NCBI GenBank assembly: GCA_016795155.1
Contig: JAEUIE010000052.1
Coordinates: 1-44,642, forward strand
Direction: 5' to 3'
Source of the DNA: Planctomycetia bacterium
GTDB lineage: Bacteria; Planctomycetota; Planctomycetia; Gemmatales; HRBIN36
Length of the DNA: 44,642 nucleotides
Shown here: piece by piece, positions 1 through 44,642 of the stretch
Position numbering within the stretch: position 1 is the stretch's first letter
Layout of the letters: the number at the start of each line of letters is the position of its first letter
Translations under genes and position numbers: made by a program
Notes under the pieces: model-generated
The model's input: only the letters and a program-made list of their open reading frames with translations
Told to the model about the DNA's origin: nothing
Databases searched by the model: none

Positions 1-2
1 AA

Positions 3-95
3 CAATGCCGACGAGTGGCGACCCGATACGAAAAGACGGCTCGAAACTTTCTCGGCATGATTCTCTTCGCTGCCATCACCATCTGGCTCAAATGA
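3..95 (+). mobile_element. 3' end of an IS5-family transposase gene (partial)
   Basis: The third forward frame is open from the window edge to a TGA at 93-95. It reads RRVATRYEKTARNFLGMILF followed by AAITIWLK and stop. This matches the characteristic C-terminus of IS5/IS4-like DDE transposases (R-V-A-T-R-Y-[DE]-K-x-A-R-N-F-L, then a hydrophobic segment ending in W-L). Only the last 30 codons lie in the window, so the catalytic DDE residues cannot be seen and I cannot say whether the element is intact. Its right end must fall between 96 and about 127, because a lipoprotein gene ends at 128 on the other strand. No terminal inverted repeat can be identified without the left end. Confidence 0.75.
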
Positions 96-127
96 TTCCC
101 CAAGTTGCCCGGATTCAACAGCATGAA

Positions 128-526
128 TCAACACTGCCTAACAACTATTACTTCTCTACCATCCTCAAGTTTTGCAGTTATGGTAATCAATCCAGCTTTG
201 CCGTTGTCTTTTAATAATCGCGCGATTTTTAATCGGGTGCCGATTGGCATTTCTTCAATAATTCGTTCTATTCTGGTTTGCGAAGTATAAGTAGGATGAG
301 TTTTGTCATAGAAAACTGGAGGCAAGAGGCATAATCGACTATTTCCTTTGTAGTCCTTCATTTCCGCAACTGCAGTTTTTACTTTAGTTTTCCAGGAAGT
401 CCCAGAAAACTGCCTAAAGTTGTATTCACTAGCATTGGAAATATCTGTCTCAGACTCAGACGCACATCCTGACAAGTGTAAGGCGAGCATAAGTATGATC
501 ATTGGCTGCTTGATGAAATTAAACAT
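128..526 (-). CDS. Small lipoprotein of unknown function
   Basis: A 132-residue protein with a short basic N-terminus, a hydrophobic segment and a lipobox (L-S-G-C, Cys21) typical of signal peptidase II substrates, so it should be lipid-anchored in the cell envelope. The mature part has a Ser/Asp-rich linker, then a Lys-rich region and a C-terminal stretch of beta character ending in Arg-Gln-Cys. I do not recognise the family. The start ATG has a GGA about 9 nt upstream. The gene ends about 30 bp from the transposase stop on the opposite strand, so its 3' end lies very close to, or was altered by, an IS insertion. It is separated by 51 bp from mqnC, which runs in the same direction. Confidence 0.65.
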   Translation of the reverse strand: MFNFIKQPMIILMLALHLSGCASESETDISNASEYNFRQFSGTSWKTKVKTAVAEMKDYKGNSRLCLLPPVFYDKTHPTYTSQTRIERIIEEMPIGTRLKIARLLKDNGKAGLITITAKLEDGREVIVVRQC

Positions 527-577
527 CGATGTTTTCCATCGGATTTGGTGCCACTGGCTACCACGGATAATCCAACC

Positions 578-1786
578 TCAATCTATCAACTGATAAAAAA
601 CATTCCGTTGTCTAGGCGCATAACCAGCTTCCCGAATCGCCTGCTTGATTTGTTCCAGCGTAAGATGATGCACGGTGCCTGCTGCGGAAACCACATTTTC
701 TTCCAGCATCAGGCTGCCCATATCGTTGGCGCCATAGTAGAGAGCCAATTGGCCAATCTGCAAACCCTGCGTCACCCACGATGACTGGATGTTCGGAATG
801 TTGTCCAGATAAAGCCTGGCCACTGCCTGCGTTTTCAGGTATTCAAACGCACCTGCAGGTTGAATGTGTGCCATCTCAGTATTCTCAGGCTGGAATGTCC
901 AGCAGATGAATGCAGTAAACCCACCGGTCTCGTCCTGTAGCTGACGCAATACATCAAGATGTTCAATGCGCTCTTCCAGAGTTTCAATGTGCCCGAACAT
1001 CATCGTGCAGGTTGATTTGCCACCAAGCTGATGCCACGTTCGGTGAACTTCCAGATACTCCTGCGTGAGAACCTTGTTCTTGGTCATCGCAAGGCGAACA
1101 CGATCCACCAGAATTTCGCCACCACCTCCGGGCAGGCTGCCAAGCCCTGCTGCCTTCAGCCGTTCCAAAACAGTTTTCACAGGCAACTTGTTGAGCTTAT
1201 GGAAGTGCCAGATTTCCGATGCACTGAACGCATGTAAATTCACTTGGGGAAAGCGTGATTTCAGATCTCGAAACAGATCTTCATACCATTCCAGTTTCAA
1301 AGAGGGATGATTGCCACCCTGCAGCAGAATCTGATCGCCACCCACTGCGATGGTTTCTTCGATCTTCTTGTAGAGTTCTTCCCTGCTGAGGATGTAGGCA
1401 TCAGTGTCAGAAGTTTTGCGGTAAAACGCACAGAAATCACACACTGCTGCACAGACATTGGTGTAATTGATGTTGCGATCAATGTTGTACGTGCGATGTG
1501 TTTCCGGATGCAGCTTCTCACTGATGGCGAGGGCTGCTTTTCCGATCGATTGCAAATCGCTTGAACGCAGCAGTTGCACGCCTTCATCGCGAGAAAGGCG
1601 CTTACCATCCAGCACTTTTGCCAGCAACGGCTTGATATCAGTAGCAGGCCACGTTTGCTTCACGGGTGGCAACAGTTCAGGCCGTGCTTTGCCACGGACC
1701 ATCGGAATAAAGGTGGACGGTGTGCTGCTGCAACTGCCACTTTCAGCGAGAGGCAACGAGTGTGTTGTTTTCACGGTAGTCGCCAA
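578..1786 (-). CDS. mqnC: Cyclic dehypoxanthinyl futalosine synthase (radical SAM)
   Basis: MqnC converts dehypoxanthine futalosine to its cyclic form in the futalosine pathway to menaquinone. The protein has the radical-SAM 4Fe-4S motif C-x3-C-x2-C (Cys112, Cys116, Cys119) in the sequence INYTNVCAAVCDFCAFY, followed by LLQGGNHPSLKLEWYEDLF and the GGGGEILVDRVR segment. These favour MqnC over the related aminofutalosine synthase MqnE. The length of 402 residues is slightly above the family norm because of a low-complexity N-terminus of about 40 residues. The start is TTG at 1786, chosen because a very strong Shine-Dalgarno (GGAGGTG, 1791-1797) lies just before it, inside the end of mqnA; a later ATG at 1702 has none. 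The 44-nt overlap with mqnA implies cotranscription and coupled translation. Confidence 0.9.
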   Translation of the reverse strand: MATTVKTTHSLPLAESGSCSSTPSTFIPMVRGKARPELLPPVKQTWPATDIKPLLAKVLDGKRLSRDEGVQLLRSSDLQSIGKAALAISEKLHPETHRTYNIDRNINYTNVCAAVCDFCAFYRKTSDTDAYILSREELYKKIEETIAVGGDQILLQGGNHPSLKLEWYEDLFRDLKSRFPQVNLHAFSASEIWHFHKLNKLPVKTVLERLKAAGLGSLPGGGGEILVDRVRLAMTKNKVLTQEYLEVHRTWHQLGGKSTCTMMFGHIETLEERIEHLDVLRQLQDETGGFTAFICWTFQPENTEMAHIQPAGAFEYLKTQAVARLYLDNIPNIQSSWVTQGLQIGQLALYYGANDMGSLMLEENVVSAAGTVHHLTLEQIKQAIREAGYAPRQRNVFYQLID

Positions 1787-2564
1787 AATTCACCTCCGCA
1801 GGAGCCAGCCCCAGTTCAGCAGCCAACGTATGAAAACGTTTAATGCCTTCCCATTCGGGCTGTCCCAGGTCAAATCGTATGATGTTTGTCAGATACCGTC
1901 GGCAATACGCAGGATCGAGTTGCAGCCGTTGTGCTTCCTTCCAGGCAACTTCTGCAACCTGAGCAATGCCTTGCCGTTTGGATTCCAGGAGTGCAGTAGC
2001 AACCGTGCCTAGTTCTACACCCGAACGAACCGCCCAGACGGCAAACACAAAGGGTAAGCCAGTCCATTCGGTCCATTCTTGCCCAAGATCATAACTGTAG
2101 GGATACCCCGGCAACGCTGCTTTCATGGCACGGTCGCCAATGAGCAGAACCGCATCTGCATCACTTTCCTCAGCAGGCTGATCCATCAGAAACGGTCTGG
2201 TAGAAACCTTTCGCTGGTATTTTTTGTCGAGTATGACCTGAACCAGTGCAGCGCTGGTGCGGGAACCTTCATCAAGTGCCAGTGTTGTTATCTGTTGCCA
2301 GGGTACTTTGCTGAATACCGTTACGCTCAAGACAGGACCTTGCGATGCGATAGCAATGTTGGGAATGATGCGATAGCCTGATCCACGAAAAACTTCAACA
2401 ATGGGAATCAAGGCGACATCGAGTATGCCTTGAGCCAGTTGATCCGCCAGGCGGCTGGGTAAATCCAGAATGAGATCAGCTTCAGGAGCTATTTGCTCAA
2501 GCTGATGAATAAGCGGTTTGGTGTTCAGATACGTCACAGCACCGATCTGTATGCGTCGTGACAT
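1743..2564 (-). CDS. mqnA: Chorismate dehydratase
   Basis: MqnA dehydrates chorismate to 3-[(1-carboxyvinyl)oxy]benzoate, the first step of the futalosine menaquinone pathway. It has the fold of periplasmic binding proteins but is cytoplasmic; no signal peptide is present. The N-terminus IGAVTYLNTKPLIHQLEQ is the family signature, and DLPSRLADQLAQGILDVALIP and LDEGSRTSAALVQVIL are further conserved blocks. The length of 273 residues is normal. It is the first gene of an mqnA-mqnC pair and is preceded by a good sigma-70-type promoter (2598-2625). The other mqn genes (mqnB, mqnD, mqnE) are not in this window. Confidence 0.92.
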   Translation of the reverse strand: MSRRIQIGAVTYLNTKPLIHQLEQIAPEADLILDLPSRLADQLAQGILDVALIPIVEVFRGSGYRIIPNIAIASQGPVLSVTVFSKVPWQQITTLALDEGSRTSAALVQVILDKKYQRKVSTRPFLMDQPAEESDADAVLLIGDRAMKAALPGYPYSYDLGQEWTEWTGLPFVFAVWAVRSGVELGTVATALLESKRQGIAQVAEVAWKEAQRLQLDPAYCRRYLTNIIRFDLGQPEWEGIKRFHTLAAELGLAPAEVNFGDYRENNTLVASR

Positions 2565-2597
2565 GTTAGATATTCGCCTCGTAGCCTGGTTACGTAT

Positions 2598-2625
2598 ATT
2601 TTAAGATTCATCTCTCAAGTTTCAA
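2598..2625 (-). promoter_or_regulatory. Candidate sigma-70 promoter for mqnA-mqnC
   Basis: On the minus strand a -35 TTGAAA (2620-2625) is separated by 16 nt from a -10 TAAAAT (2598-2603); each matches five of six consensus positions. Transcription would begin near 2590, giving a leader of about 26 nt before the mqnA ATG at 2564. Inferred from sequence only. Confidence 0.5.
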
Positions 2626-2693
2626 TATTTTCTGAAAGCTGGATAGGGTATGAAAGACACAGACTGTCTGTAAAATGCACTGTGTGCTTTCTC

Positions 2694-2716
2694 CCCTCTC
2701 CCCAGAGTGGAGAGGG
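2694..2716. repeat. Dispersed CCCTCTCC palindrome, copy 1
   Basis: Perfect 8-bp arms (2694-2701 and 2709-2716) around a 7-nt loop. The same arms recur at 6536-6560 and, imperfectly, at 25125-25149, always outside genes. The copy lies in the apparent 5' extension of the methyltransferase reading frame, which is one reason to start that gene at 2765. Confidence 0.7.
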
Positions 2717-2764
2717 AACATTGCTCAATTTGTGTCAGGCAGTCTTAGAAAAACAGAGTTTTCC

Positions 2765-3844
2765 ATGCCGCGTGCTGAAAAAACAGTTCCAGCCTGTTTT
2801 GCACTTACCGTTCCTGGTTTGGAAGCAGTCACTGCGCGAGAGATTGAAGAAGATTTTGGCGGTATTGTCAAGAAAAAGATGAACGGTGTGGTCGTATTTC
2901 GGGTAGATCATCTCGATAAGAACATCTTGAAGCTGCGAACCGCGGAAGATGTTTTTCTGCTGGCCTGGGGTTCTGATGCCCTAACGTTCAAGGCCAAAGA
3001 CCTCGAGATGATCCAGAAATGGACCGCTAAAGAACCCGACTGGCCGAGGTTGCTGGAATTTCACAAAGCCATTCGTCCGAAGCCGAAAGGCAGACCCAGT
3101 TTCAGGCTCATCACTCAAATGCTGGGCGAACATGGCTACAAACGCAGCGATGCCTTTGAAGCCCTCGATAAAGGGCTGCGTGGAAAAATTCCTGGCCACC
3201 TGATTCCAACTGCCGAAGATGCTACTTTGGAAATCTGGCTACGCATCATGGGCAAGCGTGCTTTGTGCGGTGTTAGAATTTCTGACAGCAAGCTACGCCA
3301 CCGTACTTACAAATCAGAACATATTCAGGCATCGCTGCGACCCGTGGTAGCTGCTTCTATGGTGCGATTGGGAACTCAGGAAGGCTTGACCATCGACCCT
3401 TGCTGCGGAGCGGGGACTCTTCTTGCCGAGTCGTTCAGTGCCAATTGGAAAACAGTGATGCTGGGCGGCGATATCGACAAGAATGCATTGGTGGCAGCAG
3501 GCACTAATCTGAAACAATGGCGGGAACGCCCGCCACTGGTGCGCTGGGATGCACGCGAATTGCCACTCAGGCAGGGGAGTGTTGCAAAAATTCTCTGCAA
3601 CCCACCCTTTGGCAGACAATTAAACAAGCCTGAAGAAATCTCTGCACTCTACGCCGACATGGTAGCAGAGTGGCAGAGAGTGCTTCAACCGGGTGGGCAG
3701 GCAGTCATCCTCGCCAGCGACATAGAAGCCTTGCAGGCTGCTGCCTGGGAACAAGGCTGGCAACAGGAAGGGTTGTATAGCATTCGGCTGCTGGGCTGGC
3801 CCGCCACCATTTCAGTTTGGCGCAGTGCGTATTCCAGTTATTAA
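2765..3844 (+). CDS. THUMP-domain RNA (guanine-N2)-methyltransferase-like protein
   Basis: A SAM-dependent RNA methyltransferase of the TrmN/RlmL type. The N-terminal part (PACFALTVPGLEAVTAREI, about residues 8-150) looks like the ferredoxin-like/THUMP RNA-binding module. The C-terminal half is a Rossmann methyltransferase with SAM motif I DPCCGAGTLLAES and catalytic motif IV NPPFGRQL, the N-P-P-[FY] form used by enzymes that methylate the exocyclic amine of guanine. The substrate (tRNA position 6 or 23S rRNA) cannot be decided from sequence alone. The frame is open upstream to 2675, but that extension crosses a dispersed palindromic repeat; the ATG at 2765 begins directly before the conserved region and gives 359 residues. 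It stands alone between mqnA (divergent) and a lipoprotein gene. Confidence 0.8.
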   Translation: MPRAEKTVPACFALTVPGLEAVTAREIEEDFGGIVKKKMNGVVVFRVDHLDKNILKLRTAEDVFLLAWGSDALTFKAKDLEMIQKWTAKEPDWPRLLEFHKAIRPKPKGRPSFRLITQMLGEHGYKRSDAFEALDKGLRGKIPGHLIPTAEDATLEIWLRIMGKRALCGVRISDSKLRHRTYKSEHIQASLRPVVAASMVRLGTQEGLTIDPCCGAGTLLAESFSANWKTVMLGGDIDKNALVAAGTNLKQWRERPPLVRWDARELPLRQGSVAKILCNPPFGRQLNKPEEISALYADMVAEWQRVLQPGGQAVILASDIEALQAAAWEQGWQQEGLYSIRLLGWPATISVWRSAYSSY

Positions 3845-3976
3845 GCCGCATCGGCGATATTGACCAAATTCCCGTTCTGAGTTATAGCCATGTCCCGATT
3901 TCCTGATGCACTGCTGCACCATGTGCCGATACTATGAATTGGAGCATTGTGTTTTTGGGAATCAAGGGGGATAACC

Positions 3977-4513
3977 ATGACGATGCGATACTCCTGGCTG
4001 CTGTTGATGGTTCCGGTGATGGGTTGTGCAACCCATGAAGGTACCGGAGCAGCGGTAGGTGGCTTGCTCGGAGCGGGAACTGGTGCGATCATTGGTAAAG
4101 CTGCAGGCAATACCGGGGCAGGTGCTTTGCTTGGCGCCGGCGTGGGTGCATTAACCGGTGCTGCGGTGGGAAATGCGGAAGATCGTAAGGAACATCGCGA
4201 AGCCATGCAGGCCGCTGCAACCTCACAAGGCCCCATGTCCATCCAGGATGTGGTATACCTGACACAATCCAACGTGCATGAATCAACCATCATCAAGCAG
4301 ATTCAGACATCACGAACCGTATTCCAGCTTGGTTCCGGCGACGTCGTGCAACTGAAGAATCAGGGCGTGAGCGACAACGTCATCAATGCCATGCTTGACA
4401 GTGGAAGAAAACCAGTACGGCGTGTGGTTTATGAACAGCCCCCACCCGTGGTGATTTACGAACGGTATCCGCCACCCCCAGTTTCTATGGGGTTCCACTA
4501 TCGAATTCGATAA
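3977..4513 (+). CDS. Glycine-zipper lipoprotein
   Basis: A 178-residue lipoprotein. Its signal peptide ends in the lipobox V-M-G-C (Cys17). A long glycine-zipper segment follows (about residues 24-63; small residues spaced as G-x3-G, including [17 protein letters not shown]), which resembles membrane-inserting or oligomerising outer-membrane proteins of the Rcc01698/YMGG type. Next comes a charged segment, a helical region of about 60 residues containing two similar units ending in I-x-x-I/M, and a Pro/Tyr-rich C-terminus. The start at 3977 has an excellent Shine-Dalgarno (AAGGGGG at 3964-3970). The exact role is unknown; an envelope-stability or stress function is only a guess. A terminator hairpin follows at 4534-4563. 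Confidence 0.75.
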
Positions 4514-4533
4514 TACGAAAACACATCAAAACC

Positions 4534-4563
4534 GAAGCCCACGGTCTACAGGCCGTGGGCTTC
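4534..4563. terminator. Bidirectional terminator between lipoprotein gene and rpsR
   Basis: Perfect 11-bp stem (4534-4544 with 4553-4563) and an 8-nt loop between two convergent genes. On the minus strand it is followed by a T-rich stretch (GGTTTTGATGTGTTTT), so it should mainly terminate rpsR; on the plus strand the T tract is weak. Confidence 0.75.
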
Positions 4564-4582
4564 TCTTATGAATGACCGAAAT

Positions 4583-4822
4583 CTATTCGCCAACGTAGGG
4601 CAGCAAGGCCATCACTCGGGCACGCTTGATGGCCTGGCTTACTGCTCGCTGGAAAGTAGCGCAGATACCACTACGCTTGCGGCCAAACATGCGGCCTTGA
4701 GCGGTGCAAAGCTTCTTAAGACCTGAGATATCTTTGTAATCGACAAATGCAGGGCGGGGACAACCTTGTGGTGTACAAAATCGGCACTTCTGCTTCGGCA
4801 ATGGCATTCGTTTCTTAGCCAT
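4583..4822 (-). CDS. rpsR: 30S ribosomal protein bS18, zinc-binding form
   Basis: Small-subunit ribosomal protein bS18 on the 30S platform, where it pairs with bS6. The 79-residue product starts MAKKRMPLPKQKCRFC and carries C-R-F-C-T-P-Q-G-C plus a later Cys, so it is the zinc-ribbon (C+) form. The core, with FVDYKDISGLKKL, GRMFGRKRSGICA and QRAVSQAIKRAR, is canonical. The frame is open to 4963, but the ATG at 4822 is preferred: AAGGA lies just before it, homologues begin here, and the promoter at 4858-4885 lies between the two ATGs. The gene stands alone, away from the usual rpsF-ssb-rplI neighbours. Confidence 0.95.
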   Translation of the reverse strand: MAKKRMPLPKQKCRFCTPQGCPRPAFVDYKDISGLKKLCTAQGRMFGRKRSGICATFQRAVSQAIKRARVMALLPYVGE

Positions 4823-4857
4823 GGGTTCCTTCATCTCCAGACTTTTTGGGAACAGGA

Positions 4858-4885
4858 AGTATAGGAACGCAGTATCAACTGGCAA
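4858..4885 (-). promoter_or_regulatory. Candidate sigma-70 promoter for rpsR
   Basis: Minus-strand -35 TTGCCA (4880-4885) and -10 TATACT (4858-4863), 16 nt apart, each five of six matches. Transcription would begin near 4851, about 29 nt before the rpsR ATG at 4822. Confidence 0.55.
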
Positions 4886-5007
4886 GTCAGAGTAGACATC
4901 AAATTTCAGCAAAATACGGGCGGAACTGATGAAACTGCCATGACAATGGGTTTTAGATTCCAATCGGATTACTAACTTAGATGCATATCGTTTTCTGGAA
5001 GCCCGTA

Positions 5008-6519
5008 ATGTCTAACGAACCCATGCCCCGTTTTTCCCGTACCCAATGGCTGATTGTCATCATTGCAGCCATCGGGTTTGCCTTTGATATCTACGAATTA
5101 CTGGTTTGGCCCTTGGTGGGGCGTCCCGCACTGGAACAACTGCTCGGAGTTGATCAGTTTACCGCTTCAGGTAACGATGCAATTCTGAAGTGGTTCAGCT
5201 ACACCATGTACGCCAGCGCCATTTGTGGCGGCATCTTTGGCCTGCTGGGCGGATATCTGACCGACTGGTTTGGCCGCCGCCGAGTCCTCACCTACAGCAT
5301 TCTTCTCTACGCTTTCTCGGCATTGGCCTCCGGCTTTGCAACAACTCCCGAAATGCTGCTCGTCTTCCGTTGCCTGACTTTTATCGGTGTCTGTGTTGAA
5401 TTTGTCGCTGCCACCGCCTGGCTGGCTGAACTGTTCACGCATCCCAAACAGCGTGAAGCAGTGCTGGGTTACACCCAGGCCTTTTCCTCGCTGGGTGGAT
5501 TGATGGTGACCGGTGCTTATTGGTTCTGCAATCACTATGCCGAGAGCTTTCCAGCCATCTTTGACAAGCACGAGGCCTGGCGATATACTCTGATCTCGGG
5601 TGTTCTTCCAGCTATTCCCTTGATCCTCATTCGCCCTTTCCTGCCTGAATCGCCTGCCTGGGAAGCGAAACGGAAGGCTGGCACCCTGACTCGACCCAGT
5701 TTTGGTTCGCTGTTTTCTCCTGAGCTGCGTCAGGTCACACTTGTTTCGACAATCCTCATGATGTGTGTGTATGGTGTTGCATTTGGCGCGATTCAGTTGT
5801 TGCCACAGATTGTGCCTGGGCTGGTTCCTGGGGCAGGGCAGATCACACCACTGCGTGCAGCCTATGAGGCAGCCAGCAAACCTGATGCTGATGCGAGAGC
5901 AACGCAAGAATCTCTGAAAAAATTCAAGGTTGAGAGTGTTGAAGGGCTCAGAAAGAAAGCGATTGAAGTCAACAAAAACACTCAAGCCACCGTTTCCAAA
6001 GTGCAACTGTGGCAGGAACTGGGTGGCCTCGTAGGTCGTTTTGCATTGGCTTACCTGGCCATTGTCATCGTGAGTCGCCGCACGTTGCTGCGGATATTCC
6101 AGCTACCAGCGCTCATCATCACGCCGTTCGTGTTCTGGTACTGTGCTACAGGACGTGCCGGCGAGGACAGTCTGCTCTATCTCCAGATCGGTATATTCCT
6201 GGCAGCGTTCTTTATCGTGGGGCAATTCAGTTTCTGGGGTAATTACCTTCCGCTGGTCTACCCGGTGAAGTTGCGTGGCACAGGGGAAAGTTTTGCAGCC
6301 AACGTTGGCGGTCGAATGCTGGGTACCGGAGGCAACCCACTCGCTACGTTATTTATACTTCCTGTGATTTTGCCCATGGTGGGAATCGTCAAGGAAAACT
6401 TTACGCCACCACTTCTAACCGCTCACGCTGCTGCCATCACTGCGGGTTTCTTCTGCGTGCTGGCTGTAGTAGTGAGTTTCTTCCTGCCCGAACCAAAGCA
6501 CGGTGCGGAGCATGAGTAA
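5008..6519 (+). CDS. MFS transporter with a periplasmic insert
   Basis: A 12-helix major facilitator superfamily permease of 503 residues, probably a proton symporter for an organic anion or sugar. The cytoplasmic loop between helices 2 and 3 carries the MFS signature D-W-F-G-R-R-R. The first half ends with PFLPESPAWEAKRKAG, typical of the sugar/metabolite:H+ symporter group. An unusual hydrophilic stretch of about 75 residues, rich in Ala, Lys and Glu, interrupts the second half between apparent helices 7 and 8. The start at 5008 is chosen for the GGAAG 7 nt upstream; an ATG at 4981 would add nine residues without a ribosome-binding site. The substrate cannot be predicted. It is divergent from rpsR and ends just before a dispersed palindrome that may serve as terminator. 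Confidence 0.8.
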   Translation: MSNEPMPRFSRTQWLIVIIAAIGFAFDIYELLVWPLVGRPALEQLLGVDQFTASGNDAILKWFSYTMYASAICGGIFGLLGGYLTDWFGRRRVLTYSILLYAFSALASGFATTPEMLLVFRCLTFIGVCVEFVAATAWLAELFTHPKQREAVLGYTQAFSSLGGLMVTGAYWFCNHYAESFPAIFDKHEAWRYTLISGVLPAIPLILIRPFLPESPAWEAKRKAGTLTRPSFGSLFSPELRQVTLVSTILMMCVYGVAFGAIQLLPQIVPGLVPGAGQITPLRAAYEAASKPDADARATQESLKKFKVESVEGLRKKAIEVNKNTQATVSKVQLWQELGGLVGRFALAYLAIVIVSRRTLLRIFQLPALIITPFVFWYCATGRAGEDSLLYLQIGIFLAAFFIVGQFSFWGNYLPLVYPVKLRGTGESFAANVGGRMLGTGGNPLATLFILPVILPMVGIVKENFTPPLLTAHAAAITAGFFCVLAVVVSFFLPEPKHGAEHE

Positions 6520-6535
6520 AAGATCTTCATCTTCT

Positions 6536-6560
6536 CCCCTCTCCCCTGGCGGGAGAGGGG
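6536..6560. repeat. Dispersed CCCTCTCC palindrome, copy 2 (possible terminator)
   Basis: Perfect 10-bp arms (6536-6545 and 6551-6560) around the 5-nt loop CTGGC. A G-rich tail (GGGGGTGAGGGGG) and TTTTGTTTT follow, so it could terminate the MFS gene. It lies between two convergent genes. Near-identical sequences are widespread in bacterial intergenic regions, planctomycetes included (from memory). Confidence 0.75.
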
Positions 6561-6592
6561 TTGGGGGTGAGGGGGTTTTGTTTTAGACAGTA

Positions 6593-8173
6593 TCAGTTTG
6601 ATTTACCCAACTGCTCTTCAATTGCTTTCAGTGCCTGGTTTCGCCACGCGCTATCTGGCAAGGTCTGATAAAGCTTCTTGAGTTCCTGCAGCCGTGTTTT
6701 ATAACCCGCTGCATCATTCTCTTTCAAGTTCGCCAGCAGCTTCTCGATGGAAGGCAACATACTTCCTTCACTCTGCTTGATAGCTTCTTCAGCCAATCGT
6801 ACCCAGGCTGAGTCTGCAGAGGTATCCTTGAATGCGGTAATCAGCTGAGTCCAGGTAGAACGGGCTTCATCTACCTGGCCTGAGTAATAAGCCAGCACGC
6901 CACGTCGATAGAACCGTTCAGCTTCACTGCCCGGCGGCGCAAAGGTGTAGGGGCCTGATATGACCTTGGCCTGCACATACGTCTTCATGCTCGTGATGCG
7001 TCTTTGCAATTCGTCCCGTTGTTCTGGGGGAACATTGGCAGCATGATGCTTGTTCAGCAGATCCAGCCGTGCCTGGGCAGCGTTCCAGTCGTTTTGCTGC
7101 AGATATTGCTGAATCTGATTCGTCAGTGTTTCTGATGAGGCGGGCTGTCTGAGCCAGAACCATGCTGCAACGACACCAGCCAACGCCACGAGCAGGATGC
7201 CTGCCTGCAGTGCTGGAAACGCAGGCCGTTGCTGTCGCATTTTACTGCGAAGCTGCGACAACTCATCTTCCTCTGATTTCTCCAGTTCCATCACTTTGGT
7301 CGCAGCAGCACCGGGCTTGGGTGTGTATTGCTTCTTCCGGTCATATTTCTTCTGCAGCTTCTTCAGTGCATCTTCCACGGCTAATGCATTGGCAGGCCGC
7401 TTGTCCGGATCTTTATCCAGCATAGATTCAATCAGCTTGTCCAGATCATGCGGGATATCTTCTACCAGTCTCGAAGGTAATTCAAATTGGGCGTAACGAT
7501 GTTTATGCAGCAACTCTGCAGCACTGTCTGCTTCAAATGGCAATCGACTCGTTAACAACTCGTAAAGAATGATGCCCAGCGAATAGATGTCGCTTTTGCG
7601 AGTAGCTGGTTTTCCTGCCGCCTGTTCAGGAGAAACATAACTCGCCGTTCCGACAACTGCATTCTCCTTGGTAATGCGATCATCGTGTAAAAGCCTGGCA
7701 ATGCCGAAATCGGTGAGCTTCACATGCCGATCCCAGTTGGCCAGTAGATTGGCAGGCTTCAGGTCACGATGAATCACTTCCTGCCGATGAGCAAATCGCA
7801 AGGCACTGGCCACCATCTGACCGATGACAACTACTTCTTCCCAGTTCAGTTTGCCTCGTTGCTCGAGGACTCGATCCAGCGAAAGACCTTCTACATACTC
7901 CATGATGAGGTAAGGTCTGCCACGGAATTCACCGCTTTCATAAAGCTCAACAATGTTTTCATGTTTCAAAGCACGGAGGATATCTGCCTCGCGATGAAAT
8001 CGATCAAGCACCCGGTCGCAATTCTCCAGATCATCCAGCCGCAGAAGCTTGATGGCTGCCTTGCCAGGGGCCCCTCGCATGGGGTCTTTCGCCTCAGCCA
8101 GATAAACATCAGCCATGCCGCCCTGGCTGATTTTGCGGGTAATGGTCCATGGGCCGATTTGTTCGCCAATCAT
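6593..8173 (-). CDS. Membrane-anchored Ser/Thr protein kinase (PknB type)
   Basis: A transmembrane Hanks-type kinase of 526 residues. The kinase domain (about residues 8-275) has the Gly-rich loop SQGGMADVYLA, Lys42, catalytic loop HRDLKPANLL (135-144), DFG (155-157) and the S-P-E activation-segment anchor; all key residues are present, so it should be active. A Lys-rich juxtamembrane stretch is followed by one transmembrane helix (ILLVALAGVVAAWFWL) and an extracytoplasmic helical domain that looks TPR-like. The frame is open to an ATG at 8239, but the ATG at 8173 has GAGGAA correctly placed before it and leaves a normal kinase N-terminus. It lies divergent to a secreted TPR protein, a possible though unproven functional partner. 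Confidence 0.88.
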   Translation of the reverse strand: MIGEQIGPWTITRKISQGGMADVYLAEAKDPMRGAPGKAAIKLLRLDDLENCDRVLDRFHREADILRALKHENIVELYESGEFRGRPYLIMEYVEGLSLDRVLEQRGKLNWEEVVVIGQMVASALRFAHRQEVIHRDLKPANLLANWDRHVKLTDFGIARLLHDDRITKENAVVGTASYVSPEQAAGKPATRKSDIYSLGIILYELLTSRLPFEADSAAELLHKHRYAQFELPSRLVEDIPHDLDKLIESMLDKDPDKRPANALAVEDALKKLQKKYDRKKQYTPKPGAAATKVMELEKSEEDELSQLRSKMRQQRPAFPALQAGILLVALAGVVAAWFWLRQPASSETLTNQIQQYLQQNDWNAAQARLDLLNKHHAANVPPEQRDELQRRITSMKTYVQAKVISGPYTFAPPGSEAERFYRRGVLAYYSGQVDEARSTWTQLITAFKDTSADSAWVRLAEEAIKQSEGSMLPSIEKLLANLKENDAAGYKTRLQELKKLYQTLPDSAWRNQALKAIEEQLGKSN

Positions 8174-8396
8174 GCATTCCTCAGTTGAGTCGCCGACATT
8201 ACCAACATACTCTGCCTGCAAGTCTATCACAAGATTCATGTATCTTTCATGGGTGAATTAATTTCAAATTGGCTGACGATGATGGCGAGTTGAGGTTGGC
8301 ATTTTCCACGTATTCAGCATACGATAAGTAAAGACAGGATGTATTTAACTCAATTGTCGGAGCTTGTCTCGACTTGAGTTTTGAACAGGAGTTACC

Positions 8397-9611
8397 ATGA
8401 TCAGGAAAAGTATCACACTCATTGCACTTCTGTCTTTGCTGGGCATCTGCCGGATGCCTCTCATTGCTCAGGATAAGTCAGCCGATGACATGCAGAAGGA
8501 ATTGCAGGCGCTGAATACGCTACGCAGCGAAGAATCCATCAACAAGAAACTGAAAGAAATTGCAGATGACAAGAAGTATGCGAAAGCCCTGGTGAAAGCC
8601 GGTGCTGCCCTGTTGCCCAAGAAGGAAGATAACACCTTCACCTATAGCAGCGCTCATATTCTTGGCATGGCAGCACTGGAAGTGCGTGAAAATAAAACCG
8701 CCATCGAGTTTCTGCTGATTGCCATTGATAAAGCCAATAAGGTTAAAAGCGTTCGCAAGCTTTCCAACAATCGCGTCTATCTGATGGAGGCTTACCTGGC
8801 CGATAATCGCCCCGCGGAAGCCGAGAAAATTGCCCGAAAGATCATTGCTACTCAAATCAATGCAGACGATGAAGAAGATCTCAATGTTCTTGCGACTACC
8901 CGATTTTATGCGGAACTGGATCTGGTTCGCGCCGTCATGCAACAAGGCAAATTCGAAGATGCTCAGAAACTGATGGACAATCTCCAAAAGAAAGCTGATG
9001 CAGATGCCTTTACTGGCCCAGCGAAAAATCTGATCTATGGCACGAAGGCTCAATTCCTGACCTACAAAGGCGACCTGGGCGATGCTATCAAGGTCTACGA
9101 ACGCATGATTGAAGACTCAGACAACGATGAACGCAAGGACCGGTATCGCGAAGTGATTGGCAACCTCTATGCTGATTCAGGCAATGTAGATAAAGCCTAC
9201 GACATACTCAGCGAGATTCTCAAGAAAAAACCTGACCAGGCTGGCTTGAATAATGATCTGGGTTACATCCTCGCTTCACATGATCGCAAGTTGGATGAAG
9301 CGGAGAAAATGATCAAAAAGGCTGTCGAAGCTGAACCTGAAAATCCTTCCTTCCTCGACAGCATGGCCTGGGTGCTTTTCAAACAGAAGAAGTACAAGGA
9401 AGCCAAGGAGTACATGCTCAAAGCCATCACCCATGAACGTGGCCGCAATACCGAACTCATGGAACACCTCGGTGATATCCAGATGGCTTTGAACGAAAAG
9501 GACGAAGCGAAGAAGTCCTACGAAGCCGCCCTGGCTGCAGTGACCTTCAACTACAAGGACCAGGCCAGAAAACCTGAGGTTGAAAAGAAACTGAAAGAGC
9601 TGACGAAGTAA
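8397..9611 (+). CDS. Secreted TPR-repeat protein
   Basis: A 404-residue exported protein. The N-terminus is a Sec-type signal peptide (MIRKSITLIALLSLLGI, likely cleaved after IAQ near residue 25). The rest is almost all helical, Lys/Asp/Glu-rich, with tetratricopeptide repeats that are clearest from residue 215 on (Y-x2-I-G-N-L-Y-A-D-S-G and L-N-N-D-L-G-Y-I-L-A, then FLDSMAWVLFKQKKYKEAKE). Such proteins act as scaffolds; no catalytic motif is visible. The start follows CAGGAG, and a textbook terminator (9637-9677) follows the stop, so the gene appears monocistronic. Confidence 0.82.
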   Translation: MIRKSITLIALLSLLGICRMPLIAQDKSADDMQKELQALNTLRSEESINKKLKEIADDKKYAKALVKAGAALLPKKEDNTFTYSSAHILGMAALEVRENKTAIEFLLIAIDKANKVKSVRKLSNNRVYLMEAYLADNRPAEAEKIARKIIATQINADDEEDLNVLATTRFYAELDLVRAVMQQGKFEDAQKLMDNLQKKADADAFTGPAKNLIYGTKAQFLTYKGDLGDAIKVYERMIEDSDNDERKDRYREVIGNLYADSGNVDKAYDILSEILKKKPDQAGLNNDLGYILASHDRKLDEAEKMIKKAVEAEPENPSFLDSMAWVLFKQKKYKEAKEYMLKAITHERGRNTELMEHLGDIQMALNEKDEAKKSYEAALAAVTFNYKDQARKPEVEKKLKELTK

Positions 9612-9636
9612 TCTGGCCTGACTCAATACGAGTCGT

Positions 9637-9677
9637 CATGTCATCAGTGCACGAGTTGCCTGATGACATGCTTTTTT
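9637..9677 (+). terminator. Rho-independent terminator of the TPR gene
   Basis: Perfect 11-bp stem (9637-9647 with 9660-9670), extended by three inner pairs, followed by C and six T (9672-9677). It lies 25 nt after the TPR stop codon. The neighbouring SDR frame is open through it, so the SDR gene must start downstream. Confidence 0.88.
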
Positions 9678-9752
9678 CCCGAAACCCGTGCCACACTCCG
9701 GCGGGGTGTGGTTGCTGAATGGAAACAATCAATGCAACCTGGGACAAGTGAA

Positions 9753-10514
9753 ATGTCCAAGCTGTTTGATCTATCAGGAAAAATTGCGTTGGTAACCGGT
9801 GGAAGCAAAGGGCTGGGCAAAGCCATGGCTCGCGGCCTGGCTGAAGCTGGTGCTGACATTGCCATCAGCAGCAGAAATCAGTCAGAACTCGACGAAGCAA
9901 TGAAAGAAATACTGGCAGGCACCAAGAGGAAAGGTAAGTCGTTCGTCGCCGATCTGAGCCAACGTGAAGAATCGAAACGATTGGCAGACGCTGTCATCAA
10001 AGAGTTTGGACGGATTGATATTCTCGTCAACAATGCCGGTTCCAACATCGTTTCGGCTATTGATGCCATCAAGGATCAGGATTGGGACTACATTCTGGAA
10101 CTCAATCTATCTTCAGCGATGGCGCTGACTCGTGCCGTGGTGCCAGGCATGAAAGAACGCAAATGGGGTCGCATCATCCACATTTCATCCACCTTCGGAT
10201 TTGTCTCCAAGGAAAAACGCAATGCTTATTCTGCAACCAAATCAGGTTTGCTGGGAATGACGCGAGCCAGTTCGATGGATGTTGGGCCTTATGGCATCAC
10301 GGTAAACTGTATCGCCCCAGGGCCATTTCTGACCGATTTGCCTATGAGTTTGCTCAATGAAACAGAAAAGAAAGCATTCAGTGACCACACTTCACTGGGA
10401 CGATGGGGGCAACCTGATGAACTCCAGGGCCCGATAGTGTTTCTCGCCAGCGATGCTGCAGCTTATGTCACAGGCACATGCCTGGTGGTTGATGGCGGAT
10501 ATCTGACTAAATAG
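9753..10514 (+). CDS. Short-chain dehydrogenase/reductase
   Basis: A classical SDR NAD(P)H-dependent oxidoreductase of 253 residues. It shows the cofactor loop TGGSKGLG (residues 15-22), the structural NNAG, a catalytic Ser in HISST, Y-x3-K in NAYSATKSG (about 159-163), and the C-terminal GTCLVVDGGY typical of FabG- and gluconate-5-dehydrogenase-like enzymes. The substrate cannot be assigned. The open frame extends upstream to 9663, but that part begins inside the preceding terminator and includes Arg-rich, non-conserved residues. The ATG at 9753 gives the family-typical N-terminus (MSKLFDLSGKIALVTGG). A second ATG at 9732 is possible. Confidence 0.88.
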   Translation: MSKLFDLSGKIALVTGGSKGLGKAMARGLAEAGADIAISSRNQSELDEAMKEILAGTKRKGKSFVADLSQREESKRLADAVIKEFGRIDILVNNAGSNIVSAIDAIKDQDWDYILELNLSSAMALTRAVVPGMKERKWGRIIHISSTFGFVSKEKRNAYSATKSGLLGMTRASSMDVGPYGITVNCIAPGPFLTDLPMSLLNETEKKAFSDHTSLGRWGQPDELQGPIVFLASDAAAYVTGTCLVVDGGYLTK

Positions 10515-10529
10515 CTTCTGATGTCGTGG

Positions 10530-10548
10530 GTCACGATTGTATCGTGAC
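10530..10548. terminator. Perfect hairpin after the SDR gene
   Basis: 8-bp perfect stem (10530-10537 and 10541-10548) with a TGT loop, 15 nt after the SDR stop. There is no T tract, so it may be a Rho-assisted 3' end or an RNA-stabilising hairpin. Confidence 0.45.
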
Positions 10549-10585
10549 AGTGTTAAGCGACGTCTTAGCGTATAATCCCCCTGAT

Positions 10586-10604
10586 GACACGTTTTAAACG
10601 TGTC
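10586..10604. terminator. Palindrome downstream of nfu
   Basis: A 19-bp palindrome (9-bp arms around a single T at 10595), 6 nt beyond the stop of the minus-strand nfu gene. It could form a 7-bp stem with a 5-nt loop in RNA, or be a protein-binding dyad. No T run follows on the minus strand. Confidence 0.45.
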
Positions 10605-10610
10605 CCACAT

Positions 10611-10859
10611 TCATCGCTCTGGCGTTATCTCGATATAGTTCACTTCTGGCACCAGTTCCTGGAGTCGCCTCTCAATCCCCATGATCAGCGACATCGCGGT
10701 GCTGGGGCACGATTGGCAGGCGCCCTGCAGATGCACTTGCACCACACCATCGCTGTCCACGCCGGCCAGTTTCAATTCCAACCCGGATGCCTGCAGTGCA
10801 GGTACCAGTGAAGTGCGAAAAGCTTCTTCTACACGCTGTGATAACTCATTGGTCAGCAT
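10611..10859 (-). CDS. NifU-like C-terminal domain Fe-S scaffold protein
   Basis: An 82-residue protein that is just the Nfu/NifU C-terminal domain, which binds a 4Fe-4S cluster between two subunits through C-x2-C and passes it to client proteins. The motif is visible in GACQSCPSTAMSLIMGIERR, with VEEAFRTSLVPALQASG before it and LQELVPEV after it. The length fits the stand-alone Nfu form. The start overlaps the last 7 nt of ribF, so translation is probably coupled; the pairing of an Fe-S carrier with FAD synthesis is functionally reasonable but may be accidental. Confidence 0.9.
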   Translation of the reverse strand: MLTNELSQRVEEAFRTSLVPALQASGLELKLAGVDSDGVVQVHLQGACQSCPSTAMSLIMGIERRLQELVPEVNYIEITPER

Positions 10860-11806
10860 GATGATACCGTTCCTGTAGACCTTTTCACTATTTTATCCAC
10901 CTGCTGAATGTCCCGTTGTAACTGCGATTGCAAAGCCTGAAGAGATGCAAAGGGCTGTGTATCGCGCAGACGGGCGATGAATTGTAACGTTATCGTTTTG
11001 CCGTACAGGTCGCCCTGAAAACCGAGCAGGTGGGCTTCTACTTTCCGGTGCATCACACCAAACGTAGGGTTAGGCCCGATATTGACTGCAGCCGGCCAGG
11101 CGTTGCCTTCACATTGTGCCAGGCAGGCATAGACGCCATCGCGAGGAATCAGCGTCTGGATGTTGGCAAGGTTACCGGTAGGAAAGCCAATCTTACTGCC
11201 TCGATGATCTCCGTGAACTACCGTGCCATACAGAGAATAGGTGCGTGCCAGTGCTTGATTAGCGACTGGTATATTTCCCTGCTTCAGCGCCTGCCGGATC
11301 ACGGAACTCGATATTTTGGTTCCATCCTGATAGATGTCATCCACGATATCCAAAGGCACTTTTATATTGTTGCACCATTTTTCAAGGTGCTCAACGGCGC
11401 CCTGTCGATCTTTCCCGAAACAGAAATTCCGACCTTCCACCATGCCACGAATCTGCAGTTGCAAAACCAGTAACTCGTTCCAGAAACCCCAGGCGGAGAG
11501 TTCAAGCAGGTGCGGGGAGGTCTTAAGAACCAGAATCGACTCGATGTTAAATTGCCTTATTAACTGGATGCGTTCATCGAGTGTAGTTAGTTGTTCCAGT
11601 GAATAATCAGGCTTCAGTACTTTGATAGGCGGCGGATCAAACGTTATCACCATGCCAGGCAACTGCATCAACTTCTGCCGATCATTCAATCGACGCAAGA
11701 GTGCAGCATGCCCTTGATGTACTCCATCAAAATTCCCAATGGTAACTACGTGATTCTGGATAGTTTGTGGGGCAGGGCTTAAGCCATCCCAATGAATGAC
11801 ATTCAT
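10853..11806 (-). CDS. ribF: Bifunctional riboflavin kinase/FAD synthetase
   Basis: RibF phosphorylates riboflavin to FMN and adenylylates FMN to FAD in the cytoplasm. The N-terminal nucleotidyltransferase domain starts with VVTIGNFDGVHQGHAALLRR (G-x-F-D-G-V-H-x-G-H); the C-terminal kinase domain holds HGDHRGSKIGFPTGNLA and a GVYA segment. The length of 317 residues is normal. No strong ribosome-binding site is seen before the ATG at 11806, but the conserved region begins about 20 residues in, so this start fits. It overlaps nfu downstream by 7 nt. The 229-bp gap to the divergent lipoprotein gene should hold promoters for both directions; I could not pick convincing boxes. Confidence 0.93.
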   Translation of the reverse strand: MNVIHWDGLSPAPQTIQNHVVTIGNFDGVHQGHAALLRRLNDRQKLMQLPGMVITFDPPPIKVLKPDYSLEQLTTLDERIQLIRQFNIESILVLKTSPHLLELSAWGFWNELLVLQLQIRGMVEGRNFCFGKDRQGAVEHLEKWCNNIKVPLDIVDDIYQDGTKISSSVIRQALKQGNIPVANQALARTYSLYGTVVHGDHRGSKIGFPTGNLANIQTLIPRDGVYACLAQCEGNAWPAAVNIGPNPTFGVMHRKVEAHLLGFQGDLYGKTITLQFIARLRDTQPFASLQALQSQLQRDIQQVDKIVKRSTGTVSSC

Positions 11807-12035
11807 GCCATCATTCTAGGAAACCAGTCAGAGAATTGTTTTTCATTTTCGACTTGAATGCAAGTTGAAAGTAATTCCCGCTAATTTGCCTGTCTTGCCA
11901 CGATAGGTCTATTTAAGCGTACTTTCGGTAGAATCGTTAATCTCGTTACGTCCAGCCATCCGATCAAATGACAGAGTGCCTCGCGCCGGCAGCGTTCCTG
12001 CCGTGGCAACGGTACGCGGTGCAAGGATGCCAACC

Positions 12036-12728
12036 ATGCGGGTGAAGCCCTCACGATACCTACTTGGAGCCATCGTGCTTGCCAGCCTGCTTCAAAGTGG
12101 GTGTGGTCTGTACAAACAGCTAGGCAGCAACCTCATTGCCGATCCGCTGCATTGGGATCGCTTCTCCGACGCATGCGGCAGGCATCTGCGTGATAAACAC
12201 CTGGCTGATGAAGCCTGGGATGAAATCTGCTCCCGTGATGGTGATGTCTACTCCCGTCATTACCGACGAGGCTTTTATGACGGCTTCCGCGACTACATGG
12301 ACATGGGCGGAACAGGTGATCCACCAACGACTCCACCACGAACTTACTGGCGGTTGTATTACCAGAATCCCGAAGGACATGAAGCCATCCAGGACTGGTT
12401 TGCAGGGTTTAAACACGGTTCCAGTGTTGCCCAGGCCAGCGGTTTGCGCGATTATGTAACGGTACCGGTTTCGTCAGTGCCACCACGTGAAATTTTGACG
12501 GATATTGCACCACCGGGCGAACCAGAGGCGATTACCAAACCTGCGACACCACCGGCCAAGTCACAGGACAAAGTACCCGGCACCGACAAGGAAGGGCCTG
12601 TCAAGCCTCCGGTCACACCACCGAAAACTGCACAAGGAAAACCCATGCCACCACCTGCACCACCCATTATTCAGGTGGAACGCATGATTGCACCTCCTGT
12701 TCCCAACCGATCGAACCCACCGCGCTAG
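12036..12728 (+). CDS. Lipoprotein of the exopolysaccharide locus, unknown family
   Basis: A 230-residue lipoprotein with lipobox L-Q-S-G-C (Cys23). After it comes a compact region with many Trp, Tyr and Asp residues (DPLHWDRFSDACGRHLRDKH, a YSRHYRRGFYDGFRDYMDMGG segment, YWRLYYQNPEGHEAIQDWFAGF). The last 75 residues are Pro/Lys-rich and probably span the periplasm or peptidoglycan. I do not recognise the domain. The gene ends 39 bp before the Wza-like export gene on the same strand, so they probably form one operon and this may be an accessory outer-membrane subunit of the exporter. The ATG at 12036 follows AAGG (12023-12026); upstream in-frame Mets lack a good site. Confidence 0.7.
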   Translation: MRVKPSRYLLGAIVLASLLQSGCGLYKQLGSNLIADPLHWDRFSDACGRHLRDKHLADEAWDEICSRDGDVYSRHYRRGFYDGFRDYMDMGGTGDPPTTPPRTYWRLYYQNPEGHEAIQDWFAGFKHGSSVAQASGLRDYVTVPVSSVPPREILTDIAPPGEPEAITKPATPPAKSQDKVPGTDKEGPVKPPVTPPKTAQGKPMPPPAPPIIQVERMIAPPVPNRSNPPR

Positions 12729-12767
12729 GGAAGTTCAGTCAGCAGGAACAGACGGTGGAGTCTGCAG

Positions 12768-14177
12768 ATGGAGAGTACCAAAATGGCTGAGTCAATCATG
12801 AAATGGCGCCTTGGAAAGAAGACAGCTATGTTCAACGGAATGAAAATCCTGTCAGCCTGGGCTGTAGTCATGCTGATATCTGGCGGGCTGTCCGGCTGTG
12901 CATCGTTGTCCAATCCAACTGCTAATGCGATTCCCGTAAATCGTCTTCCCCGGGAAATGCTGGGTGAGTCACGGGAAATTGAACAGACCATCCCGGAAAA
13001 ATTCCTGAAAGCACCCAAGCAGGATCCTTATATACTCCAGCCGAATGATGTGCTCGGTGTTTACATTAGAAACGTCACTGGTGATGAGAAATCCATACCA
13101 CCGGTCGTGCAATTACCTGATACTCGATTGCCCCCGTCTATCGGGTTTCCATTCGTCATCCGGGATGATGGAACAGTATCATTGCCATTGTCGCCAGAAC
13201 CCATTAAAGTGGCTGGCTTGAGCATTGTGGAAGCGGAAAAAGAGATCAAAAGACACTACATTGAAGTCTGGCAGATTCTGAAACCGGAAAACGCCAGCGT
13301 TTCCGTGACCATACAGAAACAACGCACCAATGCAGTATATGTGCTCAGGCAGGATTCCGGTTCGGTGACGTTTGGTCAAGGTGGATTAAACAACACCAAG
13401 CGTGGTACCGGCATCGTGCTTGATCTGCAATTCAATGAAAGCGACGTCGCAACTGCCTTGTCTCGAACCGGTGGATTGCCGGGCCTCGATGCCAAGAACG
13501 AAGTGCTGATCTTCCGCGGAGCTTATCGTCCCGGGAAGGATGGTCAACTGGTCATGCCCGATCTTAAGAAGATCAAGACAGGCAAAACCGTGCTGACCAA
13601 GGATGCTGAAGGCAACACCGGGCTGGAAGTAGTTCGCATTCCGCTGCGATTGAAGCCAGGTGCCGTTGTGCCATATTTGCCAGAAGATGTACGACTGGGT
13701 GATGGCGATGCGGTCTTCATCGAAACCCGTGAAACAGAACTCTACTACACTGGCGGGTTGTTGCCTCCTGGTGAATTTACTCTCCCGCGAGATTACGACC
13801 TTGATGTTCTGGAAGCGGTGGGACAGGCACACGGTCCGCTGTTCAACGGTGCTCAGTCCGCGACTAACTTTGGCGGTACGTTCGTCGGTGGCGGTCTGGG
13901 CAGCCCCAATCCCACCTGCTTGACCATTGTTCGACAGTGGCATGAAGGCAAGAGTGTAATCATTCGCGTCGATCTCGCCAAAGCGCTGGTTGACCCCCGT
14001 GAACGCATACTTGTCAAGCCAGGCGATTTTCTGATCCTGCAGGAATCCTTTGGCGAAAGCTTTGCACGTTACATTACCCAAACCTTCAACTTCAATTACT
14101 TCAGTAGCATCCTCAATACAACTAACAGTACAGGTGGCATCAATACTTCGATTAGCTTTTCTGGTCGATCACCATAA
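12768..14177 (+). CDS. Polysaccharide export protein (Wza-like, Poly_export/SLBB)
   Basis: An outer-membrane polysaccharide export lipoprotein of 469 residues. The lipobox L-S-G-C (Cys44) lies after a long N-region, so a later start (ATG at 12828 or 12840) is possible; the first ATG has GGAG 7 nt upstream. DPYILQPNDVLGVYI opens the Poly_export domain (D-x-Y-x-[IL]-x-P-[GN]-D), and the FVIRDDGTVSLPL block and the VAGLSIVEAEKEIKRHY helix complete it. A soluble-ligand-binding beta-grasp (SLBB)-like segment (YYTGGLLPPGEFTLPRDYDL followed by DVLEAVGQAHG) comes later. It forms the channel through which the polymer made by the WecA-like and Wzc genes would leave the cell. It converges on cpsB, with a strong terminator at 14198-14235. 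Confidence 0.88.
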   Translation: MESTKMAESIMKWRLGKKTAMFNGMKILSAWAVVMLISGGLSGCASLSNPTANAIPVNRLPREMLGESREIEQTIPEKFLKAPKQDPYILQPNDVLGVYIRNVTGDEKSIPPVVQLPDTRLPPSIGFPFVIRDDGTVSLPLSPEPIKVAGLSIVEAEKEIKRHYIEVWQILKPENASVSVTIQKQRTNAVYVLRQDSGSVTFGQGGLNNTKRGTGIVLDLQFNESDVATALSRTGGLPGLDAKNEVLIFRGAYRPGKDGQLVMPDLKKIKTGKTVLTKDAEGNTGLEVVRIPLRLKPGAVVPYLPEDVRLGDGDAVFIETRETELYYTGGLLPPGEFTLPRDYDLDVLEAVGQAHGPLFNGAQSATNFGGTFVGGGLGSPNPTCLTIVRQWHEGKSVIIRVDLAKALVDPRERILVKPGDFLILQESFGESFARYITQTFNFNYFSSILNTTNSTGGINTSISFSGRSP

Positions 14178-14197
14178 TCATTTTGAACGATCAATCG

Positions 14198-14235
14198 CAC
14201 AGCAGGTGGCCTAGAGCTTCCTGCTGTGTTTATTT
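14198..14235 (+). terminator. Rho-independent terminator of the Wza-like operon
   Basis: Perfect 9-bp stem (14198-14206 with 14220-14228), a 13-nt loop and a TTTATTT tail (14229-14235), 20 nt after the stop. The tail overlaps the last codons of the convergent cpsB-like gene. Confidence 0.82.
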
Positions 14236-15030
14236 GCGCAGCTTGCTCCACCACTGGGAAACAAACCAGAACAAGTTGCGTGGGGCCTGGGGGGGATCAA
14301 TCCGCAGTGGCAATCCTTGCAGAATGGCCATGCCGTTCAGTCCGCATATGCGATTTGCCCGCAGTGAATCAGTCCACTTGTAGATGATCTGAGCAGCTTC
14401 CGCCATGAGCGGCGGTCGGCGGCCCGGACTGTGACCATCCGAACCGATCACATGTACAAACCCGCGCTGCACCCACGATTTGATCGCCTGCCCGTGTCGT
14501 TTCGTCATCGGCATGGTGACATTGCCCGTCGAAAGCTGAAACAGACAGCCCAGACGAATTAGTTCTTCCGCGGTGGAATCTGAAAAAAGCAGTTCCTGAA
14601 CCTGTTCCGGGTGAGCCAGAATGGGTCGTATTCCACGCTGCATCAGCCCTGCAACAATGGGTCGTAAATCGATAAAGACCGCGTGGGGTAGTTCGATCAG
14701 CATGAATTGCCCACGGTCTGCAATCGATAGATATTGCTTCTCATCGACACTCTGCAAGGTGCGTGGATGCACCATCACTTCGGCGCCAGGCATGACAGCA
14801 AGGGGCAATTTATTCTCGCGTACGGTGTCTTGCAGGAGTTTGATATGCTGACGTATCAGGTCAGGAGTCACAGCAGGATATTGTTCATTCTGATGTGCCA
14901 GCGCATGCACCGCTCCCACGCCTTGTCGGGCGAGCATTCTGCACATCTCAATGGCATCTGCCACTTGCCTGGGTCCATCATCCAGTCCAGCCAGCAGATG
15001 ACAGTGCATATCGACTATCGGAATCATCAA
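14230..15030 (-). CDS. CpsB/CapC-family PHP tyrosine-protein phosphatase
   Basis: A manganese-dependent PHP-fold phosphatase that removes phosphate from the tyrosine tail of Wzc-type kinases and so controls polymer length. The N-terminus IVDMHCHLLAGLDDG is the metal-binding signature (D-x-H-C-H-x-L-x-G-x-D-D-G). Later metal ligands are visible in AVMPGAEVMVHP, RPILAHPEQVQELL and HVIGSDGHSPGRRPP. The length of 266 residues is typical. It has AGGA before the start and is the third gene of the minus-strand arm behind the WecA-like and wzc genes. A textbook terminator (15062-15094) sits between it and wzc, so its expression is probably lower than, or separate from, that of the kinase. Confidence 0.9.
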   Translation of the reverse strand: MMIPIVDMHCHLLAGLDDGPRQVADAIEMCRMLARQGVGAVHALAHQNEQYPAVTPDLIRQHIKLLQDTVRENKLPLAVMPGAEVMVHPRTLQSVDEKQYLSIADRGQFMLIELPHAVFIDLRPIVAGLMQRGIRPILAHPEQVQELLFSDSTAEELIRLGCLFQLSTGNVTMPMTKRHGQAIKSWVQRGFVHVIGSDGHSPGRRPPLMAEAAQIIYKWTDSLRANRICGLNGMAILQGLPLRIDPPQAPRNLFWFVSQWWSKLRK

Positions 15031-15061
15031 GGCTTTCCTGTCCCGGTCCCGTTTAAACTAC

Positions 15062-15094
15062 AAAAAAACAGCCCGTGTTGTTGAACACGGGCTG
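15062..15094 (-). terminator. Rho-independent terminator between wzc and cpsB
   Basis: Perfect 11-bp stem (15069-15079 with 15084-15094) and a 4-nt loop, followed on the minus strand by seven T (15068-15062). It lies 22 nt after the wzc stop and 32 nt before the cpsB start, splitting the apparent operon. Confidence 0.92.
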
Positions 15095-15115
15095 CTGGTA
15101 CTGCCATGTGAGATG

Positions 15116-17557
15116 CTATTTCGGCTGATCGGCAGGCGATTCCATCGGCAGTCGATTGGCTGGCGTGGAATCGGAGTGAGGCATCGGAGGTGTGATTTCC
15201 GTTGCATCGCGATCCTGATAATATCCTTCGTCGCCATAACCGGCATAGTAGCGGTCGGAGTAATCGTACTTGTACTGGTAAGCCTGGGCGTAATCGTATT
15301 GACCGTAGCCATAACCATAACCATAGCCGTAGCCATAGCCATAACCGGTTGGGCCTTGCATGGATACGCCATTGACGATGATGCCGAGCGGCTTGGCGCC
15401 GAGTGACATCAGGATGTCGCGGGCACGTTCTGCAATGGGTCGGCCATTCTTGGTGACACGCATCGTCATCAATACTCCATCTACACGAGGAGCCACGACG
15501 CATGGGTCGGTAACGACCAGCAGCGGAGGCGTATCGACGATCACGTAATCATACTGTTCACGGAGTTCATCCAGCAGTTCCTTGAATCGTGGAGAGGTCA
15601 ACAGTTCAGCAGGATTAGGTGGAATCGGTCCGCAAGGCAGCAAGGAAAGGCCGGGAATGACAGTAGGCTGAATGGCATCGCGGAGATCGCATTGCCCCAT
15701 GATGGCTGCTGCAAATCCCTTTTCAGAAGGTACTGCAAAAACCTTGTGCAATCGCGGCCTGCGGAAGTCAGCATCGATCAGAATGGTCGATTTGCCTGAC
15801 TGTGCAATTGACACTGACAAATTGCTGGAGAGCGTCGTCTTGCCATCACCCATGTTCGGACTGGTGATCTGGATAACCTTGTGCCCTTCGCCACCCGTGC
15901 TGAAGTAGAGAGCGGTACGGATGCCACGGAATACTTCTGACTTGCGTGACTTGGGACGATAGTAGGTAACCAGTGTAGGGTCGGGGCCATTGATGGCGCC
16001 TTCCAGCTTGGCTGCTTCCTCTTCGGAGATAAGAATCGGAATATGACCAACCACGGGGATGTTGAGCCTGCGGCGGATTTCTTCTGGGCTGCGGAAGCTC
16101 TTGTCCGTGAGGTCTGCCAGATAGGCCAACCCGAATCCACCTAGCAGGCCGAAAATGGAGGAAAGCACCATGATGACAAAAAGTCGAGGCTCCACCTTGG
16201 TGGCCATCGAGGGATCAGCAATGGTTTCTGCAGCGTAGTTGACTTCATCCTTGGAAACCTTGATGCTGCTCATTTGCTCGGTCAGCGTGGTGATCAACTT
16301 CAGCGTTGCTTTCTTCTTCTCTTCATAATCGTTGCTGACCACCACCAGTTTGCCGAGATCTTTGACGGCGTCACGTTCCTTGGCAATTTCGGTATCCAGG
16401 ATTTTCAGAATATTGTCGTAGCGGATCAGTTCGAGTTTGAATGCATTGACCATCGATTGAATAGGAGTCTCTCGATTCTTGGACATTTCATCCTTGATGA
16501 CTTCATCTTTGATCTGGTTCAGTTCCTTGGTTTGTTCGGTCAGGTGCGATTGCAATGCAGCAATCTGCAGTCTGACGTCTTTCAACTCTGGATGATTCTT
16601 CCCATATTTCGATTCGTACATTTTTTCCAGCAGATCGAGTTGAACGAGTCGGTCACTGGTATTGGTGACTGGCACGGCATGGGTATTTTCCTGACCAGGT
16701 CGCACCAGTGAACTGCCCTGGAACTGTGATAAGAGTGAACGGTTATACCCTAATTCCAATCCCTTGCTGATCGCATCCAGTCGAGATTGGACTTCGAGTT
16801 TGCGTTCCATGGTTATGACACGGGTGTTTTCCAGCATATCCAATCGGGCGTACATCGGATTCTTACCGGAGGTGGTAGTTGGAATGGCCGGGTTCTGCTC
16901 CATGAATGCAATATGATCCTTGCGGAGCTTTTCGTAATCCTGTTGAATGGTGTTTTCAGCTTTTTTAATGACGGAGATCAAATCGCTGGTCTGGTTCTGG
17001 TTATTCTCTTTGAGGTATTCTTTATAGTGCTTAATGACTGCTAGAATAATAGTCTGACAATCGTTGGCGATTGGACCTTTGAAAGAAATCTGAAGGACCG
17101 GGCTGCGTCCATTGGGATCGCGGTTATCGCGAACGACCAGTAGCCCTGACATGAGAATGTTCAGCATGTCGGAAGGACTTTTCCCCAGAAACGTTTCCAA
17201 CTTCTTGATGTCAGCATCCTGAATGACATTTTTCAAGATGATCGGGGTGCGTAACAATGTAGCGTGGTAAGTCAGATAATCATCGTTCATGGAATAAGCA
17301 GCACGAGGATCATTGGCCATCAGAGGTGGCAGCTTTCGCTGCACGGACAGCAAGGCCTGTGATTGAAATACCGGATCTTTCTGGGTGTAATACAAAGCGC
17401 CAATGACCAGCGAGAGAATCAAGCCAAGAATCAGCAGCGACTTGCGCTGCCAGGCTATGCGGTAGATATTGGACTGTGAGACAGCTTCCTGCTGTTGCAA
17501 CATCATGTCATGCGTCGCTTGAACAGGCGTTCCTTCCAGCAATTCAGGACGAGTCAT
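15116..17557 (-). CDS. Wzc/CapAB-type polysaccharide copolymerase and bacterial tyrosine kinase
   Basis: An 813-residue inner-membrane protein controlling chain length and export of the polymer. Order: short cytoplasmic N-terminus; TM1 (about 40-58, LLILGLILSLVIGALYY); a large periplasmic Wzz-type coiled region (60-450); TM2 (about 455-478); then a BY-kinase domain with Walker A SPNMGDGKTTLSSNLS, Walker A' ILIDADFRRPRLH and Walker B YVIVDTPPLL. The C-terminus is the tyrosine cluster that is autophosphorylated. Here it is extreme: seven Gly-Tyr pairs encoded by a hexanucleotide repeat (15305-15346), then a further Tyr-rich stretch up to about residue 785. A strong AAGGAG precedes the ATG. It lies 44 bp after the WecA-like gene and is probably dephosphorylated by the neighbouring CpsB-like protein. 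Confidence 0.93.
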   Translation of the reverse strand: MTRPELLEGTPVQATHDMMLQQQEAVSQSNIYRIAWQRKSLLILGLILSLVIGALYYTQKDPVFQSQALLSVQRKLPPLMANDPRAAYSMNDDYLTYHATLLRTPIILKNVIQDADIKKLETFLGKSPSDMLNILMSGLLVVRDNRDPNGRSPVLQISFKGPIANDCQTIILAVIKHYKEYLKENNQNQTSDLISVIKKAENTIQQDYEKLRKDHIAFMEQNPAIPTTTSGKNPMYARLDMLENTRVITMERKLEVQSRLDAISKGLELGYNRSLLSQFQGSSLVRPGQENTHAVPVTNTSDRLVQLDLLEKMYESKYGKNHPELKDVRLQIAALQSHLTEQTKELNQIKDEVIKDEMSKNRETPIQSMVNAFKLELIRYDNILKILDTEIAKERDAVKDLGKLVVVSNDYEEKKKATLKLITTLTEQMSSIKVSKDEVNYAAETIADPSMATKVEPRLFVIMVLSSIFGLLGGFGLAYLADLTDKSFRSPEEIRRRLNIPVVGHIPILISEEEAAKLEGAINGPDPTLVTYYRPKSRKSEVFRGIRTALYFSTGGEGHKVIQITSPNMGDGKTTLSSNLSVSIAQSGKSTILIDADFRRPRLHKVFAVPSEKGFAAAIMGQCDLRDAIQPTVIPGLSLLPCGPIPPNPAELLTSPRFKELLDELREQYDYVIVDTPPLLVVTDPCVVAPRVDGVLMTMRVTKNGRPIAERARDILMSLGAKPLGIIVNGVSMQGPTGYGYGYGYGYGYGYGQYDYAQAYQYKYDYSDRYYAGYGDEGYYQDRDATEITPPMPHSDSTPANRLPMESPADQPK
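15305..15346. repeat. Hexanucleotide tandem repeat in the Wzc tyrosine tail
   Basis: Seven consecutive 6-bp units of the form RTARCC (plus strand) encode seven Gly-Tyr dipeptides on the minus strand. Unit variation (GTAGCC, ATAACC, ATAGCC) keeps the amino acids constant. Copy-number change by slippage would add or remove phosphorylatable tyrosines without a frameshift. Confidence 0.85.
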
Positions 17558-17601
17558 CGTTGTCTCCTTACAGACAGACTAATTCGCTCATTCCACAGCC
17601 A

Positions 17602-19128
17602 TCATACATTTTCTAAATGCAAATCAGAAAGAACAGGTACTTTCTGCGGTTTGACGCCAGAATGAGTCGGGACTCGTTCTGCCATCTCGGTCAACACCTG
17701 TTCCACATCTAGAATCATGGCACTGATTTGAGCCAATACCTCAGCATAAGGCCTGTGAATGGAACCTTCCAGTTCCATTCTTCCCACTACAGTCGCTTTG
17801 ATGCATAAAGGCAGAGAAAATTGCCAAACTTCGTTGGATTGAATGTCCAGATCGTGAAGTTGCCAATGGCCGTGATATCCTTCGTGCCAGGCCGGGGCAT
17901 TCACGTCCAGGCGTAATCCGATCAGCTTATGTTCGTAGGCCCAGGCTGTCAAACGGTTCCACAAATCCTGCCAATTCGTTGAGCCTTGCAGTTGAATGCT
18001 CATTTCCCGCACCTGGCCAGGCGTTCTGCCATTTAGCATGTTGGAAAACGTATTAGCCAGGCGTTTGCGAATGAGTGTCAATTCAACACTGCCAAACATC
18101 TTGGTGGCAATCAGTATCGCTACCACCATGCCTGCTGAAATCAGGGCATACATGCCATTTCGCAGGTAAGAAGCCAGCAATGCACCTAGCGTCGTTATAA
18201 GGCACATGGCAGCGACCATGCCCAGAATGCTGATGTTGGAAAAGCCTGAACTTGACATACGGTGGTGCAGGTGCCCGCGATCAACATCGTAGATGCTTCG
18301 ACCAGTCAGTTTGCGTCGGACAATCGCTGCCAGGGTGTCGAAAATCGGGAGAATCAGGAGTGCGAGCGGAGCTGCAAGGCTTACGGTGGCTAGCTCTTTC
18401 ATGGAGCTTTGAATACCGAGAATTCCAATGGTCAGACCAATGAGCATACTACCTGAATCACCCAGGAATATCTTGGCAGGTGGGAAGTTGAATCGGAGAA
18501 AACCCAACAGAGTACCGCCTAAACCAGCAGCAACACAGGCTGTGGCCCACACTTCATTGAGATATGCCACTCCCATAAAGGCAAGACTGGTGACCAAGCC
18601 GATGGTGGAAAGCAACCCATCCATGCCATCGAGCAGGTTGAGTGAATTGATAGCGCCCAGTAGCCAGAATGCAGTGAAAATGACCCCGAAGTAACCCAGT
18701 TCGATGGTCATCCCATCATATAGCGTGATACGATCCACTTTGGTTCCACTGGCAATCACGAGTGCAACAATCATTATCTGGCCAAGAAGTTTGAATCGTC
18801 CACGCAACCGGCCAAAATCATCCAGGACACCTAGTGCGCAGATTAAGCCACCGGCAATGAGAATGCCCAAATGCATGGCAAATTGTTCAGGCAGAATCTC
18901 GCCCGTGGTGCCACCCAGGAACCAGCCAACCATGATGGCTGAAAAGGTACCAAAGAGAATAATCGGGCCGCCTGCTACCGGAGTTGGCTTGGCGTGAAGT
19001 TTCCGTGTGCCATCCGGATGGTCGAGCAACCCGATACGTGTTGCAAGGCGCATTACCACCGGCGTCATGCCGATTGCAAAGAGCAATCCCACGGTGAAAA
19101 GAATCAAAAGCTGCAAGGCGAAATGCAT
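17602..19128 (-). CDS. WecA/TagO-type undecaprenyl-phosphate sugar-1-phosphate transferase
   Basis: A polytopic membrane enzyme that starts polysaccharide synthesis by moving a sugar-1-phosphate (in the family usually GlcNAc-1-P) from UDP-sugar to undecaprenyl phosphate. Family motifs are all visible: VLDDFGRLRGR with the Asp pair at 103-104, SLNLLDGMDGLL (about 162-173), FLGDSGSMLIG (221-231) and RGHLHHR (284-290). About ten transmembrane helices fill residues 1-345. The last 160 residues are a soluble domain absent from WecA itself, with no motif I know. AGGAG is well placed before the ATG. It leads the minus-strand arm with wzc and cpsB. Its leader contains a perfect hairpin (19147-19175) behind a candidate promoter (19204-19232). 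Confidence 0.9.
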   Translation of the reverse strand: MHFALQLLILFTVGLLFAIGMTPVVMRLATRIGLLDHPDGTRKLHAKPTPVAGGPIILFGTFSAIMVGWFLGGTTGEILPEQFAMHLGILIAGGLICALGVLDDFGRLRGRFKLLGQIMIVALVIASGTKVDRITLYDGMTIELGYFGVIFTAFWLLGAINSLNLLDGMDGLLSTIGLVTSLAFMGVAYLNEVWATACVAAGLGGTLLGFLRFNFPPAKIFLGDSGSMLIGLTIGILGIQSSMKELATVSLAAPLALLILPIFDTLAAIVRRKLTGRSIYDVDRGHLHHRMSSSGFSNISILGMVAAMCLITTLGALLASYLRNGMYALISAGMVVAILIATKMFGSVELTLIRKRLANTFSNMLNGRTPGQVREMSIQLQGSTNWQDLWNRLTAWAYEHKLIGLRLDVNAPAWHEGYHGHWQLHDLDIQSNEVWQFSLPLCIKATVVGRMELEGSIHRPYAEVLAQISAMILDVEQVLTEMAERVPTHSGVKPQKVPVLSDLHLENV

Positions 19129-19146
19129 CTAACTCCTACCCTGACA

Positions 19147-19175
19147 AAGGCTTACTGCGGCAATGTGTAAGCCTT
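19147..19175 (-). promoter_or_regulatory. Perfect hairpin in the leader of the wecA-like gene
   Basis: 9-bp perfect stem (19147-19155 with 19167-19175) with an 11-nt loop, ending 18 nt before the ATG, just upstream of the ribosome-binding site. There is no T tract, so it is not a terminator. It could control translation initiation or mRNA stability; this is inference. Confidence 0.5.
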
Positions 19176-19203
19176 CCAGTGTGTGCCTCCTCATACAGGC
19201 CTC

Positions 19204-19232
19204 ATTTTATCCTTAAACCGCATCCCAGCCAA
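19204..19232 (-). promoter_or_regulatory. Candidate promoter for the wecA-wzc arm
   Basis: Minus-strand -35 TTGGCT (19227-19232, four of six) and -10 TAAAAT (19204-19209, five of six) with an optimal 17-nt spacer. It gives a leader of about 70 nt that carries the hairpin at 19147-19175. Confidence 0.4.
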
Positions 19233-19301
19233 AGGAAATGCACATCTTTTCCTGTTCTTCACTGCACGCAGCGAAGCAGGATGTTCAGCATCGTAGTGAG
19301 G

Positions 19302-22109
19302 TTACGACATACTAGATTGCCACATTCTGGCCCAGGATAAAGAATCTGGGCTGCAAAAGCATTCAGGTTTCTTACGGACAGATTGCTGTGGAGTCAAACA
19401 GGCAAGCCAGGCAGTATCAAACGATAGTGCCGGTTGCTTGGATTGGTCAAACTGTGCCTGACTGTGTGTCGTCTCAGGTGGCTGTCTCGACACGTCTGGC
19501 TCAATTCTGCTTGCACCACCGAGAAACGGTATGAGTTCCTGCCAGGGGTTTCGCTGGTTGGCTGAACCGTTATTGGCCGAGGTACGATAGCAAACGACGA
19601 GTAAATCTTTAGCCCGCGTAGCTGCTACATAGAGCAATCGTTGCTTCTCTGCTGCAATGCGCGTTTGTTCCTCGCTCGCAAACAGCTGCCAATCGGAAGG
19701 ATAAGCAAGCGAGGTCTTGGAATAGAGGCCAACTGTCTTCATGACATGCAGATAACCTGCAGGCTCAGCCTGTTCACGGCTCACATGCAGTTCCGGCTCA
19801 CGCTCTTTGGAGTACCCGCCTTGGCTATCAACCAGAATGACAACTCGAGCTTCCAGCCCCTTGGCTTTATGCAGGTTCATGATGCGAACACCGACACCAG
19901 CCTGGCTGGGAATGAACATGCCATCCCGTCGAGGCTTGCGTTCCATCAATCGTTCCAGAGAACGCAGTACCCCCTCTACAGTTTGGTCCTCCGAGTTTTC
20001 CTGTTGAATGCAAATCAGTGCTTTAGCCAGGCAGCCAGTACCAGCTTCCTGGCTGATTAATCTTGCCCAGAGCGGGAACCCTAACTTCTGCACAGCCCGC
20101 TCTAATGCAGCAGATACAGGCATGATGCTCAAGTGCTGAGACATTTCCTGGAGTAATTGAAAGACAGGCTGGATCAAACCTGCAAATGAATGTTGTGGTT
20201 CGGGAGTGATAGACCAGCGAAACTTACCTCCACTTTGCTGAAAAGCATACAGTTGTGCATCGCTGATGCCACACAGTTCGCTGCGCAAGAGGCCAACCAA
20301 TGATGCTGAATCATCAGGATCGCTGACGCTCTTCAGCAGCAGATAGAGCAATCGCAAACCGGAGAAATGATTGAGTTGCGAACCTCCAGTCACCTGGTGA
20401 GGTATTTTCCACTGCCCGAGCATATCGCCATAAACCTGCAGGCGTTCTCGTGCCATGCTCAGGATCATGAAGTCATCAGGCACAGCCTGGCTGGTCAGTC
20501 CCCGCTTGAGTTCCGATTCTGAACGCTCCAGGTGCAGATTGCCTGCACAAGCTTCCTGAATGAATCGGCAGATGGCATCCGCTTCGGCTTGAGCTACACC
20601 TTCTGTCCTGGTGCCTGCAGATTCTTCCGAAATCTCCAGGTATCGCAGGCATTGACTGAGCGGATGTGGTGATTGAATGCCAGGCAGCATTGATGAGTAA
20701 TTTGCCTGCGTTCCAGGCTGGGCCTGAGAAAAAACCGTTTCAAAGGTGGAGTTGAACCACTCGACAAGAGCAGGCTGCGAGCGAAAGTTGGAAGTAAGCT
20801 CTACCGCTTCACCACCAGCAGCAAGTAACCTGTTTTTCACCTGGTCATAGACTTGCAAATCAGCCCGGCGAAAACGGTAGATAGATTGCTTCGGATCACC
20901 GACCAGCAGTAAACTGCCCGGTCTTGGTTGAACCTTTAGCCAGTGACTGACATTGCGTTGCGCTGTCAGCCAGAAAATCAATTCTGCCTGAAGCGGATCG
21001 GTATCCTGAAATTCATCAACCAGCAGGCGTTTCCATTGCTGTGCAATCTGCTTGCGTACTTGCGGATATAGGCGAACCAGTTCCACGGTGCGCAACAGCA
21101 ATTCATGGAAGTTGATCAAGCCAAGCCGGCGTCGCTCTTCGCGGAAATACAGTTCTGATTGTTGAAGAAATCGGATAACAATGGGATAGCGATACGTGCG
21201 CCATTGATTGAGTAACGGGGTAATCACCTGCTCGCAAAAGAGATTCCATCGATCCCATTCCTGATCACACTGCTTGACGCCGCCCGGCCATCGACGCTTG
21301 GTCAGGCTGGCACCAGAATTAATGGGTGTAAACTCTTCCAGGTGTTTTATCACCTGGGCGGCTTCATTCCAGTTGATATTCTCAACCAGCCTGGGCAGCC
21401 TGCGATACTTCTGCATCAGTTTATCAGCAGCGTCAGCAGGCAAATTAGGCGAAAGCGACGCCATGTGTTGGTAATAACTTTCCAACTGTGTGCGAATGTT
21501 ACGGATATCTGGAGGCTGTGTCTCTGCTGCCGGCCAGATTGGAATGTCACTGTATTTTTCAAACAAGAACAAACATTCTTTCAAATCCAAAGGTGCAAGA
21601 CCGGCAGCCTGCAGTTCCAGCAAAATGGGGTCATTGCCGTTCAGCAACTCGTTTTCCCAGGCGAGCCACAATTCTTCCTGAATATCGCTGTCAGCATCTT
21701 CATCCAGTTCGGTGAACCCTGCAGGCAATCCAGCTTCTGCACTATACTCGCGAAGCAGCCGGGCACAGAAGCCATGAATGGTGCCGATGTAACACTGATG
21801 GATTTGTTCTAGTGCCTGTGTCAGCCTTTTTTTGATGCGCGAGTCTTCGGCTGCCTGGCAGGAAGCTTCCAACCTGATGAAGAACCGTGAACGCATTTCG
21901 CCCGCAGCTTTGCGGGTAAACGTCAAAGCGGCAATTTCATTTACTTTCGCTACACCCTGAGCCAGCATCTGCACCAATCGCTCTACTAATACCGTTGTCT
22001 TGCCTGAACCTGCAGAGGCTTCCACCAGATAATTGCGATCAAAGCTGCTGATCAACCTGTCCCGTACAGGTTGGTCTTCGGGAACCATATGCTGTGCACG
22101 TTGACTCAT
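19302..22109 (-). CDS. addA: AddA-like UvrD-family helicase lacking the nuclease domain
   Basis: The helicase subunit of an AddAB-type double-strand-break resection machine. All SF1A motifs are present: I VEASAGSGKTTVLVERL (near residues 29-45), II LLVDEFQDTDPLQ, III LLLVGDPKQSIYRFRRADLQ, IV ELTSNFRSQPALVEWF, V IMNLHKAKGLEARVVILVD and VI LLYVAATRAKDLLVV. Typical AddA has about 1,200 residues with a C-terminal PD-(D/E)xK nuclease. This one has 935, with only about 100 residues after motif VI and no nuclease motif, and the 170 bp beyond the stop hold no continuation. The ATG at 22109 forms a 4-bp ATGA overlap with the addB stop, which fixes the start; the open frame extending to 22205 is spurious. 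Confidence 0.88.
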   Translation of the reverse strand: MSQRAQHMVPEDQPVRDRLISSFDRNYLVEASAGSGKTTVLVERLVQMLAQGVAKVNEIAALTFTRKAAGEMRSRFFIRLEASCQAAEDSRIKKRLTQALEQIHQCYIGTIHGFCARLLREYSAEAGLPAGFTELDEDADSDIQEELWLAWENELLNGNDPILLELQAAGLAPLDLKECLFLFEKYSDIPIWPAAETQPPDIRNIRTQLESYYQHMASLSPNLPADAADKLMQKYRRLPRLVENINWNEAAQVIKHLEEFTPINSGASLTKRRWPGGVKQCDQEWDRWNLFCEQVITPLLNQWRTYRYPIVIRFLQQSELYFREERRRLGLINFHELLLRTVELVRLYPQVRKQIAQQWKRLLVDEFQDTDPLQAELIFWLTAQRNVSHWLKVQPRPGSLLLVGDPKQSIYRFRRADLQVYDQVKNRLLAAGGEAVELTSNFRSQPALVEWFNSTFETVFSQAQPGTQANYSSMLPGIQSPHPLSQCLRYLEISEESAGTRTEGVAQAEADAICRFIQEACAGNLHLERSESELKRGLTSQAVPDDFMILSMARERLQVYGDMLGQWKIPHQVTGGSQLNHFSGLRLLYLLLKSVSDPDDSASLVGLLRSELCGISDAQLYAFQQSGGKFRWSITPEPQHSFAGLIQPVFQLLQEMSQHLSIMPVSAALERAVQKLGFPLWARLISQEAGTGCLAKALICIQQENSEDQTVEGVLRSLERLMERKPRRDGMFIPSQAGVGVRIMNLHKAKGLEARVVILVDSQGGYSKEREPELHVSREQAEPAGYLHVMKTVGLYSKTSLAYPSDWQLFASEEQTRIAAEKQRLLYVAATRAKDLLVVCYRTSANNGSANQRNPWQELIPFLGGASRIEPDVSRQPPETTHSQAQFDQSKQPALSFDTAWLACLTPQQSVRKKPECFCSPDSLSWARMWQSSMS

Positions 22110-25102
22110 GATGACTTTCGGAGCACCCGTAATGGAGTTAGTATCGGGTTCTGTTGGTGTCCCTGTTTTCGGTGTGCCTGGTCGTTCACTTCGCCAACCG
22201 CACATGTTGTCTTAAATTCGCAAAGCCTGCAGGTTTCCTGCTGATCGGTAGCAAGAAAAATACCCGCCTGCATCAGTTCCAGTTCTGCATCAATTAAGGA
22301 TGTGTGTTTGCGAAGTTCCGTTGCAGGCCACTGGATGCGATCTCCTTGCCCACCGTGATGGCCGGGGAAAAAGTAGCCTGCTCCCGTCACCGTTGCTTCG
22401 TTGCCAATGATTTGCCGCAACCGTTTTTCCGCTATCTCCACATAGAGCAAAGGCTGAAGCATCTGCCCACCTTTACGCAATGCTGTTCCCTGAAACTCTG
22501 CAATACGGCCTGATTTGTAATCCCAGATGTAATACTCACTCGATGGCGATGCGTTCAACAAAACGGTATCAATGCGATCAATCCGCCCCTGTATTTGAAT
22601 GGTCTTGCCGGAAGGCAGCCGAAGCGAAACAGGTTCATCAGTGTCCAGTTCCGATAAGCCTGGCGGATGTTTCATGCCAATGGTGGTTTCGAAATACCGC
22701 GGAGTATATTGATCAGCCAATTGTGCTTCACCCAGCAGGAAAAAGTGAAGCGATTCGTGAAGCTGGCTGATTTCCTGGTTGCGAATGTGAGCCGAAGTCT
22801 CCGGCAGTACTTCGGCTCGACGCTGCAATGTCTTCTGGAGCAGTTGCTGAAGTAAGATTGCATCCTTCAGTCGATCAGGCTTGCGGCGTTCCTGCAGCAA
22901 TTGCACATGATACTGATGGAAAACATCGTGAAGAATTTCACCACGAAGCAGTGCCGTTAACCATTGTCCAGGCTGGATGTTCGTGTACTCTGGTGCTTGA
23001 AGACGAAGCACATCATGAAAGAAAAATTTCAGCGGACACTGGTGATAACGCTGAAGCGAATGTGCTGAGAAGCTGCGCTTACTCCGCATCGGATCAAACT
23101 CACCACCAGCTTCGGGTACATATCCATCGAATTCTGTGAATTGATAGGATTTACGTTTCTTCGCTGCATGTGCTCCACGCCAGAGCATGGGGAAATCACT
23201 ACGAAAAAGTGCATTGGTAAAGGGCTGTTCCGGAAAATGATCAAGCCAGCTTTCCGTCGGCGTCAGATGGCAAAGCGATGTATCCGGCCCCAGGGGAGCA
23301 GGCAGCCAGCTTTCCAGTTCGTGCAGATCACCTTCTGGCAAACCAGTCTGCAATCGAAATATCCGCAGAAACAACTGGCTCGGAAACAGTTCGCGATCTT
23401 CCATTTGATTTGCACTGGGATAAGTGAACATCACCTGGCCGTCATACTCCTGCAAGGAGCGGATAAAACGGTTATCCTGCTGACGCAGCAATTCACGCGT
23501 CGTTTGTTGCTGCAATTCAGGCGAAAGCACCCGCCGCTCGCGATCCGTCAGCAGCGATTCGTGACGGGGTATGGACGGATAATGATCTTCTGACATTCCA
23601 ATACAGAACAGCCACTTTTTTCGAGGCGATTCCTGCAGGCTGATGGGAGTCAACAGCAGGGAGCCGGGCTTCTCCATTTCATCTGGCAAAGTGGAGTTTT
23701 CCAGCCGGGCCGACAATCGTTGCCAGACATGCAGCGTACTTTGAAATGATTCCTGACAGAAGACGCTCAGCATCTCTTCTAAAAACTTTGTTGCCTGAAG
23801 ATCCCATGAATCATCACAAACGGATTGATTGAGTAGTTTTTCTGCCGCTCTCCAGGCTTGCTCGATGTTCTCGTTACTTTCGGGAACTGGCTCCAGAATA
23901 TCCTGAAACAGGTTTCTTAACGCATTAGCTTCAGGATGATCAATATGAAGTTGAAGCTGTCTGAGCCAACTTGATTTGCTGGTGCATGGAGGAATGGAAC
24001 GGATCAGGTTGAGCAGTGTTTCCTCGTGATCCTTCGGCAGAATCAGCAATCTCTGGAGCAGCAGTTCGATCAGCGGCTCACGTCGGAAAGATGATTGAAT
24101 CCAGCGTAGCCAGAATTGCAGAGCTCTGCCAGGTCTGGTCCAGATCAGTGGGATGCCACCACGAAAACAGAGTGGGACTTTCTTTTCGGATGTATGGCGA
24201 AGCCCGTTGACCAGAGAATAAAACAACCCAGGGTAGATGCTCTCGTCTGTGTAGAACACTTCCACTTCATCAAATGGAATCTGGTTTCTGATCAGCGTTC
24301 CCAGAACAGCGCGAACTTCATATTCCGGGCTGAGTGCCCGATGCATTATCAAGCTGCCATCATTGAGAGGCACGGGAGCCTGCTGCGGTTTATTCAACCA
24401 AGCCAAACGTTGCGAGTCCCGGTACGCACGGCGATTAGGGGCTGGTCTCTTGGTGGATAATGGAACCACATCATCCATGGGCAGATGATCCAATATCGAT
24501 TGAAACAGGCCCTTGGCAGTTATTTCCTCTGCAAGAATTATTTTGCAGCTTGGTATTCCGCCCTCCGCTAACAGGCGATCACGAGCAAGAACCAGCACTC
24601 GTGCCGGATCAGCCAAGGCTCCGTTATTGAGTAGTTGCTCGTACTGTTGAAGCACCGCTTTCAGAAGCACTCCCTTATCAGGATTGGGAAATGCTTCGGT
24701 ATCGATATCCGCAGATTCCATTCCCACCATACGCATCTCATGAATGGTGGAACGAAGGCTCGGAATAATCTGCGAGTGATTCTGGAAAGCCTCAACTACT
24801 TTCACCGGCAGTTCCGATTTGGCTTGATGCCAGGCCGTAGCGACGAGTGATTCCTGTTGTAGCGGCGTCAATAGTTTGAGCTTGAAAAACGAAACGGACG
24901 GCGAAGCCAACTCTGCAGCAAGCTCCCAAAGTGAGCAGGGATATATTCGAAGGGATTGTGGGTAAGCCTGATGAAAGAGTTCGGCCAGGTTTTGTGCAGA
25001 GGCCAGTGTTGAACTGAGTAGTAATATTTTTACTGGTGCTTCGGACAGATTCTTGGCTATCTCAGCCAGTTCATCAAGACGTGGATCGTTCCCTGATACC
25101 AT
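22106..25102 (-). CDS. addB: AddB-like subunit with Fe-S nuclease domain
   Basis: The partner of AddA, 998 residues. The C-terminal part is a RecB-type PD-(D/E)xK nuclease: the core motif appears as YIWDYKSGRIAEFQG (about residue 860), followed by a Q-x3-Y-type element (QMLQPLLYVEIAEK). A 4Fe-4S staple is built from Cys near 688 (YHQCPLKFFF) and C-x2-C-x5-C near 953-962 (CRLCEFKTTC), the exact AddB spacing. The N-terminal half resembles an inactivated helicase: at the Walker A position it reads ILLLSSTLASAQNLAELF, with no G-x-G-K-[ST]. In this pair AddA therefore supplies the motor and AddB the only nuclease. AGGA lies 6 nt before the ATG. The stop overlaps the addA start (ATGA). Confidence 0.88.
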   Translation of the reverse strand: MVSGNDPRLDELAEIAKNLSEAPVKILLLSSTLASAQNLAELFHQAYPQSLRIYPCSLWELAAELASPSVSFFKLKLLTPLQQESLVATAWHQAKSELPVKVVEAFQNHSQIIPSLRSTIHEMRMVGMESADIDTEAFPNPDKGVLLKAVLQQYEQLLNNGALADPARVLVLARDRLLAEGGIPSCKIILAEEITAKGLFQSILDHLPMDDVVPLSTKRPAPNRRAYRDSQRLAWLNKPQQAPVPLNDGSLIMHRALSPEYEVRAVLGTLIRNQIPFDEVEVFYTDESIYPGLFYSLVNGLRHTSEKKVPLCFRGGIPLIWTRPGRALQFWLRWIQSSFRREPLIELLLQRLLILPKDHEETLLNLIRSIPPCTSKSSWLRQLQLHIDHPEANALRNLFQDILEPVPESNENIEQAWRAAEKLLNQSVCDDSWDLQATKFLEEMLSVFCQESFQSTLHVWQRLSARLENSTLPDEMEKPGSLLLTPISLQESPRKKWLFCIGMSEDHYPSIPRHESLLTDRERRVLSPELQQQTTRELLRQQDNRFIRSLQEYDGQVMFTYPSANQMEDRELFPSQLFLRIFRLQTGLPEGDLHELESWLPAPLGPDTSLCHLTPTESWLDHFPEQPFTNALFRSDFPMLWRGAHAAKKRKSYQFTEFDGYVPEAGGEFDPMRSKRSFSAHSLQRYHQCPLKFFFHDVLRLQAPEYTNIQPGQWLTALLRGEILHDVFHQYHVQLLQERRKPDRLKDAILLQQLLQKTLQRRAEVLPETSAHIRNQEISQLHESLHFFLLGEAQLADQYTPRYFETTIGMKHPPGLSELDTDEPVSLRLPSGKTIQIQGRIDRIDTVLLNASPSSEYYIWDYKSGRIAEFQGTALRKGGQMLQPLLYVEIAEKRLRQIIGNEATVTGAGYFFPGHHGGQGDRIQWPATELRKHTSLIDAELELMQAGIFLATDQQETCRLCEFKTTCAVGEVNDQAHRKQGHQQNPILTPLRVLRKSS

Positions 25103-25124
25103 ACAACATCCTGCTGCATTTTCT

Positions 25125-25149
25125 CCTCTCTCCGCACTGGGGAGAGGGG
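25125..25149. repeat. Dispersed CCCTCTCC palindrome, copy 3
   Basis: An imperfect version (left arm 25125-25133, right arm 25139-25149; one bulged T) in the 109-bp gap between the second kinase gene and addB. Same arms as at 2694-2716 and 6536-6560. Confidence 0.6.
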
Positions 25150-25211
25150 TTTATTAATTACGCTTTCCTCTATCAGCATGTTAGCAGGTAGTGAAGAGGC
25201 TGCACAACGAT

Positions 25212-26954
25212 TTATTTGTTGGTCTTTAGCTTGTCTGGTTGATTATTGCGTTCAAATCGTGCCATTTCTTCCTTCAGCGCGGCCAGTGATGCTGGCAGTG
25301 GCATAGCTGCTTCATTCATCTTGAGCGTCATCTGTATTAGTTCAGCGATGTCGCGATTTCTCAACATCTGGTTCTGGAGAATTCGTTTAGGGTTTGCACT
25401 ATTACGTTGCGTCAGTGCCTGTTCCAGTGCATCGTTGGATGCTTTGGTCTTGCCTTCGGTAGCCAGTAGCACTGCCATACCTATGTACCCGATGGCTCGA
25501 TACGGTTCAGGCGCCTGTACAGCACGAGCTTCTTTGTCTGCAAATTGACGGGCTCGATCGTGTGTATCATCAAGGTTCAGAACATAAAACTTCATCAGTT
25601 CTGCTCGAACACGCAGACCCTGCTGCATCTTTTCGAGCGGAAATTCCAGCGGATTATCTGGATTACGCTGATATTTTGTTTCCTCAACACGTTTCAACAG
25701 CTTCTGCTCAAGTTCCAGCAGTGATGCATTCAGAATTTTCTTGGGATCGCTCACTGCAGTCGAAGCAGCAGTGGAAGCCTTGGTTGCAACGGCATTATCT
25801 GATCGCAGCACAAAACCGATGATCGCACCGCCAATGATCGCCAGCATGACCGAGCCACCAACGACAGGCATAAGCCAGCGTAATTTGCCTCTGTTAACAG
25901 AGGCAAGTCTGCTGCTGGAAGACCCCGTGAAGGCGGATACTGCGGCAGGGTCAGGTAGTGTTTCTACTTCAGCCTGGTAAGTATCCGACTCCGCAGCAGT
26001 GTTGCCAGCCAGCTTGTCCTGAATGCGTCGTAACTCACGCAATACTTCACGTGCACTTTGCGGGCGATCTTCCGGTTGCTTGGCGAGCAGGCGATGCACC
26101 AGGCTGCACAATTCAGCAGGAAGATCAGGCCGAAGTTCCTGTATTGGTTGCGCGGCATCCGTCAGATGCCTGACACCCACTGCCATCGCAGATTCTGCAA
26201 GGAAAGGCGGTTGCCCGGTCAGCAGATGATAGCAGGTTGTCCCCAATGAATAGAGGTCGGTTCGCGTATCAACGGGTTTGCCAAGAATTTGTTCCGGGCT
26301 CATGTACAGCGGTGTACCCATGGTGGTGCCCGACTGGGTCAGATGTACCTCATCGCCCACCATGCGGGAAAGACCAAAATCCGCAACCTTCACTTCCACC
26401 TTGCGGGTAATCAGAATATTTTCCGGCTTGATGTCGCGATGGATAATCCCCAACTCCGCAGCTTTCACCAAAGCAGAGGTGATCTGCCTCATGATTGCCA
26501 GGGCAATGGTAATTTCCGGAGGCCCCTTTCGATTCAGGTAATCTTTAAGGTTGGTCCCTTCTACATATTCCAGGGCCATGTAGCGGGTGCCTTGTTCACT
26601 TCCTACCGAATAGACTTGCACAATGTTGGGATGAGTTAGCTGCGCGATAGCCTTCGCTTCTGCTTCAAAGCGTTTCAGAAAAGTCTCGTTCTCGGCATGA
26701 TCACGACGAAGGAATTTGATTGCCACGCGACGCTGCAGGGAGAGTTGGTCTGCAAGGAAAACCTGCCCCATGCCTCCCTGGCCCAAACAGCGCACCAGGC
26801 GAAAGTCTCCAAACTGCTGGCCCGGCAGGTAAGTCTCGATGGAATGGCTCGAACCGGCAATATGGTTGGCATTGCCAGATGGTTGATTTACAGTAACAGC
26901 CGTGGGGGGCGGTGTTGTAGAGTCTTCGCTGGAAACCGGGACTGCAGGCTTCAT
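25212..26954 (-). CDS. Membrane-anchored Ser/Thr protein kinase
   Basis: A Hanks-type kinase of 580 residues. A 45-residue Ser/Thr/Pro-rich leader precedes the kinase domain (about 50-315), which has GQGGMGQVFLA, Lys80, HRDIKPENIL (172-181), DFG (192-194) and GTPLYMSPEQ; all catalytic residues are intact. One transmembrane helix lies near 361-385 (MPVVGGSVMLAIIGGAIIGFVL area). The extracytoplasmic part (about 195 residues) is helical, rich in Lys, Glu and Arg, and unrecognised. GAGAA precedes the ATG. It is divergent from a receiver-HATPase gene, so the two regulators may share the 175-bp control region. Confidence 0.9.
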   Translation of the reverse strand: MKPAVPVSSEDSTTPPPTAVTVNQPSGNANHIAGSSHSIETYLPGQQFGDFRLVRCLGQGGMGQVFLADQLSLQRRVAIKFLRRDHAENETFLKRFEAEAKAIAQLTHPNIVQVYSVGSEQGTRYMALEYVEGTNLKDYLNRKGPPEITIALAIMRQITSALVKAAELGIIHRDIKPENILITRKVEVKVADFGLSRMVGDEVHLTQSGTTMGTPLYMSPEQILGKPVDTRTDLYSLGTTCYHLLTGQPPFLAESAMAVGVRHLTDAAQPIQELRPDLPAELCSLVHRLLAKQPEDRPQSAREVLRELRRIQDKLAGNTAAESDTYQAEVETLPDPAAVSAFTGSSSSRLASVNRGKLRWLMPVVGGSVMLAIIGGAIIGFVLRSDNAVATKASTAASTAVSDPKKILNASLLELEQKLLKRVEETKYQRNPDNPLEFPLEKMQQGLRVRAELMKFYVLNLDDTHDRARQFADKEARAVQAPEPYRAIGYIGMAVLLATEGKTKASNDALEQALTQRNSANPKRILQNQMLRNRDIAELIQMTLKMNEAAMPLPASLAALKEEMARFERNNQPDKLKTNK

Positions 26955-27129
26955 AGAGTTCTCATCGTACGCATGGCAATATCCCCCACATCCCTAACAT
27001 GCCATATACCCCGTCAGAGTACAAGGGTTTCGCAACAGGTAATTCTTCGTCCCATCACAATTGAGCCTCGCATTAAGCTGGGTTTGTATATAATTGCGTA
27101 GGTAACCCCTCTATTAGCCGGAGTTTCTA

Positions 27130-28071
27130 GTGGCGGTTTTCTCCGAAAACCAGACTATCCCAGAAATGGATCGCCATTCGGTTTTGGTCTTTGCCGTTGA
27201 ACCTGATGAGCAACAGCAGGTGTGCGATGCACTTTGTTGCCATGATGACTGGGCCGTTCGTTTTGTCACTTCCGAAAAACAAGCTCTGGCAGAAATTTCC
27301 AAGAACCCGCCGGCGCTGATGCTGGTCGATATGCAGGATCTCGTCAAGCACGGCATTGACTTTGTAGATACCTTGCGTCGAAAGCATCCTCTGGTGCCAG
27401 TAGTTCTGCTGACCCGAAGAGACGATGAACCCGTCTTTCAGGCTTTGCGGCATGGTGCAGTAAACTATGTACCCTGGAAATTGATTGATACCGGTCTGGT
27501 TGAAGTAGCAGAAAGTGTTTTGCTCGCTTCTGAGGTGCGCAAGTGCCGCAATCGTCTTCTTTCCTACACCGTGAAACAGGAACATCACTTTTCACTGGGT
27601 AACGATACTTCGCTGGTACCTGCACTGATCGGGTTGTTCCAGGAATCTTTACTGGGCATGGGTATCTGTGATCAGGCAGAAAGCATTCGCGTCAACATGG
27701 CAATGGAAGAAGCACTGCTCAATGCCATTTACCATGGCAACCTGGAAGTCAGTTCCAAGCTTCGAAACGATCCGGAACGTGGCGATGAACCTTATCGTGA
27801 AGAGATTGAAAAACGCCGCAAGTTGTCTCCGTACAAAGATCGAAAGATTACAGTACACGCCAGGCTGACCACCACGGAGGCGCATTTTGTCATCAGCGAT
27901 GAAGGGCCTGGATTTGATCCCGGCGCTCTGCCAGATCCAACCGATCCAGATAATATTGAACTGGCCAGCGGTCGTGGTCTGCTACTGATTCGCACCTTCA
28001 TGGATGAAGTGCATCATAATGAGCAGGGAAATACCATCACGATGATCAAACGACGTCAAAACGGCAAGTAG
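27130..28071 (+). CDS. Receiver-like domain fused to RsbW-type HATPase (anti-sigma kinase-like)
   Basis: A 313-residue cytoplasmic regulator with two modules. Residues 16-130 have the pattern of a CheY-like receiver, with Asp67 (ALMLVDMQDL) as candidate phospho-acceptor, Thr95 (VVLLTRRDD) and Lys117; the usual acidic pair is present as E24-P-D26. Residues 180-310 form a GHKL ATPase of the RsbW/SpoIIAB class: N box MEEALLNAIYHGN, G1 DEGPGFDPG and G2 GRGLLLIRTFMDEV, with no HisKA domain. The fusion suggests a phosphorylation-switched anti-sigma factor or Ser kinase; that is inference. The start is GTG with GGAG 7 nt upstream (next ATG is residue 13). A consensus -10 TATAAT (27089-27094) lies upstream without a clear -35. 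pyrR follows after 28 bp. Confidence 0.8.
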   Translation: MAVFSENQTIPEMDRHSVLVFAVEPDEQQQVCDALCCHDDWAVRFVTSEKQALAEISKNPPALMLVDMQDLVKHGIDFVDTLRRKHPLVPVVLLTRRDDEPVFQALRHGAVNYVPWKLIDTGLVEVAESVLLASEVRKCRNRLLSYTVKQEHHFSLGNDTSLVPALIGLFQESLLGMGICDQAESIRVNMAMEEALLNAIYHGNLEVSSKLRNDPERGDEPYREEIEKRRKLSPYKDRKITVHARLTTTEAHFVISDEGPGFDPGALPDPTDPDNIELASGRGLLLIRTFMDEVHHNEQGNTITMIKRRQNGK

Positions 28072-28099
28072 TTGATATTCATTATCGCAGGATAGCCAT

Positions 28100-28621
28100 A
28101 TGCAACTGCTTCTCGATACGGAAAAATTGCAGCAGGCGTTGGTCAATCTTGCACAACAGCTTGCACACGAGATGACGCCAGAGGCACAAACCGTTCTGGT
28201 CGGTATTCGCTCACGGGGCGTACCCCTGGCTCATCGCCTGGCTGGGTTATTGCAAGCAACTTCCGCACAGAAAATACCCGTTGGTTCGCTCGATATCACC
28301 CTTTACCGGGATGATCTGCATCAACGCCGACGTTGGCCCGTGGTGAAGGGCACCGACATACCATTCTCACTCGAGGATACTCGCGTCATCCTTGTGGATG
28401 ATGTGCTTTTCACTGGCCGAACCGTGATGGCTGCTTTAACCGCTTTGGCAGATCTGGGCAGGCCGGCATTAGTCAGACTGGTGACTCTTATTGATCGTGG
28501 TCACCGCGAGTTTCCCATTCAAGCCGATTATGCAGCGTTGACTCTCGACACTGCACCAGGTGATCGCATCAACGTCCGGCTACAGGAAACAGATGGTATT
28601 GATGAAGTGGTTCTGCTTTAG
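28100..28621 (+). CDS. pyrR: PyrR-type pyrimidine regulator/uracil phosphoribosyltransferase
   Basis: PyrR is a phosphoribosyltransferase-fold protein that in many bacteria binds pyr mRNA in response to UMP and may also make UMP from uracil and PRPP. The 173-residue sequence has the PRPP-binding motif VILVDDVLFTGRTVMAAL and the PyrR-specific VGIRSRGVPLA, LDITLYRDDL and DRGHREFPI blocks, with normal length. It lies 28 bp behind the receiver-HATPase gene and is not next to any pyr biosynthetic gene, so its target here is unclear. Its TAG stop overlaps the stop of the convergent DUF2520 gene. Confidence 0.9.
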   Translation: MQLLLDTEKLQQALVNLAQQLAHEMTPEAQTVLVGIRSRGVPLAHRLAGLLQATSAQKIPVGSLDITLYRDDLHQRRRWPVVKGTDIPFSLEDTRVILVDDVLFTGRTVMAALTALADLGRPALVRLVTLIDRGHREFPIQADYAALTLDTAPGDRINVRLQETDGIDEVVLL

Positions 28622-29493
28622 CGAAGCAATTCGTGAATCGTGTTGAGCGTATCCTGGTTGGCATTTTCCTGTTTGCGTGCCAGATCAACAATCAACTGTC
28701 CCAGCAGTCGGTAAGCGTGCACCACGACTGGCTTGTTTCCTTCCAGTGCAGCCAGGTGTCGTGCCACCGTTCCAACTTCACCGCGGCTGATCGGGCCGGT
28801 GAGTGCTTGCACCGTCCCCAGTTTGATGACGTTCTGAATGCTTCCAGTCATCAGAGGTCCGAGCAGTTGCATCGCTTGTTCACGTTGAAAGCCCGCCTGC
28901 TCAATACATTGCACTGCCACTTCGGTCAACGCTACCAGGCAGTTGCTGGCAAGTGTTGTTCCAGCATGATACACCGCCTTGTCGCGGTTGCTCATCTTGA
29001 CCTCAATCGGTATGCCACCAATGGCACGACACGCTTCGGATAACAGCAAGCAGGCTTCCGTTCCGCCTTCGATGACGCAAGGTGTACCGGCAAAGGTCTC
29101 TGCTGCAAGTGCTGGATCAGCAAAACTCTTGGCTGCATGAAAGCTGGCAACTTCAGCACCAGCTTCCTGCAAGGGTTTCAGCACGCTCGAAGGAATGGCC
29201 CCGCTGGCATGCCAGCAAATGGCCCCTTCCATGATCATTCCGGTTTGTGCCAGTTCTCGTGCAACACCTGACAGTGCATCATCAGGTACTGCGAGAAAAA
29301 ACGCATCGGCAGGCTCGATGGAACTGAATTCACAAATAGGAATGCCTGACCCTAAAAATGACACGGCTTCCTGGGCACTTTCAAGATGACGTGTCAATAC
29401 CTGACCGATCGAGAAGACTTTGGCTTGTGCCCATCGTCGTCCCAACGCACGTCCAACTTTGCCGCATCCCAGGAATGTAAGAGTCTGCATCAT
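28618..29493 (-). CDS. Rossmann-fold/DUF2520 protein
   Basis: About 291 residues with an N-terminal NAD(P)-binding segment (TLTFLGCGKVGRALGRRWAQ, G-x-G-x2-G) and a helical C-terminal DUF2520 domain (HAAKSFADP, YHAGTTLASNCLVALTEVA, LMTGSIQNVIKLGTVQALTG). The arrangement resembles 6-phosphogluconate/ketopantoate-reductase-like enzymes; the substrate is unknown. The frame opens with a TTG at 29511, but the ATG at 29493 (or 29490) directly precedes the Rossmann strand. No clear ribosome-binding site is visible. It converges on pyrR with a 4-bp overlap of the stop codons. Confidence 0.8.
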   Translation of the reverse strand: MMQTLTFLGCGKVGRALGRRWAQAKVFSIGQVLTRHLESAQEAVSFLGSGIPICEFSSIEPADAFFLAVPDDALSGVARELAQTGMIMEGAICWHASGAIPSSVLKPLQEAGAEVASFHAAKSFADPALAAETFAGTPCVIEGGTEACLLLSEACRAIGGIPIEVKMSNRDKAVYHAGTTLASNCLVALTEVAVQCIEQAGFQREQAMQLLGPLMTGSIQNVIKLGTVQALTGPISRGEVGTVARHLAALEGNKPVVVHAYRLLGQLIVDLARKQENANQDTLNTIHELLR

Positions 29494-29675
29494 TTTTAAG
29501 TTACAAAGCAAATGCTTCAGATGCCAGCATTCTTTAGAATCATTTTTCTAACCTGTTGTGCTGCATGATCTTCGTCTTACTTCTGTCCCCAGCACCCTCA
29601 CCCCTCATCCCTCCCATTGCTACAATGGATTTCAACTTCAGCATGATTTACGCTGTGAAATGAGGGCCTGCGAGC

Positions 29676-30326
29676 ATGGCAACACTCAAAGAAGCAATAC
29701 TGGTTCACCCGGGTGGACGCTATTGCATACTGCTCCTGATAGGGTTGATTTACGGTTTGGTGCTTCCTGGAACTCTGGCAGTTCGACCCTGGTGGGCCTA
29801 TTTCACTCTGGCTGTGATTGCCCTCGTGCCTCTGGGACTCTTTATCAACAACCGCAGAACGGTGCATCTCTTTGGTCTGCTCGTCATCGCTGCATTAATG
29901 GCTGGAGTCTACTTGGCCGACAACATGCAGGAATCTGCCAGCGAGCAGGTGATCCGCATATCGAATGAATTAACCCAGGCAGTTTCGAAGGCTGATTATG
30001 CTACAATCGAAAAGCACTTGGCCAGCGATTACAAATGGCACAACCTCAACAAAGCCGGCATGATGAACCGCGTGAAAACATCTCTGCTGCCAAGCGAATC
30101 ACGATCCTGTTCCATTTCGTCTGCCAAGGTAAAGGAGCCGGAAGGATCACCGAAACTGACTGTGGAAGGCAACTTATCCGCCAATGGTCGATACGGCAGT
30201 GAAGAAGGATTCTTTACGGGCACCATTGAGCTTAAATATCAACAGCAATCAGATGGAACCTACAAACTAGTTGGTACTCGTGTAGCCTGGTTCAACGGCA
30301 ATGAGGTCTCGATCCCAACACGTTAG
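29676..30326 (+). CDS. Membrane protein with extracytoplasmic NTF2/SnoaL-like domain
   Basis: A 216-residue protein. Three hydrophobic helices fill the first 85 residues (YCILLLIGLIYGLVLPGTLA, an aromatic second helix, LFGLLVIAALMAGVYLADNM). A soluble domain of about 130 residues follows, starting with a helix (ESASEQVIRISNELTQAVSK), then ADYATIEKHLASDYKWHNLN and beta strands ending TYKLVGTRVAWFNGNEV. That pattern resembles NTF2/SnoaL cone folds used for binding small ligands or as assembly domains. The family assignment is weak and no catalytic residues are evident. The start has GAGG about 10 nt upstream. Confidence 0.6.
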   Translation: MATLKEAILVHPGGRYCILLLIGLIYGLVLPGTLAVRPWWAYFTLAVIALVPLGLFINNRRTVHLFGLLVIAALMAGVYLADNMQESASEQVIRISNELTQAVSKADYATIEKHLASDYKWHNLNKAGMMNRVKTSLLPSESRSCSISSAKVKEPEGSPKLTVEGNLSANGRYGSEEGFFTGTIELKYQQQSDGTYKLVGTRVAWFNGNEVSIPTR

Positions 30327-30358
30327 TTCACGTATTCACGGAATGTGTGAGTAAATAA

Positions 30359-30401
30359 TAACATACAAAATGTAAAATAAACTTGACATAATGTAATGTT
30401 A
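30359..30401. promoter_or_regulatory. Candidate operator: ACAT/ATGT inverted repeats
   Basis: ACAT-N5-ATGT (30361-30373) and ACAT-N6-ATGT (30386-30399, with a further ATGT at 30391) form two dyads; the outermost TAACAT (30359-30364) and ATGTTA (30396-30401) are also inverted. They overlap the -35 and spacer of the XRE promoter, as expected of a self-repressing operator. Inference from position. Confidence 0.45.
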
Positions 30402-30411
30402 AGCGTACTAT
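30383..30411 (+). promoter_or_regulatory. Strong promoter giving a leaderless XRE-regulator mRNA
   Basis: -35 TTGACA (30383-30388, perfect) and -10 TACTAT (30406-30411) with an ideal 17-nt spacer. The ATG is at 30418, six nt beyond the -10, so transcription should start at or within a base or two of the ATG and leave no room for a ribosome-binding site. Confidence 0.75.
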
Positions 30412-30417
30412 GATTTC

Positions 30418-30651
30418 ATGAAACCACAGTATGAGATAGTCAGCCTGCTACGAAAGTATCGGCGGCTGGCTGACATCACCCAGGAAGAACTTGCTGAACG
30501 AATCGGAGTTACGCGTCAAACGATCCTTTCGATTGAGAAGGGAAATTACACTCCCTCGGTGGCGCTGGCTCTCCAACTTGCCCATGTGCTGGGGGTTCGC
30601 GTGGAAGATTTGTTCCTGCTCACGAAGGTGCAAAACCATGAACAAACTTAA
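30418..30651 (+). CDS. XRE-family HTH transcriptional regulator
   Basis: A 77-residue DNA-binding protein that is a single Cro/C1-type helix-turn-helix: LLRKYRRLADITQEELAERI, then GVTRQTILSIEKGNYTPSVA, then LALQLAHVLGVRVEDLF. This is the short form usually encoded next to a membrane protein. It probably represses its own promoter, whose -35/-10 region is covered with ACAT/ATGT dyads. The promoter sits six nt from the ATG, so the mRNA is probably leaderless. Its stop codon overlaps the start of the downstream membrane gene by 14 nt, implying coupled synthesis. Confidence 0.9.
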   Translation: MKPQYEIVSLLRKYRRLADITQEELAERIGVTRQTILSIEKGNYTPSVALALQLAHVLGVRVEDLFLLTKVQNHEQT

Positions 30652-31402
30652 GCCACTCGAGTTCTGGTGTGAAAAACGAATCACCATTATTGCTATTCTG
30701 TTCGTGATAGCCGGACTGCTCCTATCCAACCTTTCCTGGTGGTTCCTCTTGCTGAGTGCCGCCGGTGCAGTGGGGCCGGGCATCCTTCGAGAACTGGGCT
30801 GGTTGACTGATAAAGACGAATTTCAACTTCATGCCAACTACCGTGCAGGCTATCATGCCTACCTTACACTGGGGCTCCTGGCCTTTGTCCTCGTCGCCTA
30901 TTTTCGATCAGCTGAAAGACACATTCAGCAGCCAGAGGAACTGGCAACACTCTTTCTTGTCACACTCTGGTTCACCTGGTTTCTCAGCTCTTTGATCAGT
31001 TTCTGGGGAGCGAGGAAAGCTGCTGTTCGTCTGCTCGTTATCTTTGGCTGTGCCTGGCTTGCATTTGTCATCGCTGCCAACACCGGCAATGAATGGACGG
31101 GCTGGACTTCACTGTTCATGCATACACTCCTGATAATCCCGTTCTTCGGCCTTGCCTGGATGGCACATCGCTGGCCACGCCTGGCTGGCCTGCTTCTTCT
31201 CATCGTAGCTGGTTTTCTAACCTATTTCCTTGGTTTCTTCCGGAGTGACCATTTAGCCATCATCAACCAGGCTGTGACCCTGGTACTCTTGATCGGCCCG
31301 ATTCTTGCCAGTGGTATTGCCCTGTTGGCAATGCGAAAACACCATCAAACCTCGGTGGAAGAGGATGATTCTTCTTCCTCATCGACAGACCACGAATCCT
31401 GA
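30638..31402 (+). CDS. Polytopic membrane protein paired with the XRE regulator
   Basis: A 254-residue protein with about eight hydrophobic helices and a short acidic, Ser-rich tail (EEDDSSSSSTDHES). I see no conserved catalytic motif. Small XRE regulators followed by a membrane protein of unknown function (DUF2178/DUF3796-like) are a common module in many phyla, and this pair fits by context, although the family itself is not recognisable here. The ATG at 30638 lies inside the end of the regulator gene and is preceded by GAAGG; the frame is open upstream to 30491 but that part is a shadow of the HTH gene. Confidence 0.75.
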   Translation: MNKLKPLEFWCEKRITIIAILFVIAGLLLSNLSWWFLLLSAAGAVGPGILRELGWLTDKDEFQLHANYRAGYHAYLTLGLLAFVLVAYFRSAERHIQQPEELATLFLVTLWFTWFLSSLISFWGARKAAVRLLVIFGCAWLAFVIAANTGNEWTGWTSLFMHTLLIIPFFGLAWMAHRWPRLAGLLLLIVAGFLTYFLGFFRSDHLAIINQAVTLVLLIGPILASGIALLAMRKHHQTSVEEDDSSSSSTDHES

Positions 31403-31452
31403 TACCCTGCTGGTTTCGATGAAATCAGTACTCTCTTGAAAGGAGGGAAGAC

Positions 31453-31992
31453 ATGTCCTCTGCTTCCGTTCTGCGAGCCTGTGCTTTTGCATTGCTGATA
31501 TGCCTGTTCACTAGTTTCGGCACATCAGCCCATATGCCCCTCTTGACACCAGAAGATAAGAAAGTTCGTGTGGGAGTATTTGATTCACGAGCCATCGCGG
31601 TTGCCTACTATCGTTCTTCTGATTTCAACACGATCATGAAGCAGTTGCACGCTGAACACAAAAAAGCCAAGGCATCTGGTGATAATAAACTGGCCAAAGA
31701 GTACGAGAAACGTGGCAAAGCACTGAATGATCTGGCACATCAACAGGGTTTTGGAACTGGTTCAGTTGATACGATCCTGAAAAAGGTAAAAGAGCATCTG
31801 CCCGCCATCGCCAAAGCGACTAACGTTCAAGTGATTGTGTCGCGCTGGAATCTTACCTACCAGGAAAAGGACACGGAGTTTGTCGATGTAACTGATCAAC
31901 TGGTCATGTTATTTAACCCGGACGAAACCACGTTGAAGATGATCAATGATCTTCGGAAGAAGGCACCCATCGAGAACAGTAAAGATCATTAA
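31453..31992 (+). CDS. Secreted Skp/OmpH-like protein
   Basis: A 179-residue exported protein. The signal peptide (LRACAFALLICLFTSFGTSA) is followed by VRVGVFDSRAIAVAYYRS, a charged helical middle (about 62-100, Lys/Glu/Ala-rich) and a C-terminal NVQVIVSRWNLTYQEKDTEF and VDVTDQLVMLF. Strand, long helical hairpin, then an L/V-T-D-x-[VL] ending resembles OmpH/Skp periplasmic chaperones, but identity cannot be judged by eye. A perfect AGGAGG lies 6 nt before the ATG, the strongest ribosome-binding site in this region, so high expression is likely. A hairpin at 32009-32037 follows. Confidence 0.65.
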   Translation: MSSASVLRACAFALLICLFTSFGTSAHMPLLTPEDKKVRVGVFDSRAIAVAYYRSSDFNTIMKQLHAEHKKAKASGDNKLAKEYEKRGKALNDLAHQQGFGTGSVDTILKKVKEHLPAIAKATNVQVIVSRWNLTYQEKDTEFVDVTDQLVMLFNPDETTLKMINDLRKKAPIENSKDH

Positions 31993-32008
31993 ACACCATG
32001 TTAGCATC

Positions 32009-32037
32009 TATGGTTTGCTAATGCTCAGCAAACCATA
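32009..32037. terminator. Hairpin between the Skp-like gene and purB
   Basis: Perfect 11-bp stem (32009-32019 with 32027-32037), 7-nt loop, 17 nt after the Skp-like stop and before the convergent purB stop. No T tract on either side, so termination is plausible but not certain. Confidence 0.5.
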
Positions 32038-32118
32038 CGTAACGATCATCCTTAGGTGAGTGGTACATCCTCTCTCAGTTTGAAAGTCGCAACCCAGGCA
32101 AATGACGACTCACCCTGG

Positions 32119-33567
32119 TTAAACATGAATATCCGAGGACATTTCCGAATCTAAGGCGTGTCGATTAAGTACAGGATTTACCATTTCTTTCAGATATTCT
32201 TCTACCTGTTCCTTCGATCTGCCGGTGAATCGTTCAGCCTGTATCAACTCCTGAATGTTCAGTTGCGAGAAATGGCTGTCAGCTGCCAATCGCTCAAGCA
32301 GATCATTTCTCCCGCCGGATTTCACCGAGTCCATCGCGGCATGGCTGTGCTGGCGAATCGCTTCATGAATCACCTGTCGATCGCCTCCAGCCTGCGTTGC
32401 TTTCATCATGATTTCTTCCGTTGCCATGAAGGGCAGTTGTTGCATGACGTTCAGCTGTATCACGTCCGGATAAACCTGCAGGCCTCGCGAGATGTTAAGC
32501 AGCAACCGCAAAATCGCATCGACGCCGAGGAATGCCTGGGGTAACGTCAATCTGCGGTTTACACTGTCATCCAGGGTACGCTCAAGCCACTGCGTCGCCG
32601 TGGTTTGTGAAGTATTGTTAGTCAGGCTGATGACAAAGCGGGCCAGCCCACACATTCTTTCTGCCCGCATGGGGTTGCGCTTGTAAGCCATGGCAGACGA
32701 CCCGATTTGATCCGTTTCAAAAGGCTCTTCCAGCTCATGGTGATGCTGCAGCAGTCGGAGATCGTTGCCGATTTTATGGGTCGATTCAGCAATGCCTGAA
32801 AGCGTTTGCACAATCTGGCTGTCAATTTTGCGAGTGTACGTTTGCCCGGTTACTTCATGAACGTGTTCAAAGCCCATCTTGCTGGCCACCAGGCGGTCCA
32901 GTTGACGGACTTTTTCATGATCGCCCTGGAACAATGTTAAGAAGCTGGCTTGTGTACCTGTCGTCCCCTTGGCGCCGCGGAATCGCAGTGTCGCCAGGCG
33001 ATGTTCGATCTCTTCCAGATCGAGTATGAGGTCGTGCATCCACAATGTTGCCCGCTTGCCAACCGTGGTCAGTTGCGCTGGTTGAAAATGGGTGTAGCCC
33101 AGCGTTGGCAACGCTTTCCATTTGTCAGCAAAGGCGGACAACGCTCTCAGGGCTGCAACGATCTGCGACCTGATAAGTTGCAACCCTTCTTTCATTAGCA
33201 GCAAGTCGCCATTATCGGTGACGTAGCAACTGGTGGCACCGAGGTGAATGATGCCACGAGCCGTCGGGCAGCAGTCGCCATAGGTGTGCACATGAGCCAT
33301 CACATCATGTCGAAACTGCTTTTCGTAGCGGGCAGCCTTTTCAAAATCGATGTCATCCAGATGGCTTTTCATTTCCAGAATTTGACTAGGGGCAATGCGA
33401 AGTGAACCATCGTCGGCAGGCAGCCCCAGTTCGGCCTGTGCTTCGGCGAGCGCCAACCACAACCGCCTCCACAAGCCGATGCGACGCTGGGAACTCCAGA
33501 GAGCGAGCATCTCTTCACTGCAATACCGGGTGAGAAACGGGTTTTCCCAGGAGGTTGTGGAAGGCAT
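32119..33567 (-). CDS. purB: Adenylosuccinate lyase
   Basis: PurB splits SAICAR to AICAR and adenylosuccinate to AMP, releasing fumarate, in purine synthesis. The fumarase/aspartase signature is [20 protein letters not shown]; upstream blocks include [34 protein letters not shown] and [17 protein letters not shown]. The 482-residue length and sequence flavour match the group shared with animal ADSL. The ATG at 33567 directly precedes the conserved N-terminus; no strong ribosome-binding site is visible. It stands alone among genes of unrelated function. Confidence 0.95.
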
Positions 33568-33822
33568 AGAGGCGATTCTTGAGTGAAAATGATGTTTCTA
33601 TTGCTGATTTATGGGTTTGGCGGAAGTCTGTCCGGCACATTAACCAAAACAGTCTCGTTCGATAAGAGGCGAATAACCTGCAGGAAATCTGCAAAGAACT
33701 TGATCAAACTCGTTCGACTACTGCGTTTCGCAGGTTTATTTTTGCCGAATCAATGGTGGTAAGGCTGAGCGAGCCACGACAAGGTTGTGCGTGGATGCGC
33801 TGTACTTCATGGAGGATGAAAC

Positions 33823-34119
33823 ATGTTCGCTCGCGGCATGACGCTGCTTCTGGCCGGCATATTGGGCCTGGGGATGTTCTTCGGTGGGGCTGATACCGCC
33901 AAGGCTGATGATATCAACCGCATGTATCACTACCCCTACTACTACTACCCACACAGCTACTATCCGAATTATCAGCGCTGGCCTCAGCCACGCGGCCATT
34001 TCCAGCCAGCCCCCAACTGGATGGCCTATCCTCCTTACCTCGATCAGAACTTCCACTACCCACTGTTTGAACAAAAACGCTACTACCGAGGCAACCACTT
34101 CTTCCTCGATCAGTTCTAA
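33823..34119 (+). CDS. Small secreted Tyr/Pro-rich protein
   Basis: A 98-residue exported protein of unknown function. The signal peptide (TLLLAGILGLGMFFGGADTA, cleavage near AKA-D) is followed by a mature part of about 70 residues in which roughly a quarter are Tyr and which is also rich in Pro, His and Asn (YHYPYYYYPHSYYPNYQRWP; NWMAYPPYLDQNFHYPLFEQ). No Cys is present, so no disulfides. Small Tyr-rich exported proteins are common in planctomycetes (from memory) and could be cell-surface material. GGAGG is properly placed before the ATG. Two hairpins follow (34134-34158 and 34195-34255). Confidence 0.75.
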   Translation: MFARGMTLLLAGILGLGMFFGGADTAKADDINRMYHYPYYYYPHSYYPNYQRWPQPRGHFQPAPNWMAYPPYLDQNFHYPLFEQKRYYRGNHFFLDQF

Positions 34120-34133
34120 GCGTATTGGAGTGT

Positions 34134-34158
34134 AGTCCTCACTCTCTGAGTGAGGACT
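34134..34158 (+). terminator. Hairpin after the Tyr-rich protein gene
   Basis: Perfect 11-bp stem (34134-34144 with 34148-34158) with a 3-nt loop, 14 nt after the stop. A short TTTTG (34176-34180) comes about 18 nt later. Probable 3' end. Confidence 0.6.
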
Positions 34159-34194
34159 GCAATGATTAGCGTTAGTTTTGCTTTCAAAATACGT

Positions 34195-34255
34195 TTGCCG
34201 AGGAGCAGAGAGCCCGGAACACAAGACGTGTTCCGTGTCCTCAGCACCTCGGCAA
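34195..34255. terminator. Nested stem structure between convergent genes
   Basis: An outer 9-bp perfect stem (34195-34203 with 34247-34255) encloses an inner 8-bp perfect hairpin (34215-34222 with 34228-34235, 5-nt loop). It ends 11 nt from the stop of the minus-strand glycerophosphodiesterase gene. It may be its terminator or a small structured RNA. Confidence 0.5.
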
Positions 34256-34265
34256 TGATAGTTTA

Positions 34266-35108
34266 TTAGCGTGGGAATTGATCTGGATTGTCAGTAAAGA
34301 TGGCATCAACGCCCAGTTTCAGATAGTACTTCATTTCCGCTTTCACATCTGCAAATTTCCCAGTCTGTTTGGATCTGCAAGTATAAATGGTTACCGAAAG
34401 CCCAACTTCGTGACTGTCCTTGATCAGGTTTGGAAACTGATCAACCAGCAGCTTGGATGGCCCCACACCTTCCACCAGATTCTTCAATTCACGCAGATTT
34501 TCCGGCGAGAAGGTATCTCGAGTAGCTCGCTCGTACAGAAGCAGTAATGGCAGCTTGCAGCTATACTCGGCACGCAACTTCTTCAAGCTCGCCTGGCTGA
34601 AGGACTGAATGACCACTGGTGTTGCAGGATCTGCACCAGGTTGATCAAGCTTGTTGGTCTTGAGAAACTCCATAACCAGCTTCTCCATCGATATGCCTTG
34701 TGATTCATAACTCTCCGGCGACTTGGTTTCAGGAATGATGCCTGCTTTGCCCCGCACCAGGTCGAGCATTTCCTGAAAAGTCGGCACTTTTTCTCCTGCG
34801 AATTTCGCATTAAACCAACTGCCTGCATCCAGCGATTTGATTTCTGCAAGAGTAAAATCAGCAACCAGCCAACGCTCTTTGCCTTTCACATTTCTGCTGC
34901 GGTCCGGAAACACGGTCTTCACATTGGTTGTTCGGTCCAGCGTTTCATCATGCATGCAGATGAGCACGCCATCTTTGGTGATCTGCAGATCGGGTTCAAC
35001 AAAGTCGGCTTTCATTTCGAGTGCCAGCCGATATGCCGCCAGAGTATGCTCCGGGGCATAGGCAGAAGCGCCACGATGGGCAATGTTGATGGGAGTCTTG
35101 GGGTACAT
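34266..35108 (-). CDS. Glycerophosphodiester phosphodiesterase (GlpQ/GDPD family)
   Basis: Hydrolyses glycerophosphodiesters to glycerol-3-phosphate and an alcohol. The TIM-barrel signature is clear: [40 protein letters not shown] with T-L-D-R-T-T-N-V, and the metal-site IIPETKSP. The IFTDNPD motif near the C-terminus is also typical. The GlpQ-like form with an extended loop fits better than short UgpQ, but no signal peptide is seen, so the location is uncertain. The frame is open to 35171 through several ATGs; the ATG at 35108 places the start just before the barrel and leaves 124 bp to the divergent hydrolase gene. Confidence 0.88.
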
Positions 35109-35232
35109 CTTGAGTGAAGGTTCATGCATGTGATGAGCCATGATAACACTTGTCATGATGATGAAGTGCATGATGATTCCTCAAACAGGAAATGCAGTTG
35201 TATGTGTGAAATTGCCATGCTCTAATGTCTGC

Positions 35233-36132
35233 ATGATCTGGTGGATTGTTTTTCTAATACTGGCTGTACTTCGCTGGTACATCTATCGTCAGGATATTAA
35301 ACGATTAGGGGAGACGCAGGCCCGCCGCAGGGTAGTTCAAGGAATCTTCATCTTGCTCACTGTTTATCTGGGGATACTGGCATTGCTCCTGGGTTTCGAA
35401 AGCAAACTGGTCTATCATCCTTTGTCGCCCAGAGAATACTGGTTGCCGCCACCTGGTGTAAATCATCAGGAAGTAAAACTGAAAAGCTCCACAGGTGATG
35501 AGATTCATGCCTGGTGGTGTGAACAGGCGAATGCAAAGTTCACCATCCTCTTCAGTCACGGCAATGCAGGCAATCTGAGCAACCATGCCTGGATCATTCC
35601 TGAGCTGCGCAAGGCATTTCCCTGCAATGTGCTCATCTATGACTATCCCGGATTTGGATACAGCACCGGCAAACCCGGCGAAGCAGCCTGTTATGCCAGT
35701 GCCGAAGCAGCATACACGTGGCTATTGCAGGAAAAGAAAGTGCCTGCAACTCAACTGATATTGATGGGGCAATCTTTAGGTTGTGCCATGGCGTGTGAAC
35801 TAGCTTCGCATCACGATCACCAAGCTCTGGTATTGTTAAGCCCATTTACCACGATTCGCGACCTGGGACAGGAACTGATGCCCATCTTCCCGGTCCGCTG
35901 GCTCATGGGTCATCGCTACGACAACCGCAGCAAACTGGAAAAGCTCAACAAGCCACTGCTCATTGGACATGGCACTGCGGATGAAGTCATTCCTTTTCAT
36001 CACGGACAGAAACTGTTTGATGCATCCGCCAGTAAAAGCAAAAAGTTCCACACCATCAAGGGTGGAACGCATAATGAATTCTCACCAGATTATTTCGTGG
36101 CAGTGAAACAGTTTCTTGATGAGCTTCCATAA
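35233..36132 (+). CDS. Membrane-anchored alpha/beta hydrolase (ABHD13/YfhR-like)
   Basis: About 299 residues. Two N-terminal hydrophobic stretches (MIWWIVFLILAVLRWYIYRQ; IFILLTVYLGILALLLGF) anchor a serine hydrolase domain. HGNAGNLSNHAWI forms the oxyanion region, LMGQSLGCAMACEL the nucleophile elbow with Ser near residue 181, GTADEVIP the Asp and KGGTHNEF the His. This is the Bem46/ABHD13 group, whose members act as esterases or depalmitoylases; the substrate here is unknown. The frame is open upstream to 35140, where it would overlap the divergent gene. The ATG at 35233 lies six nt after a TCTAAT box (35221-35226) with TTGTAT 17 nt further up, so a leaderless start is possible. Confidence 0.8.
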   Translation: MIWWIVFLILAVLRWYIYRQDIKRLGETQARRRVVQGIFILLTVYLGILALLLGFESKLVYHPLSPREYWLPPPGVNHQEVKLKSSTGDEIHAWWCEQANAKFTILFSHGNAGNLSNHAWIIPELRKAFPCNVLIYDYPGFGYSTGKPGEAACYASAEAAYTWLLQEKKVPATQLILMGQSLGCAMACELASHHDHQALVLLSPFTTIRDLGQELMPIFPVRWLMGHRYDNRSKLEKLNKPLLIGHGTADEVIPFHHGQKLFDASASKSKKFHTIKGGTHNEFSPDYFVAVKQFLDELP

Positions 36133-36142
36133 CAGAAAAATT

Positions 36143-36182
36143 GTGGCAGGGGCAGGCATGAATACATGTTTGCCTCTGCCAC
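36143..36182 (-). terminator. Terminator of gcvPB
   Basis: An 18-bp interrupted stem (36143-36160 with 36165-36182, loop AATA). The outer 7 bp and inner 4 bp are perfect, with three wobble/mismatch positions. On the minus strand it is followed by AATTTTTCTG, so it terminates the gcvPB transcript; on the plus strand it also caps the hydrolase gene. Confidence 0.75.
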
Positions 36183-36195
36183 GGCAATCTGGCTG

Positions 36196-37656
36196 CTACA
36201 GGCTGCCAACCCATTTGAGTATCGGTTCTCTCGCAGCCTTGGCTTCATCCGGCCGGCAGATCGTAAGTGTCTGCGGAGCCGATTGCAGCAGCGCTGGATC
36301 TTCGGATTTCATTTTGATCAGCGTGTCGGCGAATGCATCGAGCGTTTCCTTGCTTTCCGTTTCTGTAGGCTCAATCATGAGCGCTTCCGGGATGATGAGC
36401 GGGAAGTACACCGTCGGGGCATGGAAGCCATAATCGAGCAGCCGCTTGGCGATATCCATGGCGGAAACTCGTCGTTCGCGGCGATCCTTCCTGGCGCTCG
36501 CGACAAACTCGTGCATACACCGGTCGCCATGCGGAACTTCATAATGATCTTTCAGTCGAGCCAATAGGTAGTTGGCATTGAGCACAGCTTGCTCGCTGAT
36601 TTCCCTAAGGCCCTCTGGCCCTAGCGTGCGGATATAGATGTACCCACGTACCAGGATGCCAATGTTGCCATTAAAGCTGCGCACTCTGCCGATAGATTTT
36701 GGTCGTTTATCATCGAGATAGAAACTGCCATCCGCTTTTTTGGCAACAATGGGTGTGGGCAGGAAAGGAGCGAGGAAATCACGCACCGCAATTGGGCCTG
36801 CACCCGGGCCACCAGCGCCATGCGGGCCAGTGAAGGTCTTGTGCACGTTGTAATGCATCATGTCGGCGCCAAAATCGCCTGGCCGGGTTCTACCCAGGAT
36901 GGCATTCATGTTGGCGCCATCGAGATAGACCAGTCCGCCCACTGCATGAACAGCTTTGGTGATTTCCAGAATCTTGGTCTCGAATAATCCGCAGGTGTTC
37001 GGATTGGTAATCATGAACACAGCAACATCGTTGTTCAACTTGGCCTTGAGATCATCAAAGTTTACCAAGCCATGTTCGTCACTTTTGACTGTAACAACTT
37101 CGAAACCTGCAATGACTGCACTGGCAGGGTTAGTGCCATGTGCTGAATCAGGCACCAGGACCTTATGCCGCTTCTCATTCTTGTCTTTGAAGTAGGCTGC
37201 AGCTACCAGCAACGCAGCCAACTCGCCCTGGGCGCCAGCAGAGGGCTGCAGCGATACCGCGGGCAAGCCTGCAATTTCTCCCAGGCATTGCTGCATACCG
37301 TAAAGGAGTTCCAGCATGCCTTGCGAAGAGGCATCGCTCTGGAGTGGATGCAGATCAACGATTCCCGACATGCTTGCGAGCCGTTCGTGCCGCTTGGGGT
37401 TGTACTTCATGGTACATGACCCCAGCGGGTAGAAATTCGTATCGACCGACATGTTCTGCGTGGAAAGGTTGACGTAATGCCGAAGCACATCGCTCTCTGC
37501 AACTTCAGGCAAAGGCAGTGGCCGATCCGCCAGGTACTGCTTGGGAATAAGTTTTTCCACACTCAAAGCAGGCACATCGCATTCAGGCAGTCGATGACAG
37601 CGACGGCCAGCTTTGTGCAATTCAAAAAGTAACTGTGTTGACTGTCGCTTATCCAT
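36196..37656 (-). CDS. gcvPB: Glycine dehydrogenase (decarboxylating) subunit 2
   Basis: The PLP-binding subunit of the two-part P-protein, which decarboxylates glycine and passes the aminomethyl group to lipoyl GcvH. The PLP lysine lies in MMHYNVHKTFTGPHGAGGPG, and NFYPLGSCTMKYNPK, DSAHGTNPASAVIAGFEVV and TNPNTCGLFE are standard blocks. The 486-residue length is normal. The frame opens with a TTG at 37677, but the ATG at 37656 fits homologue starts (MDKRQSTQLLFELHKAGRR). Its usual partners gcvPA, gcvH and gcvT are not in the window, so the cleavage system is dispersed. Confidence 0.94.
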   Translation of the reverse strand: MDKRQSTQLLFELHKAGRRCHRLPECDVPALSVEKLIPKQYLADRPLPLPEVAESDVLRHYVNLSTQNMSVDTNFYPLGSCTMKYNPKRHERLASMSGIVDLHPLQSDASSQGMLELLYGMQQCLGEIAGLPAVSLQPSAGAQGELAALLVAAAYFKDKNEKRHKVLVPDSAHGTNPASAVIAGFEVVTVKSDEHGLVNFDDLKAKLNNDVAVFMITNPNTCGLFETKILEITKAVHAVGGLVYLDGANMNAILGRTRPGDFGADMMHYNVHKTFTGPHGAGGPGAGPIAVRDFLAPFLPTPIVAKKADGSFYLDDKRPKSIGRVRSFNGNIGILVRGYIYIRTLGPEGLREISEQAVLNANYLLARLKDHYEVPHGDRCMHEFVASARKDRRERRVSAMDIAKRLLDYGFHAPTVYFPLIIPEALMIEPTETESKETLDAFADTLIKMKSEDPALLQSAPQTLTICRPDEAKAAREPILKWVGSL

Positions 37657-37691
37657 ACTGGTTCGGGCCTTGTGCAAAGTGCTCTCGCATC

Positions 37692-37757
37692 AAAGTCATG
37701 CGGGTCGGGTGCCACGGTTTGCGTGTACTCACGCTAACCGTGCCAGTTCACCGCATG
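37692..37757. repeat. REP-like nested palindrome, full copy
   Basis: Outer arms CATGCGG (37697-37703) and CCGCATG (37751-37757) enclose an inner hairpin: 7 bp (37713-37719 with 37736-37742), one T-T mismatch, then 5 bp (37721-37725 with 37730-37734) and a 4-nt loop. The left 34 nt recur at 43457-43490 with three differences. It lies in the 288-bp gap between gcvPB and the DinB-like gene. Confidence 0.75.
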
Positions 37758-37944
37758 GTTCATCTTGCGGGCTGACTAAGGATGAAGGTTATGACTTCGG
37801 AATTCTATGAAACTCTGGTGAGTTAGGCTTGCACAACGCAGGCTACAGACAATTTCTACTTTGATCGCCAAGCAGCGCTGATAAGATGTGCCTTGCTGAG
37901 AATGCTCTTCGTAGCATAATCGAATCCTGAATCAGGAGAACAGC

Positions 37945-38430
37945 ATGTTCGAACGTGAACTTACCATCTACCGTTTTCTTACCGGTTACGAAAAGATCGT
38001 TCTGGCTGATTTGCCGGATGAGCAGTTCAACCAGCCGCCGTTTCCTGGGGGAAATCCCCCATCATGGATTGTAGGACACCTGGCCCTTTCATCCGATTTC
38101 GTATTGATGGTGCTGGATAAACCCAGGCTTTGTCCCAAAAGCTGGAACGTACTCTTTGGTCCCGGTTCCGATCCCAGAAAGCATCTCGATAAGCATCCAC
38201 GAAAAGAGGAACTGGTGGCGGCACTGGGGATAGGTAAAGAAGCTGTTTTCAGAGAAGTGCCTGGAGCCAGTCCCGACCTGTTGACCAAAGTGAATCCTTT
38301 TGAACCACTACGACAATATTTACCTACCGCGGGAGACTTGATCACGCACCTGCTGACTTCCCATGAGAGTTTTCATCTCAGCCAGTTGTCGGCATGCAGA
38401 AGATCAGCAGGGTTTACACCAGTCTTTTAA
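37945..38430 (+). CDS. DinB/YfiT-like four-helix metalloprotein
   Basis: A 161-residue soluble protein of the DinB superfamily, a four-helix bundle with a three-His metal site; members serve as thiol S-transferases or have unknown roles. Visible features are the PPSWIVGHLALSSDFVL helix with the first His, and the C-terminal LITHLLTSHESFHLSQLSAC with the others (H-x3-H). The length is typical. CAGGAG lies properly before the ATG. A CATAAT box (37915-37920) with TTGCTG 16 nt upstream may be its promoter. Its TAA stop overlaps the stop codon of the convergent tandem kinase gene. Confidence 0.8.
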   Translation: MFERELTIYRFLTGYEKIVLADLPDEQFNQPPFPGGNPPSWIVGHLALSSDFVLMVLDKPRLCPKSWNVLFGPGSDPRKHLDKHPRKEELVAALGIGKEAVFREVPGASPDLLTKVNPFEPLRQYLPTAGDLITHLLTSHESFHLSQLSACRRSAGFTPVF

Positions 38431-41400
38431 CGCAGCCTGCTCTGAATGTCGTTGCGTAGCCTGCGAAGTGGATCGCGCTGGTCCTGCGGTGCCTGTACCA
38501 ATGCGACATCGAGAGCTTCTATGGCTTCCTGACGCAGGGCTTTGGCTTGCTCTTCCCCTGCATCAATCGCATCCTGATCCAGGAAACGAGCCTGGTAACT
38601 GGCCAGTTCCCACGAGCCATTCGTCACTTGTTTGGTCTTGAGCAATGCTCGAATGTCATTCATCGTTGCTTTGCGATAATCGGCCTTGCCCTGGTCGGCG
38701 CCAGCACGGGCAAACAGCACGAGGTTGGCAGTGGCAGATGCTTCCAGTGCGTCAGCCTGCATCTTGACCTGCTGTGCTGGTAAAAGTCGTAGCGCGGTTT
38801 GCGCATCCAGGCGGCTGTTCTGCAGTTGCTTCTGCACTTCTTCCCACGGAGTTGCCTGCGAGATGCTGCGCCGGATCAGATTGCTGCGAACAATCAACGG
38901 CGATGCGTGAGACAAGTTACATTGTGCACGATCTGCAGGAATATAGCGATTGAGCAATGGCACCAGAACGAGCGGTTGATCCTGCAGCAACGAAATAGCC
39001 TGGCTAAGGAGGTTGCTTCCCAGGCTGGCATGTTGCGTTGCCTGATAAAACGCATCCACTGCGCGCCCCGCATCATTTTTGATCAGGTAGTATCTACCGA
39101 GCCAGAATTGTGCCTCTGCCAGATCAGGGTCAAGTTTGATTGCCTTTTGCAACGCCCTGAAGGATTGCTCCAGCCGGGCTGCATCGTTTTTATCGTTCAA
39201 TGCCCAGCGTAACAGACAGCGACCCAGGTAGGCATGCCCGGTTGCCATCGAGGGGCGTGCTTCGAGTTGCTGACGATATGCACTGGTCGCGGATTCAAAA
39301 ATAGTCTGTGCAGCAGCGCCACCCAATAGTATTGCGAGGCGTTCACGTGCCTGCCCCAGCGATTCCCATGCAGCTTCGTAATTCTTATCCAGTTGCGTAG
39401 CCTGCAGGGCGTCGTTGATGGCATCCTGGTACATCTGCTGCCGCTGATTTTCCGCAATGGGTGTGTAATCACCCAGCATCGATTTGGCCAGGCTGCGATT
39501 GCTGCGAAAGATGGCAAGTACACGATCGCGCGGGTTCACGGATTCAGCAATCTGAATGGCCTTGTCGTACGCAGCGATGGAGTCATTCAGGGTTTGCCGC
39601 AATTCGGTTTCGTTGTTCCCTTGTGCCAGTTGGTAATACCTGGCAATGCCCATGAGATTCCACCCGCCAGCAAAGGTGGGGTCTGCTTGTGTTGCTGCAT
39701 TTGCATTCGTGGTAATGGCTGCAATATCCGCTGCCGAAAGGCTCCATAGTCTGTTCAGGCACTGCCCCTGACCAGTCAGATACTCAGCCCTGGTACGCCC
39801 AGAACCCGGATACAGTTTGAGGGCTTGTCCGTAGGCATCAGCAGCAACACGCAGCGCCGGCTTATTGCCTAGCTCAGGCCAGTTTTCATAGGGCGTATCA
39901 AAAATCAATTCGCCCTGGGCGGCATAGATCGTTGCGAGTTGGGCATGCTGCCCGGACTTCAGCTTGGTAGTTGCTGCCAACTGCTGTGCAGGCCTGAGAA
40001 TGCGTTCATACAGTGTCAGCGGGCTGGTGGCTTCAAACATGGTTCGATGAGCTTTAATGAACTGCCATGTCTGTGCGTAGTAATCGATTGCCTGATCATT
40101 CAGCTTGGACCTTTGAGCAGATTCTGCCTGTTTCAGCTTGAGGCTGGTTAACAGCACCGGCCCCTGGGGCATCTTGAGTATTTCATCCTGCCAGGGCGAC
40201 GTGAGCAGAGGTTGCAACTCATCTGGATGCTTGGGAATCGGGTTTTGGATTGCAGCCAACAGGCTTAACATCAGGTGTGATGTGTTTTTACCAATAAATC
40301 GTTCTGCGGTGGGCAGCCAGGCCGGTATTGGAGCCGCTACTTGCGCACTCAGTGCCTGCACATCGGTGACGTAATTCACCCGCTCAGCAGCTTTCTCGAA
40401 AATGGTCAAAGCCCGGTCACGACGAAAACCGGTGAGCGAGATGTCTCGTTTCAGTGATTCTTCCAATGCAGTAACCGCACGCTTGGGATCATTCATTTCC
40501 TGCCAGAAGCGTGCCTGCACGTAATGAGTGTATGCCGTCGGTGCATTCAAGGTGTTCATCTGCTTAAGCCAGTGATCGGCCTGCTGCAGATTTTTGTTTT
40601 CACCTTCCATCATGCATTCGGCACGAAATGCAAACAGCTTGCTTGAATAGGCACTGGCTGGCACCTGTTCGAGTTCGCGGTAATTCTTACTGAAGATAAC
40701 CGGTTGATTGGCATTGGCTATCACACTGTCTAAGCGAGCCTGAAGGAAACTGGGGAACCCCGGCTCCTGGATATTCTTGCCCAGCACAAAAACAGGTGTT
40801 GGAACCGGAATGGGTTTCGTTGCGACCGGAGGCGGGGCAAGCAATTCCGGTGGCTTGGTTATGGGCGGTGCGGGCTGTTGATTGTTCGTTGCAATGATGT
40901 CAGGAGTCTTGTTCGTCGTAACATTGGTAGTGGGCTCAATTTTCTCTTCTACGTACAGTGGCCCGACAAACTCGCCCGTTCTGTTGCGGTCTATCACATT
41001 GGTTGCAAGTGCAGGCTGAGTAGCCTGAGCAATGGAACTTTCGGGAGATTTGTCCAGTAGCTGATTAACCAGCAATGCCATGCCGATGCCAACAGCAAAA
41101 ACGCCAGCCAGTGGAATCAGGATTTTCCGCAGTGGACCCTTCTCATTGACTGTCTGTACGGTTTCCTTCTCCGTGGCACCCTGGATTACAGGACGTATTT
41201 CCGGCTGCGTATCGAGGTTGGCGTCCACTTCGGAAGGCGTCTTCAGAGGTGCAGGGTACACTTCATGCGGTTGCAGCATGACTGGCATCGTCGTATGCTC
41301 ATCACGCGTTTTCACAGCAGGCCGTGCAGGTTCTTTCTGGACAGGTTCAGCCTTTCGCGCTGGTGGGGCAGGTGGCGGAGCATCATCGAGATCGAAACCA

Positions 41401-43319
41401 TCCTCTTCTACTGAGTGCATTAATTCGCCATTGGCGGGCACTGCTTTCACCAGTGCATTGATAAACGCCTGGCATGATTCAAACCGTTCTTCAGGAAGTA
41501 CGCTGGTGGCTCGTGCAATCACCATGCGCTCAGCTTTCAACAATCGTTCCAGATCGAGTTGGCCTTCCAGTTGCCTCATCATCTGATCGTACGCTGAGCA
41601 ATCAGGCCCGTAAGGCAACTGACCGGTTCGCAACTGATAGTAAGTGATGGCCATCGAGTACTGATCAGACCATCGAGTGACTTTGCCTCGAAGCACTTCT
41701 GGCGCAGCATAGTGGAAGGTGAACCCGACAGAATCCTGCTTGATCTCGGCAACAATGTTTTCAGTTTCCAGCACTTTCGCCAGGCCGAAATCGGTCAGCT
41801 TGACAACATCATTGGCCAGCATGATGTTGTCAGGCTTCACATCACGATGTTGGATGGAAACCAGTCGATCACCCAGTTTATGTCGGGGCTGATTGAGGTA
41901 ATCCAGCGCCTGGGCCACTTGCTTCATGTAACCCAGCAATTCCTGGGCAGGTATGCCAGGCTTGCCTTCTTCCTGGTACTTTTCCATCACCTGCGTCAGG
42001 TTGCGATCTGCCAATCTGGTTGCAATCACCAGCGTGGCTGGCGTCGGCGAACCCGCATGGCCTCGCAACTCGTCCGGTATCGGCTGGCCATGCCGATCCA
42101 GCAACCAGTAGGCTCGCAGTTCCATCAGACTGTTGTGATGGATGTGCTGAATAATCTCGAGTGCGCGATATTCCTGTTTGCCTCGGCCGCCAACACGATC
42201 AAGATCCTTGATGATCTTGAGTGCAATGGGAACACGGCCTGGCGCCTGTGCTTCCCAGACTTCGCCATACGCGCCACGACCCAGCAGCGATACCAGCTTG
42301 TGCCCTGGCACAATTTCGCGGTTGGGTTCGATCACCAGGTTATCCTGCTGAACCGATCCAGCCCGTTCGATCGCCCTGCGGAGTTCGCGTGCCAGATCCT
42401 GACAGTTGGCAAACCGGGCTTCAGGTCTTCGACTGGCTGCCCTGCGAATCACCTGTTGTTCTGCCGTGCTCAGTTGCGAGAGATCCAGCCTGCCTTCGAG
42501 TGCCTCAGTCAGAATGACATTGGTTTCATTCATCGAAAAGGGCAGGGTGCCTGTGCGCAGGAAATAATAGGTAATCGCCAATGAATATTGATCGCTGTAA
42601 GGACTGGGCACGCCGGTTTCCAGCATTTCCGGCGATGTGAACCCAATGGACACTCCCGGATGCGAAGAGTTTCGAAGTTCTCCCAGTACATGTGACAGCC
42701 CATAGTCACATACCTGTACCGCACCTCCGACGATAAGAATGTTCTGGGGCTTGATGTCGCAATGCGGAAGCGACCTGAGACCTTTGCCCAGATCATGTTT
42801 AGCAGCATTCAAATGATCAATCGCTCGCGAAGCATCTTCAAAGTAGCTGATCAACTCCACACTTGGTATGCCCGTTTCCCCCTGTGCTTGGCACTCCTTC
42901 AATTGGTCAAGCAGGCTACGCTCACCCAGGCCCATGGCAACATAAAGGGCTTCGGGTTGTTCCGATTTGATGTCCAGAGAGAAGTCACCCAGCGTGTGGG
43001 TACTATCACTGGGGCTAAATGGATTCTTTGAAGGTCTTTCCTTCTTGCGGGCATCGTTCGCCGAGACGTAGCCTTCATCATCCCGAATCCACATGGCGAG
43101 AATCGGGCACAGATTTGGATGGCGGATTTTCTTGATCAGTTCCACCGAACGCAGATCGGTGAAGCCGGGTTTGTCTTTGAGCTTGATGATTTTGAATGCG
43201 ACTTCAGTGCCACCAGGCCCGCTGGCCTGCCAGACATCTCCGTACCCGCCTTTGCCAAGAAACTTGACCAGGCGGTACCCTCGAACAGGCTCGTCACCTT
43301 GTTGAAATGCTCGGGGCAT
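38427..43319 (-). CDS. Giant tandem Ser/Thr kinase-TPR membrane protein
   Basis: About 1,630 residues. Two Hanks-type kinase domains in a row: the first (about 14-320) has LGKGGYGDVW, Lys43, a divergent catalytic loop HCDIKPQNIL (186-195) and DYG in place of DFG (205-207); the second (about 340-640) has LGRGAYGEVW, Lys368, canonical HRDVKPDNIM (491-500) and DFG (510-512). Their similarity points to internal duplication. A Pro-rich linker leads to one transmembrane helix near 730-752 (IPLAGVFAVGIGMALLVNQL), another Pro/Thr-rich linker, then about 750 residues of extracytoplasmic helical repeats, TPR-like in places (SMATGHAYLGRCLLRWALN; AEAQFWLGRYYLIKNDAGRA). The frame opens at 43376; the ATG at 43319 is preferred because related kinases begin just before GDEPVRGYRLVKFLG. 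Confidence 0.9.
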   Translation of the reverse strand: MPRAFQQGDEPVRGYRLVKFLGKGGYGDVWQASGPGGTEVAFKIIKLKDKPGFTDLRSVELIKKIRHPNLCPILAMWIRDDEGYVSANDARKKERPSKNPFSPSDSTHTLGDFSLDIKSEQPEALYVAMGLGERSLLDQLKECQAQGETGIPSVELISYFEDASRAIDHLNAAKHDLGKGLRSLPHCDIKPQNILIVGGAVQVCDYGLSHVLGELRNSSHPGVSIGFTSPEMLETGVPSPYSDQYSLAITYYFLRTGTLPFSMNETNVILTEALEGRLDLSQLSTAEQQVIRRAASRRPEARFANCQDLARELRRAIERAGSVQQDNLVIEPNREIVPGHKLVSLLGRGAYGEVWEAQAPGRVPIALKIIKDLDRVGGRGKQEYRALEIIQHIHHNSLMELRAYWLLDRHGQPIPDELRGHAGSPTPATLVIATRLADRNLTQVMEKYQEEGKPGIPAQELLGYMKQVAQALDYLNQPRHKLGDRLVSIQHRDVKPDNIMLANDVVKLTDFGLAKVLETENIVAEIKQDSVGFTFHYAAPEVLRGKVTRWSDQYSMAITYYQLRTGQLPYGPDCSAYDQMMRQLEGQLDLERLLKAERMVIARATSVLPEERFESCQAFINALVKAVPANGELMHSVEEDGFDLDDAPPPAPPARKAEPVQKEPARPAVKTRDEHTTMPVMLQPHEVYPAPLKTPSEVDANLDTQPEIRPVIQGATEKETVQTVNEKGPLRKILIPLAGVFAVGIGMALLVNQLLDKSPESSIAQATQPALATNVIDRNRTGEFVGPLYVEEKIEPTTNVTTNKTPDIIATNNQQPAPPITKPPELLAPPPVATKPIPVPTPVFVLGKNIQEPGFPSFLQARLDSVIANANQPVIFSKNYRELEQVPASAYSSKLFAFRAECMMEGENKNLQQADHWLKQMNTLNAPTAYTHYVQARFWQEMNDPKRAVTALEESLKRDISLTGFRRDRALTIFEKAAERVNYVTDVQALSAQVAAPIPAWLPTAERFIGKNTSHLMLSLLAAIQNPIPKHPDELQPLLTSPWQDEILKMPQGPVLLTSLKLKQAESAQRSKLNDQAIDYYAQTWQFIKAHRTMFEATSPLTLYERILRPAQQLAATTKLKSGQHAQLATIYAAQGELIFDTPYENWPELGNKPALRVAADAYGQALKLYPGSGRTRAEYLTGQGQCLNRLWSLSAADIAAITTNANAATQADPTFAGGWNLMGIARYYQLAQGNNETELRQTLNDSIAAYDKAIQIAESVNPRDRVLAIFRSNRSLAKSMLGDYTPIAENQRQQMYQDAINDALQATQLDKNYEAAWESLGQARERLAILLGGAAAQTIFESATSAYRQQLEARPSMATGHAYLGRCLLRWALNDKNDAARLEQSFRALQKAIKLDPDLAEAQFWLGRYYLIKNDAGRAVDAFYQATQHASLGSNLLSQAISLLQDQPLVLVPLLNRYIPADRAQCNLSHASPLIVRSNLIRRSISQATPWEEVQKQLQNSRLDAQTALRLLPAQQVKMQADALEASATANLVLFARAGADQGKADYRKATMNDIRALLKTKQVTNGSWELASYQARFLDQDAIDAGEEQAKALRQEAIEALDVALVQAPQDQRDPLRRLRNDIQSRLR

Positions 43320-43456
43320 AACATCCACACTATCAGGGCGATACGTAGCAAAGTATAGCTTGTGCATCATGCACATGCATCACTACGCGTTAATTTTCCT
43401 CTTGTACCCTAGTTTGCCCAGTTTGTGGAGAGGAATTGTCTGGAATGTCCCCATAT

Positions 43457-43490
43457 AAAGTCATGCAGGTCGGGTGGTACGGTTTGCGTG
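43457..43490. repeat. REP-like repeat, truncated copy
   Basis: 34 nt matching 37692-37725 at 31 positions and lacking the right half of the palindrome. It ends 25 bp before the nagB ATG, so it sits in the nagB leader or promoter. An apparent in-frame extension of nagB (from a GTG at 43474) starts inside it and is judged spurious. Confidence 0.75.
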
Positions 43491-43515
43491 CTCAGAACTC
43501 TTGAAGAATCCATCC

Positions 43516-44250
43516 ATGAAAACCATCATCTGTGAATCAGCATTGGATCTAGGACAGCACGCTGCACACGAAGGTGCCGCCATCCTGCGAAAAGTTCTAA
43601 CTGAACGTGACCATGCCCGCATCATTCTCGCCACCGGTGCTTCCCAGTTCACCATGCTTGATGCGCTCTTGAATGAACCCGATATCGCCTGGCATCGGAT
43701 TACGATGTTTCATCTCGATGAATATCTGGGCCTGCCTCCAACCCATCCTGCATCATTCCGCAAATATCTCTGGGAACGCTTTGTCAGCAAGTTGCCTGTA
43801 CCACTGCAAGCAGCGCACTGGATTGATGGCGAAGCCAATATTGAACTGGAATGCCATCGACTTGGTAAGTTGATTTCCCACTTTCCCATCGATCTCGCGT
43901 TCATTGGGATTGGCGAGAATGGCCACCTTGCCTTCAACGATCCACCTGCCGACTTCGAAACGGAAAAGCCTTTCATTCCAGTTCAGCTCGATGAAGCATG
44001 TCGACAACAACAATTGGGCGAAGGCTGGTTTGCTACCTTCAATGACGTTCCCGATCAGGCAATCTCAATGTCCATTCAGCAAATCATGAAGAGCAAGGCA
44101 ATCATCTGCAGCGTTCCCGACAGCCGCAAGGCACGAGCAGTGGAAAATGCAGTGAAAGGCCCTGTCACCCCGGCAGTCCCCGCCTCGATCCTGCAAAATC
44201 ATCGGAATTGCAGGCTCTTTCTCGATACCCACAGCGCAGCACTTCTGTGA
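43516..44250 (+). CDS. nagB: Glucosamine-6-phosphate deaminase-like protein
   Basis: Converts glucosamine-6-phosphate to fructose-6-phosphate and ammonia. The 244-residue sequence shows ARIILATGASQFTMLDAL (phosphate-binding region), ITMFHLDEYLGLPPTHPASF with the catalytic Asp, and IGIGENGHLAFNDPPADFET with the active-site Asn/His region. These are classic NagB blocks, close to 6-phosphogluconolactonase but with the NagB-specific FHLDEYLGL. The length is slightly under that of E. coli NagB, and an allosteric C-terminus is not evident. The ATG at 43516 is preferred to an upstream GTG inside a repeat. No other amino-sugar genes are adjacent. Confidence 0.9.
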   Translation: MKTIICESALDLGQHAAHEGAAILRKVLTERDHARIILATGASQFTMLDALLNEPDIAWHRITMFHLDEYLGLPPTHPASFRKYLWERFVSKLPVPLQAAHWIDGEANIELECHRLGKLISHFPIDLAFIGIGENGHLAFNDPPADFETEKPFIPVQLDEACRQQQLGEGWFATFNDVPDQAISMSIQQIMKSKAIICSVPDSRKARAVENAVKGPVTPAVPASILQNHRNCRLFLDTHSAALL

Positions 44251-44343
44251 AATTGCGTGCTTTACGCTGAATGGCAGTAACTGATCTGGATTTTCCATCT
44301 TCATGACCTGTCAATACTTACATCGAGCATCCGAATTTATTCA
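44251..44343. other. Intergenic stretch after nagB, no gene seen
   Basis: Between the nagB stop and the promoter-like boxes at 44344 I see no open frame of note and no hairpin strong enough to call a terminator. Together with 44344-44620 it makes a 370-bp stretch with no recognised protein gene. Confidence 0.6.
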
Positions 44344-44372
44344 ATGACACCAGCGTGGTTTTTCGATAATAT
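44344..44372 (+). promoter_or_regulatory. Candidate promoter upstream of the right-edge structured RNA
   Basis: -35 ATGACA (44344-44349, five of six) and -10 TAATAT (44367-44372, four of six) with a 17-nt spacer; the overlapping GATAAT (44365-44370) is a better -10 but with a 15-nt spacer. Transcription would start near 44379, at the base of the following hairpin. Confidence 0.4.
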
Positions 44373-44380
44373 ACACCTTG

Positions 44381-44416
44381 CCTCCGTTTTTGCGGAGGTA
44401 TTTTGTTCTTTGACAA
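44381..44416 (+). promoter_or_regulatory. GC hairpin followed by a boxA-like element
   Basis: Perfect 6-bp hairpin (44381-44386 with 44393-44398, loop TTTTTG), then TATTT and TGTTCTTTGACAA (44404-44416). The latter resembles boxA, the NusB/S10 antitermination site of rRNA leaders (TGCTCTTTAACAA in E. coli). Hairpin then boxA is the boxB-boxA order. Alternatively, the hairpin plus T-rich tail could be a simple terminator behind nagB. Confidence 0.4.
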
Positions 44417-44420
44417 TTTG

Positions 44421-44620
44421 GTGAGAGAGGAGCCAAGGGGAGGCTGTGATCATCGGGCAACTGATGGTTACGAGCTGAACCTTAGTCTTGAGTATCTGAG
44501 CCACGACCGCAAGGGAGTGGTTTGGAGGGCTCAAGACCCTTAATAAGTTTCAACGAGTAATTCAGTTGAGTCGGTGATACATACAGATTGAACTATCCAG
44601 TTCAAATTGCTTCTTTTGAA
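44421..44620 (+). ncRNA. Candidate structured RNA, possibly HEARO/omega RNA
   Basis: About 200 nt without a convincing reading frame but with dense pairing. (a) 44431-44434/44442-44445. (b) A long hairpin: 44446-44456 pairs with 44461-44471 around a GCAA tetraloop, extended by 44443-44445/44473-44475 past one bulge. (c) A perfect 8-bp helix 44485-44492/44530-44537 encloses a second GCAA hairpin (44507-44508/44513-44514, tandem G-A mismatches, then 44501-44504/44517-44520). (d) 44549-44554/44565-44570. (e) A perfect 7-bp hairpin 44588-44594/44599-44605. The block ends at an ATG (44621). A structured RNA just before an ORF fits the omega RNA of IscB elements. An rRNA-type leader is the main alternative. 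Confidence 0.45.
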
Positions 44621-44642
44621 ATGAACGCTTTGGTGAGCCGGG
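44621..44642 (+). CDS. Start of an ORF leaving the window (possible IscB/IsrB-like protein)
   Basis: ATG at 44621 opens a frame reading M-N-A-L-V-S-R before the window ends. Seven residues cannot identify a protein. The call rests on its position directly behind the structured RNA; IscB proteins often begin with a few residues before a V-F-V-L/V-D strand and the PLMP motif, which would be expected just outside. No clear ribosome-binding site is visible. Confidence 0.25.

Follow-up and report, generated by a model that had tools for sequence, protein, structure and literature searches.

A planctomycete protein, probably receptor-like, with a fused non-RD/RD kinase pair, and its relatives with degenerate partner domains

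When two protein kinase domains share one polypeptide chain, does one of them control the other? The question is raised by a large open reading frame (ORF) of a planctomycete contig, within a stretch of 44,642 nucleotides that was analyzed as a whole and is called the window here. An earlier note on this DNA described two tandem kinase domains ahead of a membrane span and helical repeats, and proposed that a weak or regulatory first domain (D1) with altered catalytic motifs controls a canonical second domain (D2), in an intramolecular arrangement like that of the JAK kinases.

The ORF encodes 1649 aa (38427..43376, minus strand, on which all features below lie). Related proteins begin level with Met20, at 43319, which makes this the likelier start; the upper coordinate given in the earlier note is thus probably the true start. 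Pfam recognizes Pkinase across several stretches of the ORF (E 4.4e-52). D1 (residues about 33-338, 42363..43280; Pfam, AlphaFold2 and a PknB structural neighbor) is followed by D2 (residues about 353-649, 41430..42320; Pfam and AlphaFold2), a Pro/Glu-rich linker read from the sequence (residues 650-751, 41124..41429), a single predicted membrane span (residues 752-770, 41067..41123; hydropathy 2.56) and a C-terminal, TPR-like helical-repeat region that is homologous in relatives (residues about 870-1649, 38430..40769). In the AlphaFold2 prediction, residues from about 874 to 1649 form an uninterrupted all-helical array (mean pLDDT 81.8), while Pfam gives a single weak TPR_11 match near residues 1401-1428. 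Pfam, hydropathy and AlphaFold2 together thus bear out the layout first described, with about 780 residues of repeats, and the structure prediction that the earlier note had suggested returned two kinase folds and a helical array. The N-terminal kinase, one span and C-terminal TPR array are those of an STK-TM-TPR receptor. The flanking genes encode a DinB-type protein and a glucosamine-6-phosphate isomerase/6-phosphogluconolactonase-type protein, neither of which offers a functional clue.

Both kinase domains display the Pkinase fold, the Lys, the HxD Asp, the DxG Asp and the D-x-K-x-x-N loop of Hanks-type kinases. In D1, the glycine loop reads GKGGYGDV, the beta-3 motif AFKII is intact (Lys62; 43185..43199), the catalytic loop is HCDIKPQN, hence non-RD (42741..42764), and the metal-binding motif is CDYGLS (42693..42710). 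Lys62, the catalytic Asp, the Asn and the metal Asp are all retained, so that the earlier statement on Lys and Asp holds in the motif table; the beta-3 Lys and the catalytic Asp are identical in all 16 aligned tandem proteins. A pseudokinase, in the available text of a review, is a domain that has lost at least one of the beta-3 Lys, the catalytic Asp and the metal Asp (PMC12599244). Since D1 has all three, it is not classed as one.

A different substitution, overlooked in the earlier note, lies in the alpha-C segment of D1, FTDLRSVE (43140..43163), where Asp74 takes the place of the Glu of relatives. This Glu is present in all 67 aligned single-domain rows and in 14 of the 15 intact core D1s, and Asp74 is without parallel. 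Judging by its conservation and its place in a predicted helix, the Glu would be the partner of Lys62; its replacement by Asp in helix C has perhaps weakened D1, which could be weak or even dead on this account. At 54 conserved columns, D1 deviates at five and keeps 49, and the intact D1 of BJ17a (L039) deviates at four.

The HCD and DYG motifs, on which the description of D1 as altered had rested, are indeed present. The pattern HCD-x-K-P has only two matches in the host genome against 91 for HRD, and these two are D1 itself and one single-domain kinase ORF. (This genome, of 5.28 Mb, holds 115 Pkinase places, some of which are fragments of one domain.) Among intact core D1s (n = 15), nine have HCD, two HGD and four HRD, the last four forming one clade. 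The 67 single-domain rows comprise 48 HCD, 9 HRD, 6 HGD, 3 HLD and 1 HRA, a tally in which HCD is biased upward, as the contig scan behind most of these relatives used the pattern [HL][CG]D. The 12 rows that came from a separate genome search (L003-L005, L007, L008, L020, L021, L126, L127, L130, L135 and L136) comprise six HCD, three HLD, two HGD and one HRA. One HRD row, L121_661_S, is actually the D2 of a contig-edge tandem, NCgw, which leaves 66 true singles, and some rows come from contig ends, so that a second domain beyond the edge could have gone unnoticed. DYG recurs in two of the 67 single-domain rows and in the D1 of a paralogue in the same genome. It is compatible with activity, since the active kinase LRRK2 carries DYG, whose Tyr works as a brake according to the accessible part of PMC6660771. 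HCD and DYG were therefore rejected as marks of degeneration: HCD is the usual motif among D1s and single-domain relatives, and "altered" overstated what is the norm of the D1 lineage.

D2 is a canonical RD Ser/Thr kinase, as had been claimed, with an intact ALKII (42210..42224), HRDVKPDN (41826..41849) and TDFGLA (41778..41795) and a glycine loop of the form GRGAYGEV. Its activation loop contains DSVGFTFHYAAPE (41697..41735), with a conserved Ser/Thr. All eight intact core D2s are RD and all eight have the activation-loop motif S-x-G-[FLM]-T, which is kept by one of the ten dead core D2s when the activation loop alone is counted, the count adopted here (3/10 when a regular expression was run over all of D2). 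Of the 15 intact core D1s, 11 are non-RD, and a single one, the D1 of the window (SIGFTSPE, 42627..42650), bears the loop motif, which elsewhere in the core family is confined to D2s. The non-RD/RD pairing is not universal, since the four HRD D1s of one clade are RD. Taken together, the motifs suggest that both kinase domains of the window protein are probably catalytically competent.

The AlphaFold2 model of the two domains contains two kinase folds (mean pLDDT 82.8) with no confident packing between them (pTM 0.50); the individual folds appear sound and their relative placement unsure. The closest structural neighbor of D1 among the 50 matches listed is Mycobacterium tuberculosis PknB (Z 28.1, 254 residues, 2.6 A). 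For the two-domain model, Foldseek ranks 1 to 3 are the TYK2/JAK chains 4oli, 8ewy and 7t6f, aligned over both domains, at a TM of about 0.34 and an rmsd of about 20-25 A (19.7 A for 4oli), with a query model whose own pTM is 0.50. On this model, these ranks seem to stem from the presence of two kinase domains in one chain, and not from a like placement of the two.

Relatives of the same architecture, a search for which the earlier note had recommended, occur across the Planctomycetia. At the order level, 9 of 102 genomes had a match at E <= 1e-60; at the class level, 22 of 397 had any match at E <= 1e-100, fewer of them with both domains. A phylum-wide draw of 392 genomes yielded one at E <= 1e-110, that of the window itself; this draw missed every other genome that was positive in the class search and is therefore a poor guide to other classes. 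When named genomes were scanned, 78 loci emerged, almost all labeled planctomycete. From all loci together came 25 multi-kinase proteins; 24 were complete, and 17 of the complete ones were core tandems. The C-terminal regions of members with a live and with a dead D2 are homologous (L041 with L165, E 1e-14; with L045, E 8e-9), a kinship that points to the whole layout as common to the family. Pfam reports a single Pkinase stretch in L047 and overlooks its D2. No hidden second domain was found beside single-domain kinases in 96 head or tail stretches (best E 0.01, for the head of an ORF in the window).

The core tandems differ in which partner is intact. Both domains are intact in six (the window protein, L039, L041, L040, L054 and L044), only D2 is dead in nine (L043, L026, L045, L047, L048, L123, L141, L094 and L165), only D1 is dead in one (L038), and both are altered in one (L068). 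D2 is thus dead in 10 of 17 and D1 in 2 of 17. These are not independent counts, since one clade (100/99) accounts for seven of the dead D2s; the minimum number of changes on the tandem tree is three for D2 and two for D1. These seven share a change of the metal-motif Asp to Asn (NFA, NFS, NYA or NLA). In the D1 of L038, codon reading revealed two altered motifs, H to L and D to V, the latter removing the metal Asp, next to an intact D2. A single lost residue, as in L043 (HCN) and L068 (HRN), could be mimicked by an error in a metagenome-assembled genome. Outside the core, L051 has both domains intact, L036, L096, L108 and L110 have a dead D2, and the closely similar triple-kinase proteins L046 and L049 have a dead middle domain. 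The paralogue in the genome of the window has a dead D2 as well. All three catalytic residues are kept in 66 of the 67 single-domain rows. A silent partner thus appears to have evolved repeatedly, usually as the second domain, which is opposite to JAK.

Are the dead domains simply decaying? By the Nei-Gojobori method, D2s with none of the three catalytic residues have a dN/dS of 0.126 (L047/L048) and 0.099 (L145/L146), figures that are rough at a dS of 1.2-1.3. In the same order, the intact D1 partners have values of 0.081 and 0.094, and the C-terminal regions 0.299 and 0.132. The most degenerate D2s therefore look like maintained pseudokinases, and unconstrained decay does not fit these values. 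Because the dN/dS of the dead D2s is nearly as low as that of the active D1s, the pairing of D1 with D2 itself seems to be selected, and a dead domain under purifying selection implies that a partner role can outlast catalysis. All dN/dS figures come from relatives, the synonymous sites of the window being saturated.

The two domains, whose phylogeny the earlier note had also recommended, are probably old paralogues. They are 38% identical within the window protein, and a tree of 68 domains sets the core D2s apart from a group of 41 rows (100/100) made up of D1s and single-domain kinases, together with one unrelated D2 (L051) and one D3; a branch whose support is weak (89/36) brings 18 core D2s together on one side. 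Of the 67 single rows, 41 are absent from this tree, and so are nine long or near-duplicate domains out of the 51 from multi-kinase proteins; the bootstrap is unsettled. A first tree had omitted 14 of 116 domain rows. A single D1 clade was weakly rejected (p-AU 0.035), and core D1s and single-domain kinases are intermingled in the best tree. In the clade of the window, the branch is longer for D1 than for D2 (0.67 vs 0.38), and identity between the window protein and BJ17a is 58% for D1 vs 66% for D2. Relative-rate tests with four outgroups gave p-values of 0.003, 0.052, 0.052 and 1.0, hence significance with one and an outcome that depends on the outgroup.

The reading that we favor, and to which we give about an even chance, is that of a receptor-like, single-pass Ser/Thr kinase whose non-RD and RD domains form a fused pair; both are probably competent, and D1 would activate D2 or act as its allosteric partner. 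The proposal of the earlier note, in which a D1 already weakened or in effect dead regulates D2 in cis, as JH2 does JH1 in JAK, strikes us as unlikely, with perhaps something over one chance in four. It draws on Asp74, DYG and the five deviations at 54 conserved columns, on the longer D1 branch, on the close relative L038 with its dead D1 and intact D2, and on a domain order that would match JAK. Against this, D1 keeps the Lys, both Asp residues and the Asn, HCD is normal for its lineage, the intact BJ17a is nearly as deviant, D2 is the domain usually dead across the family, and the TYK2/JAK ranks come with a poor superposition and an unsure orientation of the model. What survives of the proposal is a D1 that changes faster in the small clade of the window and is dead in L038; in addition, the family does contain pairs of a kinase and a degenerate kinase under purifying selection, in a direction mostly opposite to JAK. 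A JAK-like reading of the window protein itself is only weakly supported. Asp74, the longer branch and the dead D1 of L038, which also count against the reading that we favor, fit a D1 heading toward a regulatory role.

It is less probable still that two active kinases serve separate substrates and do not regulate each other, the tether merely co-localizing them. Intact pairs in 6 of 17 core members and the lack of confident packing between the domains in the AlphaFold2 model agree with such independence, whereas the repeated catalytic loss in one domain, under purifying selection, argues that a non-catalytic role matters throughout the family. Most improbable, in our estimate, is that the D1 of the window is merely decaying and its changes are functionless. 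The faster D1 branch and the D1-dead case in the same clade could be taken that way, but the catalytic residues and 49 of 54 conserved columns are kept, and even the pair of BJ17a and TPA D1s, of which that of TPA is dead, has a dN/dS of 0.147.

Under the favored reading, we infer the topology, the coupling of D1 to D2 and the order of activation as follows. RD kinases are generally gated by phosphorylation of the activation loop, and non-RD kinases are not gated in the same way. A non-RD D1 next to an RD D2 therefore suggests D1 as the activator, and the maintained dead domains of relatives favor an allosteric component. The helical array would sense a ligand or a protein partner and thereby change the arrangement of the kinase pair. 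Phosphorylation of its activation loop, in trans or by D1, would switch D2 on; D1, free of RD-type loop gating, would act as activator or allosteric partner, whether it phosphorylates the D2 loop or helps D2 to hold its active shape, and may have substrates of its own. One of the two domains, D2 more often than D1, has become a maintained pseudokinase in relatives, and would have kept its partner role there. Both kinase domains would be cytoplasmic and the TPR-like array would lie beyond the membrane, because in single-span planctomycete Ser/Thr kinases (STKs) the kinase domain is predicted, in the available part of PMC11032199, to be cytoplasmic, with the C-terminal TPR repeats mostly in the periplasm. 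There is a precedent for such activation: the non-RD EFR, an active kinase, activates the RD kinase BAK1 even when kinase-dead, as far as the accessible text of PMC11259431 goes.

More broadly, it is hypothesized, tentatively and with somewhat less than even confidence, that Planctomycetia hold an ancient receptor family with a fused kinase pair, in which either partner was repeatedly made an allosteric pseudokinase, mostly D2 and once or twice D1, and that the window protein is a live intermediate of an independently evolved bacterial counterpart of JAK-like cis regulation. Transitions from kinase to pseudokinase regulator are usually visible only at their end point. Here, one family has members with both domains competent, with the first dead, with the second dead and with both altered, some of them within a single genome or among close relatives, which makes the transition and its direction directly testable. 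If the hypothesis is true, in-cis regulation between kinase and pseudokinase is not confined to eukaryotes. Tandem kinase pairs may, in addition, be under-annotated, since Pfam can miss a second domain entirely.

How does the protein compare with known systems? Among the closest is the planctomycete STK with C-terminal TPR or WD40 arrays, which, in the available part of the source, likewise has an N-terminal Ser/Thr kinase, a single span and a C-terminal TPR region predicted to be periplasmic, in genomes with a large kinase set like that of the window; the window protein differs in having two kinase domains before the span (PMC11032199). The main text of this source does not contain "two kinase domains," "inactive" or "pseudokinase," and the 307 architectures of its supplements may list double-kinase proteins. 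Bacterial pseudokinase families likewise contain domains without the Lys, the catalytic Asp or the metal Asp, and the review text, in the part available, mentions neither "tandem" nor "planctomycet" (O'Boyle et al., PMC12599244). The earlier note had treated a common and already characterized architecture as an objection to its proposal; the architecture proves widespread in Planctomycetia, in a minority of genomes, and a literature search with few subscription journals, in which absence is a weak argument, found no characterization and no paper on planctomycete tandem kinases or kinase-pseudokinase pairs. STK-TM-TPR receptors of planctomycetes are thus already known, and the kinase-pair version with dead-partner relatives would, to the extent that this literature tells, be a new variant.

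Hanks kinases of the PknB type share the fold, the Ser/Thr catalytic loop and a single span with an outer sensor; the window protein has no PASTA match, two domains and a non-RD D1. JAK and TYK2 resemble it in carrying two kinase domains in one chain. However, both domains are intact in the window protein, whose first is thus not degenerate as in JAK, and its relatives lose mostly the second. In addition, the D2 loop HRDVKPDN is of the Ser/Thr form, which differs from the catalytic loop of the Tyr kinases to which the JAK family belongs, and no FERM or SH2 domain was among the Pfam matches of the window protein up to E 1. RSK and MSK likewise carry, on a single polypeptide, two distinct kinases that are both competent and linked by a relay; they differ in being cytosolic, in joining two unlike kinase families and in having no membrane span. 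Among plant tandem kinase-pseudokinase proteins, we know of none with a TPR sensor. One of them, Yr15/WTK1, is likewise tandem with one degenerate partner, and is of plant origin, according to the part of PMC6170490 that was available. There is also a likeness to plant EFR (non-RD) and BAK1 (RD), again a non-RD and RD pair whose non-RD member can act without catalysis in the accessible texts; these are two separate receptors, whereas the window protein is one chain, so that the analogy is functional only (PMC11259431; PMC8463890).

Among the planctomycete tandem-kinase proteins related to the window protein (the core family), a SIGFT-type activation-loop motif is confined to second kinase domains (D2s), with the first domain (D1) of the window protein as the sole exception. 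The SIGFT of this D1 lies within 42627-42650 on the minus strand, and its presence there would reflect either convergence or conversion between D1 and D2.

The D1s encoded at four loci (L047, L048, L123, and L141) differ from other D1s in being of the RD type (HRD), and their partners are some of the most degenerate D2s. This HRD motif is possibly a compensating switch, although all four D1s come from one clade. Triple tandem kinase domains are found in the proteins at L049 (481-7461, plus strand) and L046 (4732-7386, plus strand); as read from the motifs, the middle domain has Arg in place of the catalytic Asp (HAR/HCR), and the first and third domains are both intact. At locus L040, the end of the tandem-kinase ORF (7001-8932, plus strand) overlaps by 26 nt the start of a separate 704-aa ORF (8907-11018, plus strand). 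Apparently either a gene of its own encodes the C-terminal half, or the assembly contains a frameshift here.

The window genome encodes a second core tandem kinase on contig C10 (L026:962-6421, minus strand), in which motif reading indicates an intact D1 (HGD/DYG) and a D2 without glycine loop, Lys, or metal Asp. Its third two-kinase protein, on contig C15 (L036:3590-6460, minus strand), lies outside the core family, and its second kinase domain, with the motif HLS, reads as dead.

Elsewhere in the window, a receiver domain is fused to an HATPase_c_2 domain (27130-28071, plus strand). Genes for a polysaccharide export protein, a Wzz plus AAA_31 protein, and a family 4 glycosyltransferase (12768-19128) probably form an exopolysaccharide cluster. 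Overlapping genes for a UvrD-type helicase and a PD-(D/E)XK nuclease (19302-25102, minus strand) constitute a pair that we take to be AddAB-like.
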